A DNA stretch of 55,136 nucleotides from Gemmatimonadota bacterium (lineage in GTDB: Bacteria; Gemmatimonadota; Gemmatimonadetes; Palauibacterales; Palauibacteraceae). The stretch lies in NCBI GenBank assembly GCA_022825725.1, contig JAJDWE010000066.1:1-55136 (forward strand). The letters run 5' to 3'. Position numbers and translations under genes: made by a program. Positions within the stretch are counted from its first letter, which is position 1; the number at the start of each line of letters is the position of its first letter. Under the pieces are notes generated by a model. That model made no database searches and was not told the DNA's origin. It worked only from the letters and a program-made list of their open reading frames with translations. Positions 1-55,136 of this stretch are shown piece after piece.

Positions 1-549
1 ACGCCGGAGCGGATTTCGGCGGAATCGACGACGCGCTTCCCGGAGACGGCGCCCGCGGCTTCCCGCATCGAGTACGACTTCCCCGCCCGGGGGGACCGGC
101 CGGCCGTGAAGGTCGTGTGGCGCGACGGCAACCTCTCGCCGCCCCGGCCCGAGGAAGTGCCCGACGACGCCCGCTGGCCCTTCGAGTCGAGCGGGCAACT
201 GTGGATCGGGACCGATGGCAAGATGTTCGCGGGCATCTACGGCGAGAACCCCCGGCTGCTCGACGCCGAACGGGATGCGGAGGTTCGGGCCGATCCGCCG
301 CCGGAGAAGTATCCTCGCACGGACGGCGTGTACGCGGAGTTCGCCGGCGCCTGCAAGGATGGGCCGCCCGCCGGTTCCAACTTCGTCGACCACGCGGGAC
401 CGCTGACGGAGATGGTGCTCCTCGGCAACCTCTCCGTGCGGAGCGGCCGCGAAGTCCGGCTTGACCCGGACACGGGCGAGATCCTGAACGGGGTCTCGAT
501 CCCCGACAGCTACGTAAGGGCGGACTACCGTTCGGGCTGGGAGTGGTAG
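1..549 (+). CDS. Gfo/Idh/MocA family oxidoreductase, C-terminal part (5' end outside window)
   Basis: The reading frame is open from base 1 to the TAG at 547-549, so this is the last 182 codons of a gene that begins upstream. The GTG at 106 is internal and not the real start, because sequence before it continues in frame with similar composition. The segment FVDHAGPLTEMVLLGNLSVR near the end is the C-terminal signature of bacterial NAD(P)-dependent Gfo/Idh/MocA dehydrogenases, often Tat-exported in this kind of genome. The N-terminal Rossmann domain is not visible, so substrate cannot be judged. It lies 52 bases before the sodium:solute symporter on the same strand and may share its transcript, which would fit a sugar or polyol uptake and oxidation unit. 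Family assignment is fairly sure; the reaction is not. Confidence 0.8.
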   Translation, partial: TPERISAESTTRFPETAPAASRIEYDFPARGDRPAVKVVWRDGNLSPPRPEEVPDDARWPFESSGQLWIGTDGKMFAGIYGENPRLLDAERDAEVRADPPPEKYPRTDGVYAEFAGACKDGPPAGSNFVDHAGPLTEMVLLGNLSVRSGREVRLDPDTGEILNGVSIPDSYVRADYRSGWEW

Positions 550-601
550 AGGCTCGCCGCCCGACCGCGGCGACCGCTGACACGCGCCGGCCGGTGATCC
601 C

Positions 602-2365
602 GTGCAACTGAACGGCCTCGACTGGATCGTCCTGGCCGCGTACGGGACCGTGGCCCTCGGCGTCGGGCTGTGGTTCGCCCGGCGCGCCGGCTCCGGCACG
701 AACGAGTTCTTCCTCGCGGGCCGGCAGCTCCCCTGGTGGCTGCTGGGCACGTCGATGGTCGCGACGACCTTCTCCACCGACACCCCGAACCTCGTCACGG
801 ACCTCGTCCGCAACGGCGGCGTGAGCCGGAACTGGGGCTGGTGGGCGTTCCTCATCACGGCGATGTGCACGACGTTCTTCTACGCGAAGCTGTGGCGGCG
901 TTCCGGCGTCTTCACGGACATCGGCTTCTACGAGCTCCGTTATTCGGGGCGCGCGGCGACCTTCCTGCGTGGCTTCCGGGCCCTCTATCTGGGCGTCTTC
1001 TTCAACGTCGTCATCATGGCCACCGTGACGCTCGCCGCGATCAAGATCTCGGGGGTTCTGCTCGGGGCGGACAAGTACACGACGGTACTCGTCGCGGGCA
1101 CGGTGGCGGCGCTGTACTCCGCGACATCCGGGCTCTGGGGCGTGGTCGTCACCGATCTCCTCCTGTTCGCGGTCGCCATGATCGGGGCTGTCGCGGCGGC
1201 CTCGTACGCGCTCGCGCAGCCCGAGGTCGGGGGCCTGGCCGGGCTCGTCACGCACCCGGAGATCTCGCGGAACCTCTCGCTGCTGCCCGACTTCTCGGAC
1301 TGGCGGACGGCGGCGATGGTGTTCGTCATCCCGATCGCGGTGCAGTGGTGGGCGAGCTGGTATCCCGGCGCAGAGCCGGGGGGCGGCGGGTACGCGGCGC
1401 AGCGGATGCTCGCGGCGCGGAACGAGCGCGACTCCATGCGCGCCACCCTGTGGTTCAACATCGCGCACTATTCGCTGAGGCCGTGGCCGTGGATTCTCGT
1501 CGCCCTCGCCTCGATCGCGGTTTATCCCACGCTCGACTCCATCGGAGCGGCATTCCCCGACCTCGATCCGAGCCTTCTGGGGCACGACCTCGCCTACCCG
1601 GCGATGCTCGTCTTCCTGCCGCACGGACTTCTGGGACTCGTCGTCGCTTCGCTTGCGGCCGCCTACATGTCGACGATCTCCACGCACCTGAACTGGGGGT
1701 CGTCCTATGTCGTCGATGACTTCTATCGGCGCTTCGTGTCCCCGGACCGGGACGAGGCCCACTACGTGCGGGTGGCGCGGGTTTCCACCGGGCTGCTGAT
1801 CGTCCTCTCCGCCGCCCTCGCGCTCTTTCTCGACAGCGCGAAACAGGCGTTCGAGCTCATCCTGCTGCTGCACGCGGGGAGCGGCCTGATCTTCCTCCTG
1901 CGCTGGTTCTGGTGGCGGGTGAACGCGTGGTCGGAGATCTCGGGCATGGCCGCTTCCGCGACGGTGGCGCTCTGGTTCCCGCTCTTCCACGAGCGGGTGG
2001 GGCTGCCGGCGCTCGACCCGGCGGTCAGCCTGCTGCTGGGTGTCGGGCTGACGACGGCCGTGTGGCTCGTCGTGACCTTCCTCACCCGGCCCACGGATAC
2101 GGCGACGCTGCAGGGCTTCTACGACCGCATCCGCCCCTTCGCCCGCGGCTGGCGGAAGGCCGTGCGCACGCAACCGGATGCGCCCGGGAGCCTGGCCGCG
2201 GGTCTCGCCTCGTGGGGCCTCGGCTGCGTGACCGTCTATGCCGTGCTCTTCGGCACGGGGATGGCGCTGTACGGGAGGCCGGCCGCCGCGGTCGGATTCG
2301 GACTCGTGGCCGTCGCCGCCGCCATCGGACTGTTTCGGGCCCTCCCCCGGGTCGGCTTCGACTGA
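602..2365 (+). CDS. Sodium:solute symporter (SSS family)
   Basis: This 587-residue polytopic membrane protein has about thirteen hydrophobic segments and opens with a typical SSS first helix (LDWIVLAAYGTVALGVGLWF), followed by the conserved stretch FFLAGRQLPWWLLGTSMVAT around residues 36-55. The family couples sodium entry to uptake of sugars, amino acids, nucleosides or organic acids across the inner membrane. The GTG start at 602 gives the natural N-terminus just before helix 1. The gene follows the oxidoreductase fragment at a distance of 52 bases and precedes a convergent gene cluster that includes a GH109-type glycosidase, so a sugar-type substrate is possible but not shown. Length is usual for the family and nothing looks damaged. 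Confidence 0.9.
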   Translation: MQLNGLDWIVLAAYGTVALGVGLWFARRAGSGTNEFFLAGRQLPWWLLGTSMVATTFSTDTPNLVTDLVRNGGVSRNWGWWAFLITAMCTTFFYAKLWRRSGVFTDIGFYELRYSGRAATFLRGFRALYLGVFFNVVIMATVTLAAIKISGVLLGADKYTTVLVAGTVAALYSATSGLWGVVVTDLLLFAVAMIGAVAAASYALAQPEVGGLAGLVTHPEISRNLSLLPDFSDWRTAAMVFVIPIAVQWWASWYPGAEPGGGGYAAQRMLAARNERDSMRATLWFNIAHYSLRPWPWILVALASIAVYPTLDSIGAAFPDLDPSLLGHDLAYPAMLVFLPHGLLGLVVASLAAAYMSTISTHLNWGSSYVVDDFYRRFVSPDRDEAHYVRVARVSTGLLIVLSAALALFLDSAKQAFELILLLHAGSGLIFLLRWFWWRVNAWSEISGMAASATVALWFPLFHERVGLPALDPAVSLLLGVGLTTAVWLVVTFLTRPTDTATLQGFYDRIRPFARGWRKAVRTQPDAPGSLAAGLASWGLGCVTVYAVLFGTGMALYGRPAAAVGFGLVAVAAAIGLFRALPRVGFD

Positions 2366-2396
2366 CCGAATCCCTCTGACACGGCGACCCGGCGCG

Positions 2397-3275
2397 TCAG
2401 GGGTCGATCTCGAGGTCGTCCAGGAGGAGGAGGTGGCCCGGCGGTCCCCATCCGTCGAGGGAGATCCGGTCGATCCCCGCAGCCACCGCGACGACGACGC
2501 GTTCGGCGCGGAAAACGCCGCGCCCGCTCGGATTGTAGGTGGCCTTCCCCGACCCGGAATCCTCGTCCGCCGCGTAGCGCATATCGGGTGAGCGCGCAGC
2601 AGCGGACTCGGGCAGCCGTTCGCCTTCGCTGCGGACGATGACGAGGAAGCGCTCGATGAGGTCGGGGCCGAGCAGGGTGAAAGCCACCCTGCGGGGACGC
2701 CCCGGGAAGTCGAGGTGTATCACGCCGACTTCGAGTCCGCGCTCTCCCGCCAGCGCGGGGCCAAGCGCGTAGGCCGGAGCGTCCGGGGGGAGGTAGCCGC
2801 CGGCGTCGAGCACGTAGGGGTGGACGGCGTCCGCGGTGTACGACTCGAAGGAGAGAACGAGACCCTGTTCGCGCCATTCCTCCGACACCGCGGCGTTCGA
2901 TTCGACAAGTCGGCCGTCGCCGTACGTCTCGAAGTCGATGCGCGCGGGCGGATACACCGCGTCCTCGCCACGGGCCGGGAGCGACGGGCCGCCTTGCTCG
3001 CCCCCTTCGGACGCGTCCCGCGCGCCCTCGAGCGGCGACACGGGCGGTGGCATGCGGGCCCGAAGCTCCGTCGGCGGGGGCGGTGGCGGCGGAGCCTCGA
3101 CCTCCCAAAGCGGGCGGAAGCCCAGGGATCGCAACCCCGCGTACCCGGCCGCGACGACCAGCCCGGCCACGGTGAGGACGGCCAGGCCGCGGAGGACCCG
3201 CAGCGCGAAGGGCGGACGGCGCGTCCGCGCCTTCGTCAGGCCTCGACGACGCCGAGCTGCGGCCATGTCTCCCAC
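2397..3275 (-). CDS. Membrane-anchored hypothetical protein with polyproline linker
   Basis: I do not recognise a named family. The 292-residue protein starts with a basic, Arg-rich stretch, then one hydrophobic segment at about residues 25-47 (signal anchor), then a run of seven prolines and an acidic/Gly-rich linker. The remaining C-terminal domain (about residues 110-292) has alternating beta-type segments such as RIDFETYGDG and DRISLDGWGP and resembles the jelly-roll, galactose-binding-like domains seen in exported proteins of this sort. The first 40 bases overlap the end of the upstream GH109-type gene, so the two are probably translated from one transcript. A later start at Met4 (3266) is possible. 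It most likely acts outside the inner membrane, possibly in glycan binding; this is inference from context. Confidence 0.6.
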   Translation of the reverse strand: MGDMAAARRRRGLTKARTRRPPFALRVLRGLAVLTVAGLVVAAGYAGLRSLGFRPLWEVEAPPPPPPPTELRARMPPPVSPLEGARDASEGGEQGGPSLPARGEDAVYPPARIDFETYGDGRLVESNAAVSEEWREQGLVLSFESYTADAVHPYVLDAGGYLPPDAPAYALGPALAGERGLEVGVIHLDFPGRPRRVAFTLLGPDLIERFLVIVRSEGERLPESAAARSPDMRYAADEDSGSGKATYNPSGRGVFRAERVVVAVAAGIDRISLDGWGPPGHLLLLDDLEIDP

Positions 3276-4645
3276 CGGCCGCGGGTGAAGTCGGGGAAGT
3301 CGACCGGCCGGCTACGTTCCGCCACGGACGCCTCGCTCACCGCGCACACGGCCGAGAGCGACGCCGCATCGTACACGTTCATGTCGGTGGGCAGCCCCTC
3401 GCGCAGGCACTTGATCAGCCGGTAGTCCTCGAGGTAGTCCATGCTGCCGTGTCCGCGGCCCGCCCCGGCCCCGGCCATCTCGCGCCACAGCGGGTGCTCG
3501 AATTCCTCGACGTAGTCGTCCGCGGCGTCCCACCGATGCCCTTCGCTCCGCCCCTCGACGTAGACGCGCTCGGGATAGCCCTGGAAGAGGCCCCGCGTCC
3601 CCTGGACGAGGTGGATCCGCGAGTACGGGCGGGGGAGGTTCGTGTCGTGCGAGACGTAGATCGTCCGGCCGAGGACGGTCTTGATGAGGGTGACGTTCAC
3701 GTCGCCGAGCGAGAAGGTCTCGTCACGCTCGGGCGCCCCCTCCGGGAAGTGCTCGCGGGCGAACGCCTGCAGCCCGCGCGACGGCCCGCTCATCGAGACC
3801 GCGTAGTCGAAGCGGTCCCCCCGGTTGATATCCATGCAGTTGGCGATCGGTCCGAGTCCGTGCGTGGGATAGAGGTTGCCGTCCCTCGTCTTCGAGTGTT
3901 CCCGGCGCCACAGCCCCTCGCCCGTGTCGGCGAATTTTATGGCGCGCAGATCGTGCAGGTATCCGCCCTCGCCGTGCAGGATCTCGCCGAAGAGTCCGAG
4001 TCGCACCATGTGGAAGACGAGCATCTCCCAGCGGCCGTAGTTCACGTTCTCCATCATCACGCAATGCCGTCGCGTCGCCTCGGCGGTCTCCACGAGGCGC
4101 CAGCAGTCCTCCATCGTCCAGGCTGCCGGAACCTCCGTCGCCGCGTGCTTCCCGTGCTCCATCGCGGCGACGCAGACGGGCACGTGCCAGCGCCACGGCG
4201 TGGCCGTGTAGACCAGGTCGAGATCCTCCGCCTCGCACATTCGGAGGAAGTCCGTCTCCCCGCGCGTGTAGAGGGTCGGCTCCGGCCCGCCGGCTTCGAC
4301 CACCCAGTCGCGGGCACGCTCGGCGTGCTCGGGCCGGATGTCGCAGAGCGCCGTGAGTTCCACGCCCTCGATGTCCAGGAGATTGCGGACGTGGACCGAA
4401 CCCATGCCGCCGATCCCCACGAAACCGATCCGCACCGTCTCCAGCGGCGGGGCCGCAAAGAGCGCCTCGGGCGCCGCACCGTCGCTCGCGGACCGCTCCG
4501 ATTCGCCGCCGGCCCCGGGGTCGCGGCAGCCGCCCAGGACCGCCGCCCCCGCGCCGAGCGCCCCCAGCTTGAGCAGCGTCCGGCGGTCGACGCCCGCGGG
4601 CGTCGTCTCGCCGGTCTCGTTCGATTCGGGCTTCGTCGGTTCCAT
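3236..4645 (-). CDS. Tat-exported lipoprotein of Gfo/Idh/MocA fold, GH109 glycosidase type
   Basis: The start at 4645 is chosen because it gives a compact Tat signal, RRTLLKLGALGAGAAVLGGC, in which the last Cys is a lipobox cysteine; the frame is open 30 codons further upstream. The Rossmann motif GFVGIGGMG follows. Downstream, TPWRWHVPVCVAAMEHGKHA, EVPAAW, GGYLHDLRAIKF and YPTHGLGPI match the signature segments of glycoside hydrolase family 109, which removes terminal alpha-N-acetylgalactosamine by an NAD-dependent redox mechanism. About 470 residues is usual for that family. The protein would sit lipid-anchored on the outside of the inner membrane or in the outer membrane. It is divergent from the thioredoxin-fold gene at 4766 and overlaps the downstream hypothetical. 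GalNAc specificity is inferred from family and could be different. Confidence 0.8.
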   Translation of the reverse strand: MEPTKPESNETGETTPAGVDRRTLLKLGALGAGAAVLGGCRDPGAGGESERSASDGAAPEALFAAPPLETVRIGFVGIGGMGSVHVRNLLDIEGVELTALCDIRPEHAERARDWVVEAGGPEPTLYTRGETDFLRMCEAEDLDLVYTATPWRWHVPVCVAAMEHGKHAATEVPAAWTMEDCWRLVETAEATRRHCVMMENVNYGRWEMLVFHMVRLGLFGEILHGEGGYLHDLRAIKFADTGEGLWRREHSKTRDGNLYPTHGLGPIANCMDINRGDRFDYAVSMSGPSRGLQAFAREHFPEGAPERDETFSLGDVNVTLIKTVLGRTIYVSHDTNLPRPYSRIHLVQGTRGLFQGYPERVYVEGRSEGHRWDAADDYVEEFEHPLWREMAGAGAGRGHGSMDYLEDYRLIKCLREGLPTDMNVYDAASLSAVCAVSEASVAERSRPVDFPDFTRGRWETWPQLGVVEA

Positions 4646-4765
4646 CTTCACCGTCCATCCCTGCCGTGTCAGAGAGTCGCGTCCGGTCCGATCCGGGTTT
4701 GCCTCAAGGTCCGGGACGTGACATATGGAATCCAACTTCGGAGCGGTGGGGAGCGGATCGCAAAC

Positions 4766-6004
4766 ATGAGGTCGTACAAGACGAATCGAGCGTCACGCAT
4801 GGCGACCGCGGCGGGCGTCGCGGCCGTCCTGTGCCTGTCATGCGAGTCGGCGCCGACGGGCCGGGACCGGCTCCTCGATGCCGCCGCCGCGATCGAGCGG
4901 CTTTCGAGCCTCGCGTACGAATATGCGTACGAGGGCACCGGGAGCGCCGCGGGATCCTACACCGGGAGGGTGCGGCTGCTCAGGGCCGAAGGCGAGCCCT
5001 CGATCTACTGGGCCGAGCTTCGGCCGTCGCCGTCATGGATCCCCGCTCCTGGGGCGGGCGAACCGCCACCCGGCGACGCCCCCGGCGAGACGCCCGCCGA
5101 GATTCCCGCGCTCATCGTGTCCGGGGGCGGCGATTACGTCGCGGCCCGCGACGAGGCGCTGGCCCGGTTCAGTCACGGGACGGTCTCGGGGGGCTCCGGC
5201 CATCTCGTGGCCAACGCCCCGTTCGCGGTACTCTCGGCGTTCACGGATCCGCAGCTGTTTCAGGCGGAACTGGCGAGCGGCCTGGAACTCGTGAGCCGGG
5301 AGACGATCGGCGGCGTCCTGTGCGATGTGCTCCGCGGAAGGACGACCGAGTTCGGACCCGCGCAGGTGTGGTGGCACATCGGGGTCGAGGACGACCTGCC
5401 CCGCGCCTTCCGCTGGGAGGCGGATGACGGGAGCGGGGCCCTCGCCTTCGAGATCCGGAGCATCCTCGTCGACGCGAGGCTCACGCCCGACCAGCTCGCG
5501 ATCCGCGTGGATCTCCTCGACTCGGCGAGCGAGGAAGTCATCGATGAGGATGCGCGGCGGATCGAACCCGGCGTTCCGGCGCCCGACTGGACGCTCGAGA
5601 CGGAAGCGGGTCCGCCCCTCCGCCTCTCGGAGCTGCGCGGGGACATCGTCGTGCTGAATTTCGGGGCGAGCTGGTGCGTTCCCTGCCGGGACCTCGCCGC
5701 CGCCTACGCCGCCTTCCGGGAGCGGTGGACGGCGGAGGGCGTCCGGTTCCTCAACCTCAACGCATGGGAAAGCCCCGAGGTCCCTCCCGAGCAGACCGTG
5801 CGCGATTGGGGCATCGACGCCCCTCTCCTCCTGCGCGCGGAGCGGATCGCCTACGACTACAAACTCGCCTCGGTTCCGGCCCTCTTCGTGGTGGATGCCG
5901 CGGGGGACCTTGCGCTCGTCCGGAACCCGACGCTTGCGGATCCCGAGGCTCAGGCCGGCGAACTCGAGCGGACGCTCCGGTCCCTCATCGACGCGGATCG
6001 CTGA
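4766..6004 (+). CDS. Lipoprotein with C-terminal TlpA-like thioredoxin domain
   Basis: The frame stays open far upstream opposite the GH109 gene, but that part is a shadow. The ATG at 4766 gives a basic N-terminus, a hydrophobic stretch and a lipobox-like VLCLSC, so it is taken as the start (412 residues). Residues about 30-270 form a beta-rich exported domain that resembles LolA/DUF2092-type domains (for example AFEIRSILVDARLTPDQLAI). Residues about 275-412 are a TlpA/ResA-type thioredoxin domain with the redox motif WCVPC at 303-307 and the cis-proline region SVPALFVV. A membrane-anchored thiol-disulfide reductase of the periplasm is likely. The N-terminal domain may bind a lipid or substrate. 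This two-domain arrangement is known in several Gram-negative phyla. Confidence 0.85.
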   Translation: MRSYKTNRASRMATAAGVAAVLCLSCESAPTGRDRLLDAAAAIERLSSLAYEYAYEGTGSAAGSYTGRVRLLRAEGEPSIYWAELRPSPSWIPAPGAGEPPPGDAPGETPAEIPALIVSGGGDYVAARDEALARFSHGTVSGGSGHLVANAPFAVLSAFTDPQLFQAELASGLELVSRETIGGVLCDVLRGRTTEFGPAQVWWHIGVEDDLPRAFRWEADDGSGALAFEIRSILVDARLTPDQLAIRVDLLDSASEEVIDEDARRIEPGVPAPDWTLETEAGPPLRLSELRGDIVVLNFGASWCVPCRDLAAAYAAFRERWTAEGVRFLNLNAWESPEVPPEQTVRDWGIDAPLLLRAERIAYDYKLASVPALFVVDAAGDLALVRNPTLADPEAQAGELERTLRSLIDADR

Positions 6005-6019
6005 AGCCCGGCCGCGACC

Positions 6020-7444
6020 CTACTTGTCGATCGGCAGCCCGCTGGGCACGGCCGCCGGCGCCAGGTGCGACAGGTCGCGCGCCGCGTCATCCGTCAGCGA
6101 CTCGAGGAAGGCGACGAGGTCGTCCGCCTCCGCGTCGTCGAAGCCGATCGGGATCAGGATCGTGTCCCGCGTCGCGAGGATCTCGTCGAAGTTGTTCAGC
6201 AGCGTGCCGCGCAGTTCGGGATCCACCTGCGACACGTCGTAGTCCCGGAGTCGGGTGTCGATGCTGTCGTAGTGGACGACGATCGCCTTCAGCGTGGCGA
6301 ACTGCCCGGCGTGGCCGTACGGCCCCGTGAGTTCGACGTTCCGCATCGGCGGCGTCTTGAAGAGCCGCCGGTGCGCCGGATCTCCCGTCACGCGCTCGCG
6401 CCCGAAGTCGTCGTTCGCGCCCGGCCCGTCCCCCAGCCCGGGTCCGATCTGCGGGATGGCCGCGTTGTGGTGCTCGTTGTTGCGGTCGTCGAACTGGTCC
6501 GTCTCGTGACAGTGCATGCAGCGGATCGTCATGAAGCTCTTCGCGCCGCGCAGCGCCGAATCGCCGAGCTGGTCGTTGTCCCCCCTCAGGAAGCGGTCCC
6601 ACGGGGTGTCGATGAAGGTGAGTTCGGCCACATAGAAGCCCGCGATCGCGTTCGCCGCGTGCGCGAAGGACATGTCGTCGAAGGCCGTGCCGGGGTACGC
6701 GGCTTCGAACAGGTCCCGGTATTCGCCGATCTCTCCCAGCCGCGCCATGAGCGCCGCCCACACGCCCGTGAAGTCATCATCGTCAAGCGCCGCCAGTTCG
6801 TTGTCCTCGCCGAAACCGCGCATCTCCTTGCGCCGCAGCACGGGGATCATGGGTTGCGCCGACAGCGCCCCGAACTCGAACACCGCCTCCATCTCCGGCG
6901 TCAGCTGATCGCCGGCCTCCGTCGAGATCGATCCATCCTCCAGTTCCTCCACGAACCCGTCCCAGAAGAACTGCGTCGAGAGATGGAGGTTGAAGAGGGC
7001 GGGCGAGTTGCGCGGGATGAACTCGCCTTCGGGGTGCGTCCGGTTCGGACCCAGCCCTCGTCCCCCGACGCCGATCGAGAGCGACCGGCCATCCCCCAGC
7101 GCGAAGCTGGGGAGGTGGCAGGACATGCAGGAGATGTCCCGGTTCCCGCCCAGGATCCGGTCGAAGGCCAGCGCGCGCCCCAGTTCGACGAGTTCCGGCC
7201 GCACGGAGGGCGGCGGGTCGAGCGGGTCGAGGTTCCGGTGGTCCGCGAGCAGGCGCACCGTGTCGATGAGCATCGCCCGCACGACCTCCGGAGGTGGCGG
7301 CGGCGGGGGCGGGGGTTCCGGCGGAGGGGCGGGCGGCGGCGGTGGCGGGACCGGTGGCGTGACGGAGCCCTCCCCACAGGCCGCAAGGCCAAGGAGGATT
7401 CCGGCGGCCACGAAGGCGAGCGCCTTTCGAGTGCGTCTCAACAT
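6020..7444 (-). CDS. Di-haem cytochrome c peroxidase-like lipoprotein
   Basis: The 474-residue protein has a lipoprotein signal (LLGLAACGEG), then a proline-rich linker of about 27 residues, then the CCP/MauG fold. Two haem c sites are seen: CMSCH at residues 106-110 and CMHCH at 309-313. The segment after the first haem (LPSFALGDGRSLSIGV) and the PPMRNVELTGPYGHAGQF stretch near the C-terminus are hallmarks of bacterial di-haem peroxidases, which reduce hydrogen peroxide or oxidise substrates in the periplasm. The next gene on the same strand upstream, at 7483, encodes a cupredoxin with the same type of polyproline linker, a plausible electron partner. The two are separated by 38 bases and are probably cotranscribed. 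Whether it is a peroxidase or a MauG-like oxidase cannot be told from sequence. Confidence 0.9.
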   Translation of the reverse strand: MLRRTRKALAFVAAGILLGLAACGEGSVTPPVPPPPPPAPPPEPPPPPPPPPEVVRAMLIDTVRLLADHRNLDPLDPPPSVRPELVELGRALAFDRILGGNRDISCMSCHLPSFALGDGRSLSIGVGGRGLGPNRTHPEGEFIPRNSPALFNLHLSTQFFWDGFVEELEDGSISTEAGDQLTPEMEAVFEFGALSAQPMIPVLRRKEMRGFGEDNELAALDDDDFTGVWAALMARLGEIGEYRDLFEAAYPGTAFDDMSFAHAANAIAGFYVAELTFIDTPWDRFLRGDNDQLGDSALRGAKSFMTIRCMHCHETDQFDDRNNEHHNAAIPQIGPGLGDGPGANDDFGRERVTGDPAHRRLFKTPPMRNVELTGPYGHAGQFATLKAIVVHYDSIDTRLRDYDVSQVDPELRGTLLNNFDEILATRDTILIPIGFDDAEADDLVAFLESLTDDAARDLSHLAPAAVPSGLPIDK

Positions 7445-7482
7445 GCGGGAAATCTATGCACCGGGGTCGCGGAAAGCTCCCG

Positions 7483-7980
7483 TCAGGGGCTTTCCACGGT
7501 GATGCGCACGTCCATCATGTACTCGTGGTAGCGGCAGAAGAACACGTATTCGCCCTCGATTCTCGGACGGTACTCCCAGATCGTGCCCGGCCGCAGGTCG
7601 TCGCTGTCCACTGCGTTCACGCCGTCGGGGACTTTGCTGAACTCCACCCGGTGGATGTTCGTGCCGTTCTGCGTCCACGTGATCACCGCATGCCGCTTCA
7701 CCGTCACCTGGGCTTCCTGATCGTGATTCCCGTCGGGATCGACGAAGGTGTCGTCCAGGATGTCGAAGTTCGCGTCCGACCCGAAGGGCACCTCCACTCG
7801 CGTCGGCGGGGGTGGGGGCGGGGGAGGAGGCGGCGGGGGAGGAGGCGTCCCGGCCGGCGGCGGCGGGGGAGGCGGAGACGGCTCGATGGGCGTACCGACC
7901 GGACCTTCGCCCGAACCGCCACCCCCACAATTGAGGGCGATGCCCATCGCGAACAGCAGGGCTGGCCAGCGACCCTTCAT
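7483..7980 (-). CDS. Polyproline-linked cupredoxin lipoprotein
   Basis: The 165-residue protein has a signal sequence ending in a lipobox-like Cys (MGIALNCGGG), a linker with runs of 7 and 14 prolines, and a plastocyanin-type domain from about residue 60. Copper ligands expected of the family are visible: His in GTNIHRVEF, Cys in YVFFC, then His and Met in RYHEYM. The start has a strong ribosome site (AGGAGGG, 7 bases before ATG). It is likely a membrane-tethered type-1 copper electron carrier, cotranscribed with the di-haem peroxidase downstream. It is a diverged paralogue of the cupredoxin at 23942-24373, sharing the pattern FVDP-G at the domain start and the same ligand spacing. Confidence 0.85.
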   Translation of the reverse strand: MKGRWPALLFAMGIALNCGGGGSGEGPVGTPIEPSPPPPPPPAGTPPPPPPPPPPPPPPTRVEVPFGSDANFDILDDTFVDPDGNHDQEAQVTVKRHAVITWTQNGTNIHRVEFSKVPDGVNAVDSDDLRPGTIWEYRPRIEGEYVFFCRYHEYMMDVRITVESP

Positions 7981-8117
7981 TCAAAACCCTCCTGGGCGTA
8001 CTGCTCCCACGATCCGACCTGAAAAAATGAAACGACGCGCGTGCCTCAGGCAAGCTCCGTCCCGTCACCGGCGGCCCGCCGTTGCTGCGAAGCCTGATCC
8101 GTTCAAGATTCGCCGGC

Positions 8118-8939
8118 ATGCGAACGCTACCCGATATCCGTCCGGTGACACCCATTATCGGCGCCGAGGTCGACGGTGTGGACCTCGCCGCCATCGATGA
8201 TGACAGTTTCGAGACCATCCGCGATGCGTTGATGGCGCACTGCGTCCTCTTCTTCCGGGACCAGGACATCTCCATCGAGAGTCAGAAGGCGCTGGGGGCC
8301 CGGTTCGGGGAACTCGTCGAGCACCCTAACGAGCCCGGCATCGCGGGACATCCGGAGGTGTTCCGGATCCATGCGGACGAGAACTCGGTGCGGGCGACCG
8401 GGGAGCGCTGGCACTCGGACGTGTCGTGCGATCCCATGCCGCCGATGGGTTCGATCCTCCGCCTGCACACGGTGCCCGGGAGCGGCGGCGACACGCTGTT
8501 CGCGAACATGTACGCCGCCTGGGAGGCGCTGTCGGACCGCATGAAGTCGCTGCTCGATGGCCTCACGGCGATCCACGACGGCGGCCCGTTCTACCGGGAG
8601 GTCAACCGGCTCATCGGGCGCGACGACGGGGGCCGCTCCTACCCATCGGCGGAACACCCCATCGTCCGCACGCACCCCGTGACGGGGCGGAAGGCGCTGT
8701 TCGTGAACGAGATGTTCACGGTCCGCATCGTGGATCTCCCGCGGGGCGAGAGCATCGGGCTGCTCAACTTCCTCTTCCGGCACGTGCAGCGGCCGGATTT
8801 CCACTGCCGCTTCCGGTGGCACCCGCATTCCGTCGCGTTCTGGGACAACCGCTGCACGCAGCACCACGCGATCTGGGACTACTTCCCCGCCGTGCGCTCC
8901 GGCTACCGCGTCACCATCCGCGGCGAACGCCCGATCTAG
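8118..8939 (+). CDS. TauD/TfdA-family Fe(II)/2-oxoglutarate dioxygenase
   Basis: The protein is 273 residues from the ATG at 8118. An earlier ATG at 8082 is in frame but would add a basic tail not usual for the family. The N-terminus TPIIGAEVDGVDLA is the standard TauD opening. The facial triad is visible as His99-x-Asp101 in RWHSDVS and a distal His in QHHAIWDY (His249/250), followed by the Arg region SGYRVTIRGERP that binds 2-oxoglutarate. These enzymes hydroxylate taurine, alkyl sulfonates, phenoxyacetates or small amino acid derivatives in the cytoplasm. The gene stands alone between a divergent cupredoxin and a separate amidohydrolase gene, so the substrate is not indicated. Confidence 0.9.
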   Translation: MRTLPDIRPVTPIIGAEVDGVDLAAIDDDSFETIRDALMAHCVLFFRDQDISIESQKALGARFGELVEHPNEPGIAGHPEVFRIHADENSVRATGERWHSDVSCDPMPPMGSILRLHTVPGSGGDTLFANMYAAWEALSDRMKSLLDGLTAIHDGGPFYREVNRLIGRDDGGRSYPSAEHPIVRTHPVTGRKALFVNEMFTVRIVDLPRGESIGLLNFLFRHVQRPDFHCRFRWHPHSVAFWDNRCTQHHAIWDYFPAVRSGYRVTIRGERPI

Positions 8940-9029
8940 CCGATCTTCTCAGATTGCCGGGGGTGTCTTACGATGGTCATCCGCTCGCCCAAGGGCTGCG
9001 GCGAATCATCCCCGACAGGAGTCCGGACC

Positions 9030-10349
9030 ATGACGACGCTCTCCCAGCACTCCGCGATCGTACTCTTCGCATCGGGGATACTCGGGGCTTGCAGCAACGC
9101 CGACCCCGAATCCTCACCTGCGGGCGAGACCCGGGCGGCGGCGCTCGCGGTCGTCGGGGCGACCGTCATCGACGGCTCGGGCGCCGAACCCGTGCCTGAC
9201 GCGACGGTCGTGGTCCGGGGCGGGCGCATCGAGTCCGTGGGACCGTCGGGGGAGATCGAAGTTCCGGCGGACGCCGAGGTCCTCGACGCGGCCGGAAAAT
9301 ACCTCGTTCCGGGGCTTATCAACGCACACGGTCACGTAGGCGCGACGCTCGGGCTCGAGGGCGGGCACTACTCGCGGGACAACGTTCTGCGCCAGCTCGA
9401 GCTGTACGCAAGCTACGGGGTGACGACCGTCGTCAGCCTCGGCGGGGACGAACCCGCCGGCGTCGAAGTGCGCGACGAGCAGGACACGCCGTCCCTCGAC
9501 CGGGCCCGGCTCTACGTGGCGGGTGCCGTGGTGGCGGGGATCACGCCGGGGGCCGCGCTCGAGATGGTGAACGGGAACGCGGCGATGGGGGTCGACTTCA
9601 TCAAGATCCGGGTCGACGACAACCTCGGGAGCACGTACAAGATGACGCCGGACGTGTACGAGGCGGTGATCGCCGGGGCGCACGAACTCGGGCTTCCGGT
9701 GGCGGCGCACCTCTTCTATCTCGAGGACGCGCACGGGCTGCTCGACGTGGACGTGGACTTCATCGTGCACAGCGTCCGCGACCGGGACGTGGACGACGCG
9801 CTCGCGGCACGGCTCGTTGAAGCCGACGTCTGCTACTCGCCGACGCTGACGCGCGAGGTCTCGACCTTCGTCTACGAGAGCGAACCCGAGTTCTTCTCGG
9901 ATCCCTTCTTCCTCGCCTCGGCCGAGCCGGCGGTGCTCGAAGCCCTGCGCGCCCCCGAGAGCATGGCGCGCTACCGCGAGAGCGAGTCGGCCCAGCGCTA
10001 CAAGGAGGCGCTCGCCCAGGCCCAGGAGAACCTCGGCGCGCTGTCCGACGCCGGCGTCACGATCGCGATGGGCACGGACACCGGCCCGCCCGCCCGCTTC
10101 CAGGGCTACTTCGAGCACATGGAACTCGCGCTCATGGCGGAGTCGGGCATGTCGCCGATGGAGATCCTCGTCGCCTCCACGGGCGACGCGGCGCGCTGTA
10201 CGGGGCTGGAAGACGTCGGCACGATCGAGGCCGGCAAGTGGGCGGACCTCATCCTCCTGCATGCGGATCCGCTGGAGGGGGTCGGGAACCTGCGCGCGAT
10301 CGAATCGGTCTGGGTCGCCGGCAACGAGGTGCCTTCCGTCTCCGGCTAG
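9030..10349 (+). CDS. Secreted amidohydrolase family lipoprotein
   Basis: The ATG at 9030 gives a clean lipoprotein signal ending at GILGAC; the in-frame ATG at 8973 only adds a non-signal extension. The 439-residue protein shows the metal-dependent amidohydrolase (imidazolonepropionase-like) layout: a small beta domain (VVGATVIDGSG), the HxH metal site in NAHGHVG, a Lys-containing strand FIKIRVDDN, further His residues in AHLFYLEDAH and IVHSVRD, and the catalytic Asp in AMGTDTGPP. C-terminal residues VGTIEAGKWADLILL close the beta domain as in the family. It is probably periplasmic and hydrolyses a cyclic amide or peptide-like substrate. It ends 22 bases before the convergent ligase gene at 10372. 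Confidence 0.88.
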   Translation: MTTLSQHSAIVLFASGILGACSNADPESSPAGETRAAALAVVGATVIDGSGAEPVPDATVVVRGGRIESVGPSGEIEVPADAEVLDAAGKYLVPGLINAHGHVGATLGLEGGHYSRDNVLRQLELYASYGVTTVVSLGGDEPAGVEVRDEQDTPSLDRARLYVAGAVVAGITPGAALEMVNGNAAMGVDFIKIRVDDNLGSTYKMTPDVYEAVIAGAHELGLPVAAHLFYLEDAHGLLDVDVDFIVHSVRDRDVDDALAARLVEADVCYSPTLTREVSTFVYESEPEFFSDPFFLASAEPAVLEALRAPESMARYRESESAQRYKEALAQAQENLGALSDAGVTIAMGTDTGPPARFQGYFEHMELALMAESGMSPMEILVASTGDAARCTGLEDVGTIEAGKWADLILLHADPLEGVGNLRAIESVWVAGNEVPSVSG

Positions 10350-10371
10350 CAGGCCGTGGCAAAACCCCGCG

Positions 10372-11610
10372 TCAGCGCAGGTCGACGATCGGAGGGGCGT
10401 CCTCGGGGATCGTGTCCGGCTCGACCGTGCGGACTTCCACGCGGAGCCGGGTCGCCTCCCTGAGGCGGGCGGCGAGTTCGTCGAGGTCCGGCGGCCGGCT
10501 CGGGGTGGCCTCGACGGAGACGGTGAGCACGTCGCGATGGTCCTCCTCGGTGACCGCCCCCTGGTAGCGCCGGACGCCGGGCGCGCCCCGGAGCGCCTCC
10601 GCCAGTTGCCGCGGATGGACGAACATGCCCCGCACCTTCACGCCCTCGCCGGTGCGGCCCAGGAAACCCGACAGCCGAAGGGAGGTGCGTCCGCAGTTGC
10701 ACGCATCCGACCGGAACGTCGAAAGGTCGCCGGTGCCGAAGCGGACGAGCGGGTAGACCGGGTTGGCGCTCGTGACGACGACCTCCCCCGGTTCGCCGGG
10801 CTCGCACGGCTCGCGCGTGGCGGGGTCCAGCACCTCGACGACGACGCCCGGCGCGACGTGCCAGCCGTCCTTCGCTTCGCACTCGTAGCCGATGGCCCCG
10901 GCGTCGGCAGTGCCGTAGGCCTGAAAGACGGAGACTCCGTGGCCCTCCTCCAGCAGCCTGCGGAGATCGAGCGGCAGGGGCGCGCCGCTGACGAGCGCAC
11001 GGCGGAACGTCGACCGGATACCGTCCTCCCTCCCCCGCTCCAGCAGGGTCAGCAGGAACTGCGGCGTCCCCACGTAGCCGGTGGCGCCGAGTTGCGACGC
11101 GAAGGCGGCCTGGGCCGCGCTGTTCCCGACCCCGCCCGCCACGACGACGCACCCCAGTGCCCGCAGTCCCGCATCCATCATGTGACCGCCCGGGGTCATG
11201 TGATACGAAAACGTGTTCAGCACGACGTCGCCGCGCTCGAACCCCGCCGCACGGAACGCCGGGGCCATGCGCCAGTAGTCCGCCCGCTGGCCCTCCGGGT
11301 CGTTGATCGGACCGGGAGACCGGTGGATGCGCCGGAGGACGCCGAGATCCACGCCCAGCATCCCGCCGAAGGGAGGTTGGGCCGCCTGCAACTCCGGCAG
11401 GTCATCCTTTGCCAGGACCGCCACGTCCCGCAGCCCCGCCACGCCCCGCGGCTCGGGGTGAGCGATCCCGGCCGCCCGGAGGCGGACTCCGGCTTCCCCG
11501 CTGCGCTCGAGCGCCAGGCGGACGGCTTCATCCGCCAGCCTGTCCTGCGCCGCGCCCCAGTCCGCCGGCGCTTCCGCGGCATCCACGGGACGACGCCGCA
11601 CCGCGCTCAC
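10372..11610 (-). CDS. PaaK-like acyl/aryl-CoA ligase (AMP-forming)
   Basis: The start is the GTG at 11610, which overlaps the LivF stop as GTGA; the longer open frame upstream only runs opposite LivF. The 412-residue protein resembles phenylacetate-CoA ligase. It has the substrate-domain pattern LNTFSYHMTPGGHMMDAG, the adenylate motif AYGTADAGAIGYE and the Asp/Arg region VRFGTGDLSTF, and the cap domain begins with LGRTGEGVKVRGMFVHP. It is the last gene of the Liv transporter operon, so it likely activates the imported acid as a CoA thioester in the cytoplasm. The substrate is unknown; an aromatic or branched organic acid is a reasonable guess. Confidence 0.85.
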   Translation of the reverse strand: MSAVRRRPVDAAEAPADWGAAQDRLADEAVRLALERSGEAGVRLRAAGIAHPEPRGVAGLRDVAVLAKDDLPELQAAQPPFGGMLGVDLGVLRRIHRSPGPINDPEGQRADYWRMAPAFRAAGFERGDVVLNTFSYHMTPGGHMMDAGLRALGCVVVAGGVGNSAAQAAFASQLGATGYVGTPQFLLTLLERGREDGIRSTFRRALVSGAPLPLDLRRLLEEGHGVSVFQAYGTADAGAIGYECEAKDGWHVAPGVVVEVLDPATREPCEPGEPGEVVVTSANPVYPLVRFGTGDLSTFRSDACNCGRTSLRLSGFLGRTGEGVKVRGMFVHPRQLAEALRGAPGVRRYQGAVTEEDHRDVLTVSVEATPSRPPDLDELAARLREATRLRVEVRTVEPDTIPEDAPPIVDLR

Positions 11611-12407
11611 GACAGCCACCGCTTGCGGCGGCGATAGTGCTTCACGTCGCGATACGAGCGCCGCCCGATCTCGCTCAGACCGAGGTAGAACTCGCGCACG
11701 TCCTCGTTCTTCCGCAGCTCCTCCGCGGGACCCTCCAGCACCACGCGGCCCGACTCCATGACGTACCCGTAGTCCGCGACGGAGAGGGCGAGGCGCGCGT
11801 TCTGCTCGACGAGCAGGATCGTCGTGCCCTCCTCCTCGTTGATCCGCCGGATGATTCCGAAGATCTCCTCCACGAGAATCGGTGCGAGCCCCAGCGACGG
11901 CTCGTCGAGCAGCATGAGCCGCGGGCGGGCCATGAGCGCGCGCCCGAGGGCGAGCATCTGCTGCTCGCCGCCCGACAGGTAGCCCGCCCACTGGCGGCGG
12001 CGCTCGGCCAGACGCGGAAAATACCCGTACACCCGCTCCAGGTCCGCCGGCACTGCGGCGCGATCCCGGCGCGTGTGCGCCCCCGCGAGCAGGTTCTCGT
12101 GCACGGTGAGGTGTTCGAACACGTGCCGCCCCTCGACGACCTGGAAGATGCCCCGGCGCACGATGCGATCCGCGGGAAGACCGTGAATCTCCCGTCCGTC
12201 GAAGCGGATGGATCCGTCCGTGACCTCGCCGTCCTCGACCTTGAGCAGACCGGAAATCGCCTTGAGCGTCGTCGTCTTCCCGGCCCCGTTCGAGCCGAGG
12301 AGGGCGATGATGTGCCCTTCCGGCACCTCCACGGAGAGTCCGCGCAGGACGAGGATGACGTCGTCGTAGAGGACCTCGACGCTGTTGAGTTCGAGCAACG
12401 CGCTCAC
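11607..12407 (-). CDS. livF: LivF-type ABC transporter ATP-binding protein
   Basis: This 266-residue ATPase has Walker A GSNGAGKTT, the signature LSGGEQQM, Walker B LMLLDEPSLGLAP and the H-loop replaced as in LivF (LLVEQNARLAL). The TLKAISGLL segment and the LAP after Walker B are typical of the branched-chain amino acid (HAAT) transporter subfamily. The C-terminus extends by about 25 basic residues beyond the usual LivF end. It sits 13 bases after livK and overlaps the ligase gene by 4 bases. With the LivG-type protein it would power import by LivHM. Family members also transport amides, urea and aromatic acids. Confidence 0.92.
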   Translation of the reverse strand: MSALLELNSVEVLYDDVILVLRGLSVEVPEGHIIALLGSNGAGKTTTLKAISGLLKVEDGEVTDGSIRFDGREIHGLPADRIVRRGIFQVVEGRHVFEHLTVHENLLAGAHTRRDRAAVPADLERVYGYFPRLAERRRQWAGYLSGGEQQMLALGRALMARPRLMLLDEPSLGLAPILVEEIFGIIRRINEEEGTTILLVEQNARLALSVADYGYVMESGRVVLEGPAEELRKNEDVREFYLGLSEIGRRSYRDVKHYRRRKRWLS

Positions 12408-12420
12408 GCGCGCCCCCGGA

Positions 12421-13644
12421 TCACGGGGCGTCCGGTCCCCACGATGGCGCGGTGAGGACGTCCGTCATCGGGGTCCACCTTCCGTCTTCGGCGCGGAAGA
12501 GCCGGAGCCCCTTCGAACCGCGGTGGTCGCTCGGCGTGAAGGTGAGCGGCGGGCCGGCACCCCCCGTGTCGAGCCCGTCGATCGTCTCCAGCGCCCGCTT
12601 GATGTTCTCGCCCGTCAATGCCTCGCCCGCATCGAGCGCCCGCCGGATTCCCTCGACGAACACCGCCATCGTCCACCAGCCCTGCGTATACGCGTTCGTC
12701 TTCCCGGCGTAATCCTCGTCCCGGGATTCGAGATAGCCGCGGATGTCCCGGATCCCCGCCACGTCGTCGGTGAGCGGCGCCCACGGGATCGCCCCCACCA
12801 CGCCTTCGGCCGCGTCCTCCGCCAGTCTCCAGAGGAGCGCGTTGGCGCACCAGTTCAGGCACACGAAGGTCGCGTCGATCCCCAGCCCCCGCGCGTTCCG
12901 CAGCGCGACGGCCGCCGGCGCGGAGGTGTTCTGGAACACGACATACGTCGCGCCCGACTGCCCGATGCGGGAGAACTCCGCCGTGTAATCCGTCGCGCCG
13001 CGCGGCATCTCGTAGGGCGTGACGTCGACGCCGATCTCCCGCGCGTAGTCCTCGCCCCCCTGCGCCCACGGCGACAGGCCGAACGGACTCGCGTTGTGCA
13101 TGAACGCGACCTGCGCGTCCCCTTCGCCGCCGTTCGCCCGGTGGTCCTCCGCGATCCAGCGCAGCACGATCCTGAACTGGTCGCTGTAGCTCGTCGCCAC
13201 GAGGAAGTTGTAGGGCGATTCGTGCGCGTCGCCGAGCACGTGCGAGAGGGAGGCCGACGAGAACGGGATCCGGTCGTCCGTGATCCTGAGCCGGAGCGCC
13301 TCCGTGTCGCCCGTCCCCCAACCCATGAAGATGAGGGCGCCCTCCTGCACGAACTGCGTGTAGAGCTGCTCCGCCCGGTCGACCTGGTAGCCGTAGTCCT
13401 GGTAGATGAGCCGGACCGGCCGGCCCCGGACGCCGCCCTGCGCGTTGAGCCAGTCGACGTGTCCCCGCACCGCGTCGGCGTAATCGATCCCCACGTCGGC
13501 CGTCGGACCCGTGAGGTCGAAGATGGCCGCGATCAGTATCTCGTCTTCCGCCCGCTCCTCCGAACCTCCGCACGCGGCGAGCGCGAGAACAGTGACGAGA
13601 CATCCCGCGACGATGCAGGTGAGAGCGGATCGGCTGGAGCGCAT
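12421..13644 (-). CDS. livK: LivK-type substrate-binding lipoprotein
   Basis: The 407-residue protein starts with a lipoprotein signal (CLVTVLALAACGGS). It then has the type I periplasmic binding fold of the leucine/amide-binding family, with opening ILIAAIFDLTGPTADVGIDY, hinge segments and the C-terminal TAEFSRIGQSGATYVVFQ and GENIKRALETIDGLDT pieces. It would capture the solute outside the inner membrane for LivHM. Its position between livM and livF in a five-component operon supports the role. Ligand specificity cannot be read, but the ligase genes in the operon argue for a carboxylic acid rather than an amino acid. Confidence 0.9.
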   Translation of the reverse strand: MRSSRSALTCIVAGCLVTVLALAACGGSEERAEDEILIAAIFDLTGPTADVGIDYADAVRGHVDWLNAQGGVRGRPVRLIYQDYGYQVDRAEQLYTQFVQEGALIFMGWGTGDTEALRLRITDDRIPFSSASLSHVLGDAHESPYNFLVATSYSDQFRIVLRWIAEDHRANGGEGDAQVAFMHNASPFGLSPWAQGGEDYAREIGVDVTPYEMPRGATDYTAEFSRIGQSGATYVVFQNTSAPAAVALRNARGLGIDATFVCLNWCANALLWRLAEDAAEGVVGAIPWAPLTDDVAGIRDIRGYLESRDEDYAGKTNAYTQGWWTMAVFVEGIRRALDAGEALTGENIKRALETIDGLDTGGAGPPLTFTPSDHRGSKGLRLFRAEDGRWTPMTDVLTAPSWGPDAP

Positions 13645-13691
13645 GTTCCGAGACCTCTTCGTGTTCGTGAAGTCGCCCTACTTCGGAGCGA

Positions 13692-14753
13692 TCAGCGGCC
13701 TTCTCCGCGGCGGTACGCGAAGGGCCACACGTAGAAGTAGTCTTTCACGTTGCGCCACAGTTTGGACAGACCTTCGGGCTCGAAGACGAGGAAGAGGATG
13801 ATGACGATCCCGAACACCGCCTGCTGCACGCTCGGCAGGAGGGCCGCGACCGCGGGCGCCGACCCCTGCAGTTCCCGCCCCACCGTCCCGATCATGGCGG
13901 GAAGGAGGGTGATGAGCGCCGCCCCGAACAGGGAACCGCGGATCGTCCCCAGCCCTCCGACGATGATCATCGCCAGGTAGAGGATGCTGGTCTCGAAGGT
14001 GAAGCGCTCCCACGAGATGATGTTGCGGTAGTACGCGGTGAGCGCGCCGGCCAGCCCCACGAAGAACGACGAGGTCGCGAAAGCGAGGAGCTTGGTCCCG
14101 AACACGTTCACCCCGATGACGCTCGCCGCGATGTCCTGGTCGCGGACGGCGACGAAGGAGCGGCCGATGCGCGAGCGGAAGAGGTTCGCGGTGAAGAGCG
14201 CCGTGCCCCCCGCGAGGATGATGCCGAGCCAGTAGAATCCGAAGTCCGTGTTCAGCCGCTGCCCGAAGAGCCGCGGGGCCGGGACGACGACCGCTTCGAC
14301 CCCTCCCGTGAGCGCCGTCCAGTGCGTGACGACCCACTCCACGATCTCCTGGGCGGCCAGCGTCGAGATCGCGAGGTAGAGCCCCTTCAGCCGCAACGAG
14401 GGGAGGCCGAAGAAGACGCCCACCGCCGCCGTCGCGAAGCAGGCGGCCACGATGCTCACGCCCCATGGCAGCCCCAGCCTCAGCGTGAGCAGCGCGGACG
14501 TGTACGCCCCGACGGCCATGAAGGCGCCCTGCCCCAGCGAGACCTGCCCCGTGTAGCCGACGAGGATGTTCAGCCCCAGCGCGCCGATCGTGGCGATCGC
14601 GATCTGGTTCGCGAGGTTGAGCCAGTACGGCGACGCGAGGAACGGGAAGACGAGGAGCGCGCCCATGAACAGCCCGAGCCGCACGCGCTCCGCCGGCACG
14701 CGCCGGAGCCCGATATCGGTTCGGTAGTCCGTGTGAAAGACGCCGCTCTCCAA
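13692..14753 (-). CDS. livM: LivM-type ABC transporter permease
   Basis: I place the start at a TTG (14753) because GGGAGG lies five bases before it and the resulting N-terminus (MESGVFHTDYRTDIGLRRV) avoids running into livH; a longer in-frame ATG at 14822 would overlap livH by 29 bases. The 353-residue protein has about ten membrane segments and the LivM signature region GLNILVGYTGQVSLGQGAFM near residues 55-75, plus SFFVGLAGALTAYY. It pairs with LivH to form the membrane channel. A short extension after the last helix is rich in basic residues. Confidence 0.9.
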   Translation of the reverse strand: MESGVFHTDYRTDIGLRRVPAERVRLGLFMGALLVFPFLASPYWLNLANQIAIATIGALGLNILVGYTGQVSLGQGAFMAVGAYTSALLTLRLGLPWGVSIVAACFATAAVGVFFGLPSLRLKGLYLAISTLAAQEIVEWVVTHWTALTGGVEAVVVPAPRLFGQRLNTDFGFYWLGIILAGGTALFTANLFRSRIGRSFVAVRDQDIAASVIGVNVFGTKLLAFATSSFFVGLAGALTAYYRNIISWERFTFETSILYLAMIIVGGLGTIRGSLFGAALITLLPAMIGTVGRELQGSAPAVAALLPSVQQAVFGIVIILFLVFEPEGLSKLWRNVKDYFYVWPFAYRRGEGR

Positions 14754-14758
14754 AAGAA

Positions 14759-14764
14759 CCTCCC
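14759..14764 (-). promoter_or_regulatory. Ribosome binding site deciding the livM TTG start
   Basis: On the minus strand the sequence reads GGGAGG, five bases before a TTG codon at 14753. No comparable site precedes the in-frame ATG at 14822, so the TTG is preferred. Confidence 0.5.
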
Positions 14765-14793
14765 TGCTGCCTGTCCGCTGCCTGTCCGCGCGC

Positions 14794-15672
14794 CTACACG
14801 CGCTCGATGATTTCTCTGCCAAAAAGTCCGTACGGACGCACCATGAGGACGACGATCAGCACGACGTACGGGACGATGAGGTTGAGCCCGTGGCCGATGT
14901 AGCCGCCCGCGTAGAACTCCAGGAGCCCGATGATCGCGCCGCCGACGACGGCGCCCCGAATCGAGTCGAGTCCGCCCAGGATCACGACCGGGAAGACGCG
15001 CAGCCCGATCTGCGCGACGTTCGGGGTCACGCCCACGATGTTGCCGAGCATGATCCCTCCGATCGCGGCCGTCACCGCCGCCAGCGCCCACGCGGTCGCG
15101 AACACCCGCGGGATGCTGATCCCCATGCTGAGGGCGGCCTGCTGGTCGTCGGCGATGGCCCGCATCGCGATGCCGCTCCGCGTGCGCCGGAAGAAGAGCG
15201 CGAGTCCGCCGAGCAGCGCGAGCGCCAGCGGAATCGCCACGAGCCGGTCCGCGCTCACCACGGCGGATCCCAGCATCACCTGGCCCTCGGGAAGGAAGGG
15301 CGGGAAGGTGCGTGGCTGCGGCCCCCAGATCCCGTGAACGACCGCGCGCAGGACGCTCGAGAGGCCGATCGTGACCATGATCATCGAGATGATGGGCTCG
15401 CCGATCAGCGGCCGAAGCACGGTGCGCTCGACCGCGAGGCCGATCGCCGCCGCCACGAGCATCGTGAGGAGGACGCCGGCCGTCCACGGGAGTCCGATCT
15501 GGACGAGGAAGAAGAAGATGAGATAGGTCCCGAACAGGAGGAGGTCCCCCTGCGCGAAGTTGATGACGTCGCTCGCCTTGTAGATGACGACGAAGCCCAC
15601 CGCGGCGAGCGCGTAGATCATGCCCGTGCCCAGGCCCGCCACCGTGAGTTGCAGGAACTGGTCCACGGTCAC
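14794..15672 (-). CDS. livH: LivH-type ABC transporter permease
   Basis: The GTG at 15672 overlaps the stop of the upstream acyl-CoA ligase as GTGA, which fixes the start; the much longer open frame upstream is antisense noise. The 292-residue protein opens with the LivH pattern TVAGLGTGMIYALAAVGFVV and carries NFAQGDLLLFGTY, and ends with MVRPYGLFGRE, all typical. It has eight or so membrane segments. It is the partner of LivM and completes the importer with LivG, LivF and LivK. Confidence 0.92.
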   Translation of the reverse strand: MTVDQFLQLTVAGLGTGMIYALAAVGFVVIYKASDVINFAQGDLLLFGTYLIFFFLVQIGLPWTAGVLLTMLVAAAIGLAVERTVLRPLIGEPIISMIMVTIGLSSVLRAVVHGIWGPQPRTFPPFLPEGQVMLGSAVVSADRLVAIPLALALLGGLALFFRRTRSGIAMRAIADDQQAALSMGISIPRVFATAWALAAVTAAIGGIMLGNIVGVTPNVAQIGLRVFPVVILGGLDSIRGAVVGGAIIGLLEFYAGGYIGHGLNLIVPYVVLIVVLMVRPYGLFGREIIERV

Positions 15673-17618
15673 TCCGCTCCGCCGGATCCGCCGGGCCCGC
15701 CGGATCCATCGAGTCCATCGAGCCGCGCTATCCGCAGATCGTGCGTTACGCTGGCGGTGCGGCCGTCCTGGTAGGTGATCTCCATCTCCACCGCCACGGA
15801 GTCGTCCTCCCCGTACAGCGCCTCGATCAGGGACTCGAAGCGCTCGGCGACGAAGCGTCGACGCACCTTCCGGGTCCGCGTGAGTTCGGCGTCGTCCGCG
15901 TGCAGCTCCTTGTGCAGCAGGAGGAAACGCCGGACCCGGGCCGCCTCGGGCACGTCCCCGTTCACCGACTCGACGTGCGCCCGCACCAGGTCGTAGACCT
16001 CGGCTTTCTGCGACAGGTCGGTGAACGTCGTGTACGCGAGCTGGCGCCGCTCCGCCCACTGCCCCGCGTTCTCGAAGTCGATCGCGATGATCCCCGCCAC
16101 GTACGGGTGCTCCCCGCCGAAGACCACGGCTTCGCTCACGTAGGGGCTGAACTTGAGCAGGTTCTCGATGAACTGGGGCGAGAAGGTCGTCCCGTCCGCG
16201 AGCAACATCACGTCCTTCAGCCGGTCGACGACGACGAGGTGGCCCTCGTCGTCGAAGTACCCGGCGTCGCCCGAGTGCAGCCAGCCGTCCACCAGCGTCT
16301 CGCGCGTCGCCTCCGGGTTCTCGAAGTACCCCTGAAAGACGGCGGGACCCCGCGTGAGGATCTCTCCATCGCCGGCCACCCGGACCTCCATCCCGGGCAG
16401 CGGCTCCCCGACCGTCTGGTAGCGGATGTCCCCGTCCCGGTGCAGCACCGAGATCCCGGCGACCTCCGTCTGCCCGTAGATCTGCTTCAGGTTCACGCCG
16501 AGGGCGTGGAAGAAGCGGAACACGTCCGGCCCGAGCGCGGCCCCGCCCGTGTAGGCGTCGCGCAGGTGGCGCAGGCCGAGCTGGTTCTTGATCGGACGCA
16601 TGGCGACCATCTCCGCGATCCCGCGCCGGAGGCGCCGCCAGCCGTCCGGCGCCCGCCCCTCGAACGCGTCGTCCGCCGCTTCCCCGCCCACCTTCATGGC
16701 CCACCCCTGCACGCGGCGCTTCAGCGGCGTCGTGTCCTCCACCATCACCTGCACCTCGGAGACGAGGTTCTCCCAGATGCGGGGCGGCGAGAACATCACC
16801 CGCGGCCCGATCTCGCGCAGATCCTGCCGCACGGTGCCGGGCTCCTCCGGGAAGTTCACGGGGAAGCCGACCAGGACGTGGCGGGAGATCGTCATCATCT
16901 GCTCTCCGATCCACGCGAGGGGGAGAAACGAGACGAACTCGTCCTCCGCCGCCATCGGGTCCACATCCTGCAGCTGTCCGGCCATGCTGAGCAGGTTCGA
17001 GTGCGAGAGCACGGCGAGCTTCGGCTTGCTCGTCGTCCCCGAGGTGGTGCACAGGAGCGCGGGATCGTCGGCCCGGACCGCCTCCAGGGCGGCGGCGTAC
17101 TCGTCCGGCCTCCCGCGGTCGCGCTCGGCCCCCCGGCGCTCCACGTCCGGGAACGCGAGGAGCCCGGGCGCCTCGTAGCGGCCCAGTCCGCGCGGATCGT
17201 AGTAGATGATGTGCTCCAGGCGCGGCAACGCCTCGCGGATCTCAAGCACCTTGTCGACCTGCTCCTGGTCCTCCGCGACCACGACCCGCGCCCTCGAGGC
17301 CGAGAGCAGATACTCGAGTTCGGTGGCGACCGCGTCCTGGTAGAGGCCGAGCGGCAGCGCCCCGAGCGACTGCGCCGCCAGCTCGGCGATGACCCATTCC
17401 GGCCGGTTGTCCCCCACGATCGCGATCCGGTCGCCGCTCTCGAGACCGAGTTCGCGGAGCCCCATCGCGAAGTGGCGCACGCGCCGCGCGTATTCGGCCC
17501 ACGTGATGCTCTGCCAGATCCCGAACTCCTTCTCGCGCATGGCCACGCGCCCGCCGCGGCTCGCCGCCTGCGACTGAAGGAGCCCCGGCAGGCTGCCGTC
17601 CACGCATCCGACGCTCAT
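15669..17618 (-). CDS. Long-chain acyl-CoA synthetase-like AMP-forming ligase
   Basis: This is a roughly 650-residue ANL-superfamily ligase. It shows the P-loop-like motif TTSGTTSKPK, the adenylate-binding motif IYGQTEVAGISV, the GWLHSGDAGYFDDEGHL stretch and the VVDRLKDVMLLADG hinge typical of FadD/ACSL proteins. Met at 17618 is preferred because the alternative Met at 17639 overlaps the end of livG. An about 65-residue tail after the usual end includes an acidic strand (EDDSVAVEMEITYQDG) and a Gly-rich end. Such ligases are often found between livG and livH in transport operons and are thought to trap the imported acid as its CoA ester. Substrate is unknown. Confidence 0.88.
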   Translation of the reverse strand: MSVGCVDGSLPGLLQSQAASRGGRVAMREKEFGIWQSITWAEYARRVRHFAMGLRELGLESGDRIAIVGDNRPEWVIAELAAQSLGALPLGLYQDAVATELEYLLSASRARVVVAEDQEQVDKVLEIREALPRLEHIIYYDPRGLGRYEAPGLLAFPDVERRGAERDRGRPDEYAAALEAVRADDPALLCTTSGTTSKPKLAVLSHSNLLSMAGQLQDVDPMAAEDEFVSFLPLAWIGEQMMTISRHVLVGFPVNFPEEPGTVRQDLREIGPRVMFSPPRIWENLVSEVQVMVEDTTPLKRRVQGWAMKVGGEAADDAFEGRAPDGWRRLRRGIAEMVAMRPIKNQLGLRHLRDAYTGGAALGPDVFRFFHALGVNLKQIYGQTEVAGISVLHRDGDIRYQTVGEPLPGMEVRVAGDGEILTRGPAVFQGYFENPEATRETLVDGWLHSGDAGYFDDEGHLVVVDRLKDVMLLADGTTFSPQFIENLLKFSPYVSEAVVFGGEHPYVAGIIAIDFENAGQWAERRQLAYTTFTDLSQKAEVYDLVRAHVESVNGDVPEAARVRRFLLLHKELHADDAELTRTRKVRRRFVAERFESLIEALYGEDDSVAVEMEITYQDGRTASVTHDLRIARLDGLDGSGGPGGSGGAE

Positions 17619-17625
17619 GACCCGC

Positions 17626-18444
17626 TCACGAGACGGCACCGGCCGCGGCTTCCCCGCGGCCCAGGTACGCCTCGATCACGCGGGGATTCGCGCGGACGTC
17701 GGCCGGCGGGCCTTCGGCGATGACCTGCCCGAACTCGAGCGCGATCACGCGTTCGGAGATGTCCATGATCACGTCCATGTCGTGATCGATGACGACCGGC
17801 GTCGTCCCCCATTCCTCGTGCACGTCGAGGATGAAGCGCGCCATCGACTCCTTCTCCTCGGAGTTCATCCCGGCGAGCGGTTCGTCGAGGAGCAGGATCT
17901 CGGGGTCGAGCGCCAGGGCGCGGCCGAGTTCCACGAGCTTCTGCTGTCCGTAGGGGAGGTTGCCGACGATGGCGTGCCGGATCGGCTCCAGGTTGAGGAA
18001 ATCGATCACCTCCTCGACCCGCACGCGGTGCCGGATCTCCCGGCGCCGCTGGGGACCCCAGAAGATCCCGCCCGACAGGACTCCGCCCCGCATGTGGACG
18101 TGGCGGCCGAGCATGATGTTGTCGAGCGCGGTCATGTGCTTGAAGAGTTCGATGCTCTGGAAGGTGCGCGCGACGCCGAGCCGGGCGATCCGGTGCGGCG
18201 GCAGGCGGTGGAGCGCATGCGACCGGCCCGTGGCGTCCCGCAGCGCGATCGCGCCCTCCGTGGGCCGGTAGAGCCCGGAAATGCAGTTGAGCACGCTCGT
18301 CTTGCCCGCACCGTTCGGGCCGATGAGCGCGAGGAGTTCGCCGCCGCGGATGTCGAGGCACACGTTCTCGAGCGCCGTCACGCCCCCGAAGCGGAGGGTG
18401 ACGCCGTCCAGATGGACGTTGGCTCGGCCGTCGGACTCGTTCAT
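17626..18444 (-). CDS. livG: LivG-type ABC transporter ATP-binding protein
   Basis: The 272-residue ATPase has Walker A GPNGAGKTS, the LivG-specific segment ARTFQSIELFKHMTALDNIM, the variant signature LPYGQQKLVELGRAL and Walker B ILLLDEPLAGMN. The C-terminal LEFGQVIAEGPPADVRANPR is the usual LivG end. It is the first gene of the operon livG-ligase-livH-livM-livK-livF-ligase, read on the minus strand, and lies divergent from the DUF4159 gene with 95 bases between them that must hold both promoters. Confidence 0.92.
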   Translation of the reverse strand: MNESDGRANVHLDGVTLRFGGVTALENVCLDIRGGELLALIGPNGAGKTSVLNCISGLYRPTEGAIALRDATGRSHALHRLPPHRIARLGVARTFQSIELFKHMTALDNIMLGRHVHMRGGVLSGGIFWGPQRRREIRHRVRVEEVIDFLNLEPIRHAIVGNLPYGQQKLVELGRALALDPEILLLDEPLAGMNSEEKESMARFILDVHEEWGTTPVVIDHDMDVIMDISERVIALEFGQVIAEGPPADVRANPRVIEAYLGRGEAAAGAVS

Positions 18445-18539
18445 GTCGGCGCCTGCCGCGGCTCGGGACCGTCCGGGGGAACCCCGGGGGAAAACGGGAA
18501 GTAGTTGACGAGCGGGCCTCCGGCAATCCTTATGAGCGT

Positions 18540-19427
18540 ATGATGCGTCTCCGACTGCGCTCCGCCCCGATCGTCGCCACCGCGCTGGCCGCCGTGCTCG
18601 CCGCCGCCGCCGTGACGGGCATGACGGCGCGATCCGACCCGCCGCCGGAAGGGGTCGCCGGGGCGGCGAGTGCCGCCACGCTCCGCGAGCGCGCGGCGGC
18701 CCGCGATTGGCTCCTGGAGCGCGAACCCGGGCTGGCCCAGGCGCAGGTGGAATGGGGCCGCGACTTCTACTTCACGCGCGCCATCTACTCCGGTTCGCGA
18801 GGCTGGTGGGGGAGACGGGGACGCGGCACCTGGGCCACGGACTTCCCGAAGGCCGACCGCCAGTTCCTCTTCATCCTCCATCGCCTGCTCACGATGCTGG
18901 ACCTGCACGAGTGGGAGAACCCGGTCTCGCTCGCCGACCCCGAACTGCGCCGCTTCCCCTTCCTCTACATGCTGGAGGTCGGCTACATGAACCTCTCCGA
19001 GGCCGAAATCGAGGGTCTCCGCGGCTACCTGGAAGCGGGCGGGTTCCTCGTCGTCGACGACTTCTGGGGAGAGGAGGAGTGGTACAACTTCGAGTACCAC
19101 ATGTCGCGCGTCCTGCCCGGCCGCCGGATCGAGCCGATTCCGCTGGACCATCCGATCTTCCACCAGTTCTACGACATCGACGAGATCCTGACCGTCCCGG
19201 CCATCAACAACGCGGCGCGCGGCCGGTACACGGAGTGCTGGGGACCCTGCGTGCCGACGGTCCGCGGGATCTTCGACGATCGCGGCGAGCTGATGGTCGT
19301 CATCAACCACAACACGGATCTGGGCGACGCGTGGGAGTGGTCCGAGAACCCGTACTACCCGATCGACCGGTCGACCTACGCCTACGAACTCGCCATCAAC
19401 TACATCATCTACGGCCTCAGCCACTGA
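18540..19427 (+). CDS. DUF4159 domain protein, secreted
   Basis: The 295-residue protein has a signal-like N-terminus (LRSAPIVATALAAVLAAAAV) and then the DUF4159 domain, seen in segments such as DFYFTRAIYSG, DRQFLFILHRLLTMLDLH, GGFLVVDDFWGEEEW and LDHPIFHQFYDI. DUF4159 proteins are common in Gemmatimonadota, Acidobacteriota and Planctomycetota and look like class I glutamine-amidotransferase-like folds; their role is not established. The stop codon overlaps the start of the following amidase as TGATG, so the two are probably translationally coupled. Divergent from livG. Confidence 0.85.
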   Translation: MMRLRLRSAPIVATALAAVLAAAAVTGMTARSDPPPEGVAGAASAATLRERAAARDWLLEREPGLAQAQVEWGRDFYFTRAIYSGSRGWWGRRGRGTWATDFPKADRQFLFILHRLLTMLDLHEWENPVSLADPELRRFPFLYMLEVGYMNLSEAEIEGLRGYLEAGGFLVVDDFWGEEEWYNFEYHMSRVLPGRRIEPIPLDHPIFHQFYDIDEILTVPAINNAARGRYTECWGPCVPTVRGIFDDRGELMVVINHNTDLGDAWEWSENPYYPIDRSTYAYELAINYIIYGLSH

Positions 19428-20746
19428 TGGGGCCGATCTCCCGGCGGCGGTTCGGGAGACTCGCCCTCGGCGTCGCGGGGGCCGCGGCCACCTCCTGGCC
19501 GCTCCAAGCGCTGCGCGGCCAGCGGCTGCTCGTGGACGGCGAACGGCTCAACCGCCGCCTCGGCGAACTCGCCCGCTTCAGCAGCGCCGAGGAGGGCACG
19601 ACGCGGCTCGCCTACAGCGACGAGGACCGGGCGGCCCGCGCCTGGCTCTCGGACATCATGTCCGATCTCGGCCTCGAAGTGCACGTGGACCGGGCCGCCA
19701 ACCTGATCGGACGCCGGCGCGGCACCGACCCGTCGCTCGCTCCCATCGTCGTCGGCTCCCACATCGACTCCGTCCCGGCGGGCGGGAGCTACGACGGCCA
19801 GGTCGGCTCCATGGGCGCGCTGGAGGCGATCGAGACACTGGTCGACGCGGGTCGCGAGACCCGGCATCCCCTGGAATTCGTCATCTGGGCCAACGAGGAG
19901 GGCGGCAAGACCGGGAGCCGCGCGATCGCGGGCGAGACCCTGCCCTGGGAGCGCGACATCGTCACCGCGAGCGGGTTCATGATCGGCGAGGGCACGAAAC
20001 GCCTTGGCGGCGACCTCACGGACCTGGCCGCGGCCCGGCGAGAGGCCGGCAGCCTGACGGCCTACCTCGAACTGCACATCGAGCAGGGGTTCGTCCTCGA
20101 CCGGGGCGAACTCGACATCGGCGTCGTCCAGGGCATCGTCGGCATTCGGCGCTGGACCGTAACGGTTGACGGTTTCGCGAACCACGCGGGCACCACGCCC
20201 ATGGACATGCGGCAGGACGCGATGGTGACGGCCGCGCGCATCATCGACGCCGTGCACGTGACCGCACGGGAACTGCCCGGGCGGCACGTCGCCACGGTCG
20301 GCCGGCTCACGGCCGAGCCCGGCGCCCCGAACGTCATCCCGGGACGGGTCACCTTCAGCCTCGAGATCCGCGACCTCGCCATGACGGGGATCGACGCCGT
20401 CTTCCAGGCGATCCGGGGACGCGCGGAGGAGATCGCGGCGGCCGACGGCACGACGGTCTCCCTCGAGCAGTTCTACGAGAGTCGCGCGGCGCCGACCGAC
20501 CCGCGCCTCCGGGACATCATCGAGGCGGAGGCCCTCGATCTGGGTCTCACCGCGCTCCGCATGCCGAGCGGGGCGGGCCACGACGCGCAGAGCGTCGCGC
20601 TGCTGGGGCCGGTCGGGATGATCTTCGTGCCGAGCCGCGACGGCATCAGCCACTCGCCGCTCGAGTTCACGGAGCCGGATCAGATCACGGCGGGAACGAA
20701 CGTTCTGCTCCGGACGCTGCTCGCGATCGACGCGCGCGGCCTCTAA
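19427..20746 (+). CDS. Tat-exported Zn-dependent amidase, hydantoinase/carbamoylase family (M20)
   Basis: The ATG at 19427 shares bases with the DUF4159 stop. The 439-residue protein opens with a Tat signal (SRRRFGRLALGVAGAAA). The M20 carbamoylase/allantoate amidohydrolase motifs follow in order: GSHIDSVPAGGSYDGQVG, ANEEGGKTGSRAIAG, ELHIEQG, FANHAGTTPMDMRQDA in the dimerisation domain, and PSGAGHDAQ near the end. The family cleaves N-carbamoyl amino acids, allantoate or ureidoglycolate. A Tat-exported form suggests action in the periplasm. The pairing with DUF4159 and the nearby formamidase-type gene suggests amide nitrogen scavenging, which is inference. Confidence 0.9.
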   Translation: MGPISRRRFGRLALGVAGAAATSWPLQALRGQRLLVDGERLNRRLGELARFSSAEEGTTRLAYSDEDRAARAWLSDIMSDLGLEVHVDRAANLIGRRRGTDPSLAPIVVGSHIDSVPAGGSYDGQVGSMGALEAIETLVDAGRETRHPLEFVIWANEEGGKTGSRAIAGETLPWERDIVTASGFMIGEGTKRLGGDLTDLAAARREAGSLTAYLELHIEQGFVLDRGELDIGVVQGIVGIRRWTVTVDGFANHAGTTPMDMRQDAMVTAARIIDAVHVTARELPGRHVATVGRLTAEPGAPNVIPGRVTFSLEIRDLAMTGIDAVFQAIRGRAEEIAAADGTTVSLEQFYESRAAPTDPRLRDIIEAEALDLGLTALRMPSGAGHDAQSVALLGPVGMIFVPSRDGISHSPLEFTEPDQITAGTNVLLRTLLAIDARGL

Positions 20747-20780
20747 CCCCGGCCGCGCGCAGACCCTTCGCGGCCGGCCG

Positions 20781-21821
20781 TCAGTTGCCGATCACGTCCT
20801 TCGAGATGCGCATGGCGACGAGCATGTTCGGCACGTCCACGACCTCGGAGATCTTGAGGTCGCCGGCCATCGACGCGAGCTGGTAGGCCTCCTGGCGAGA
20901 CAGGTCCCGCGAAGTTGCCAAGTAGTCGACCATCGCCTCGACGGCGTTCCGCGCGGCCTCGTCGATCGTCGGCGCGAAGCCCGTCACCGCATAGAATTCA
21001 TCCGTCTCGTAGTGGGGCGACGCGATCGGGCCGGCGTCCTTGATGACCTCGAGTTCGTATACGACGCGCAACGGCCCTTCGATCGCCGTGCCGCCCACCT
21101 CGCCGTCCCCCTGCGCGATGTGCGGGTCGCCCATCGAGAAGAGCGCGCCTTCCACCAGGACCGGGAAGTACACCGTCGAGCCCTCGACCATGTCGCGGTC
21201 GTCCATGTTGCCGCCGTTCTGGCGGGGCGGGATGGTGACGAGCATCGAATCGGTGTCGGGCGCCACCCCCATCACGCCGGGGAACGGCCGCAGCGGAATC
21301 CGGATCCCGGGCGCGAAGTCGACGCTCGTATCCCCCGGCTCGAACTCGAAGGTCCTGAGATACGGGTCGGGAAACCGGTCGGCGAGGAAGCCGAATCCGG
21401 GGACGTTCGCGACCCAGCCCCAATCGCCGAGTTCGATCTCGTGCAGCGTGACCGCGAGGAGGTCGCCCGGCTCGGCGCCCTCGACGTAGACCGGCCCGGT
21501 CAGCGGGTGGATGGGATCGAAGCTCAGCCGGGCGAGATCCTCGAACGTGGACTCCGGTGTCAGTTGCCCGTCCGACGCCTCCTCGAGATACGCCTCGATG
21601 ACGGCGCCCGACTCCACGTACAGGATCGGCGGGATCGTCCGGCTCCAGCGGTTGTGCGTCTGGTCCGCCGCCAGCGTGTGCTGTGGCTCGGGCGTCGGCG
21701 ACACCTCCTCGCCGCCCGCCATCTCCTCCGCGGCGCCGGTTCCGTCCCCGGGCGCGCAGCCCATCGCGAGGACGAGCGCGAGGAGCGGAATCCCGGCGGA
21801 GACCCTGCCGGCCGACGTCAC
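20781..21821 (-). CDS. Acetamidase/formamidase family lipoprotein
   Basis: The start is the GTG at 21821, which overlaps the stop of the DUF4399 gene as GTGA; open frame further upstream lies opposite that gene. The 346-residue protein has a lipoprotein signal (LLALVLAMGCAPG) and then the acetamidase/formamidase fold: LTGPVYVEGAEPGDLLAVTL, PFPGVMGVAP, PPRQNGGNMDDRDM, and GDPHIAQGDGEVGGTAIEG. These are the standard active-site segments of the family, which hydrolyses short amides. Exported members like this one are less common than cytoplasmic ones. It is likely cotranscribed with the DUF4399 gene. Confidence 0.9.
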   Translation of the reverse strand: MTSAGRVSAGIPLLALVLAMGCAPGDGTGAAEEMAGGEEVSPTPEPQHTLAADQTHNRWSRTIPPILYVESGAVIEAYLEEASDGQLTPESTFEDLARLSFDPIHPLTGPVYVEGAEPGDLLAVTLHEIELGDWGWVANVPGFGFLADRFPDPYLRTFEFEPGDTSVDFAPGIRIPLRPFPGVMGVAPDTDSMLVTIPPRQNGGNMDDRDMVEGSTVYFPVLVEGALFSMGDPHIAQGDGEVGGTAIEGPLRVVYELEVIKDAGPIASPHYETDEFYAVTGFAPTIDEAARNAVEAMVDYLATSRDLSRQEAYQLASMAGDLKISEVVDVPNMLVAMRISKDVIGN

Positions 21822-22303
21822 TGTTCGTTCGCGACCGTGAAGTGGAGCGTGTCCACGACCGGCGGATCGAGCGGGATATGCGCCGGGTTGGCCACGACCG
21901 CGATGAGGCGGTGTTCGCCAGCCGCGAGTCCCTCCAGCATGTACTCGGTGCTCCCGTCCCCCATGTGGATGATCTGGGGGTCGTTCTGCGGGATCAGGTC
22001 GGAGAGCGGCGTGAGATCCACGTCGACGTACAGGTGATGGTGTCCGGTGCCGACGACCGGCGGCGTGATGGAGACGATCTCGATCCCCTCCGTCTCCATG
22101 ACGACCAGGACATCCGGGCCCACCGTCGCGCCTTCCTCCGGCTGCGTGATCCGTACGGTGACGGCCGCCTCGGCGGGCATCTCTTCGGCCGGTTCGGCGG
22201 CCATCTCGGCGTCCTCGGCTTGTTCTCCTCCTCCGCAGGCGATGGCGAGCGGGAGCGGCGCGATGAGGGCAACGTGGATCCATCTCGGGCGCGGGAAACG
22301 CAT
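21818..22303 (-). CDS. DUF4399 domain lipoprotein
   Basis: The ATG at 22303 is preceded by AGGAGG with four bases between, which beats the in-frame ATG at 22339. The 161-residue protein has a lipobox-like signal (LPLAIACGGG), an acidic Ala/Glu-rich linker, and a DUF4399 domain marked by GTGHHHLYVDVD, GDGSTEYMLEGLAAGEHRL and a final beta strand. The His-rich HHH motif hints at metal binding, but function is unknown. It overlaps the following acetamidase gene by four bases, so they are probably coupled. Confidence 0.85.
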   Translation of the reverse strand: MRFPRPRWIHVALIAPLPLAIACGGGEQAEDAEMAAEPAEEMPAEAAVTVRITQPEEGATVGPDVLVVMETEGIEIVSITPPVVGTGHHHLYVDVDLTPLSDLIPQNDPQIIHMGDGSTEYMLEGLAAGEHRLIAVVANPAHIPLDPPVVDTLHFTVANEQ

Positions 22304-22307
22304 GAAA

Positions 22308-22313
22308 CCTCCT
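22308..22313 (-). promoter_or_regulatory. Strong ribosome binding site of the DUF4399 gene
   Basis: Minus-strand AGGAGG is four bases before ATG 22303 and decides this start over the upstream ATG at 22339. Confidence 0.5.
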
Positions 22314-22506
22314 GGACGAACGATCCGTCGATGCGACATTGCTTTGGGACTCGCACACTAGGGAAACGAACCCGCGTGCGCGAGACGCGCGGGGCGACGT
22401 CACGCGGGATACAACGTTTCCGTTCTCCGCATGTTCTCACACATTGAGCGGGAGTTCACGAGGGAAAAGGCGAACGCATGTCCTTCAGTTCATGGCCGGA
22501 GCGCTG

Positions 22507-23607
22507 ATGAGTCCACGCGCGACCTTCCTTGCGCTTGGCATCCTCCTCGCGCCTTCGGGCCCGGCCGCCGCGCAGGAACCCCTGGCGCCGCCGCTTCCGG
22601 GCCCCATGCCCATGGGGGCGGCGTGTGTCGTGCCGGAGTCGATCGGGGAGGGACTCCGTCGCATCGCGCGAAGGGTCGGCGATGCCGTCGGGGTCTCCGC
22701 CCTGCACGTCGAGTCGGGCGCCCGGATCTCGTTCAACGGAGACCGGCCCTACCCGATGGCGAGCGTATCGAAGGTCCCCATGGCGCTCGAGTTCCTGCGG
22801 CGCGTCGACCTCGGGGAGATCGATCCCGCCGAGACGGTCGTGGTGACGGTGGAGGAGTTTCGCCCGGGACACAGTCCGCTCGCCGCCTGGTCGGGGGCGC
22901 GATCCGCGCGCCTGACCGTGGACAGTCTCTTTTCGCTCATGCTCGCCCAGTCCGACAACACGGCGACCGACGTGATCCTCAACATGTCGGGCGGTCCCGA
23001 GGCCGCCACGCGCCACGTCCGCCGGCTGGGCGTCGAAGGCGTGCGCGTCGACCGCTCCGAGGCCCGCACCTTCGCGGACCTCGTCGGCCTCCCGGACACG
23101 ATCCCCGAGAGCGAACTGTACCGCTACCAGTACTTCCGGCTGCGCGATGCCCTGCCCGACGCGCACCGCCAGGCCGCGCGCGAGCGCTACGGGACGGACC
23201 CGCGGGACACGGCCACGCCGGATGGGATGACGGATCTCCTGCTCACGATCCACGAGGGCAAGGGGCTCACGCCCGAATCGCGCGCGTGGATCCTCGACGT
23301 CCTGAACCGGTCGCGGTCCGGACGCGCGCGGATGCGGGGCCGGCTGCCGCAGTCGACCTTCGTCGCGCACAAGACGGGAACGATGGGTGGCGCCATCAAC
23401 GACGTGGGGATCGTCACCCTGCCGGATGGCGCGGGGCACCTCATCGTCTCGGTGTTCGTGAACACGCTTCGGCGCCCGACGTGGCGGCGGGAACGGACCA
23501 TCGCCGAGATGACGCGTCTCCTGTACGACTACTTTGGGGAGGAATTCAGGGGACGGGGCGCCGCGGTCGCTCTCGCGCGACGCTTCGGCACCCCGTGCAC
23601 GCTCTGA
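22507..23607 (+). CDS. Class A beta-lactamase-like serine hydrolase
   Basis: The ATG at 22507 has GGAG just upstream and gives a signal peptide ending at GPAAAQEP; an ATG at 22492 is possible. The 366-residue protein shows the class A motifs: Ser86-x-x-Lys89 (SVSK), Ser149-Asp150-Asn151, and Lys289-Thr-Gly. Glu185, in DRSEARTF, falls at the spacing of the general base Glu166, but the usual following Asn170 is replaced by Phe. An insertion rich in Tyr, Arg and Asp follows (about residues 195-235). It is periplasmic and could be a true beta-lactamase or a related D,D-peptidase-like hydrolase. Divergent from the DUF4399 gene; the 203 bases between hold no gene that I can see. Confidence 0.85.
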   Translation: MSPRATFLALGILLAPSGPAAAQEPLAPPLPGPMPMGAACVVPESIGEGLRRIARRVGDAVGVSALHVESGARISFNGDRPYPMASVSKVPMALEFLRRVDLGEIDPAETVVVTVEEFRPGHSPLAAWSGARSARLTVDSLFSLMLAQSDNTATDVILNMSGGPEAATRHVRRLGVEGVRVDRSEARTFADLVGLPDTIPESELYRYQYFRLRDALPDAHRQAARERYGTDPRDTATPDGMTDLLLTIHEGKGLTPESRAWILDVLNRSRSGRARMRGRLPQSTFVAHKTGTMGGAINDVGIVTLPDGAGHLIVSVFVNTLRRPTWRRERTIAEMTRLLYDYFGEEFRGRGAAVALARRFGTPCTL

Positions 23608-23618
23608 TCAGATCCTGA

Positions 23619-23810
23619 TCAGGAGTCCCGGCTGCCGTTGGCGAAGATCCGGTACAGCGCGGCCCAGCCCACGGCGATGTAGACAAGCCGGGCGAGGGGG
23701 CCGAAGGCGGCGGCCACGAAGTTGAAGCCGATGAGGCCGATCAATCCCCAGTTGAGGGCGCCGGCGAGCAGCAGCGCGTTCGCCACTCTGTTGCAACTCT
23801 TGCCGTTCAT
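23619..23810 (-). CDS. DUF378 small membrane protein
   Basis: The 63-residue protein has two hydrophobic segments, with ALLLAGALNWGLIGLIGFNF in the first and LARLVYIAVGWAALYRI in the second, which is the standard DUF378 pattern (conserved NWG and the final VGxxAL). It is an inner-membrane protein of unknown function. ATG at 23810 with GGGAGAG upstream on the minus strand. Convergent with the beta-lactamase-like gene, ending 11 bases from its stop. Confidence 0.85.
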   Translation of the reverse strand: MNGKSCNRVANALLLAGALNWGLIGLIGFNFVAAAFGPLARLVYIAVGWAALYRIFANGSRDS

Positions 23811-23941
23811 GTATCTCTCCCGACTGAACCTGGCTGCGGGTCCGGCGGCGGGGCGCGGAACCCCCTCCCGGTGACCCGGTATGGTACGAAATAGTACGCA
23901 CGAAGATCCATCCGGTTTCGACCAACTGAAAGGGTACCTTC

Positions 23942-24373
23942 TTGAGACGTCGCGATTTCGTCGCCGCCCTCTCCGGCCTTCTCGCCGTGGCCGCCTGCGG
24001 AGACGGCGCCGGGCCCGGATCGGCACCGGCCGAGCCGCCCTCGCCGCTGCCTCGTCCGCAGGGCGGGCCGGTGCCGGGCGCGAACGTGACGGTGAACGTC
24101 GAGGACAACGCCTTCGTGGACCCGAGCGGACGCCGGAACGGAGATGCGGAGGTCACGATCCGGAGCGGCGAGACGGTGGGCTGGAGGCACGTCGGCGCGA
24201 ACCCGCACACGGTGACATCGACCGCTGTGCCGTCGGGCGCGCGGGCCTTCGACAGCGGGACGTTCGGCAACAACGAGACGTTCTCCGTGACCCCGAGTGT
24301 GCCGGGCACGTACGTCTACCATTGCGCGACGCACCCGAGCATCATGGTCGGATCCCGCATCATCGTCACCTGA
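23942..24373 (+). CDS. Cupredoxin (plastocyanin-like), exported
   Basis: The likely start is a TTG at 23942, giving MRRRDFVAALSGLLAVAACG, a Tat-like lipoprotein signal. After a proline/serine linker comes a plastocyanin-type domain with copper ligands His in GANPHTVTS, Cys in YVYHC, then His and Met in ATHPSIM. This is a small blue-copper electron carrier outside the inner membrane. It is paralogous to the cupredoxin at 7483-7980. No partner oxidoreductase sits beside it. Confidence 0.85.
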   Translation: MRRRDFVAALSGLLAVAACGDGAGPGSAPAEPPSPLPRPQGGPVPGANVTVNVEDNAFVDPSGRRNGDAEVTIRSGETVGWRHVGANPHTVTSTAVPSGARAFDSGTFGNNETFSVTPSVPGTYVYHCATHPSIMVGSRIIVT

Positions 24374-24525
24374 CACATCGGTTCGCCGGCCGACGCTCGC
24401 CGTTTCAACCCGCCCCCGATTCAACCCTGCCCGCGGCGCGCGTGTCGTCTTTCTGAACCTCGCTTGAACCTCGGCCGGGAGTCGACGGCCACCACCCGGG
24501 ATCGACGCGAATACAGCGGACACCG

Positions 24526-26868
24526 ATGACACGCGCGCGCTACGTTCGGCTCTTGGGGCCGACTCTCGCTCTTGCGGTACTTTTTCCCTGCGGACCTCGC
24601 GACGTCGCGGCGCAGGAGGACAGTGGCTCCACCATCCAGGCCACGCGGCTGACCCCCGACGAGCGCATCGATCTCGACGGCCGCATCGAAGAATCGGTCT
24701 GGGGCCGCATCGAGGCGATCAGCGACTTCCGGCAGCGCGAACCCGTCGAGGGCGGCCCTCCGTCGCATCCCACCGAAGTCCGCGTCGCCTATGATCGCGA
24801 CAACCTCTATATCGCGGCGATCCTGTTCGACGAGCCCGACCGCATCCTCGCCCGACAGCGCGCGCGCGACGCGTTTCTGTTCACGGACGACCGGTTCGCC
24901 TGGGTGCTCGACACGTTCCGGGACGGGCGCACGGGCTACCACTTCGAGACGAACGCGGCCGGCGCCCTCAGCGACGGACTCATCACGGGCACCGGAGGAG
25001 GAGGGCCGGGGGGCGGCGGCGGATTCGGCGGCGTCAACCGCTCCTGGGACGGGATCTGGGAGGTACGCACCGCGCGCCGCCCCGATGGCTGGTCCGCGGA
25101 GATCCGGATCCCCTTCCGCACCCTGAACTTCGTCCCGGGGGGCGGGAGCTGGGGCATCAACTTCCTGCGTTCGATCCGGCGAAACAACGAGGAAATCCTG
25201 TGGCGCGGATACGGTCGGAACGAGGGCCTGAACCGCCTCGTGTTCGCGGGCGAGCTGGCAGGACTCGACGGTGTCTCGCAGGGCATCGGCCTGGAGGCGG
25301 TGGCCTCGGGGATCGGCAGCTGGCGCAACACCCCCGGCGACACGGACCCGACGACGTTCCCGCGCGACATGAGCCTCGACCTCAACTACAGCGTGACTCC
25401 GAGTCTTCGCGCCTCCTTCAGCGTCAACACGGACTTCGCCGAGGTGGAGAGCGACCAGCGCCGCGTCAACCTTACGCGTTTCCCGCTGCGCTTCCCCGAG
25501 CGGCGCGACTTCTTTCTCGAGGGCTCGAGCGTGTTCACGTTCGCCCCCCGCAGCGGCCCGCAGCCCTTCTTCTCGCGACGGATCGGGATCGAGGGCGGCC
25601 AGCAGATCCCCATCGACTACGGGCTCCGGCTCACGGGTCAGCTCAACGGCGTCGACCTCGGCTTCTACCAGATGGGCACGGGCGCTCATTCGTTCGTCGA
25701 GACCGGCGTGCCGGCGGATCCGGCAGACCCTCCGCCGGAAGATCACCTTCGCTTCGAGAGGGAGGCCTTCACCGTGGCTCGGGCCCGGGTCCCCATCTTC
25801 GAGCAGTCCGCCATCGGAGCCATCTATACGAGGCGGAGCACCGGGGTCGACGCGGACGGCTTCGTACCCGCGGACCGGCACACGCTCGGCGCGGACCTCG
25901 ACTATCGGACCAGCAGCCTGTTCGGGAACCAGAATTTCGAGGCCGAGGCGTTCATGGCCTGGAACTCGAATCCGGACCCGGCCGTGTCGAGGTCGTTCCA
26001 GGACCTTTCCGCCTGGGGGGCCCGGATCAACTTCCCCAACGACCTCTGGTCGGGGCACGTCTCCTACCGGGAGTTCGGCGATGACTACAGTCCGGCGGTC
26101 GGGTTCGTGGCCCGGAACGACTTCCGCCGCGTGGAGCCGCGGATCGGGTGGTCCCCCCGTCCCGCCATCGACTGGATCCGGCAGGTGGAGGTCTCGGTCC
26201 AGTTGAGGAACCTGTGGGAAATGGGGTCGATGATCCTCGAGGAGCAGGAACTTCAGCTGAACTTCATCGACATCGACTTCGAGAGCGGGGACAACCTGAG
26301 CTTCGAAGCGGTCCGGACCTACGAGTTCCTCGACCGTCAGTTCCAGATCAGCGACGGCATCGACATCGTGCCGGGCGACTACACGACGTGGGACTACCGG
26401 ATCCGCGGCCGGACGACGAGCCGCCGTCCCGTCTCGGTCCGCGGCGGGGCCAATTTCGGAGGCTTCTGGAACGGCGACCGCCTGCGCGTCGACCTGAACG
26501 CGAACTTCCGGCCGAACCCCGGGATCAACCTGGAGACGGGCTACGAGCGCAACGCCGTGTACCTGCCTCAGGGGGATTTCGTCACGAACCTCTATCGCCT
26601 CGAGGGTTCATGGGACCCGACCCCGTGGATCGGCGTGACCAACCAGTTCCAGTACGACGATGTGAGTCGCGTGCTGGGGCTGTTCATGCGCTTCCGCTGG
26701 ATCCTGAAGCCGGGCAACGACCTCTTCCTCGTCTACACCCACAACTGGCGGAACCTGGAGTCCGGATTGCTCGACGAGCCGGACGATGCGGACCTGATGG
26801 GGTGGATGGATCTGAGGACCCTCTCGCGCGGCGCCTCGATCAAGCTGAACTACACCTACCGCTTCTAG
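24526..26868 (+). CDS. DUF5916 protein: CBM9-like domain plus outer-membrane barrel
   Basis: This 780-residue protein has a signal peptide (TLALAVLFPCGPRDVAAQ), then a CBM9-like beta-sandwich (IDLDGRIEESVWGRIEAI, VRVAYDRDNLYIAAILFDEP), then the DUF5916 region with RRDFFLEGSSVFTFAPRSGP and PFFSRRIGIEGGQQIPI, and a C-terminal set of amphipathic strands ending in an aromatic residue (LNYTYRF). That layout belongs to an outer-membrane beta-barrel family common in Gemmatimonadota and Bacteroidota, whose role may be in glycan or peptide processing but is not proven. The 152 bases upstream (24374-24525) contain no gene. Convergent with tenA. Confidence 0.88.
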   Translation: MTRARYVRLLGPTLALAVLFPCGPRDVAAQEDSGSTIQATRLTPDERIDLDGRIEESVWGRIEAISDFRQREPVEGGPPSHPTEVRVAYDRDNLYIAAILFDEPDRILARQRARDAFLFTDDRFAWVLDTFRDGRTGYHFETNAAGALSDGLITGTGGGGPGGGGGFGGVNRSWDGIWEVRTARRPDGWSAEIRIPFRTLNFVPGGGSWGINFLRSIRRNNEEILWRGYGRNEGLNRLVFAGELAGLDGVSQGIGLEAVASGIGSWRNTPGDTDPTTFPRDMSLDLNYSVTPSLRASFSVNTDFAEVESDQRRVNLTRFPLRFPERRDFFLEGSSVFTFAPRSGPQPFFSRRIGIEGGQQIPIDYGLRLTGQLNGVDLGFYQMGTGAHSFVETGVPADPADPPPEDHLRFEREAFTVARARVPIFEQSAIGAIYTRRSTGVDADGFVPADRHTLGADLDYRTSSLFGNQNFEAEAFMAWNSNPDPAVSRSFQDLSAWGARINFPNDLWSGHVSYREFGDDYSPAVGFVARNDFRRVEPRIGWSPRPAIDWIRQVEVSVQLRNLWEMGSMILEEQELQLNFIDIDFESGDNLSFEAVRTYEFLDRQFQISDGIDIVPGDYTTWDYRIRGRTTSRRPVSVRGGANFGGFWNGDRLRVDLNANFRPNPGINLETGYERNAVYLPQGDFVTNLYRLEGSWDPTPWIGVTNQFQYDDVSRVLGLFMRFRWILKPGNDLFLVYTHNWRNLESGLLDEPDDADLMGWMDLRTLSRGASIKLNYTYRF

Positions 26869-26931
26869 CCGAAGGCCTCGCGCAGCCGGCGCGACCCTCG
26901 CGCAATCAGGCGGCCGCCCCTCGCTCCGCGG

Positions 26932-27558
26932 CTACCCTCCGAAGGCCTCGAAGAAGGCGAGTTCGTGGCGCATGGCCTCGGCATAGGCGTCCGCCGCACG
27001 CTCCGGCATGTCCGCGGCCAAATCGTCGAGCAGCCCTTCGAGTTCCGCGGCGAGCCCGTCGAAGTCCGGCGAGGCGTACGTCTCGATCCAGTCGCGATAG
27101 GGGTTCTCCGTGTGATCCCCCGCCGACAGGCGCTGCCCGAGCCAGGCATAGAGCCGCATGCAGGGCGTCATGGCGGCGAGAATCTCGCCCGCTTCCGCGT
27201 GCCAGGCCGTGCGGGCGAGGAACTCGGTGTACCCCGTGGCGGCGGCGTTGGGCGTGACGGCCTCGAGGTCGATGTCGAGTTGCTCGGCGTAGGCGCGATG
27301 AAGCTCCAGTTCATCGAGGACCCCCTGCATCAGGGCGTGCAGCCGGCGGGCGACCTCGATCCGGTCCGCGGCGCGAGCGGCGGCGAGGGCGTAGGCGCCG
27401 AAGAAGGCCTTCAGAAAGAACGCGTCCTGCGCCACGTAGCGGCGGAACGACTCGCGGGCGAGCGATCCATCGGCGAGGCCGCGCACGAAGCGCGAGTCGA
27501 GACAGGCCTGCGCGAGGCCGGCGTTCCGGGCCCAGAGCCTCTTGTGGAGCGCCTCCAC
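26932..27558 (-). CDS. tenA: TenA-family protein (thiaminase II-like)
   Basis: The GTG at 27558 shares one base with the apaG stop; the longer open frame upstream is antisense to apaG. The 208-residue all-helical protein matches TenA: FRRYVAQDAFFLKAFFGAYA near the N-terminus with its Asp, the Cys in AAMTPCMRLYAWLG, and the catalytic Glu near the end in MRHELAFFEAF. TenA hydrolyses aminopyrimidines for thiamin salvage. No thi genes are near; it is paired with apaG. Confidence 0.88.
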   Translation of the reverse strand: MEALHKRLWARNAGLAQACLDSRFVRGLADGSLARESFRRYVAQDAFFLKAFFGAYALAAARAADRIEVARRLHALMQGVLDELELHRAYAEQLDIDLEAVTPNAAATGYTEFLARTAWHAEAGEILAAMTPCMRLYAWLGQRLSAGDHTENPYRDWIETYASPDFDGLAAELEGLLDDLAADMPERAADAYAEAMRHELAFFEAFGG

Positions 27559-27989
27559 TAGTTGAACAGCGTCCCCACGGCTTCGGGCGGGGCGGAGAAG
27601 TGGAAACGCGGGACCGGCGCCCGGAAGACGGAACCGTCGCGGCGCCGGAAGTGGTAAAACCCCTCCATGTGACCGGTCGGGCCCCGCAGGATGCAGAAAC
27701 TGTTGTACCGGTGCGAATCCCCCGGTCTCAGCACCGGAGACTGCCCGACGACGCCCTCCCCCTCGACCTCGTGATCGCCCGCCACGAGATCGTGGATGAG
27801 CCAGTGGCGCCAGAAGAGTTGCGCCGTCTCGGCTCCCACGTTCTCGATCGTGATGTGGTAGACGAATACATAGCGCCACGCCGCGGGATCCGAATGTTCC
27901 GCCACGTACTCCGGCCGCACGCGGATGGCCATCGCGTCCGGGACGATGGGGGGAATGCCGGCATCGGGGGTGGTCTCGTGAGGGGCCAT
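27558..27989 (-). CDS. apaG: ApaG domain protein
   Basis: The ATG at 27989 gives a 143-residue protein; the upstream extension of the frame looks non-coding. It has the ApaG/FN3-like fold: IRVRPEYVAEHSDP, WRYVFVYHITIENVGAETAQ, LFWRHWLIHD, GVVGQSPVLRPGDSHRYNSF and GHMEGFYHF, which are the usual conserved segments. ApaG is linked to cobalt/magnesium resistance and nucleotide binding but the mechanism is uncertain. It overlaps tenA by one base and is divergent from the aminotransferase gene. Confidence 0.92.
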   Translation of the reverse strand: MAPHETTPDAGIPPIVPDAMAIRVRPEYVAEHSDPAAWRYVFVYHITIENVGAETAQLFWRHWLIHDLVAGDHEVEGEGVVGQSPVLRPGDSHRYNSFCILRGPTGHMEGFYHFRRRDGSVFRAPVPRFHFSAPPEAVGTLFN

Positions 27990-28130
27990 TCGAGCGGAGG
28001 ATACGCCGTCACCGTTGCGCGGGCCACGTCTCGCGCCGCAGAGTATCAGTGCATCGTTTTGTTCGGGCCGCACTCCCGGTTCGCGGACGACGGCCGGGCG
28101 ACAGGAACTTGAGGGAGCATGGAGGAAGCG

Positions 28131-29312
28131 ATGGATTCCCAGCACACGTTCTCACGCCGACACTTCGTGGGCGGCGCCGCCGCGGCCCTGGGCGTTGCGG
28201 GCCTGAACCCGACCGCCGTCATCGGCGCCGGACTCAAGCCTCCCCCGAAGGGCGTCGAGCCGCTCGATCCCTACGATGATCTCGCCAAGCTCTCCTCCAA
28301 CGAGAACCCCTACGGGCCCTCGGAGAAGATGCTGGAGGCGATGAAGGGGGCCTGGAAGTACTCCAACCGCTACGGCTATCCCGACGGCGACATCCTCGAG
28401 AAGATCGCGGAGTCGCATGGGGTCCCGACCGATCACGTGATGATCAACGCGGGCTCCGGCGAGACGCTGCGGGTGGCCGGGCTGGCCTTCCTCCGGCACG
28501 AGGAGAAGGTCGTCGGCGTGTCGCCCACCTACCTCACCGTCTACCGGACCGCCTCCGGGATCGATGCGGACGTGATCGAGCGCCCGCTCCTGCCCGACTA
28601 CACGCAGGACATCGACGACCTCATCGAGGTCACGAACCGCAACTATCGCGATGTGGGCATGGTCTACATCTGCAATCCCAACAACCCCACCGGCGTCATC
28701 GTCCCGGGGGATGACATCCGCCGCCTGCTGGACGGGATTCCGGAAGATGTCCCCGTCCTCATCGACGAGGCGTACCACCACTTCATCGAGGATCCGCGCT
28801 ACGAGACGGCCGTCCCGTACATCAAGGAAGGCCGCAAGGTGCTCGTGACGCGCACCTTCTCGAAGATCTACGGGCTGGCGGGGATGCGCCTCGGCTACGG
28901 GATCGCGCCGCCCGACATGATCGACCAGATGCGGGACTACGCGACGGGCAGCGTGAACGCGCTCGTGAAGTGGGGCGGCGTCGCCGCGCTCGAGGATAAG
29001 GAGTACGAGGCCTGGATCAAGGAGACGTCGAACACGCTTCGGGACCAGACCGCGGACGTCCTCCGTGGGCAGGGGTTCGAGGTGCTCCCGTCGGAGACGA
29101 ACTTCTTCATGGTCCGCACCGGACGTCCCACGTCCGAGGTCAGGGCCGCGTTCCGCGAGCACGATGTCGCCGTGGGCCGGGACTTCCCGCCCATGCTGGA
29201 CTGGCTGCGGGTCTCCGTCGGGACGGAAGACGAGATGAAGCGCTTCATGACGGCGTGGAACGAGATCTTCCCGGACGGCATGACCGCCGCCGACAGCAAC
29301 AGCGGCAACTGA
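28131..29312 (+). CDS. Tat-exported HisC-like PLP aminotransferase
   Basis: The ATG at 28131 has GGAGG five bases upstream and is preferred over ATG 28119. The 393-residue protein starts with a Tat signal (SRRHFVGGAAAALGVAG), then a class I/II aminotransferase fold of the histidinol-phosphate type: KLSSNENPYGPSEKM, INAGSGETLRVAGLAFL, YICNPNNPTGVIVP, VLIDEAYHHFIEDP and the PLP lysine Lys245 in TFSKIYGLAGMRLGY. Exported HisC-like enzymes with Tat signals recur in Gemmatimonadota and related phyla; since HisC itself is cytoplasmic, this one probably has another role in the periplasm. It is followed after 53 bases by the LolA-like gene. Confidence 0.88.
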   Translation: MDSQHTFSRRHFVGGAAAALGVAGLNPTAVIGAGLKPPPKGVEPLDPYDDLAKLSSNENPYGPSEKMLEAMKGAWKYSNRYGYPDGDILEKIAESHGVPTDHVMINAGSGETLRVAGLAFLRHEEKVVGVSPTYLTVYRTASGIDADVIERPLLPDYTQDIDDLIEVTNRNYRDVGMVYICNPNNPTGVIVPGDDIRRLLDGIPEDVPVLIDEAYHHFIEDPRYETAVPYIKEGRKVLVTRTFSKIYGLAGMRLGYGIAPPDMIDQMRDYATGSVNALVKWGGVAALEDKEYEAWIKETSNTLRDQTADVLRGQGFEVLPSETNFFMVRTGRPTSEVRAAFREHDVAVGRDFPPMLDWLRVSVGTEDEMKRFMTAWNEIFPDGMTAADSNSGN

Positions 29313-29365
29313 CGCTCGGCGACTGACGTCGCCGTCTGGCGTCCGTCGAACGAGACTGAACTCAC

Positions 29366-30169
29366 ATGCCAGGAACACGCCAGGGACTCCCTCGGCCGCA
29401 CAGGCGCGTCACGGCGATGTGGCTCGCGCTTGCGGTTATGATCCTGCATCTGACCGTCGCGGCGCCCGCCCGGGCCCAGGTGGACGCGAACGCCATCATC
29501 GATCGGGTGGACCGGCTGATGCGCGGTGATTCCAGCCGGGGCGTCGCGACGATGGAGGTCGTGACCGAGCACTGGGAGCGTCAGATGACGATGGAGATCT
29601 GGTCGCTTGGCACGGACTATTCGCTCGTCCGCCTGCGGGCGCCGCGGAGGGAAGCCGGAACGGCGACTCTCAAGGCCGCCGAGGACATCTGGAACTACCT
29701 CCCGAAGGTTGATCGGACGATCAAGGTTCCTGCCTCGATGATGGGCGGATCGTGGATGGGATCGCACTTCACGAACGACGACCTGGTCAAGGACAGCAGG
29801 CTCGTCGAGGACTACGACATCGAACTCGTGTTCGACGGAGAGGATGCGGACGGCGTGGCCGTCTGGGACTTTCGCCTGACCCCCAAGCCGGAGGTCCCCG
29901 TCGTCTGGGGGCACATCGATTACCGGATCCGGCAGTCCGACGACATGCCGATCCGAGCGGAGTTCTTCGACGAGGACGGCGAGCTGGCCAGAACCATAGA
30001 GCACGGCGACTACGCCGAGTTCGGCGGGCGGATCGTTCCCAGGGTCATGAACATGCACCCGGCGGACAAGCCGGACGAACGCACGACGATCCGCTACGAG
30101 GAGCTTGAGTTCGACATCGACATCGATCCATCCTTCTTCTCGCTCCGGACCCTGCAGCGCGGGAGATAG
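29366..30169 (+). CDS. LolA-like outer-membrane lipoprotein-sorting family protein
   Basis: The 267-residue protein has a signal peptide (MWLALAVMILHLTVAAPARA) and a LolA-like beta half-barrel: NAIIDRVDRLMRGDSSRG, EDIWNYLPKVDRTIKVP, SWMGSHFTNDDLVKDSRLVE and the ending DPSFFSLRTLQRGR. Proteins of this group (outer membrane lipoprotein-sorting-type) are found beside FtsX-type permeases and a LolD-like ATPase, as here: the next three genes follow at 6, 2 and 106 bases. It would carry a lipid or lipophilic molecule across the periplasm. Because the set is upstream of the RiPP genes on the same strand, a link to export of or protection from the RiPP product is possible, but such sets also exist without RiPP genes. 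Confidence 0.85.
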   Translation: MPGTRQGLPRPHRRVTAMWLALAVMILHLTVAAPARAQVDANAIIDRVDRLMRGDSSRGVATMEVVTEHWERQMTMEIWSLGTDYSLVRLRAPRREAGTATLKAAEDIWNYLPKVDRTIKVPASMMGGSWMGSHFTNDDLVKDSRLVEDYDIELVFDGEDADGVAVWDFRLTPKPEVPVVWGHIDYRIRQSDDMPIRAEFFDEDGELARTIEHGDYAEFGGRIVPRVMNMHPADKPDERTTIRYEELEFDIDIDPSFFSLRTLQRGR

Positions 30170-30175
30170 CGACGC

Positions 30176-31432
30176 GTGACGGGCCGGTTGTGGCGAATCG
30201 GGTGGCGCAACCTCGGCCGTAACAGGAAGCGAACGGTCCTCACCGCGCTCGGCCTGGGGGTCGGCTACTTTTCCGTGGTGTTCATGGTCGGATGGGCTGA
30301 GGGGGTCTCGACAGGACTCGTCGAGAACGCCACGTCGCTCGTCAGTGGACAGATCGAGATCCACGACGCCGACTACCGGCCTGAGCGCAGCCTGTACGAG
30401 ACCATCGGCGGCCGCGAGGGTGCCGACGTGGAGGAGATCCTGCGTACCATCGAGGCCGATCCGTCGGTGGTGGCCGCTGCCCCGCGCGTGTACGCGAGCG
30501 GACTCGTGAGTTCCGGCGAAGCGACATCGGCCGGCGTTCTGCTCGGCGTCGACCCCGAGCGCGAGGTGGCGCTGACCCGTTTTCTGGATCCCCTTGCAGC
30601 GGGCCGCCTGCCTGCCACCGGCCGATACGAAGCCGTTGTGGGAGATGAGATGGCGCGGCAGCTCGAGCTGAGCGTCGGGGATGAACTCGTGGTCGTCGCC
30701 TCGGCGGCGGACGGCTCGATGGGCAATGACCTGTACACGGTCACCGGCATCTTCCGGACCGGCCTGCTCGAGTTCGATGCCGGCACCATGGTCATGCCGG
30801 TCGCAGACCTCCAGGAACTCGTGGTCCTCGACCCGGGTCGGGTCCACGAGATCGCGGTGAGCACTGTAGATCCGTCGCAAGCCGACCTGACCGCGACCCG
30901 CCTCGCAGCCGCCCTTGGAGCCCCCGAACGGGCGATGTCGGTCGCGCCATGGACGGAACTCAATCCGGTGCTTGCCCAGTATGTCGCGCTCGCCGATGCG
31001 ACGTACTGGATCTTCATCGTCCTCATTTATTCGGTCGCCAGCTTCGGCATCGCGAACACGACACTGATGGCCACCTTCGAACGCCGCCGCGAGTTCGCCG
31101 TCATGCTGGCCTTGGGTGCATCGCCGCGATCCGTGGTGGGCACGGTGCTGTCCGAGGCGGTCGCGACCGGCGTCATCGGGCTGGGCCTCGGGACCGCCGT
31201 CACGGTGCCGCTGATGGTCTGGTTCTCCACGGCGCCACCCGACCTCGGATGGCTCTACGGAAGTCTCACCGTGGAGGGCGTCCTGCTGACGCCGAGTCTC
31301 CGGGTTGGGACCAACGTGCCGGCATGGATCTGGGCGACGATCGGCCTGATCGTCACGGCACTCGTCTCCGCCCTCTACCCGGCACTCCGGGCGGCGCGGG
31401 TGCCGCCGGCCGACACTCTGTCGGGCGTGTAG
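30176..31432 (+). CDS. FtsX/LolC-type ABC transporter permease (first)
   Basis: The 418-residue protein has four membrane segments, one near the N-terminus (TVLTALGLGVGYFSVVFMVG) and three near the end, separated by a large periplasmic MacB-PCD-like domain. Conserved end segment LVSALYPALRAARVPPADTL is the FtsX/MacB signature. GTG start at 30176, six bases after the LolA-like stop. With the second permease and the ATPase it forms a LolCDE/MacB-like mechanotransmission transporter rather than a substrate-translocating channel. Confidence 0.9.
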   Translation: MTGRLWRIGWRNLGRNRKRTVLTALGLGVGYFSVVFMVGWAEGVSTGLVENATSLVSGQIEIHDADYRPERSLYETIGGREGADVEEILRTIEADPSVVAAAPRVYASGLVSSGEATSAGVLLGVDPEREVALTRFLDPLAAGRLPATGRYEAVVGDEMARQLELSVGDELVVVASAADGSMGNDLYTVTGIFRTGLLEFDAGTMVMPVADLQELVVLDPGRVHEIAVSTVDPSQADLTATRLAAALGAPERAMSVAPWTELNPVLAQYVALADATYWIFIVLIYSVASFGIANTTLMATFERRREFAVMLALGASPRSVVGTVLSEAVATGVIGLGLGTAVTVPLMVWFSTAPPDLGWLYGSLTVEGVLLTPSLRVGTNVPAWIWATIGLIVTALVSALYPALRAARVPPADTLSGV

Positions 31433-31434
31433 CC

Positions 31435-32712
31435 GTGCTCCCGCGCGTCCTGGTCCGGCTCGCCCTCAGGAACCTGCGCCGTTATCTGCGCCGCACGGTG
31501 CTGACCGCCTCGGCGATGATCGTCGGCGGCGCATTCCTGGTCTGGTCGATCACGGTCGACGACGGCAGTCACGAGCAGTGGATCGATTCCGGGGTGCGGA
31601 TGGGGAGCGGACACGTGACCGTGGAGCGGCCCGAGTACCGGCTGCGCCGTCAGGTCGACAACCGGCTGACGGCGGACGTCAGCCGCGCCGCGGAGCAGGC
31701 GCTGGCCTCTCCGGAAATCGCGCCGCACGTCGTGGCCATGTCCGCCAGGCTCAGCATCAACGGTCTTGCGAGTTCGGCGGCCGGTGCGCGCCCGGCGCAG
31801 GTCGTGGTGGTCGACCCCGTCGCCGAAGCGGGTTTCGGCACGATCGACGATGCGGTGATCGAAGGGCGCTACCTCGAGCCCGACGATCGGCTGGCGGCCT
31901 ATGTCGGCGCCGATCTGGCCCGCAGCCTGGGACTCGAGATCGGATCGCGCTTCGTCGTGCAAGCGCAGGGTGCCGATGGCGAGATCACGGGGCAACTGCT
32001 CCACGTGACAGGGATCTTCCGCAGCCGCGTGTCCGCCATCGACCAGGCGACGATCCACATCACGCTCGCGACAGCCGGAGAGTGGCTCGGTTCCGGGAGC
32101 GACGTGACCAACGTCGCGGTCGTCCTGCAGAGCAGTGACAGGATCCGATGGGTCTCCAGCCGCTTGGCGCTGACGCTGGCCGAGCCGGTGGAACGCGGCG
32201 AGGCCCGCGTCGTTGGGTGGCGCGAGGCGAACCCTGTCCTGGCGGCGGGGATCGCGATCGACGAGTTCGGAAATTACGTGATTCAGGGATTCCTGTTCGT
32301 CATCATCGCGTTCGGGATCGTCAACACGGTGCTGATGTCGGTGATGCATCGCCAACGCGAGTTCGGCGTGCTTCAGGCGCAGGGGCTGACGCCGGGTCAG
32401 ACGGGCGCCGTCGTTCTCATCGAAGGCCTCACGCTCTCCGCTGCGAGCGGGCTGGTCGGCGTCGGCCTGGGACTCCTGGGCACCTGGTATTTCTTCGGCG
32501 ACGGGCTCGACACGTCGGTCTTCATGCAGGACATCGACGAGTTGACATTCGCGGGTGCCGCCGTCGACCCTATCATCGTCCCGATCTTCGGGGTGCGGCG
32601 CATCGCTCAGATTGTCGCCTTCATTCTCGGCATTGGCATTCTCGCCTCGGTCTATCCGGCGCTACGCGCCGCCCGGGTCAACGTTGCCGAGGCGATGAAG
32701 TTCGATCGATAG
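31435..32712 (+). CDS. FtsX/LolE-type ABC transporter permease (second)
   Basis: The GTG at 31435 is two bases past the stop of the first permease; open frame further upstream is a shadow. The 425-residue protein has the same four-helix layout with a periplasmic domain, and the closing segment LASVYPALRAARVNVAEAM. The loop NTVLMSVMHRQREFGVLQAQ is the coupling region that contacts the ATPase. It is a paralogue of the upstream permease and would form a heterodimer with it. Confidence 0.9.
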   Translation: MLPRVLVRLALRNLRRYLRRTVLTASAMIVGGAFLVWSITVDDGSHEQWIDSGVRMGSGHVTVERPEYRLRRQVDNRLTADVSRAAEQALASPEIAPHVVAMSARLSINGLASSAAGARPAQVVVVDPVAEAGFGTIDDAVIEGRYLEPDDRLAAYVGADLARSLGLEIGSRFVVQAQGADGEITGQLLHVTGIFRSRVSAIDQATIHITLATAGEWLGSGSDVTNVAVVLQSSDRIRWVSSRLALTLAEPVERGEARVVGWREANPVLAAGIAIDEFGNYVIQGFLFVIIAFGIVNTVLMSVMHRQREFGVLQAQGLTPGQTGAVVLIEGLTLSAASGLVGVGLGLLGTWYFFGDGLDTSVFMQDIDELTFAGAAVDPIIVPIFGVRRIAQIVAFILGIGILASVYPALRAARVNVAEAMKFDR

Positions 32713-32797
32713 CCGCTCTCGTGCCGGCCCCTCGCCGCTCAGCAGGAATCGGCCCCGGCGGCTGGCCGCATGCCGGGCCGGGGACGGCGGATTCTAT

Positions 32798-32812
32798 TCA
32801 CATTCGATGTGA
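32798..32812. promoter_or_regulatory. Perfect inverted repeat overlapping the ATPase ribosome site
   Basis: The sequence TCACAT-TCG-ATGTGA has perfect 6-base arms. Its right arm touches the GAGG Shine-Dalgarno at 32811-32814 of the ATPase gene starting at 32819. It could be an operator or a small hairpin that limits translation. No regulator gene is visible in the window. Confidence 0.3.
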
Positions 32813-32818
32813 GGTGTC

Positions 32819-33520
32819 ATGGCAGTGCGCGATACGGTAGCCGCCCGGACCGACGGCGTCTGGAAGGTCTTCGAGCAGGAAGCCGAATCTGTGCAGGCGG
32901 TCCGCGACGTCAGCCTGGCCATAGAGCGTGGCGAGTTCACCGCGCTCGCGGGGCCTTCGGGCTCCGGCAAGACGACGCTGCTGAATCTGATCGGTGGCCT
33001 CACCCGCCCCACGCAGGGACGGGTCTGGGTCGCCGGGCGCGAGGTGAGCCGCATGTCGAACCAGGAGCTGGCGCGGCTCCGGCTTGAGGAGGTGGGCTTC
33101 GTCTTCCAGGCCTATAACCTGCTTCCCGTGCTCACGGCGTTGGAGAATGCGGAATTCCCGATGCTCCTCCAGGGCGTGCCGGCGGAGGAGCGTCAGGCGC
33201 GGGTCCGCGGACTTTTTGCTCGGACGGGAATGGAAGGACTTGAAGACCGGCGCCCGGGCAAGCTTTCCGGCGGCCAGCAGCAGCGGGTCGCCGTCGTGCG
33301 TGCGGTGGCCAGCCGCCCGGCCTTGGTGCTCGCGGACGAGCCGACGGCGAACCTCGACTCGGTCACCAGCGAAGCGCTCCTCGATGTCATGGGCGAGCTG
33401 AATCACGACCTCGGCGTGACCTTCGTCTTCGCCACCCACGACAGCCGCGTCATGGAGCGGTCTCGGCGTCTGGTCCGCATGGTCGACGGCACGGTGCGTG
33501 ACGACGAGCGTCGATCCTAG
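32819..33520 (+). CDS. LolD/MacB-type ABC transporter ATP-binding protein
   Basis: The 233-residue ATPase has Walker [10 protein letters not shown], the Q-loop [20 protein letters not shown] typical of LolD/MacB, signature [14 protein letters not shown] and Walker [14 protein letters not shown]. It energises the two FtsX-type permeases. The 106-base gap before it carries an inverted repeat near its ribosome site, so its expression may be tuned apart from the permeases. The gene is followed 44 bases later by the unrecognised protein at 33565, linking the transporter set to the RiPP genes. Confidence 0.92.
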
Positions 33521-33564
33521 AACCTGTCTGAACACCGCACCGGTCATCGCTTGAGGCGCGAGCA

Positions 33565-34680
33565 ATGGACATCCACGAGGCGATAGCGATCAGCCAGGAG
33601 CGGCTGGCGGGCGAAGGCGCCACCATGCATGACCTGCTCGGGCACCTGCGAGACAGAATCTCTCCCGTTCTGATCGGGGAGCAGGAGTGGGAACACCTGC
33701 TGGCACGGGCGGGGACCCTGCCGATCACCATGGGTGCCCAGCCGTTCGGTTTCGAGCTGCCGTTGCACGACAGTCGGCCGCGGGCGGATTTCGGAGTCTC
33801 GCTGGCGAGCGGCAACCGCTCGGGCGCGTTTTTCGAAGAGAAGGCGCGACGCGATCCGGCGGATCGCACGGCAGCGGCGGTCCGTCGCCTGTTTCGCAGC
33901 ATGGAGGCCGCGGACTCGCCCCTGCGCGCGATTGTCGGCCGCAAGTTGATGCTGGAATACGACATCGGGTCGGGCGGCGATGGCGACCCGCAGCCGGGGA
34001 TGTTCCTGCGGCCCAACGAACGGATGATCTTCGGCGGCGCCGGGCAGCAGCACGACGTCGGTGTCGTGGTCGACGGACTCGTGGCCTGTCACGGCCTGGA
34101 ACCGAGCGCCGCAGAGCGGAGCAACGCCGAGCGGGTGTACCTGGCGCAACCGGAAGACACTCGCCTCGACTCGTTCGGCCTGTTTCCGTCGCGCGCACGC
34201 ACGATCCGCCTGGCGATCATGGGCTTTGCCGGGCAGCGGGATGTCCGGTCCTTCCTCGAGGGAATTGCCTGGCCCGGGAACATCGCGACCGTGGAGACGG
34301 TGCTTGCACGCTTCGGCGAGCGCACGCACGTCGTCAGGACCGGTGTGAACGTCGACGTGCAGGCGGCTGGCATCGGTCCGACGCTCGGCTTGACGCCCAT
34401 AGTCAAGCAGAGATATGCGGCTGCTTCCCGGGTCTGGATCGATGGCCTGACGGATTGGCAGCCGGTGCTGGAGGCCCTGCGACACGAGGACCGTGTAGTG
34501 CCGGAGAAAGTCGCGGCGCTGGCCGGCTGGGTCTCGCAACCGACCATTCTGTTCGGCAGAACCGGGCGGTTCGTACTCTTGCGCGGAATTCACCACATTA
34601 AGCTGGTCATCGCCGGAGATCGGGTTGAACAGATCAAGGCCTATGTCTACATGGTGCTTTCGGGTGCCATCGCGCCCTGA
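33565..34680 (+). CDS. Unrecognised 371-residue protein of the RiPP locus
   Basis: I do not recognise this family. The protein is soluble, with no signal peptide or membrane helix. A helical N-terminal part (about residues 1-60) is followed by a compact alternating alpha/beta region. Distinctive segments are FGFELPLHDSRPRADFGVSL, MFLRPNERMIFGGAGQQHDV, IGPTLGLTPIVKQRY and the end GIHHIKLVIAGDRVEQIKAY. The last piece, a beta strand with HIKL followed by a Lys-Ala-Tyr strand, has a faint likeness to the closing strands of some barrel-type transferases, but this is too weak for a call. It lies between the ATPase gene and the halogenase-like gene on the same strand, in a position usual for a tailoring or substrate-supply enzyme. 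Confidence 0.7.
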   Translation: MDIHEAIAISQERLAGEGATMHDLLGHLRDRISPVLIGEQEWEHLLARAGTLPITMGAQPFGFELPLHDSRPRADFGVSLASGNRSGAFFEEKARRDPADRTAAAVRRLFRSMEAADSPLRAIVGRKLMLEYDIGSGGDGDPQPGMFLRPNERMIFGGAGQQHDVGVVVDGLVACHGLEPSAAERSNAERVYLAQPEDTRLDSFGLFPSRARTIRLAIMGFAGQRDVRSFLEGIAWPGNIATVETVLARFGERTHVVRTGVNVDVQAAGIGPTLGLTPIVKQRYAAASRVWIDGLTDWQPVLEALRHEDRVVPEKVAALAGWVSQPTILFGRTGRFVLLRGIHHIKLVIAGDRVEQIKAYVYMVLSGAIAP

Positions 34681-34773
34681 TGTCAGCCTCGCGCGCGGGC
34701 TTGCGGGTGACGCGGGTGGGGCCGGGACAGGGCGCGCCGCGTTCGCCGCGCGCCGTCGCGTTCAGGGGACGGC

Positions 34774-36105
34774 GTGCCCGGGGAGGTCGCCACGGTGAAG
34801 GAACTCGGCAGCACGTCGTGCAGGAAGATTGCAGTCATCGGACGCGGCACCGCGGGCGCGCTGGCCGCCGCCAGCGTATCGCGGTTGCACCCGGAGCGCG
34901 ATCATGAGCTGCACCACATCTACGATTCACGCATTCCGATCATCGGCGTGGGCGAAGGAAGTTGGCCCGGTCTTGTCCGCGACCTGCAGCAACTGTCGCA
35001 GTTGCCCCACGAGACGGTTCAGCAACGCCTGAACGGCACGCGCAAGTTCGGCAACCGCTTCGAGGGCTGGGGTCGACGCCGGCAGGATTTTACGCACTAC
35101 TTCACGCCGCAACAGGTGGCCTACGCCTACCACCTGTCGGCCGACCTGATGGCGGACCTGTTGTGCGCGAGTACGCAGGCCCGCCACATCGACGCGAAGG
35201 TGACCGCGATCAGGAGGGTGGACGGAGGCGCGCAGCTGGAGTTCGAGGGCCGTGAGTCCGAGCGGTACGACCTGGTCTTCGATGCCCGCGGCTACCCGCG
35301 GCAACTGGACCCCGAGGAGCACATCGACATTTCCTTCATCCCCACGAACTGCGCCGTCATTCGCCGCGGCCCCCCGGTCATCGAGGCGCCGCCGGACGCG
35401 CCGGTCCGGGAACCTACGTATACCCGTGCGGTGGCGCGTCCGCACGGATGGGTGTTCGTCATTCCGCTGACCGTGCACACATCCTACGGCTATGTCTTCA
35501 ACAGGGACGTGTCCGATCTCGAGGCGGTCGAGGCGGACTTCGACGAGCTCCTTGCGGAGGAGGGTGTGTCGAATTTCGAGCAACGCGCCGTCATTCCGTT
35601 TCCTAATTTCGTCCACCGCCGGATCTATGATGGGGCGGTGGTCCGCGTCGGGAATGCCGCCGCCTTCATGGAGCCGCTCGAAGCGACCGCCATCAGGCTG
35701 GCGCAACTGCAGGTCGCGCTGGTCCTGCGGATGCGGTTCCACCGGCCGGCGGAATATGTGCAGGGCGACGCGCCGGTCATCAACCGCTCTCTGGTCACCG
35801 ATGCGCTCGCAGCGGGCCTGTTCGTCGGTTGGCACTACTGCTCGGGTTCGAAGTACGACAGTGCGTTCTGGCGCCACGCCCGCGACCGCGTGTGGCCGAA
35901 CTACCGCGAGGCCGCCGATCCCCTGGTCGCGGACTGTTCCGCCTTGAGAAAGTTCGACGAGATGATCGAACTGGTCGACGCGCAGATCCCGGATCCGGCG
36001 GACTGGGATCGGCAGTGCGCGTTCTTTCCCATGAGCAGCTTCGCGCAGATCGCCCACGGTCTGGGCGCGCCATTGTGGGGGAAGCGCGACTCTCAGCCGA
36101 CGTAG
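34774..36105 (+). CDS. Tryptophan-halogenase-like FAD-dependent protein
   Basis: The 443-residue protein has the FAD-binding GxGxxG-type motif as GRGTAG (residues 23-28), the halogenase segment IIGVGEGSWP, and Lys91 in TRKFGNRFEGW, which aligns with the catalytic lysine of PrnA-type halogenases. Glu303 in FMEPLEATAI aligns with the catalytic glutamate of the PLEST motif. The WxWxIP motif that blocks monooxygenation in halogenases is only partly kept as GWVFVIP. GTG start at 34774; a second GTG at 34792 is possible. A reduced flavin partner is not seen nearby. The core peptide has exactly one Trp, a natural target for chlorination or bromination, although oxidation is also possible because of the altered WxWxIP motif. 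Confidence 0.82.
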   Translation: MPGEVATVKELGSTSCRKIAVIGRGTAGALAAASVSRLHPERDHELHHIYDSRIPIIGVGEGSWPGLVRDLQQLSQLPHETVQQRLNGTRKFGNRFEGWGRRRQDFTHYFTPQQVAYAYHLSADLMADLLCASTQARHIDAKVTAIRRVDGGAQLEFEGRESERYDLVFDARGYPRQLDPEEHIDISFIPTNCAVIRRGPPVIEAPPDAPVREPTYTRAVARPHGWVFVIPLTVHTSYGYVFNRDVSDLEAVEADFDELLAEEGVSNFEQRAVIPFPNFVHRRIYDGAVVRVGNAAAFMEPLEATAIRLAQLQVALVLRMRFHRPAEYVQGDAPVINRSLVTDALAAGLFVGWHYCSGSKYDSAFWRHARDRVWPNYREAADPLVADCSALRKFDEMIELVDAQIPDPADWDRQCAFFPMSSFAQIAHGLGAPLWGKRDSQPT

Positions 36106-36155
36106 CAGGCCGACGTAGCCGGCCGGCGGCCGACGCGGTCAGGCGCCCGGCGCGC

Positions 36156-37328
36156 TCAGAAGTACCAACTCAGGGAAAGATACACGGACAGTCCCGCCGA
36201 GCCGTACTCGGAAGGCAGCGGACGGGCGTCCGTCGCGTCGCCGTCACCCAGACCGATGAACGCGCCCGCGGTCATCGCCACATCGTTGCCGGCCGAGTAG
36301 GCGGCGCTCGTTCCCGTGGTTGCGCTCAGGTCGTTCAGGTTCCAGAGCACGAGACTGCTCAGGTTCCAGAGCGGATGCAGCTGGTAGGACGCCCGGACGA
36401 CCGTCTCGTCCCGTCCGAGCACCTGATGTTCGCCGCGCAGGAATGTGGCCGATCCCAGCGTGGCCAGGTACGCGTCCGGTCCGTCCGCGCCCAGGCCGTC
36501 GCGTTGGTACTCGACCGCGAGCGTCAGATCCCTCCCGCCGACCTGAAGCTGCCGGTCGAGGCCGAGCGTGCCGCGAAAGACGATCCGGTCCGGGAGCTGG
36601 CGCAGCACGGCCTCCCCTCGGACGGCCCAACCCCCTACCGATCCGGCCGCGCCGAGGGCCCCCGCCGGATCGCCGTACACGATCCCGCCCCATGCCGAGA
36701 GTTCCCAGTTCCGCGCCGTTGTGAGGCCGCGTATCAGCGCAGTCACCACCTCCTCGCCCGCCGGCGACCGGGTCGGTCGCACGACCAGATCGACCTCGCT
36801 CAGCGCGCTCGGAAAGAAACGGAGTCGGGCCGCGTCGACCCCGGCGCGGAACTCCCGGAACGGGTCGATCGGGTTGAAGGGCGTGAACGGATCGCTCGGC
36901 GTGAGGAAGAGCGCAGTGCCCCACGACACCGCCTGCCGCCCCACGCTGATCTCGAGGCGTTCACTCTCCCACCCGACGTGCAGACGATCGAATCGGTGCT
37001 TCCAGACGACGTGGTCCCGGTCCGCCACCGTCCACTGGAGCCCGAGCCACTCGCCGCCGCCCGGCACCGCGCCGAGGTGGAACTCGGGCGCCTCGGCGAG
37101 GCGCCGGAACGTCAGCACGTGCTCGTAGGCGGCGCCGAATCCAAAGGCTCCCACTCCCGACTCGCCGAAGAGTCGTACCCGATTGAACTCGCCCAACTGG
37201 CCGTCACGGGTCCCGGCGAGAGGAACGGCCTGGACGTAGCCGCTCAGCTGCATGGCCTGACCGGGCGAAGTGCCGCAGAGGGCCGAGAGCAGCACGACCG
37301 CCCACGCGGTCCCGGAGCGGAGCCCCAC
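36156..37328 (-). CDS. Outer-membrane beta-barrel protein linked to the LolA/FtsX set
   Basis: The 390-residue protein has a signal peptide (AWAVVLLSALCGTSPGQA), a repeated pattern of amphipathic beta strands and a terminal aromatic residue (YLSLSWYF), as needed for BAM-dependent insertion. The segment SWGTALFLTPSDPFTPFNPI with the following FREFRAGVDA resembles the barrels often found with LolA-like/FtsX sets. It sits on the opposite strand between the halogenase gene and the RiPP secretion operon, and converges with the former with only 50 bases between. It could be the outer-membrane exit or receptor for the envelope transporter; direct RiPP export through it is inference. Confidence 0.75.
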   Translation of the reverse strand: MGLRSGTAWAVVLLSALCGTSPGQAMQLSGYVQAVPLAGTRDGQLGEFNRVRLFGESGVGAFGFGAAYEHVLTFRRLAEAPEFHLGAVPGGGEWLGLQWTVADRDHVVWKHRFDRLHVGWESERLEISVGRQAVSWGTALFLTPSDPFTPFNPIDPFREFRAGVDAARLRFFPSALSEVDLVVRPTRSPAGEEVVTALIRGLTTARNWELSAWGGIVYGDPAGALGAAGSVGGWAVRGEAVLRQLPDRIVFRGTLGLDRQLQVGGRDLTLAVEYQRDGLGADGPDAYLATLGSATFLRGEHQVLGRDETVVRASYQLHPLWNLSSLVLWNLNDLSATTGTSAAYSAGNDVAMTAGAFIGLGDGDATDARPLPSEYGSAGLSVYLSLSWYF

Positions 37329-37430
37329 CGTCTCTAGAACCTCGTCCTCCCTCCGTTGGCGCCCACGGTCACGCCGAGGCCGTGACCTGCTTCAGCGTTG
37401 GCGCCGAAGTCGGCACCGGGCACTCGGACG

Positions 37431-37439
37431 TGCTATATT
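37431..37439 (+). promoter_or_regulatory. Extended -10 promoter candidate for the RiPP secretion operon
   Basis: TGCTATATT is an extended -10 element (TGn plus TATATT), in an AT-rich dip of otherwise GC-rich DNA. No good -35 is seen 17 bases before, as is allowed for extended -10 promoters. It lies about 70 bases before the adaptor gene and would read the adaptor, both exporters, the fusion protein and YcaO. Confidence 0.45.
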
Positions 37440-37510
37440 TTACCCATTCCCCGCTCAATCCGAACGGGATTGTCCTTGCTCGATACCCGGTGGGGAGGCG
37501 ATGCAGGGTC

Positions 37511-38062
37511 GTGTTCAATAATCCGTTTGACTCGTTTCACGATACCGTTGCCGAAGCAAAGCGGGAACGGGAACAACTCGACCGGCTGCTGACGATTTCC
37601 ACGCCGCGGGAGCGCCTGCTCGTCGCCGCCGTCGCGCTGTGGTTGTTCATCTTCGTGGCGTGGCTCTTCTTTGGCAACGTAGCCCGCAGCCTCGCGGTGG
37701 ACGGTGTCCTGGTCGACCCCGGCACAAACCTGTCCGAAGCCGGCCGGTCCGTGCAGGCGCTCGTCTGGATCGAGAACGATGTCGCGCCGCAGATCAGGGC
37801 AGGGATGTCGGCGGTGCTGGAGCTGGATGCGGCGGATGGAGAAGCGGGCACAATGAGCGCGGAGGTCGCGGCAGTTTCCGCCGTTCGCTTATCCGGGGTT
37901 CCCGCGGCCTTCGAGTCCGCGGTGCCGGTATCCGTGCACCGCCTCGATATCGTGCTGAATGAGAGCCTCGACCTTGCTTCCATTGCGGGCAGGGGATGCC
38001 GGATCGTCATCGAGGTCGGCACGCAATCTCCGATCGCATTCTTGCGGATCGGCCGGTCATGA
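37511..38062 (+). CDS. Short HlyD-like adaptor, NHLP secretion type
   Basis: The GTG at 37511 gives 183 residues. The region LDRLLTISTPRERLLVAAVA followed by one membrane helix (about residues 33-53) and VDGVLVDPG matches the N-terminus of NHLP-system secretion proteins of the HlyD family. The C-terminal part (VQALVWIENDVAPQIRAGMS onward) is the beta-barrel domain. The lipoyl and coiled-coil hairpin domains between them are missing, so this is less than half the usual length of about 400 residues. No frameshift is seen that would hide them. A six-codon open frame with its own GGGGAGG site (37501-37521) overlaps the start and may couple translation. The stop is two bases before the C39 exporter start. 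Confidence 0.7.
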   Translation: MFNNPFDSFHDTVAEAKREREQLDRLLTISTPRERLLVAAVALWLFIFVAWLFFGNVARSLAVDGVLVDPGTNLSEAGRSVQALVWIENDVAPQIRAGMSAVLELDAADGEAGTMSAEVAAVSAVRLSGVPAAFESAVPVSVHRLDIVLNESLDLASIAGRGCRIVIEVGTQSPIAFLRIGRS

Positions 38063-38063
38063 T

Positions 38064-40223
38064 ATGGCGTTGAGGGTCACCACGCCGATTGTGTTGCAGA
38101 TGCACGCGTCGGAATGTGGGGCCGCCTGCCTCGGCAGCATCCTCGCCTACTTCGGACGCTGGGTTCCGCTGACGGAATTGCGGGAAAGATGCGAGGTGAG
38201 TCGGGACGGGAGCAGTGCGGCGAGCATCGTGCGCGCCTCCAGGCACTACGGTCTCGAATGCAGTGGACTCAGCGTACGCACCGGTCAGCTGAAGAAGTTG
38301 CAGTTGCCTCTGATCGTGTTCTGGCAATTCAGCCATTTCGTTGTCCTCGAGGGGTTCGACGGTCGCCACTTCCATCTCAATGATCCGTCCACGGGGCGGC
38401 GCAGGCTTTCGGCGGAAGAATTCGACAGGGACTACAGCGGAATTGCGCTGCAATTCAAGCAGAGCTCCGGTTTCGAACCCGGCGGCGAACGGCCCGGATT
38501 GTTCACGCAGCTGGGTACCCTGCTCACCGGATCGCGGAGCGCGCTTGCCTGGGTGATTGCCAGCAGCCTCATGTTGACCCTGCTGGCTTTTGTCGTCCCC
38601 GCATCTCTCAGCGTTTTCGTGGACGATGTTCTGGAGAACGGGGGGCCCTGGGGCGGACTCGTGGCGGCCCTGCTCGGCGCCGGGGCCCTCGTATACATCC
38701 TTTCCCTGCTCAAGCACCGGTTCCTGAAGCGGTTCGCAGTCCGGATTTCGGTGATGGGCTACAGTCGAGGCGTGTCGCGGCTGCTGCGGTTGCCGTTGGA
38801 GTTTTTCGAACACCGTCTCGTAGGCGACCTGACGGACCGGGTCTCGTCCATCGACAGAATATCGAGAAACCTGACGGAACAGTTTCTGGTGCTCATAATC
38901 GACATGGGAATGAGCGCTGTACTGCTCATCGCCATGTTGGTCTACGATGTCCGGCTCACGCTGGTTGTACTGTTTCTGGCTTTCTTGCACGGCGTGCTGG
39001 CACACTTTCTCAACGGGCCCAGGGCGGTTCGAAGCCAGGCGATGAGGCGTGAACAGGGACTGTTGATCGGCGTCGGCATGCAGATGATGAATCACGTCGA
39101 CCATCTGCGCATGGCGGGATCGGACGACCGTTTCTTTTCGCGCTGGAGCGGCCATCAGGCGCGCGAACTGCATGCGCGCCGGCGCTATGCCGCACTGGGC
39201 TCCGTCAACACCGCGCTCCCGGGCATGATCGCCGCACTTCGCAGCGCGGCGGTCCTGGGCATCGGGGGAAGCCTGGTCATGGTCGGAGAGATGACCCTGG
39301 GCACGCTGGTCGGGTTCTATATCCTGGCCGAGATGTTTCTGGCGCCGGTTGGGCGTTTCCTGGAGTTCGCCGGGAAGCGCCAGGCGCTCGAAACCGATCT
39401 GCAGCGACTCGAAGACATTTCAACAGCCGCGGAAGACCCCGCCCTCAGCCGCCGGAGTTCGCAATCGGAGTCGATTCCCACCTTCAAGGGGCGACTTCAG
39501 CTCACCGGCTCACTCGAGCTGCGCGACGTCAGCTTCGGCTTCAACAGGAGCCGGCCCGCTCTGATCAAGGACTTCAACCTCCTGATCAGGCCGGGGCAGC
39601 GGGTTGCCGTGGTCGGGCCCAGCGGTTCCGGCAAGTCGACCCTCGCGCGTCTGATTGCCGGTGTCCATCAGCCCTGGTCCGGCGAAATCCTGTTCGATGG
39701 CCATCCCCGGGATGAGATTCCCGAGGAGGTGCTGCGGCGGTCCATCTCCATGGTGGATCAGGAGGTCGTGCTCTTTTCCGCGTCCGTGCGCGACAACATC
39801 ACTCTGTGGAACCCCGCCGTTCCGGATGAGGCCATCTTCGCGGCGACACGCGACGCCCAGATCCATGACGAGATCCTGCATCGGCCGGACGGGTATTCGA
39901 CCCGGGTCGAGGAAGGCGGCGTGAATTTCAGTGGCGGCCAGCGCCAGCGGCTGGAGATCGCCCGCGGGCTGTTGGGCAATCCGACGCTGCTCATTCTGGA
40001 TGAGGCGACCAGCGCCCTCGATGCCGCGACAGAGGAATACGTCGATGACGCCCTGCGACGCCGTGGTGTCACCTGCCTGATCGTGGCGCACCGGTTGAGC
40101 ACCGTGCGGGACTGCGACGAGATCATCGTGCTCGACAAGGGCGTCGAAGTGCAGCGCGGGACGCACGACGAGCTGATCGCGGATCACGACGGCACGTACT
40201 ACAAGCTGGTCAGGTCCGGCTGA
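38064..40223 (+). CDS. C39-peptidase ABC exporter (PCAT), NHLP type
   Basis: The 719-residue protein has an N-terminal C39 peptidase with Cys18 in HASECGAACLGS, His91 in QFSHFVVLEG and Asp107 in LNDPSTG. A six-helix membrane domain follows (about residues 160-440), then an ATPase with Walker [10 protein letters not shown] at 518-526, signature FSGGQRQR and Walker B LLILDEATSALD. The architecture is the peptidase-containing exporter that cleaves leader peptides after Gly-Gly, Gly-Ala or Ala-Gly sites and exports the product. It sits between the adaptor and the second exporter, which is the usual gene order of NHLP secretion sets. The precursor leader ends AISAG, a plausible cleavage site for this peptidase. 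Confidence 0.93.
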   Translation: MALRVTTPIVLQMHASECGAACLGSILAYFGRWVPLTELRERCEVSRDGSSAASIVRASRHYGLECSGLSVRTGQLKKLQLPLIVFWQFSHFVVLEGFDGRHFHLNDPSTGRRRLSAEEFDRDYSGIALQFKQSSGFEPGGERPGLFTQLGTLLTGSRSALAWVIASSLMLTLLAFVVPASLSVFVDDVLENGGPWGGLVAALLGAGALVYILSLLKHRFLKRFAVRISVMGYSRGVSRLLRLPLEFFEHRLVGDLTDRVSSIDRISRNLTEQFLVLIIDMGMSAVLLIAMLVYDVRLTLVVLFLAFLHGVLAHFLNGPRAVRSQAMRREQGLLIGVGMQMMNHVDHLRMAGSDDRFFSRWSGHQARELHARRRYAALGSVNTALPGMIAALRSAAVLGIGGSLVMVGEMTLGTLVGFYILAEMFLAPVGRFLEFAGKRQALETDLQRLEDISTAAEDPALSRRSSQSESIPTFKGRLQLTGSLELRDVSFGFNRSRPALIKDFNLLIRPGQRVAVVGPSGSGKSTLARLIAGVHQPWSGEILFDGHPRDEIPEEVLRRSISMVDQEVVLFSASVRDNITLWNPAVPDEAIFAATRDAQIHDEILHRPDGYSTRVEEGGVNFSGGQRQRLEIARGLLGNPTLLILDEATSALDAATEEYVDDALRRRGVTCLIVAHRLSTVRDCDEIIVLDKGVEVQRGTHDELIADHDGTYYKLVRSG

Positions 40224-43165
40224 TGCGGGAAACGGGGCCGGGGTACACGTCCATCGCGGAACTCGCCGCCCGCTCCGGCGAGTCCGTGCCCTGCTCCGGC
40301 AACCTGCCGGTGAAGCTCGACGACCCGGACACCGTCTGGTTCATCGATCAGGGCGCCGTCAATCTGTTCCTGGTCGAATTCCGGGACGGCGTGGAGCAGG
40401 CGGCGCCGCAGCATCTGCTGCGCCGCGAATCGGGCCAGCTGCTGCCGGGCGTCGCACCGGACGGACCACGCGATGGGGAAGACACCACGCTCAGCCTGAT
40501 CGCCAAGGGATCGCCGGGCACCCTTCTGAAACGCCTCCCGGCCTCCGTGCTGTCCGAGGTCGATCCGGCGGAGCTGGCGGAACAGACCGATACCTGGGTG
40601 ACCGCGATTACGGACACGCTCTCGCGTTTTGCGAGCCGCCTTCCGCGTCCGACTGCGCTGGCCAAGCCCGGTCCGATGCAGACCCCGGCTCCCTGTACGC
40701 TGTCCGTGCAGCGCGGCGTCGTGTGGGTGTCCGAACCGCCGCGCGGCACCAGCCTCTTCATGGATCTGGTCGATCAGGCGGAAATTGTCGAGGCGAGCGG
40801 CCCACACGAAGCGGTGATACCGCTGACGCGGACAAGCTGGCTCATCCTGTCCGACGAGACGACACTCTCGGGCAGGTCGACCGAGACGCTGGCAAAGCAG
40901 GGCAGCCTGCCCTCGGCGCTCGCTTCCTTTCACGCGGTTGCCTTCGCCCTGGAGCGCCTGAACCGCCGACTGGCCGTGGTCGACGATGCGAATCTCGAGC
41001 GCGCGCGGACCACAAGCCGCCGCACGGTCGAGAGAGCTGCGCGGCAGCGGCTCTTCAACATCTATGATCTGCCGGTGGATCGGGATGCCGGTGTCGAGGA
41101 CACGTCGCTGGCGGACGCCCTGCAGGCGATCGGACGCCGTGAAGGAATCGATTTCAAGATCCCGGCACGCTCGGATCCTTCCGGTGATCCGGTCAACCTC
41201 GTTGATATTCTCGATGCGTCGGGCGTGCGCGCCCGGCGCGTGCGGTTCGGGGCCGAGGGCGCCTGGTGGCGCGGCGACAGTAACGCGATGCTGGCATTCC
41301 GCGCCGAAGACGGCCGGCCCGTGGCGCTCCTGCCGGGATGGTTGGGGCGCTACCGGGAATTCGATCCGGTCAGCAAGCGCAGCGTCTGGATGACGGCGGA
41401 TCGTGCCGCTGCGCTGGCGGACGAGGCCTGGATGTTCTACCGGCCACTGCCGGTGGGGAACGTGAAGGCCGCGGACCTGCTGAGGATCGCGCTGCGGGGA
41501 TCGGCGGCGGATCTGGCGCGGCTGGTGCTGGCCGGGCTTCCGGGCGGCCTGATCAAGCTCGTGCCAGCGCTCGCGCTCGGGTTCGTTGCGAACCGGACGG
41601 CGGCGGGCGGAGCCGCCGGAGCGCTCTATGTCGTGGCCATGGCGGTGGCGGGGTTCGGCCTGCTCGGCGCACTGCTGCACCTGCTCCAGAGCAAGGTGAT
41701 GATGCGGATCGAGGGTCGCTCGGCTTCACGGGTCGAAGCGGCCTTCTGGGACCGTCTCATGCGCCTTCCGTCAAGCGTTCTGCACGGCCGTCGGGCTGGC
41801 GATCTGGCCGTGTCGGGGATGACGTTTCAGCATCTTCGCGACGGGGTGCAGAGAGCCGCGGCCGACGGCCTGCTGTCGATCGTTTTTCTGCTTCCGGTGT
41901 TTGGCGTGATCTTCTTCTACGATGCCACGCTCGGGACCGTTGCTTTCGGCTTCAGCCTGGCTTCGCTCCTGGTCACCGTCGTCCTCGGGCTGCGCCAGAT
42001 TCCGCCCCATGGGCGGCTGATCCGCGCAGCGCGTCGCGTCTCCGGCCGGCTATTCCAGATCGTGGGCAGCATAGGCAAGCTGCGTGTGGAAAACGCGGAA
42101 GCGTCGGCTTTCGCCATCTGGGCACGGGACTACCGGGAGCAGAAACGCACGGAGCTCGAGCTGGGTGTGCTCGAGGGACATTCGCGGGCGTTTGGCGCCG
42201 CACTCCCCTTTCTTTCCGCCGGGGTTCTGCTGTTCGCGGCCGTAGCCGCGGGCGACGGGAACCTCCCGGTCGGCGATTTTCTCGTCGTCTACCTCGTCTT
42301 CATCGCCTTCCAATCCGCCATCGTCCGGCTCGGCGAGTCCTTTGGCGCGGTCGCCGCCATGCTCCCGGCGTTCGACCAGGTGCGCCCCCTGCTCGCCGCG
42401 GTGCCCGAGGCCGAGGTCGAGGGGGCGCCGGTCGAGTATCTGGGCGGCGACATTGTCTTCGACCGCGTTTCCTACCGGTACGATCCCGACGGCCCGTTGA
42501 TCCTCGACGATGTCACGATTCGTGCCCGCCCCGGGGAATTCATCGCGATCGCAGGCGAGTCCGGCGCCGGCAAGAGCACCCTCTTCCGGTTGGCGCTTGG
42601 ATTCGACCGACCCACCGCCGGCTCAGTGTGCTACGACGGACGTGATCTGAGGAACCTGAACCTGAAACAGGTGCGCCGCAGAATTGGCGTGGTGCCGCAG
42701 TCCGTTGGACTCCATCCCCTCGATCTGTGGGACAACCTGGTCGGTCACCACGATGAGGTGGCGAGTGACGAGGTATGGACGGCGGCGCGAGTCGCCGACG
42801 TCGAAGAGGAGATCAGGGGCATGCCCATGGGCATGATGACCATGGTCGGCACGAGCGGAACTGTCCTGTCGGGCGGTGAGAGCCAGCGCGTTTCGATCGC
42901 CCGGTCGGTGATCGGCAACCCGCGAATCATGCTCTTCGACGAGGCGACCAACTGGCTGGATAACGAGAGCCAGGCCAGGGTCATGCGAAACCTCACCGCC
43001 CTGACCTCCACCCGGGTCGTCATCGCGCACCGCCTGTCCACACTGGAACAAGCCGATCGCATCTACGTGTTGCAGGCCGGAAAAGTCGTACAGAGCGGCT
43101 CCTTCAACGAACTCATGGAGGTCGACGGGGTGTTCAGGGACCTGGTCAGGAGGCAGGTCGCCTGA
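40223..43165 (+). CDS. NHLP-type second ABC exporter, permease/ATPase fusion
   Basis: The 980-residue protein matches the large second exporter of NHLP secretion sets. A long N-terminal cytoplasmic region (about residues 1-420) holds a degenerate, non-peptidase segment with YREFDPVSKRSVWM, and a membrane domain follows at about 425-700. The ATPase has Walker A GESGAGKST at 778-786, signature LSGGESQRVS at 882 onward and Walker B IMLFDEATNWLD. The start overlaps the PCAT stop as TGATG, so the two are translationally coupled. It probably forms a heterodimer or a second step with the PCAT. Its N-terminal region shows no intact C39 triad, so leader cleavage is left to the upstream protein. Confidence 0.9.
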   Translation: MRETGPGYTSIAELAARSGESVPCSGNLPVKLDDPDTVWFIDQGAVNLFLVEFRDGVEQAAPQHLLRRESGQLLPGVAPDGPRDGEDTTLSLIAKGSPGTLLKRLPASVLSEVDPAELAEQTDTWVTAITDTLSRFASRLPRPTALAKPGPMQTPAPCTLSVQRGVVWVSEPPRGTSLFMDLVDQAEIVEASGPHEAVIPLTRTSWLILSDETTLSGRSTETLAKQGSLPSALASFHAVAFALERLNRRLAVVDDANLERARTTSRRTVERAARQRLFNIYDLPVDRDAGVEDTSLADALQAIGRREGIDFKIPARSDPSGDPVNLVDILDASGVRARRVRFGAEGAWWRGDSNAMLAFRAEDGRPVALLPGWLGRYREFDPVSKRSVWMTADRAAALADEAWMFYRPLPVGNVKAADLLRIALRGSAADLARLVLAGLPGGLIKLVPALALGFVANRTAAGGAAGALYVVAMAVAGFGLLGALLHLLQSKVMMRIEGRSASRVEAAFWDRLMRLPSSVLHGRRAGDLAVSGMTFQHLRDGVQRAAADGLLSIVFLLPVFGVIFFYDATLGTVAFGFSLASLLVTVVLGLRQIPPHGRLIRAARRVSGRLFQIVGSIGKLRVENAEASAFAIWARDYREQKRTELELGVLEGHSRAFGAALPFLSAGVLLFAAVAAGDGNLPVGDFLVVYLVFIAFQSAIVRLGESFGAVAAMLPAFDQVRPLLAAVPEAEVEGAPVEYLGGDIVFDRVSYRYDPDGPLILDDVTIRARPGEFIAIAGESGAGKSTLFRLALGFDRPTAGSVCYDGRDLRNLNLKQVRRRIGVVPQSVGLHPLDLWDNLVGHHDEVASDEVWTAARVADVEEEIRGMPMGMMTMVGTSGTVLSGGESQRVSIARSVIGNPRIMLFDEATNWLDNESQARVMRNLTALTSTRVVIAHRLSTLEQADRIYVLQAGKVVQSGSFNELMEVDGVFRDLVRRQVA

Positions 43166-43168
43166 TCG

Positions 43169-44470
43169 ATGAAAAGACCCATGGACGCGGACGATCTCCT
43201 CGTATCGAGAGCTGCTGAAGACAGCGACTTTCGCGAACGTCTACTCCGGAGACCCAGGGAGACAGTCGAGACGGAATTCGGCGTGACGCTGGCCGAGGAC
43301 CATGAGATTCACGTGCACGAAGAGACGTATACCGCGACGCATGTCGTGCTCCCGCCGCGGAGCAAGCTCAGCGAGGCCGAACGAGAGGCGGCGAGGACCG
43401 GTGCGGCATCGCTCGAGTTTCTTCGAAGGACGCTCCACGACCCCGCGCCGCCCCTTCGGCCCCCTGCACTGAAAGAAAAGAAGGCCCGAGGAAACGGGGT
43501 CACCTCCGAGGCGCTGGCCAGGGCGGCGAGAGAAGGGATCCGCCGCGGGCTTGCCTTCCTGGAATCCACGATCGACGAGAATGGGGCCTGGCACTGCATC
43601 CGGTTCAATGTGGCCGACCCGGAGATCCCAAGGCATTTCGAGAGGCCTCCTTTCGTGTCGGCTCTCTGCGCGCTTGCCCTCGAGAGCTCCGATGAGCCGC
43701 AGGCCAGGGCGATATGCACCGCTACAAAGGCCTATCTCATCGACACCATCGAATATCCCGGATTCTGGCGGTACTACCGTCACCTGCCCACGGATCTCGA
43801 CAGTACCACGCTTTGTTCGCTCGTCATCGGGACGCACCCCTGGATCTGGCTGGGGAGGAACGTTCCGGGGATGCTGGCGAATCGCGACGAGGAAGGCCGC
43901 TTCATGACCTGGGTGCTGGCGGAAGACGAACCCGACGTCGTGTCGCGCTTTCGTATCGAGGCCGACCCGGTCGTCAATGCGAATGTCCTCGCCTACCTGG
44001 GCGACCATCCGGGAACCAGGGATGCGCGGCGATGGTTGGAAGCCCTGGTGACGGAGGGCAACCTCGAGGGCTCGTCGAAGTGGTATCCCGACACGGTCAC
44101 GATCTACTATGCGATCACACGCGCGATGATTCGTGCGGAGCCCGCTCTCGATTCCCTGCGCTCGATACTCGCGGATCGTATCCTCGGCCTGCGTGACGAG
44201 AAGGGAGGCTTCGGCAATGTCCTTCAGACCGCTCAGGCGGTGTCGGCGCTCTACAACAGCGGAAGCCTCGAGAGCATCGACGCGAAGCGCGAGGTGGAGA
44301 GACTGTTGAGTTCGCAGCGCGGGGACGGCAGCTGGCCGGAGCTGCTTGCGTTCGGCGACCAGTCGTTGAAGTGGGGCGTGGCAGGGCGGATCGGGCACGG
44401 CTCCGAGGCCGTGACCTCCGCGTTTTGCATTGAGGCCCTGGAGCGTCTCGTCGAGGTGCTGGGGGCCTGA
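43169..44470 (+). CDS. NHLP leader domain fused to terpene-cyclase-like toroid
   Basis: The 433-residue protein begins with about 78 residues that align along their length with the leader of the precursor at 46912: DFRERLLRRPRETVETEFGV matches the FRQQLLADPRAAISGELGI region, HEIHVHEETYTATHVVLPP matches MNIRIHESDMQTVHLALPP, and EREAARTG matches EQMEAISAG. After a charged linker (about 90-115) comes an alpha/alpha-toroid domain: DLDSTT at 209-214 resembles the DxDD acid motif of class II terpene cyclases, and QRGDGSW at 383-389 is a QW repeat. ATG is three bases past the exporter stop. The leader-like domain probably docks the enzyme to pathway proteins or export machinery; alternatively it is a relic. 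Function not known. Confidence 0.8.
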   Translation: MKRPMDADDLLVSRAAEDSDFRERLLRRPRETVETEFGVTLAEDHEIHVHEETYTATHVVLPPRSKLSEAEREAARTGAASLEFLRRTLHDPAPPLRPPALKEKKARGNGVTSEALARAAREGIRRGLAFLESTIDENGAWHCIRFNVADPEIPRHFERPPFVSALCALALESSDEPQARAICTATKAYLIDTIEYPGFWRYYRHLPTDLDSTTLCSLVIGTHPWIWLGRNVPGMLANRDEEGRFMTWVLAEDEPDVVSRFRIEADPVVNANVLAYLGDHPGTRDARRWLEALVTEGNLEGSSKWYPDTVTIYYAITRAMIRAEPALDSLRSILADRILGLRDEKGGFGNVLQTAQAVSALYNSGSLESIDAKREVERLLSSQRGDGSWPELLAFGDQSLKWGVAGRIGHGSEAVTSAFCIEALERLVEVLGA

Positions 44471-44472
44471 GC

Positions 44473-46821
44473 GTGTCGGGCGATACGGCACGGAAGCCCT
44501 CGATGGCAGCGAAGGAGCAGGCGCGTCCCCGGCGCGGGATCCTGACCCGAACGACTCGTGCGGACCAGGGCATCGTCAAGCTTCCCGCGCTCACCCCGCA
44601 CCTCCGATTCCACGATATCGGCGAGGCGCAGGTGCTTCTCGTCTCCGAGTCGTTCAATACGCTTCTGCACGGCAGGCTGCACTGCGATCTGCTGCCGCTG
44701 CTCGATGGTCGGCACCCATGGGACGAGATTGTCGCAGCTCTCGAGGGCGCCCATGCGGCGACCGATATCCTTGCGGCCATCGCCACGTTCGCGGCCAAGG
44801 GCTACCTGGTCTCCGCCGATCACGGCATGGACCAGCGCCAGGCAGCCTACTGGTCGTCGCTCGGCGCGTCGCCGCGCTGGGTCGAAGAGCGGCTGGCGCA
44901 GTCGCGCGTCACGGTTGAAGGTGACGATGGCGCGCTCGTCCGGCATCTCGAGGCGAACGGCGCCAGGGTGGGGACCGGCGAGCCTGAGCTCACCGTTGTT
45001 GTCTGCGGCGACTATCTCGATGCCCATCTCGCGGAGGTGAGTCGGCGCCAGCTCGAGGCGGGAGCGCCGTGGACGCTGGTGCGGCCGAGCGGCATGGAGC
45101 CGCTCTTCGGCCCCATCTTTCGGGCGGACAGGCAGGGCCCCTGCTGGGACTGCCTCGCGTACCGGCTGCGCAGCCACCGCGAAGTGCACGGCTTCCTGCG
45201 CAACGTCGCCGGCGAGGAAGCCGCCTTCAGGCCGTTCGCGGCTCAACCCCCTGTGCTGGAAGCGATGTACGGGCTGATCGCGGCGGAGATCGTCAAATGG
45301 CTGGCGCTGGGCGAATCGGCCCCGATTCACGAACACGCGATCGCGATGAATATCGCTTCTTTCTCAAGCTCGCAGCATCGGGTCGTGCGTCGACCGCAGT
45401 GCCTGGCCTGCGGCGACGAAGCCCTGCACCGGCCGGATCGACCACCGGTTCCGGTGTCTCTGAAGGCGAGTCCCAAGGCCCATCACAACAGCGGCGGCGC
45501 GCGCGCCGTGGCGCCCGGAGCCACGCTGGCGAAGTACCGGCACCTGGTGAGCCCGATCAGCGGTGTCGTGACCTGGCTGTCGCGCACCACCGATGAGGCC
45601 GACTCCTGGCTGCACGTCTACTGGGCCGGGAGCAATCTCGGCATGAGAAGCCGGAGCCTGAGTTCGCTCAGGCGCAGCCTGCGCAGCAAGAGCGCCGGCA
45701 AGGGCAGCACTCGACAGCAGTCCAGGGTCAGCGCCCTCTGCGAGGCGGTCGAGCGCTATTCAGGCGCGCGTCATGGGGACGAGATCCGTATCCGCAAGCG
45801 ATTCAGCGAGTTCGCCGGGAGGGAAGAGGCGATCCACCCCAACGACGTGCAACTGTTCAGCGAGAGTCAGCTCGACGACGCGGAGAGCATCAACGCGAAA
45901 GGCCACCCCTACAACATCGTCCCGCCGCGTCTCGAGCCCGACGCCGAAATCGACTGGACGCCGGTGTGGTCGCTGACGCGGCAGCGGCACCGCTACTTGC
46001 CGACATCCATCCTCTACAGCATGGGAGCCGAGGAGCGCGGCCCCGCAGACCTGATCGCCGATTCGAACGGCTGCGCCGCGGGGAACACCCTGGAAGAGGC
46101 CATCCTGCAGGGCTTCTACGAACTGGCCGAGCGCGATGCGTTCGCCATCTGGTGGTACAACCGGTTGCGCGTGCCGGCAGTCGATCTTTCGAGCTTCGAC
46201 GACGAGTACCTCGCAGCGGCCGCGGACTACTACGGCCGCCACGAGCGGGATCTATGGATGCTCGACGTCACCTCCGACATCGGCATTCCCACCTTCGTTG
46301 CGCTCTCGCGCCGGCCGGACGCCCGGACCGAAGACATCATCTACGGTGCCGGGACCCACGCCGACCCGCGCATAGCCGCCCTGCGCGCGCTCTGCGAATT
46401 GAACCAGTGCCTCACCTGGCTGCCGCGTCCCGGGGCGGAGGACGGCCGGCCCAGGATCGATGATCCGCTGGCCCTCTGGTGGTGGAAGACGGCCCGGCTC
46501 GCCGACTGTTCGTGGCTGGCGCCGGCGCCGGACGAGCCGCCCCGAAAGGCTTCGCAGTATCCCGTGACCGAATCGGCGGACACGCGGGAAGATGTGGAGC
46601 ATTGCCGCGCGCTCGTCGAGGCCGGGGGCCTGGAGTTCCTTGTGCTGGATCAGACGCGGCCCGATATCGGCATGCCCGTGGCGCGGGTCATCGTGCCGGG
46701 CATGCGCCACTTTTGGGCAAGGTTTGCCCCCGGGCGGCTGTACGACGTGCCCGTCAGCATGGGCTGCCGCGAGTCCCCGCTCGTCGAAGCGGACCTGAAT
46801 CCCGCGCCTGTGATCGCGTGA
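44473..46821 (+). CDS. Fused E1-like/YcaO azoline-forming cyclodehydratase
   Basis: GTG start at 44473, two bases past the previous stop; 782 residues. The N-terminal 340 residues are a TOMM E1-like leader-binding domain, with the winged-helix-type LPLLDGRHPWDEIVAALEG and a zinc tetrad Cys224, Cys227, Cys310 and Cys313 (CWDC, CLAC). The rest is a YcaO domain with ATP and magnesium residues Glu424 and Glu427 in LCEAVERYSG, Ser531-Asn532-Gly533, and NTLEEAILQGFYELAERDA (538-556). It uses ATP to turn Cys (or Ser/Thr) of a leader-bearing peptide to thiazoline or oxazoline. The C-terminus, DLNPAPVIA, is a shortened form of the PxPxP tail seen in many TOMM YcaOs. No flavin dehydrogenase for azoline oxidation is nearby. 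Confidence 0.93.
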   Translation: MSGDTARKPSMAAKEQARPRRGILTRTTRADQGIVKLPALTPHLRFHDIGEAQVLLVSESFNTLLHGRLHCDLLPLLDGRHPWDEIVAALEGAHAATDILAAIATFAAKGYLVSADHGMDQRQAAYWSSLGASPRWVEERLAQSRVTVEGDDGALVRHLEANGARVGTGEPELTVVVCGDYLDAHLAEVSRRQLEAGAPWTLVRPSGMEPLFGPIFRADRQGPCWDCLAYRLRSHREVHGFLRNVAGEEAAFRPFAAQPPVLEAMYGLIAAEIVKWLALGESAPIHEHAIAMNIASFSSSQHRVVRRPQCLACGDEALHRPDRPPVPVSLKASPKAHHNSGGARAVAPGATLAKYRHLVSPISGVVTWLSRTTDEADSWLHVYWAGSNLGMRSRSLSSLRRSLRSKSAGKGSTRQQSRVSALCEAVERYSGARHGDEIRIRKRFSEFAGREEAIHPNDVQLFSESQLDDAESINAKGHPYNIVPPRLEPDAEIDWTPVWSLTRQRHRYLPTSILYSMGAEERGPADLIADSNGCAAGNTLEEAILQGFYELAERDAFAIWWYNRLRVPAVDLSSFDDEYLAAAADYYGRHERDLWMLDVTSDIGIPTFVALSRRPDARTEDIIYGAGTHADPRIAALRALCELNQCLTWLPRPGAEDGRPRIDDPLALWWWKTARLADCSWLAPAPDEPPRKASQYPVTESADTREDVEHCRALVEAGGLEFLVLDQTRPDIGMPVARVIVPGMRHFWARFAPGRLYDVPVSMGCRESPLVEADLNPAPVIA

Positions 46822-46835
46822 GGAGAAGGAAGGAA

Positions 46836-46860
46836 CGGGCTCCGGAAGTCCCGGAGCCCG
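46836..46860. terminator. Bidirectional hairpin between convergent YcaO and precursor genes
   Basis: A perfect 10-base inverted repeat, CGGGCTCCGG and CCGGAGCCCG, surrounds a five-base loop (AAGTC). It stands 15 bases past the YcaO stop and 52 bases past the precursor stop on the other strand. Long T runs are lacking, so it is an imperfect intrinsic terminator or an mRNA 3' stabiliser. Confidence 0.6.
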
Positions 46861-46911
46861 AATAAGTCAACGCCCGAAGCAGTCAGCCGGCAGGTCGCCG
46901 GCCGCGGTGAG

Positions 46912-47163
46912 CTACCAGCAGCAGCAGAGGCCGGCCGAGATGGCTTCCATCTGCTCCTCGGTCATGTGCGGATCCGGCGGCAGCGCGAGGTGCACCGTCT
47001 GCATGTCGCTCTCATGGATCCGGATGTTCATCGAATCGGGAATTGTAATCCCCAATTCGCCGCTGATCGCAGCCCTTGGATCTGCGAGAAGCTGCTGCCT
47101 GAACCCCGCGTCCACGGTGGACTTCTCAACGATTTGCGCAAGCATTTCATCGCCGCTTCTCAT
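46912..47163 (-). CDS. NHLP/TOMM precursor peptide with core LCCCW
   Basis: The 83-residue peptide has a nitrile-hydratase alpha-like leader: FRQQLLADPRAAISGELGI, then IPDSMNIRIHESDMQTVHLA and LPPDPHMTEEQMEAISAG, the standard NHLP pattern. An Ala-Gly site lies at the leader end and only Leu-Cys-Cys-Cys-Trp follows (codons CTC TGC TGC TGC TGG, then TAG). The three Cys suit YcaO cyclisation and the single Trp suits the halogenase-like enzyme. GGAGG is six bases before the ATG. It is convergent to YcaO and 103 bases downstream of the AlkB-GlnE fusion, with its own candidate promoter in that gap. The extreme shortness of the core (five residues) is unusual. If cleavage is after Ala-Gly and all Cys are cyclised, the arithmetic mass is 626.20 minus 54.03, or about 572.17. 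Confidence 0.9.
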   Translation of the reverse strand: MRSGDEMLAQIVEKSTVDAGFRQQLLADPRAAISGELGITIPDSMNIRIHESDMQTVHLALPPDPHMTEEQMEAISAGLCCCW

Positions 47164-47169
47164 GGCAAT

Positions 47170-47174
47170 CCTCC
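47170..47174 (-). promoter_or_regulatory. Ribosome binding site of the precursor gene
   Basis: Minus-strand GGAGG, six bases before the precursor ATG at 47163. It supports the chosen start and real translation of this small gene. Confidence 0.6.
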
Positions 47175-47223
47175 ATCGTCCGTCGTTCTGCTGTTACGAA
47201 CCACATCACCCCCTGTGACAGCA

Positions 47224-47252
47224 TTGCTACCTAATTTTTAGGCTTAGGTCAA
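47224..47252 (-). promoter_or_regulatory. Promoter candidate for the precursor gene
   Basis: On the minus strand, TTGACC (47252-47247) is followed after 17 bases by TAGCAA (47229-47224). The -35 is close to consensus and the -10 is weak. The site lies in the most AT-rich stretch of the region, between the AlkB-GlnE stop and the precursor start. A transcript start near 47217 would give a leader of about 50 bases. Confidence 0.4.
47230..47242. promoter_or_regulatory. Palindrome in the spacer of the precursor promoter
   Basis: CCTAA-TTT-TTAGG is a perfect 5-base inverted repeat that sits between the proposed -35 and -10 elements. This is a usual place for a repressor or activator binding site. 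No regulator gene is seen in the window. Confidence 0.35.
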
Positions 47253-47266
47253 GTCCTGCAGCTCAC

Positions 47267-49324
47267 CTACCGGGCCGGGCCATGCGCGAGCGCGGCGAGG
47301 TCGGTTGCAACTCGGGACGCGGCAGCGGCTTCGCGCAACTCGGCCACCGGCACTTCGCGGGCCGCAGTGTGTCCCGGAGCGTCTCGCAACGCCTGCGCGA
47401 ACCGTTCCTCGATTTCGTCAGCGCCCGACACGAACACGCAGCGCGCCCGCGCGAGCGCCACAAGCTCGCGACTCGAACCTGGATTCCGGAGCTGCTCCTC
47501 GAACGCGGCGAGAGACTGTAGGCTGTCCAGCCCGCCGCGCGGGACCGGCGCCAGCAGCAGGTTGTTGCGCGACAGCGCACGCAGCGCCTTGCGGAAGCGG
47601 CGGCACAGCGCTTCGTAGTACCTGGCGGGTTCACCGTCGTACACGAACCGGACGTCGAGCTCCGTCCCCGGCAGCGCCTCTCCACCGGCCAGAGGCCCGA
47701 GAACCGCCACCGCCACCCCGCCGCTCGCATCCGGAACACCCCGGTCGGCGAAGTCCTCCTTCACCGCCGCCAGTACGGTGGCGATTGAGGCTTCGGCGAC
47801 GTGCGACAGCGCCGTGGTCGCCTCGCCCACGGACAGGCTGCCACGCATCGCGTGCACGGCGACCTGGAAGACCTTGCCGTTCGACCACTCCAGCGCCGCC
47901 TCCACCGCCTCACCGGCGTCCTGCACGGGGATGTCGTCGAGTTGCGCCCTCATCTCCGAGAGGCTGAGTTCATGCGTCCAGTACAGGCGCGCCAGCCCGC
48001 ACCGGGCGATCGCTTCCGATTCGGAATCCGACAGGAACCCCTCCGGCAGCTCCAGATCCGTGAATTCCCGCTCCCGCAGCGTGTCGAGCAGGGCCGGTGA
48101 ACGGTTTATCCACTCGGCAAGGCCGGGGGCGGCGGCATGAATCTCCGCGATGACGTCGAACGCGTCGGGGCGCGCCGCGAAGGCCCGGCTGTCGTAGGCG
48201 CTCCAGTCTTCGATTTCGGGATAGAACTGGGCCCGCTGACGATCGACCAGGGGATCCATCGTCTCGAACCATCGTCCCGGGAAGAGGGCCAGACCATTCA
48301 TCTGAGCGTAGCTCCCCGGCAACTGCGGCGAGTCCGACTCGCCGTGATGCTGCAGGAGCGGGTAGCGCCGGTTGGACGTGTGGTGGTCGGCGTGGCGCTG
48401 CATGTTGTAGTACAGCCAGTTGGTGAACTTGTACGCGGCGCTCCAGGCGTGCCTCGGTTTCACCGGCTCGAACCTGCCCGTGGGCATGCGGATGCGGCGC
48501 AGTGCGTAGTGCTGCACGTAGTTGCTGATCTTCATCGAGAAGACGACGCTGCCGCACAGGGCAAGGTAGAGCAGCAAGGCCCAGGGGCCGCCCCACAGGA
48601 AGATCAGCCCGTACCAGAAGACGATCTGCACGGCGTAGCGCCAGAACGCGTTCGTGTAGTGCCAGAGCGGCAGGTGACGGCGCGTCAGCCGGCGGTGTTC
48701 GAACCGCCAGGCGCCCACCAGGTTGCTCGCGACCTCCGTGGGCAGGTATTGCCAGAAACTCAGGCCCTTCGGCGCGGATCCGGGGTCGAGCGGCGTACAC
48801 ACGCGGGGGTGGTGAATGTAGACGTGCTCGGTCGCATAGTGCGGGTAGGAGACGGAGGCCAGCAGAAACTCGCCGAGCCGGCGTTCCCACACGGCGCGCC
48901 GATGAACCAGTTCGTGCCCTACGATGAAGACCGTCTGCGCTACGAGCGTCAGGATGGCCGCCGTGACTCCGATTTCCCAGAGCGCGAGGCCGCCGACGAC
49001 CAGCACCTGCCAGAGCGCAAACACGAACGTCACCGGCCAGAGCGCCGCCCACAGCCATAGCGAGAGCTTGTACAGGAACAACTGGCTCTCGCCGGTCGTG
49101 GCCGGATCCATGTTCCGCTCCTCCAGGCCCAGGAGCCGGTCGAACCGGTCCGCAAGCATGAAGAAGGCGAACGGACCCGCAAGCCACCAGCCGCCGTACA
49201 TGACGGCAGCGAACACGAGCGGGAACATGAGAAGCGGAACGAAGTGCGGGAGCGCGTTCGCGACGGAGGGCTCGACGACCCGCCCGCCCGCAGCTATCGA
49301 GGCGCCGGAACTATGTGCTTCCAT
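47267..49324 (-). CDS. AlkB-type di-iron hydroxylase fused to degenerate GlnE-like domain
   Basis: Residues about 1-375 of this 685-residue protein are an AlkB-like membrane di-iron oxygenase. The His boxes are HELVHRR (about 137-143), EHVYIHHPRVCTPLDPGSA (from 166), the AlkB-specific NYVQHYALRR (about 268) and QRHADHHTSNRRYPLLQH (from 309), with about six membrane segments. The remaining part resembles the helical and nucleotidyltransferase core of glutamine-synthetase adenylyltransferase (GlnE): FQVAVHAMRGSLSVGEATTA, then AVAVLGPLAGGEALPGTELD followed by VRFVYD. The usual GSDLDL active-site pattern is changed to GTELDV, so activity is doubtful. ATG at 49324 with AGAGGA upstream. It precedes the precursor on the same strand. 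Its likely role is oxidation of the peptide or of a lipid attached to it; inference. Confidence 0.82.
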   Translation of the reverse strand: MEAHSSGASIAAGGRVVEPSVANALPHFVPLLMFPLVFAAVMYGGWWLAGPFAFFMLADRFDRLLGLEERNMDPATTGESQLFLYKLSLWLWAALWPVTFVFALWQVLVVGGLALWEIGVTAAILTLVAQTVFIVGHELVHRRAVWERRLGEFLLASVSYPHYATEHVYIHHPRVCTPLDPGSAPKGLSFWQYLPTEVASNLVGAWRFEHRRLTRRHLPLWHYTNAFWRYAVQIVFWYGLIFLWGGPWALLLYLALCGSVVFSMKISNYVQHYALRRIRMPTGRFEPVKPRHAWSAAYKFTNWLYYNMQRHADHHTSNRRYPLLQHHGESDSPQLPGSYAQMNGLALFPGRWFETMDPLVDRQRAQFYPEIEDWSAYDSRAFAARPDAFDVIAEIHAAAPGLAEWINRSPALLDTLREREFTDLELPEGFLSDSESEAIARCGLARLYWTHELSLSEMRAQLDDIPVQDAGEAVEAALEWSNGKVFQVAVHAMRGSLSVGEATTALSHVAEASIATVLAAVKEDFADRGVPDASGGVAVAVLGPLAGGEALPGTELDVRFVYDGEPARYYEALCRRFRKALRALSRNNLLLAPVPRGGLDSLQSLAAFEEQLRNPGSSRELVALARARCVFVSGADEIEERFAQALRDAPGHTAAREVPVAELREAAAASRVATDLAALAHGPAR

Positions 49325-49429
49325 CCTGGATATCCTCTACCACGGTGACTCGTTGCGCGGAGTCCTGGCGCAGTGCGCGCCCTCATAAAATCTAGCATCG
49401 GGGGTGGTCGACGCCAGCAACGAGGCGGA

Positions 49430-51886
49430 TCACGGGACGAGGACAGGCTGGCGTTTTCTCAGCAGGAACAGCCCCTCGTTCCAGCTCGACACCGCGATCA
49501 CGCCGCTCTCGAAGTACGGGTAGTTGCTCCAGGTCCCGCCGAAGGCGGTCGCGTCGTCGTCCGTCGGCACCGTGTCGAAGAAAGCCACCTCGACCGGGTT
49601 CTCGGGGTCGCTCACGTCGAGGATGCGGAGTCCGCCCAGCAGGTTGGACTGGTAGAGAAAGTCGCCGCGCACGTACTGGTTGTGGTCGATCGAGCGCGTC
49701 TCCGCGAAGTACTCCGTCGCCAGCACGGGATCGTCGAGTTCCTGCACGTCCCACACGAGCGTGCGCGTGTTGGGGACCGTCTCCGAATCCTCGTCGAGTT
49801 CGTCGCCGAGGAAGAAGTAGCGGTGGTCCTCCGTGAGCCATCCCTGGTGGGCGGCGACGGCGCCGGGATAGCCGGCGCTCGCGAGCGCGACGGGATTCTC
49901 CTTGTCGGTGATGTCGGAGATCCCGAGCGCGTCGATCGAGGCGTGGAAGCAGATCTCCCGGCCGACGTAGTCCTCGTCGGGTCCGTCGTAGATCACGCAC
50001 TGGGCATCGTGCGTGTAGCCGCCGCCCAGGAAGCCGCCGATGTCGGGGTCCGCGAAGCAGCCGGCGAAGCGGGGGTTCGCGGGATCCCGGATGTCGATCA
50101 TGTGGAGGCCGCCGCCGCAGGCCTCTCCGCCGCCGCTGCTGCCGACGGCGTGCGCGAAGCCGGTCTCCTCGTTGATCACGATGTTGTGCGAACTGAACAC
50201 GCCGTCGTAGACGGTCGTCTCCTCGAACGTCACCGGGGGATCGCGAACGTCCCGGAGCTGTCTGAGGTCGAAGATCTGGACCCCGTGCGCGCCGGCGTTG
50301 TCCGCCACGATGAAGGCGTGGTCGGCGTAGGTCTTGATGTCGCGCCACAGGTTCTCGACGCCCCCTTCGGTGAGCGGGAGTTCGCCCACGTAGACGGGGG
50401 CGTTGGCGTCCGTGATGTCGACGAAGGACGTGCCGTTGGACTTGCCGAGGAGGACGTATTCGCGGCCGGTCTCTGGATCGGTCCAGCCCCAGATGTCGTT
50501 CGCGATCGACGTGGGACCCGCGCCGAGTTCCGCGAGCGGAAGGAAGGCCACGAGATCAACGTCCGTGCACGCGTAATCGAGCGCGGTTCCGTCCTGGCAA
50601 CTCACCGTCTCGCCCGAGACGGCGGTCATGTCCGGCCGCTCCGGGTCGCGCAGTGTGGACGTCAGCTCCCAGGGAGCGGCGAGGGAGGCCCGTTCGAACA
50701 CTGCGGCGGCGCCCAATCGGAGGTCGGCCTGCCCCGCTCCGATCACGGCAAGATCGCCGGACACGCCGAGGCTCGAGCCGAACGCTCCGCCCGGCCCGAA
50801 GGGTGATTCGTCGAAGGTCTGAACGTGTTGGAAGGATGCGGCGTCGAAGGTGTAGACGGCGCCGGCGGCCGACGCGGTTGCGGGCGCGCCGATCCACACG
50901 GTGCCGTCCGCGACGGTGAGGGCGGCCCCGAAGCCGGCGGCCTCCGACCCCGTCGGGGGCGTCAGGATCCGGGCCGGCGTCGGGGTGCCCTCCGGGTCGA
51001 ACACGGCCACCCCGCCGGCGCCCTCCCGGCCGGGAACGCCGGCGAACAGCGTCGTCCCATCGAACGCGAGCGCGGAGCCCAGCCGATCGCCGGGAACGCC
51101 GTCTTCGAGCATGAAGGATCCGGCGTGCCGCCATTCGCCATCGGAGGGCTCGTAGAGATGTATGGCGCCGCGATTGCCGTCCGCGCCGGGGGCACCCACG
51201 AAGAGTCGATCCTCGGCCGCGGCCAGGGCGGTGCCGAACCGGTCGGAACCCTCGGGCTCGGGAGCGGCCAGAAAGCCCAGGAACGGCCCCTCGTCGTCCC
51301 GCGTCGCCGAGTAGATCCCGACGGAGCCGGGCTGCGGAGGCGCCGGCTGCCCGAAGCGGGGTAGCTCTCCGAGCCCGCCCGGAGCGCCCACGAACGCGAC
51401 ATCGCCGACCAGCGAGACGGCGCTTCCGAGACCGGCACGCGGCGCTTCGTGGCCGGAGACCATCCCGTGCTGGACCCAGGTGTCCCCGCGTCGTTCGAAT
51501 ACGTAGGCCCCGCCATTCGCATCGTTCGTCCCGGGGGCCCCGATCACCAGCCGGTCACCGGACCCGGAGATGCTGGCGCCGAACTGGTCTCCCACCTCTC
51601 CCGTATCCATCAGGGGCCTGATGATCTCGGCGACGCTCCAGTCTCCCGACGCGTCCCGACGGAAGACGTACACCCCACCCGCCTGGGGATAGGTGGCGAG
51701 CCGGAGTTCGGCCCCGGTGCGAGACACGAGGATGTCTTCTCCGACGAGCGCGATGGAGGCCGCGAACCCGGAAGCGGGCACGACGGCAGCCTCCGCCGCT
51801 GCCGCCGAAGGGAGCGTCTGGGCCGGCGTGTCGCCGGGCGTGGCCAGGAGGACAGGGATCAGGAGCGGGAGCATTCCGACACGCAT
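49430..51886 (-). CDS. Choice-of-anchor B family protein with FG-GAP and LVIVD repeats
   Basis: The start at 51886 has GGAGG five bases upstream; GTG or ATG a few codons earlier is possible. The 818-residue protein has a signal peptide (MLPLLIPVLLATPGDTPAQ), then about 350 residues of FG-GAP/integrin-alpha-like repeats (GDRLVIGAPGTND, GDVAFVGAPGG, EDRLFVGAPGADGNRGAI, each with a GAPG core). The second half has LVIVD-type propeller segments: AHAVGSSGGGEACGGGLHMI, DIRDPANPRFAGCF, GISDITDKENPVALAS, LRILDVSDPENPVEVAFFDT. Choice-of-anchor B proteins are exported and carry varied anchors. Its role is unknown; it looks like a surface or periplasmic scaffold. Confidence 0.88.
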   Translation of the reverse strand: MRVGMLPLLIPVLLATPGDTPAQTLPSAAAAEAAVVPASGFAASIALVGEDILVSRTGAELRLATYPQAGGVYVFRRDASGDWSVAEIIRPLMDTGEVGDQFGASISGSGDRLVIGAPGTNDANGGAYVFERRGDTWVQHGMVSGHEAPRAGLGSAVSLVGDVAFVGAPGGLGELPRFGQPAPPQPGSVGIYSATRDDEGPFLGFLAAPEPEGSDRFGTALAAAEDRLFVGAPGADGNRGAIHLYEPSDGEWRHAGSFMLEDGVPGDRLGSALAFDGTTLFAGVPGREGAGGVAVFDPEGTPTPARILTPPTGSEAAGFGAALTVADGTVWIGAPATASAAGAVYTFDAASFQHVQTFDESPFGPGGAFGSSLGVSGDLAVIGAGQADLRLGAAAVFERASLAAPWELTSTLRDPERPDMTAVSGETVSCQDGTALDYACTDVDLVAFLPLAELGAGPTSIANDIWGWTDPETGREYVLLGKSNGTSFVDITDANAPVYVGELPLTEGGVENLWRDIKTYADHAFIVADNAGAHGVQIFDLRQLRDVRDPPVTFEETTVYDGVFSSHNIVINEETGFAHAVGSSGGGEACGGGLHMIDIRDPANPRFAGCFADPDIGGFLGGGYTHDAQCVIYDGPDEDYVGREICFHASIDALGISDITDKENPVALASAGYPGAVAAHQGWLTEDHRYFFLGDELDEDSETVPNTRTLVWDVQELDDPVLATEYFAETRSIDHNQYVRGDFLYQSNLLGGLRILDVSDPENPVEVAFFDTVPTDDDATAFGGTWSNYPYFESGVIAVSSWNEGLFLLRKRQPVLVP

Positions 51887-51913
51887 CATCACCTCCGACA
51901 GATACCGTTTACG

Positions 51914-53230
51914 TCAGCCCGCGCGGGCGCGAGCCAGCGGGTTCACGCCAGCCAGCGCCGCCCCGACGAAGGGGAGCGCGAGCACCCAGAGCCTCAGGCC
52001 GAGCGGCCCGGCGCCCTCGGCCGCGATGCCGCCGAGGGCGAGCAGCGCCAGTCCGCCGCAGGCCACCGTCCCGCCGGCCGCGAGCAGCCAGCCCGGACGG
52101 GATCGCCCGCCGCCCGCGCCGCGCTCGAGCCGCCCGAAGGCGAGCGCGCACGGCACCAGAGCCACTGCGTACACGGCGAGCCAGAGCGGCCGGACGGCCC
52201 ACCAGCCGCCGGAGGCGGGGTCGACGCCGAGCCCCACGCCTCCCAGGAGGAGCGCCGCGCCGATGACCAGCGTCGCGGCGGTCAGGTGCCACAGGAAGAT
52301 CGTCATGATCATCCCGTTCACGAGCACCGTCGCCGTCCACGGCACCGCCCGGTCGAGCCAGCGCCGCATAGGGCCCTCGATCGAAAGGAGCAGCCCGGTG
52401 TGCACGAGCGCCAGCGCCAGCATGGGCAGCTTGGGCGGCAGCGAGTTGCTGATCTCGTCGCCGGGGACGCTCACCATGCTGACCGGGTACGGCCCGAGCG
52501 TCACCATCCCGATCAGCGCGGCGCCGCCCAGCGCGGCCCACGCCGCGCCCCTTCGCAGGCCCGCCGCGTATCCGTCGCGCCACGCGTACCCCAACTGGTG
52601 GACGGCGACCCAGATGAAGGCGTAGTTGGCCCAGCCCACGACCGTGAGATCGGCGGCGAGGAAGAGGACGTCGTCCACAATCGCCGCGGCGACGAGCACC
52701 CAGAACGACCACAGTCCGTAGCGGCGCCAGGCCGCGTACGTCAGCGGCACGATGAGCACGACCATGACGTAGACGGCGAGGAACCAGATCGGGATCAAGG
52801 CCATCTGCGACAGGTCGCCGACGAGCCCCGCGCCGACGCCTCCCAGCCCCATGCCGACGCCGAGGAGCACCCACACCACGAGCAGTGCCAGAACCGGACC
52901 GAGCAGGCGCCGGAGCCGCGTCTCCAGCCACTCCGCGTAACTCTTCCCCCTGTCGCCGGCCGACCGCCACGACACGCCGTTCGAGTAGCCGCCGACGAGG
53001 AAGAAGATCGGCATCACCTGAAAGACCCACGTGAGCCAGCGCGTCCACGACTGGTGTTCGAGCGCGCTCGAGAGCGCGATGTCCCCGCCTCCCGTGTACG
53101 GCGCCGCCTGGATCCAGTGGCCGACCACCACGGCCCCGATCGAGAGGGCGCGCAGGAAGTCCACGTACCGGTTGCGCGACTCCGGCGTCCGGGCGGCCAC
53201 GGCCGCCGCCCGCGACCACAGGCCGCTCAA
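51914..53230 (-). CDS. Acyltransferase-3 family membrane protein
   Basis: The 438-residue polytopic protein starts at a TTG (53230) with GGAGG seven bases upstream. It opens with NRYVDFLRALSIGAVVVGHW, the usual acyltransferase-3 first helix with its conserved Arg and His, and has about ten membrane segments, including VFQVMPIFFLVGGYSNGVSW and TILFLWH-like segments near the end (MTIFLWHLTAATLVIG). Such enzymes O-acylate surface glycans or lipids. It lies between the choice-of-anchor B gene and the PQQ dehydrogenase gene on the same strand, separated from each by short gaps. Substrate not indicated. Confidence 0.9.
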   Translation of the reverse strand: MSGLWSRAAAVAARTPESRNRYVDFLRALSIGAVVVGHWIQAAPYTGGGDIALSSALEHQSWTRWLTWVFQVMPIFFLVGGYSNGVSWRSAGDRGKSYAEWLETRLRRLLGPVLALLVVWVLLGVGMGLGGVGAGLVGDLSQMALIPIWFLAVYVMVVLIVPLTYAAWRRYGLWSFWVLVAAAIVDDVLFLAADLTVVGWANYAFIWVAVHQLGYAWRDGYAAGLRRGAAWAALGGAALIGMVTLGPYPVSMVSVPGDEISNSLPPKLPMLALALVHTGLLLSIEGPMRRWLDRAVPWTATVLVNGMIMTIFLWHLTAATLVIGAALLLGGVGLGVDPASGGWWAVRPLWLAVYAVALVPCALAFGRLERGAGGGRSRPGWLLAAGGTVACGGLALLALGGIAAEGAGPLGLRLWVLALPFVGAALAGVNPLARARAG

Positions 53231-53264
53231 GCCGCGTCCTCCGCGCCCGGATCGACGCTGCAGC

Positions 53265-55136
53265 TCACGGGAGGCCCAGCGCGACGTACTCGGCCGGATG
53301 CTCGCTCCCTCCGACCGCGACCACGATGTACTGCTTCCCCTCGTGCAGGTACGTCATGGGCCCGCCTGTCGTCCCCGACGGGAGTTCCGTCTCCCACACC
53401 ACCTCGCCCGTCCCCTTGTCGTAAGCCCGGAAGGTCGTCCCCCAGTGCGTGTCCGGCGTCCCGATCACCGCGTCGCTTCCCTCTCCGATGAAGAGCAGCG
53501 ACCCCGTGACGAGCGGCGCGGGCCGGTTCGCGTTCCCCAGCGGGGGAAGGTCCAGACCCTCGAGGAGCGGATGGTCGTTGGGACCATCCCCGTTGGCCGC
53601 CATCCACAGGTGTTCGCCCCGGTTCATGTCGATCGCCGTGATCCGTCCCCACGGCGGCTTCACCAGCGGCAGGCCCTCGATCTCGGCCCGCGGCCAACCG
53701 CCCTGCGTCCCGTATTCCATCTCGTCGGGCTCGTCGATCTGCGACAGGCTCCAGACGTTCGGGAGCGTGTGCGACACCGCATAGTAGACGCCCGTCTCGG
53801 GGTCGAACGCGCCGGTGTTCCAGTTGCCCGCCCCCCACGCGCCCGGGATGACGTACGTCCCGATCTTCCCCTCCACCGATCCGTTCGGCATCGGAGGCGT
53901 GAACAGCGGACCCATCACGAGCGAATCGGCGAGCGCGAGCGCCCGCTCGCGGATCTCGGGCGTGAAGTCGATCAGATCTTCCGGGGTGACCCCCTGGCGG
54001 TCGAAGGCGGGCGGCCTGCTCGGAATCGGCTGCGTCGGCGAGGTCGCCTCGCCGGGCACGGTGGATTGCGGGACCTCCACCTCCTCGATCGGCCACACGG
54101 GTTCGCCCGTCCGCCGGTCGAAGGTGTAGAGGAAAGCGGTCTTGCTCGCCTGCATCACCGCGTCGATCGCGCGCCCGTCCACGTGGATCCGGCCCAGCAC
54201 CGGCGGGCCCACCGTGTCGTACTCCCAGATGTCGTGGTGCACCATCTGGAAGTGCCACACGCGCTCACCCGTCGCCGCGTCGAGCGCGACGAGGCTGTTC
54301 GAGAACAGGTTGTCGCCGGGCCGGTGCCCCCCGTAGTAGGCGGATGTCGGGGCGGAGAGCGGCACGTAGACGTAGCCGAGTTCATCATCCGCGCTCAGGC
54401 AGCACCAGGAGCCGAGGTCCCCGGATTCCGCGAGCGACTCGCCCCATGTGTCGGCGCCGAACTCTCCTTCCTCCGGAATCACGTGGAACGTCCAGAGGAG
54501 GCGACCCGTGCGGGCGTTGAAGCCGCGGATGTCCTCCCGCACGCTCCCCCGCCACTCCGTGCCCGAATCCCCCGCCCCGTCCACCGTCCCCGCCAGGACG
54601 ATGACGTCCCCGACGACGATCGGCCCGGAACTCCAGCCGTACCGTCCCCCGGCCGGAAGCTGCAGGTCCACGCGTCCGCCGTCTCCGAAGGACGCGATGG
54701 GTTCTCCGGTGCGCGCGTCGAGTGCGTGCATCGAGGGGCCGCGCACCGAGATGATCCGCCCGGCGGAGTCGCCGTCACCGGCGTCGCCGCCGGTATCTCC
54801 GTCCCCATCGCCCGGGCCGGAGCCCCGCCAGTAGACGACGCCTCGGAAGCTCCGGCCGCGCACGTCTTCCTCCGACTCCGGCCGCTGGATCCAGCGGGTT
54901 TCCCCGGTCGCGGGATCGAAAGCCTCGACGAGACCGACGGCGTTGGGCGCGTAGAGCGTCCCGTCGACGAGGACGGGCGTCCCGCGCAGGTAGCTCCCGT
55001 AATCGAGGTCCGGGTACTCGGCCGTCAGCTCCGGGCCGACGGCCGGACGCCGCCACAGGACCTGCACCGCCCCCACGTTCTCGCGGTCGATCTGCGTGAG
55101 CGGGGAATACCGGTTGAAGGAATTCTGCCCGCCGTA
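53265..55136 (-). CDS. PQQ-dependent dehydrogenase, glucose-dehydrogenase-like (5' end outside window)
   Basis: The frame is open to the window end; the GTG at 55076 is internal, because the 20 codons before it read YGGQNSFNRYSPLTQIDREN, the standard N-terminal start of mature PQQ propellers. Only the signal sequence and a few residues are missing. Beta-propeller W-motif repeats follow, with PFGRITAIDM-like pieces (KPPWGRITAIDMNRGEHLWM), FDRRTGEPVWPIEE, GSWCCLSADDELGYVYVPL with an adjacent Cys-Cys pair, and the ending YIVVAVGGSEHPAEYVALGL. The vicinal Cys pair near the active site is typical of quinoprotein alcohol and glucose dehydrogenases. Substrate unknown. No haem c motif is present, so electrons must go to a separate acceptor. 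Confidence 0.9.
   Translation of the reverse strand, partial: YGGQNSFNRYSPLTQIDRENVGAVQVLWRRPAVGPELTAEYPDLDYGSYLRGTPVLVDGTLYAPNAVGLVEAFDPATGETRWIQRPESEEDVRGRSFRGVVYWRGSGPGDGDGDTGGDAGDGDSAGRIISVRGPSMHALDARTGEPIASFGDGGRVDLQLPAGGRYGWSSGPIVVGDVIVLAGTVDGAGDSGTEWRGSVREDIRGFNARTGRLLWTFHVIPEEGEFGADTWGESLAESGDLGSWCCLSADDELGYVYVPLSAPTSAYYGGHRPGDNLFSNSLVALDAATGERVWHFQMVHHDIWEYDTVGPPVLGRIHVDGRAIDAVMQASKTAFLYTFDRRTGEPVWPIEEVEVPQSTVPGEATSPTQPIPSRPPAFDRQGVTPEDLIDFTPEIRERALALADSLVMGPLFTPPMPNGSVEGKIGTYVIPGAWGAGNWNTGAFDPETGVYYAVSHTLPNVWSLSQIDEPDEMEYGTQGGWPRAEIEGLPLVKPPWGRITAIDMNRGEHLWMAANGDGPNDHPLLEGLDLPPLGNANRPAPLVTGSLLFIGEGSDAVIGTPDTHWGTTFRAYDKGTGEVVWETELPSGTTGGPMTYLHEGKQYIVVAVGGSEHPAEYVALGLP

What the first reader, a model, noticed from the sequence alone, without database searches (positions are those of the whole stretch)
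46912..47163. RiPP precursor with a five-residue Leu-Cys-Cys-Cys-Trp core
A full nitrile-hydratase-type leader ends in AISAG and leaves only LCCCW before the stop. With YcaO this predicts up to three adjacent thiazolines between Leu and Trp, a very small, rigid and probably metal-binding peptide. The leader pattern is established for NHLP precursors; the product is inference. I know of no described NHLP RiPP with such a short all-Cys core, but I cannot search.
Basis: partly seen in the sequence, partly recalled or inferred. Interest (0 to 1): 0.93.

Follow-up and report, generated by a model that had tools for sequence, protein, structure and literature searches.

The report
Sponge LCCCW peptide with terpene-enzyme genes
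This gene encodes the precursor of a small peptide whose core, Leu-Cys-Cys-Cys-Trp, is already described from marine-sponge bacteria, and the genes near it include two enzymes that are predicted to attach a terpene to the peptide and close it into rings, which would make the natural product quite different from the one described so far.

Summary
In detail: 46912-47163 (-) encodes an 83-residue NHLP precursor ending AISAG-LCCCW. It is not new. Published SrpE, from marine-sponge srp clusters, has this core; YcaO SrpC turns its Cys into thiazolines and SrpI brominates, not chlorinates, its Trp. All 120 listed of 658 homologues end LCCCW. The window halogenase has SrpI's published K84, Y102, P105-V108 and Y110.

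The parts
46912..47163 (-). srpE-type NHLP precursor, 83 aa (78-residue leader, core LCCCW)
   Evidence: TIGR03793 above cut-off; 120 of 120 listed homologues share the core
46915..46929 (-). core LCCCW (CTC TGC TGC TGC TGG)
   Evidence: boundary after AISAG inferred from the published SrpE core
47170..47174 (-). GGAGG ribosome-binding site, six bases before the ATG
46836..46860 (.). 10-bp GC hairpin between ycaO and srpE ends, likely terminator
   Evidence: z -2.83 for the whole 90-nt stretch; 2 of 200 shuffles fold as well
44473..46821 (+). SrpC-type YcaO cyclodehydratase with fused leader-binding region, 782 aa
   Evidence: PF02624 E 9.8e-97, TIGR03604, TIGR03882 above cut-offs
43169..44470 (+). 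NHLP domain fused to a class II terpene cyclase, 433 aa; DLDST at 209-213, QRGDGSW at 383-389
   Evidence: NHLP part PF02979 27.8 bits (cut-off 27.2) and 8tb1 by profile, TIGR03793 44.7 bits (under its 50.9 cut-off)
40223..43165 (+). NHLM export ABC transporter, ABC2 type, 980 aa
   Evidence: TIGR03797 E 4.4e-198 (660 bits, cut-off 709.4)
37959..40223 (+). NHLM export ABC transporter with C39 peptidase, ABC1 type; likely start at 38064
   Evidence: Peptidase_C39, TIGR03796 (835 bits, cut-off 853.3)
37382..38062 (+). short HlyD-type export partner
   Evidence: TIGR03794 weak (19.9 bits, cut-off 156.2); conserved near srpE in 28 of 80 loci
34795..36105 (+). SrpI-type Trp brominase (ORF opens at 34774; from the GTG at 34795 the numbering fits SrpI)
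   Evidence: Trp_halogenase E 5.6e-46; K84, Y102, P105-V108, Y110, K135 present; N80 and A109 differ
33565..34680 (+). 371-aa protein with predicted ABBA (PT-barrel) prenyltransferase fold
   Evidence: no Pfam or PDB sequence match
47267..49324 (-). fatty-acid-desaturase-like domain plus GlnE-like region, 685 aa; role unknown
   Evidence: match in 52 of 80 loci and next to ABC2 in four LCCCG loci

Best explanation
The gene at 46912-47163 encodes an NHLP precursor with the same LCCCW core as the published sponge peptide SrpE, in a cluster with a YcaO enzyme and a SrpI-type halogenase, and its product is predicted to be a brominated tris-thiazoline pentapeptide that likely also carries a cyclised isoprenoid. 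Steps: (1) SrpC (YcaO) would use the leader and turn the three Cys into thiazolines; published for SrpE, inferred here from family. (2) SrpI would brominate the C-terminal Trp while the leader is attached; published for SrpI, inferred here from shared residues. (3) The ABBA-fold protein (33565-34680) would transfer a prenyl chain to the peptide, most likely to the Trp indole; inferred from fold alone. (4) The class II cyclase (43169-44470), which its own NHLP domain would dock where the precursor's leader docks, would protonate the chain through its DxD motif and close rings; inferred. (5) The C39/NHLM exporters would cut after AISAG and export the product; inferred. The order of steps 1 to 4 is unknown.
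Against: The 371-aa family has no sequence match to any known prenyltransferase, so its activity rests on a predicted fold. LCCCG clusters keep its relative (37-40% identical, 8 of 8 genomes) though their core has no aromatic residue, so Trp may not be the acceptor. Lys127, invariant in the srp group, is lost in the distant group, and one distant cyclase has Glu for the first Asp of DxD. The published native substrate is described without an isoprenoid. The counts are of matches, not of intact genes: G101's cyclase holds five stop codons. The 0-of-8 against 17-of-21 contrast may be one evolutionary split. G369 has halogenase pieces without cyclase or prenyltransferase-like gene.
Confidence: 0.62

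Rival explanations
1. The product is only the bromo-tris-thiazoline LCCCW peptide as the papers describe it; the prenyltransferase-fold and cyclase genes make a separate small terpenoid or act on another substrate.
For: Published work describes thiazolines and Br only. No acceptor for the prenyl chain is shown. LCCCG clusters keep the prenyltransferase-like gene without an aromatic core residue.
Against: The cyclase carries an NHLP leader domain, which points to peptide biosynthesis, and it is absent where the core lacks Trp (8 of 8). In 4 of 4 places fetched the pair lies near another NHLP precursor.
Confidence: 0.22
2. The NHLP-cyclase and the ABBA-fold protein are no longer enzymes but chaperones or scaffolds that hold the precursor for SrpC and SrpI.
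For: NHLP domain on the cyclase; the ABBA-fold family is far from known enzymes in sequence.
Against: Both Asp of the DxD motif and a QW motif are kept in 55 of 55 cyclases, and acid and basic barrel residues in 60 or 61 of 61, which a scaffold would not need.
Confidence: 0.1
3. One reading: a new, possibly chlorinated, metal-binding tris-thiazoline peptide.
For: Core and YcaO are as described.
Against: The core is published; SrpI is an obligate brominase; no metal-uptake gene was matched among the 18 window proteins scanned.
Confidence: 0.05
4. A frameshift or misassembly that truncates a longer core.
For: None found.
Against: 120 of 120 listed homologues have the same tail.
Confidence: 0.01

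Closest known systems
srp proteusins of marine sponge microbiomes (SrpE, SrpC, SrpI)
   Same: Core LCCCW, NHLP leader, YcaO, halogenase with the published residues
   Different: M67/M72 where SrpE has L67/L72. The papers read do not mention the prenyltransferase-fold and cyclase genes, though relatives of both are in most srp genomes tested
NctPC and ChrPC, RiPP prenyltransferase-cyclases (review PMC13290415; original Hubrich et al. 2024 not held)
   Same: NctPC: ABBA-fold prenyltransferase plus MstE-like cyclase acting on Trp of a ribosomal peptide
   Different: NctPC is one fused protein; here the two are separate genes and the cyclase is fused to an NHLP domain instead
PalQ/PalX of Paenibacillus alvei (PMC10853753)
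   Same: NHLP precursor, C-terminal Trp, prenylation up to C15
   Different: PalQ has the isoprenoid-synthase fold, not ABBA; its three-gene cluster (kinase, precursor, prenyltransferase) has no YcaO, halogenase or cyclase
MppC/MppE, leader-dependent lanthipeptide prenyltransferase (PMC12715784)
   Same: ABBA-type prenyltransferase that needs a long structured leader and prenylates Trp
   Different: Lanthipeptide with Nif11-like leader; C10 chain, no terpene cyclase mentioned in the part read
Drimenol synthase (AsDMS) and merosterolic acid synthase MstE
   Different: 16-20% identity; NHLP domain at the N-terminus

Membership tests
srp proteusin (SrpE) family | NHLP leader and core LCCCW | tested here: met
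srp proteusin (SrpE) family | Hydrophobic pair at leader residues 67 and 72 (LXXXXL in SrpE) | tested here: met
   M67/M72 here; strict Leu at both is in only 3 of 120 listed homologues, I/L in 98, and M/M in none
srp proteusin (SrpE) family | YcaO cyclodehydratase (SrpC) in the cluster | tested here: met
srp proteusin (SrpE) family | SrpI brominase with Lys84, Tyr102, Tyr110 and the 105-109 loop | tested here: met
   A109 for Ser and N80 differ; SrpI itself was not aligned, only its published residues compared
srp proteusin (SrpE) family | Thiazoline formation and Trp bromination | not testable with these tools
   published for SrpE
srp proteusin (SrpE) family | Sponge-associated host | tested here: inconclusive
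   The window's origin is not told; one record title of 80 names a sponge genus (Spongia_Bin9) and one the genus Candidatus Palauibacter; that the other bins are sponge bins is recalled
ABBA (PT-barrel) prenyltransferases | Five alpha-alpha-beta-beta repeats forming a ten-stranded barrel | tested here: met
   model only:
ABBA (PT-barrel) prenyltransferases | Acid and basic residues lining the barrel for acceptor and diphosphate | tested here: inconclusive
   E64, R210, R215, K346, K358, Y360 conserved; their places in the barrel were not superposed on a known enzyme
ABBA (PT-barrel) prenyltransferases | Sequence match to a known family | tested here: inconclusive
   no useful Pfam or PDB match; known ABBA families are also far apart in sequence
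ABBA (PT-barrel) prenyltransferases | Prenyl transfer | not testable with these tools
   no assay
Class II terpene cyclases | alpha/alpha toroid with best matches among class II cyclases | tested here: met
Class II terpene cyclases | DxD[DT]T-type acid motif | tested here: met
   DLDST in 49 and DLDSS in 6 of 55; aligned to DLDTT of drimenol synthase
Class II terpene cyclases | QW motif | tested here: met
   55 of 55; motif name recalled
Class II terpene cyclases | Cyclisation activity | not testable with these tools
   no assay
NctPC-type fused prenyltransferase-cyclases | Both domains in one polypeptide | tested here: not met
   two genes, 33565-34680 and 43169-44470; so it may work like NctPC but is not filed as a member

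The most novel reading that the evidence does not exclude
The widespread srp clusters make terpenoid peptides: a brominated tris-thiazoline LCCCW whose isoprenoid is attached by a new ABBA prenyltransferase family and ring-closed by a class II terpene cyclase that wears a copy of its substrate's own leader fold as a docking domain. The same prenyltransferase-cyclase pair serves other NHLP peptides with an aromatic residue at or near the end, and a wider LCCC-X family (LCCCG, LCCCGI, LCCCL and others) shares the Cys core without bromination or cyclisation where tested (LCCCG).
Probability: 0.5. Interest if true: 0.8.

Novelty: new member of a known kind. Interest (0 to 1): 0.55.

Why it matters
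The LCCCW precursor is published, so the finding as stated is not a discovery. But the passages I read report no native srp product. If the two terpene genes act on the peptide, searches for 572.17 or 650.08 would miss it; neutral masses to look for are 854.268 (C15, Br) and 922.331 (C20, Br) (ring closure alone does not change mass). It would also mean one leader fold shared by a cyclodehydratase, a brominase, a prenyltransferase and a terpene cyclase, the last carrying that fold itself, which makes the role of leader docking directly testable.

Tried and rejected
Rejected: frameshift or misassembly; chlorination; novelty of the core. Pfam and PDB sequence searches with the 371-aa family gave no useful match; its fold was seen only through structure prediction. 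No azoline oxidase was listed for the ten window proteins first scanned, so thiazolines are assumed; the rest of the genome was not scanned for one. 'LCCCG' was in none of the 20 papers listed of 52 that hold any of the three core strings. Terpene cyclase plus proteusin: four papers, listing seen only. RiPP plus class II terpene cyclase plus prenyltransferase plus peptide, from 2020: one review. NHLP plus nitrile hydratase plus terpene plus fused: two papers, listing seen only. The prenyl acceptor could not be settled. The desaturase/GlnE-like protein (47267-49324) got no role.

Rows set aside: 60 long ORFs and 3 LCCCG before the 84, G335 (precursor cut by a contig end) before the 21 and 8, with G026 added from the family scan; of the 32 phylum genomes that matched, G022, G347 and G373 had no precursor hit. 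One search left out L146, nearly identical to L145. The structure alignments used 24 relatives of the 60 (371-aa protein) and 24 of the 55 (cyclase) that one search listed; one search repeats the motif counts on all 60 and 55. The 79 genomes and the phylum genomes overlap, so the two tallies are not independent. Only 39 of 80 loci have both 10-kb flanks.

Papers: PMC10858898 abstract and 12 passages; PMC12455567 abstract and first part of the text; PMC10286304 seven passages; PMC12615548 five passages; PMC9426513 eight passages; PMC10853753 twelve passages; PMC13290415 passages, sections 8 and 9, first part of the references; PMC12715784 abstract, first part of the text, four passages. The founding srp paper (PMC8780398) and Hubrich 2024 (PMC11484575) are not held; I saw only their titles, so either may already report these genes.

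Full report
Observation. The ORF at 46912-47163 on the minus strand is 83 residues long, has an ATG preceded by GGAGG, an NHLP leader above NCBIfam's cut-off and the tail AISAG-LCCCW-stop. It faces the ycaO gene with a GC hairpin between the two. The best match among solved chains by sequence is the NHLP leader chimera 8tb1 (E 5.5e-11). The own genome holds one such precursor.

Already described. [quoted passage not shown] PMC10286304 says the same and places SrpI in sponge microbiomes. PMC12615548 calls SrpI an obligate brominase. Of 658 homologues the 120 listed all end LCCCW. A scan of named genomes found 130 relatives and kept 80; their titles name Gemmatimonadota, Alpha-, Gamma- and Deltaproteobacteria, Acidobacteria, Chloroflexi, Opitutales and others. 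Published SrpE residues 66-72 are NLTEEQL; the window has HMTEEQM at the same numbers, and M/M is in none of the 120 listed homologues.

Halogenase. The ORF 34774-36105 lies about 11 kb from srpE. Counted from its eighth codon (a GTG), it has Lys84, Tyr102, Pro105-Gln-Gln-Val108, Tyr110 and Lys135, named or implied for SrpI; position 109 is Ala, not Ser, and position 80, implied as Lys by a published digest, is Asn. By this residue test it is a SrpI orthologue, so the predicted halogen is bromine.

Linkage. Within the 80 loci the commonest full order is halogenase, srpE, 371-aa gene, ycaO, desaturase-like gene, NHLP-cyclase, ABC2, ABC1 (12 loci). Local matches: ycaO 63, 371-aa gene 58, cyclase 57, halogenase 41 of 80. 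Of the 39 loci with both 10-kb flanks, 38 show the cyclase, 37 ycaO, 29 the 371-aa gene and 25 the halogenase; the window's own 371-aa and halogenase genes would fall just outside such a flank. In the whole genomes behind these loci the halogenase is matched in 71 of 79, the cyclase in 69, the 371-aa protein in 74, all three in 67. In the 12 others the srpE contig ends within 10 kb of the gene. Matches are not all intact: G101's cyclase has five stops, and halogenases in G053 and G090 come in two pieces.

Covariation with the core. Three genomes of the window's genus have a relative ending LCCCG. A search with it gave 112 proteins; of the 108 not seen before, 100 have a core beginning LCCC, seven have Ser in place of one or two of these Cys and one has another tail; LCCCG 33, LCCCW 26, LCCCGI 25, LCCCL 6, the rest rarer. 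In 395 genomes of the phylum 32 matched the combined profile. Of 30 precursors read (29 genomes of that set and G026), 21 are LCCCW, 8 LCCCG and one is cut. Halogenase: 17 of 21 against 0 of 8. Cyclase: 17 of 21 against 0 of 8. The 371-aa protein: 18 of 21 against 8 of 8, the latter at 37-40% identity. The four LCCCW genomes without halogenase and cyclase (G027, G193, G204, G298) have the precursor within 0.9 kb of a contig end. Six LCCCG loci read in full show YcaO, the 371-aa relative and ABC1/ABC2, no halogenase or cyclase match. This may be one evolutionary split, so I give counts, not a probability. G369 has halogenase pieces without the others.

A third kind of cluster. Four of the 79 genomes (G073, G075, G091, G113) hold a second cyclase match without the NHLP part, 39-41% identical. 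I fetched all four places. In 4 of 4 a 371-aa-type gene (28-29% identical) lies beside the cyclase and an NHLP precursor within 7 kb; none shows a match to the window's YcaO; three have NHLM exporters. Two of the loci are near-identical. The precursors end IAPTDDSY (two), FAPGGDSW and YAWDC. The cyclase of L145 has Glu for the first Asp of DxD.

Mechanism. The leader would recruit SrpC and SrpI as published; the ABBA-fold protein would add a prenyl chain, most likely on Trp; the cyclase, docked by its own NHLP domain, would close rings. Shown: sequences, model folds, motifs, linkage. Inferred: every reaction in this organism. Weak point: LCCCG clusters keep the 371-aa relative without an aromatic core residue, so the acceptor could be another group. 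Precedents: NctPC (ABBA-fold prenyltransferase plus MstE-like cyclase, C20 on Trp) and ChrPC (review PMC13290415); PalQ on the C-terminal Trp of an NHLP precursor; MppC, a leader-dependent ABBA-type prenyltransferase.

Verdict. Precursor and core are in print; this copy is a member of the srp family. The terpene half is a prediction that I did not find in the srp papers I could read, with the reservation that the founding paper was not available.

Noticed in passing
L108-L110, L148-L151; P0122-P0229: A wider LCCC-X family of NHLP precursors (LCCCG, LCCCGI, LCCCL, LCCCF, LCCCGW and others) with their own YcaO/ABC clusters where read (LCCCG only).
   Followed up: partly
L144-L147: NHLP precursors ending DSY, DSW or YAWDC beside a 371-aa-type gene and an NHLP-less class II cyclase, without a YcaO match.
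   Followed up: partly
46912-47163, residues 67 and 72: The window has Met at both positions of the LXXXXL motif that published work finds important for enzyme binding; none of the 120 listed homologues has M/M.
   Followed up: partly
47267-49324: Desaturase-like domain fused to a GlnE-like region, kept at 76-78% identity next to ABC2 in four LCCCG loci, so probably part of both clusters.
   Followed up: no
29366-33520: LolA-like protein, MacB/FtsX-type permease and ABC ATPase genes directly upstream of the 371-aa gene; the permease also lies near srpE in three of 80 loci at 92-95% identity.
   Followed up: no
G320 (same places as G036), contigs C126 and C160: One genome with two srp copies; in the second the halogenase is matched only in two short pieces while cyclase and 371-aa gene are full-length.
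   Followed up: no
L025 and L029 (genome G036): Record titles say Gammaproteobacteria, but the same places appear in G320, which the tool puts in the window's phylum and class, with Gemmatimonadota-like 88-95% identical srpE; the title may be a mislabel.
   Followed up: no
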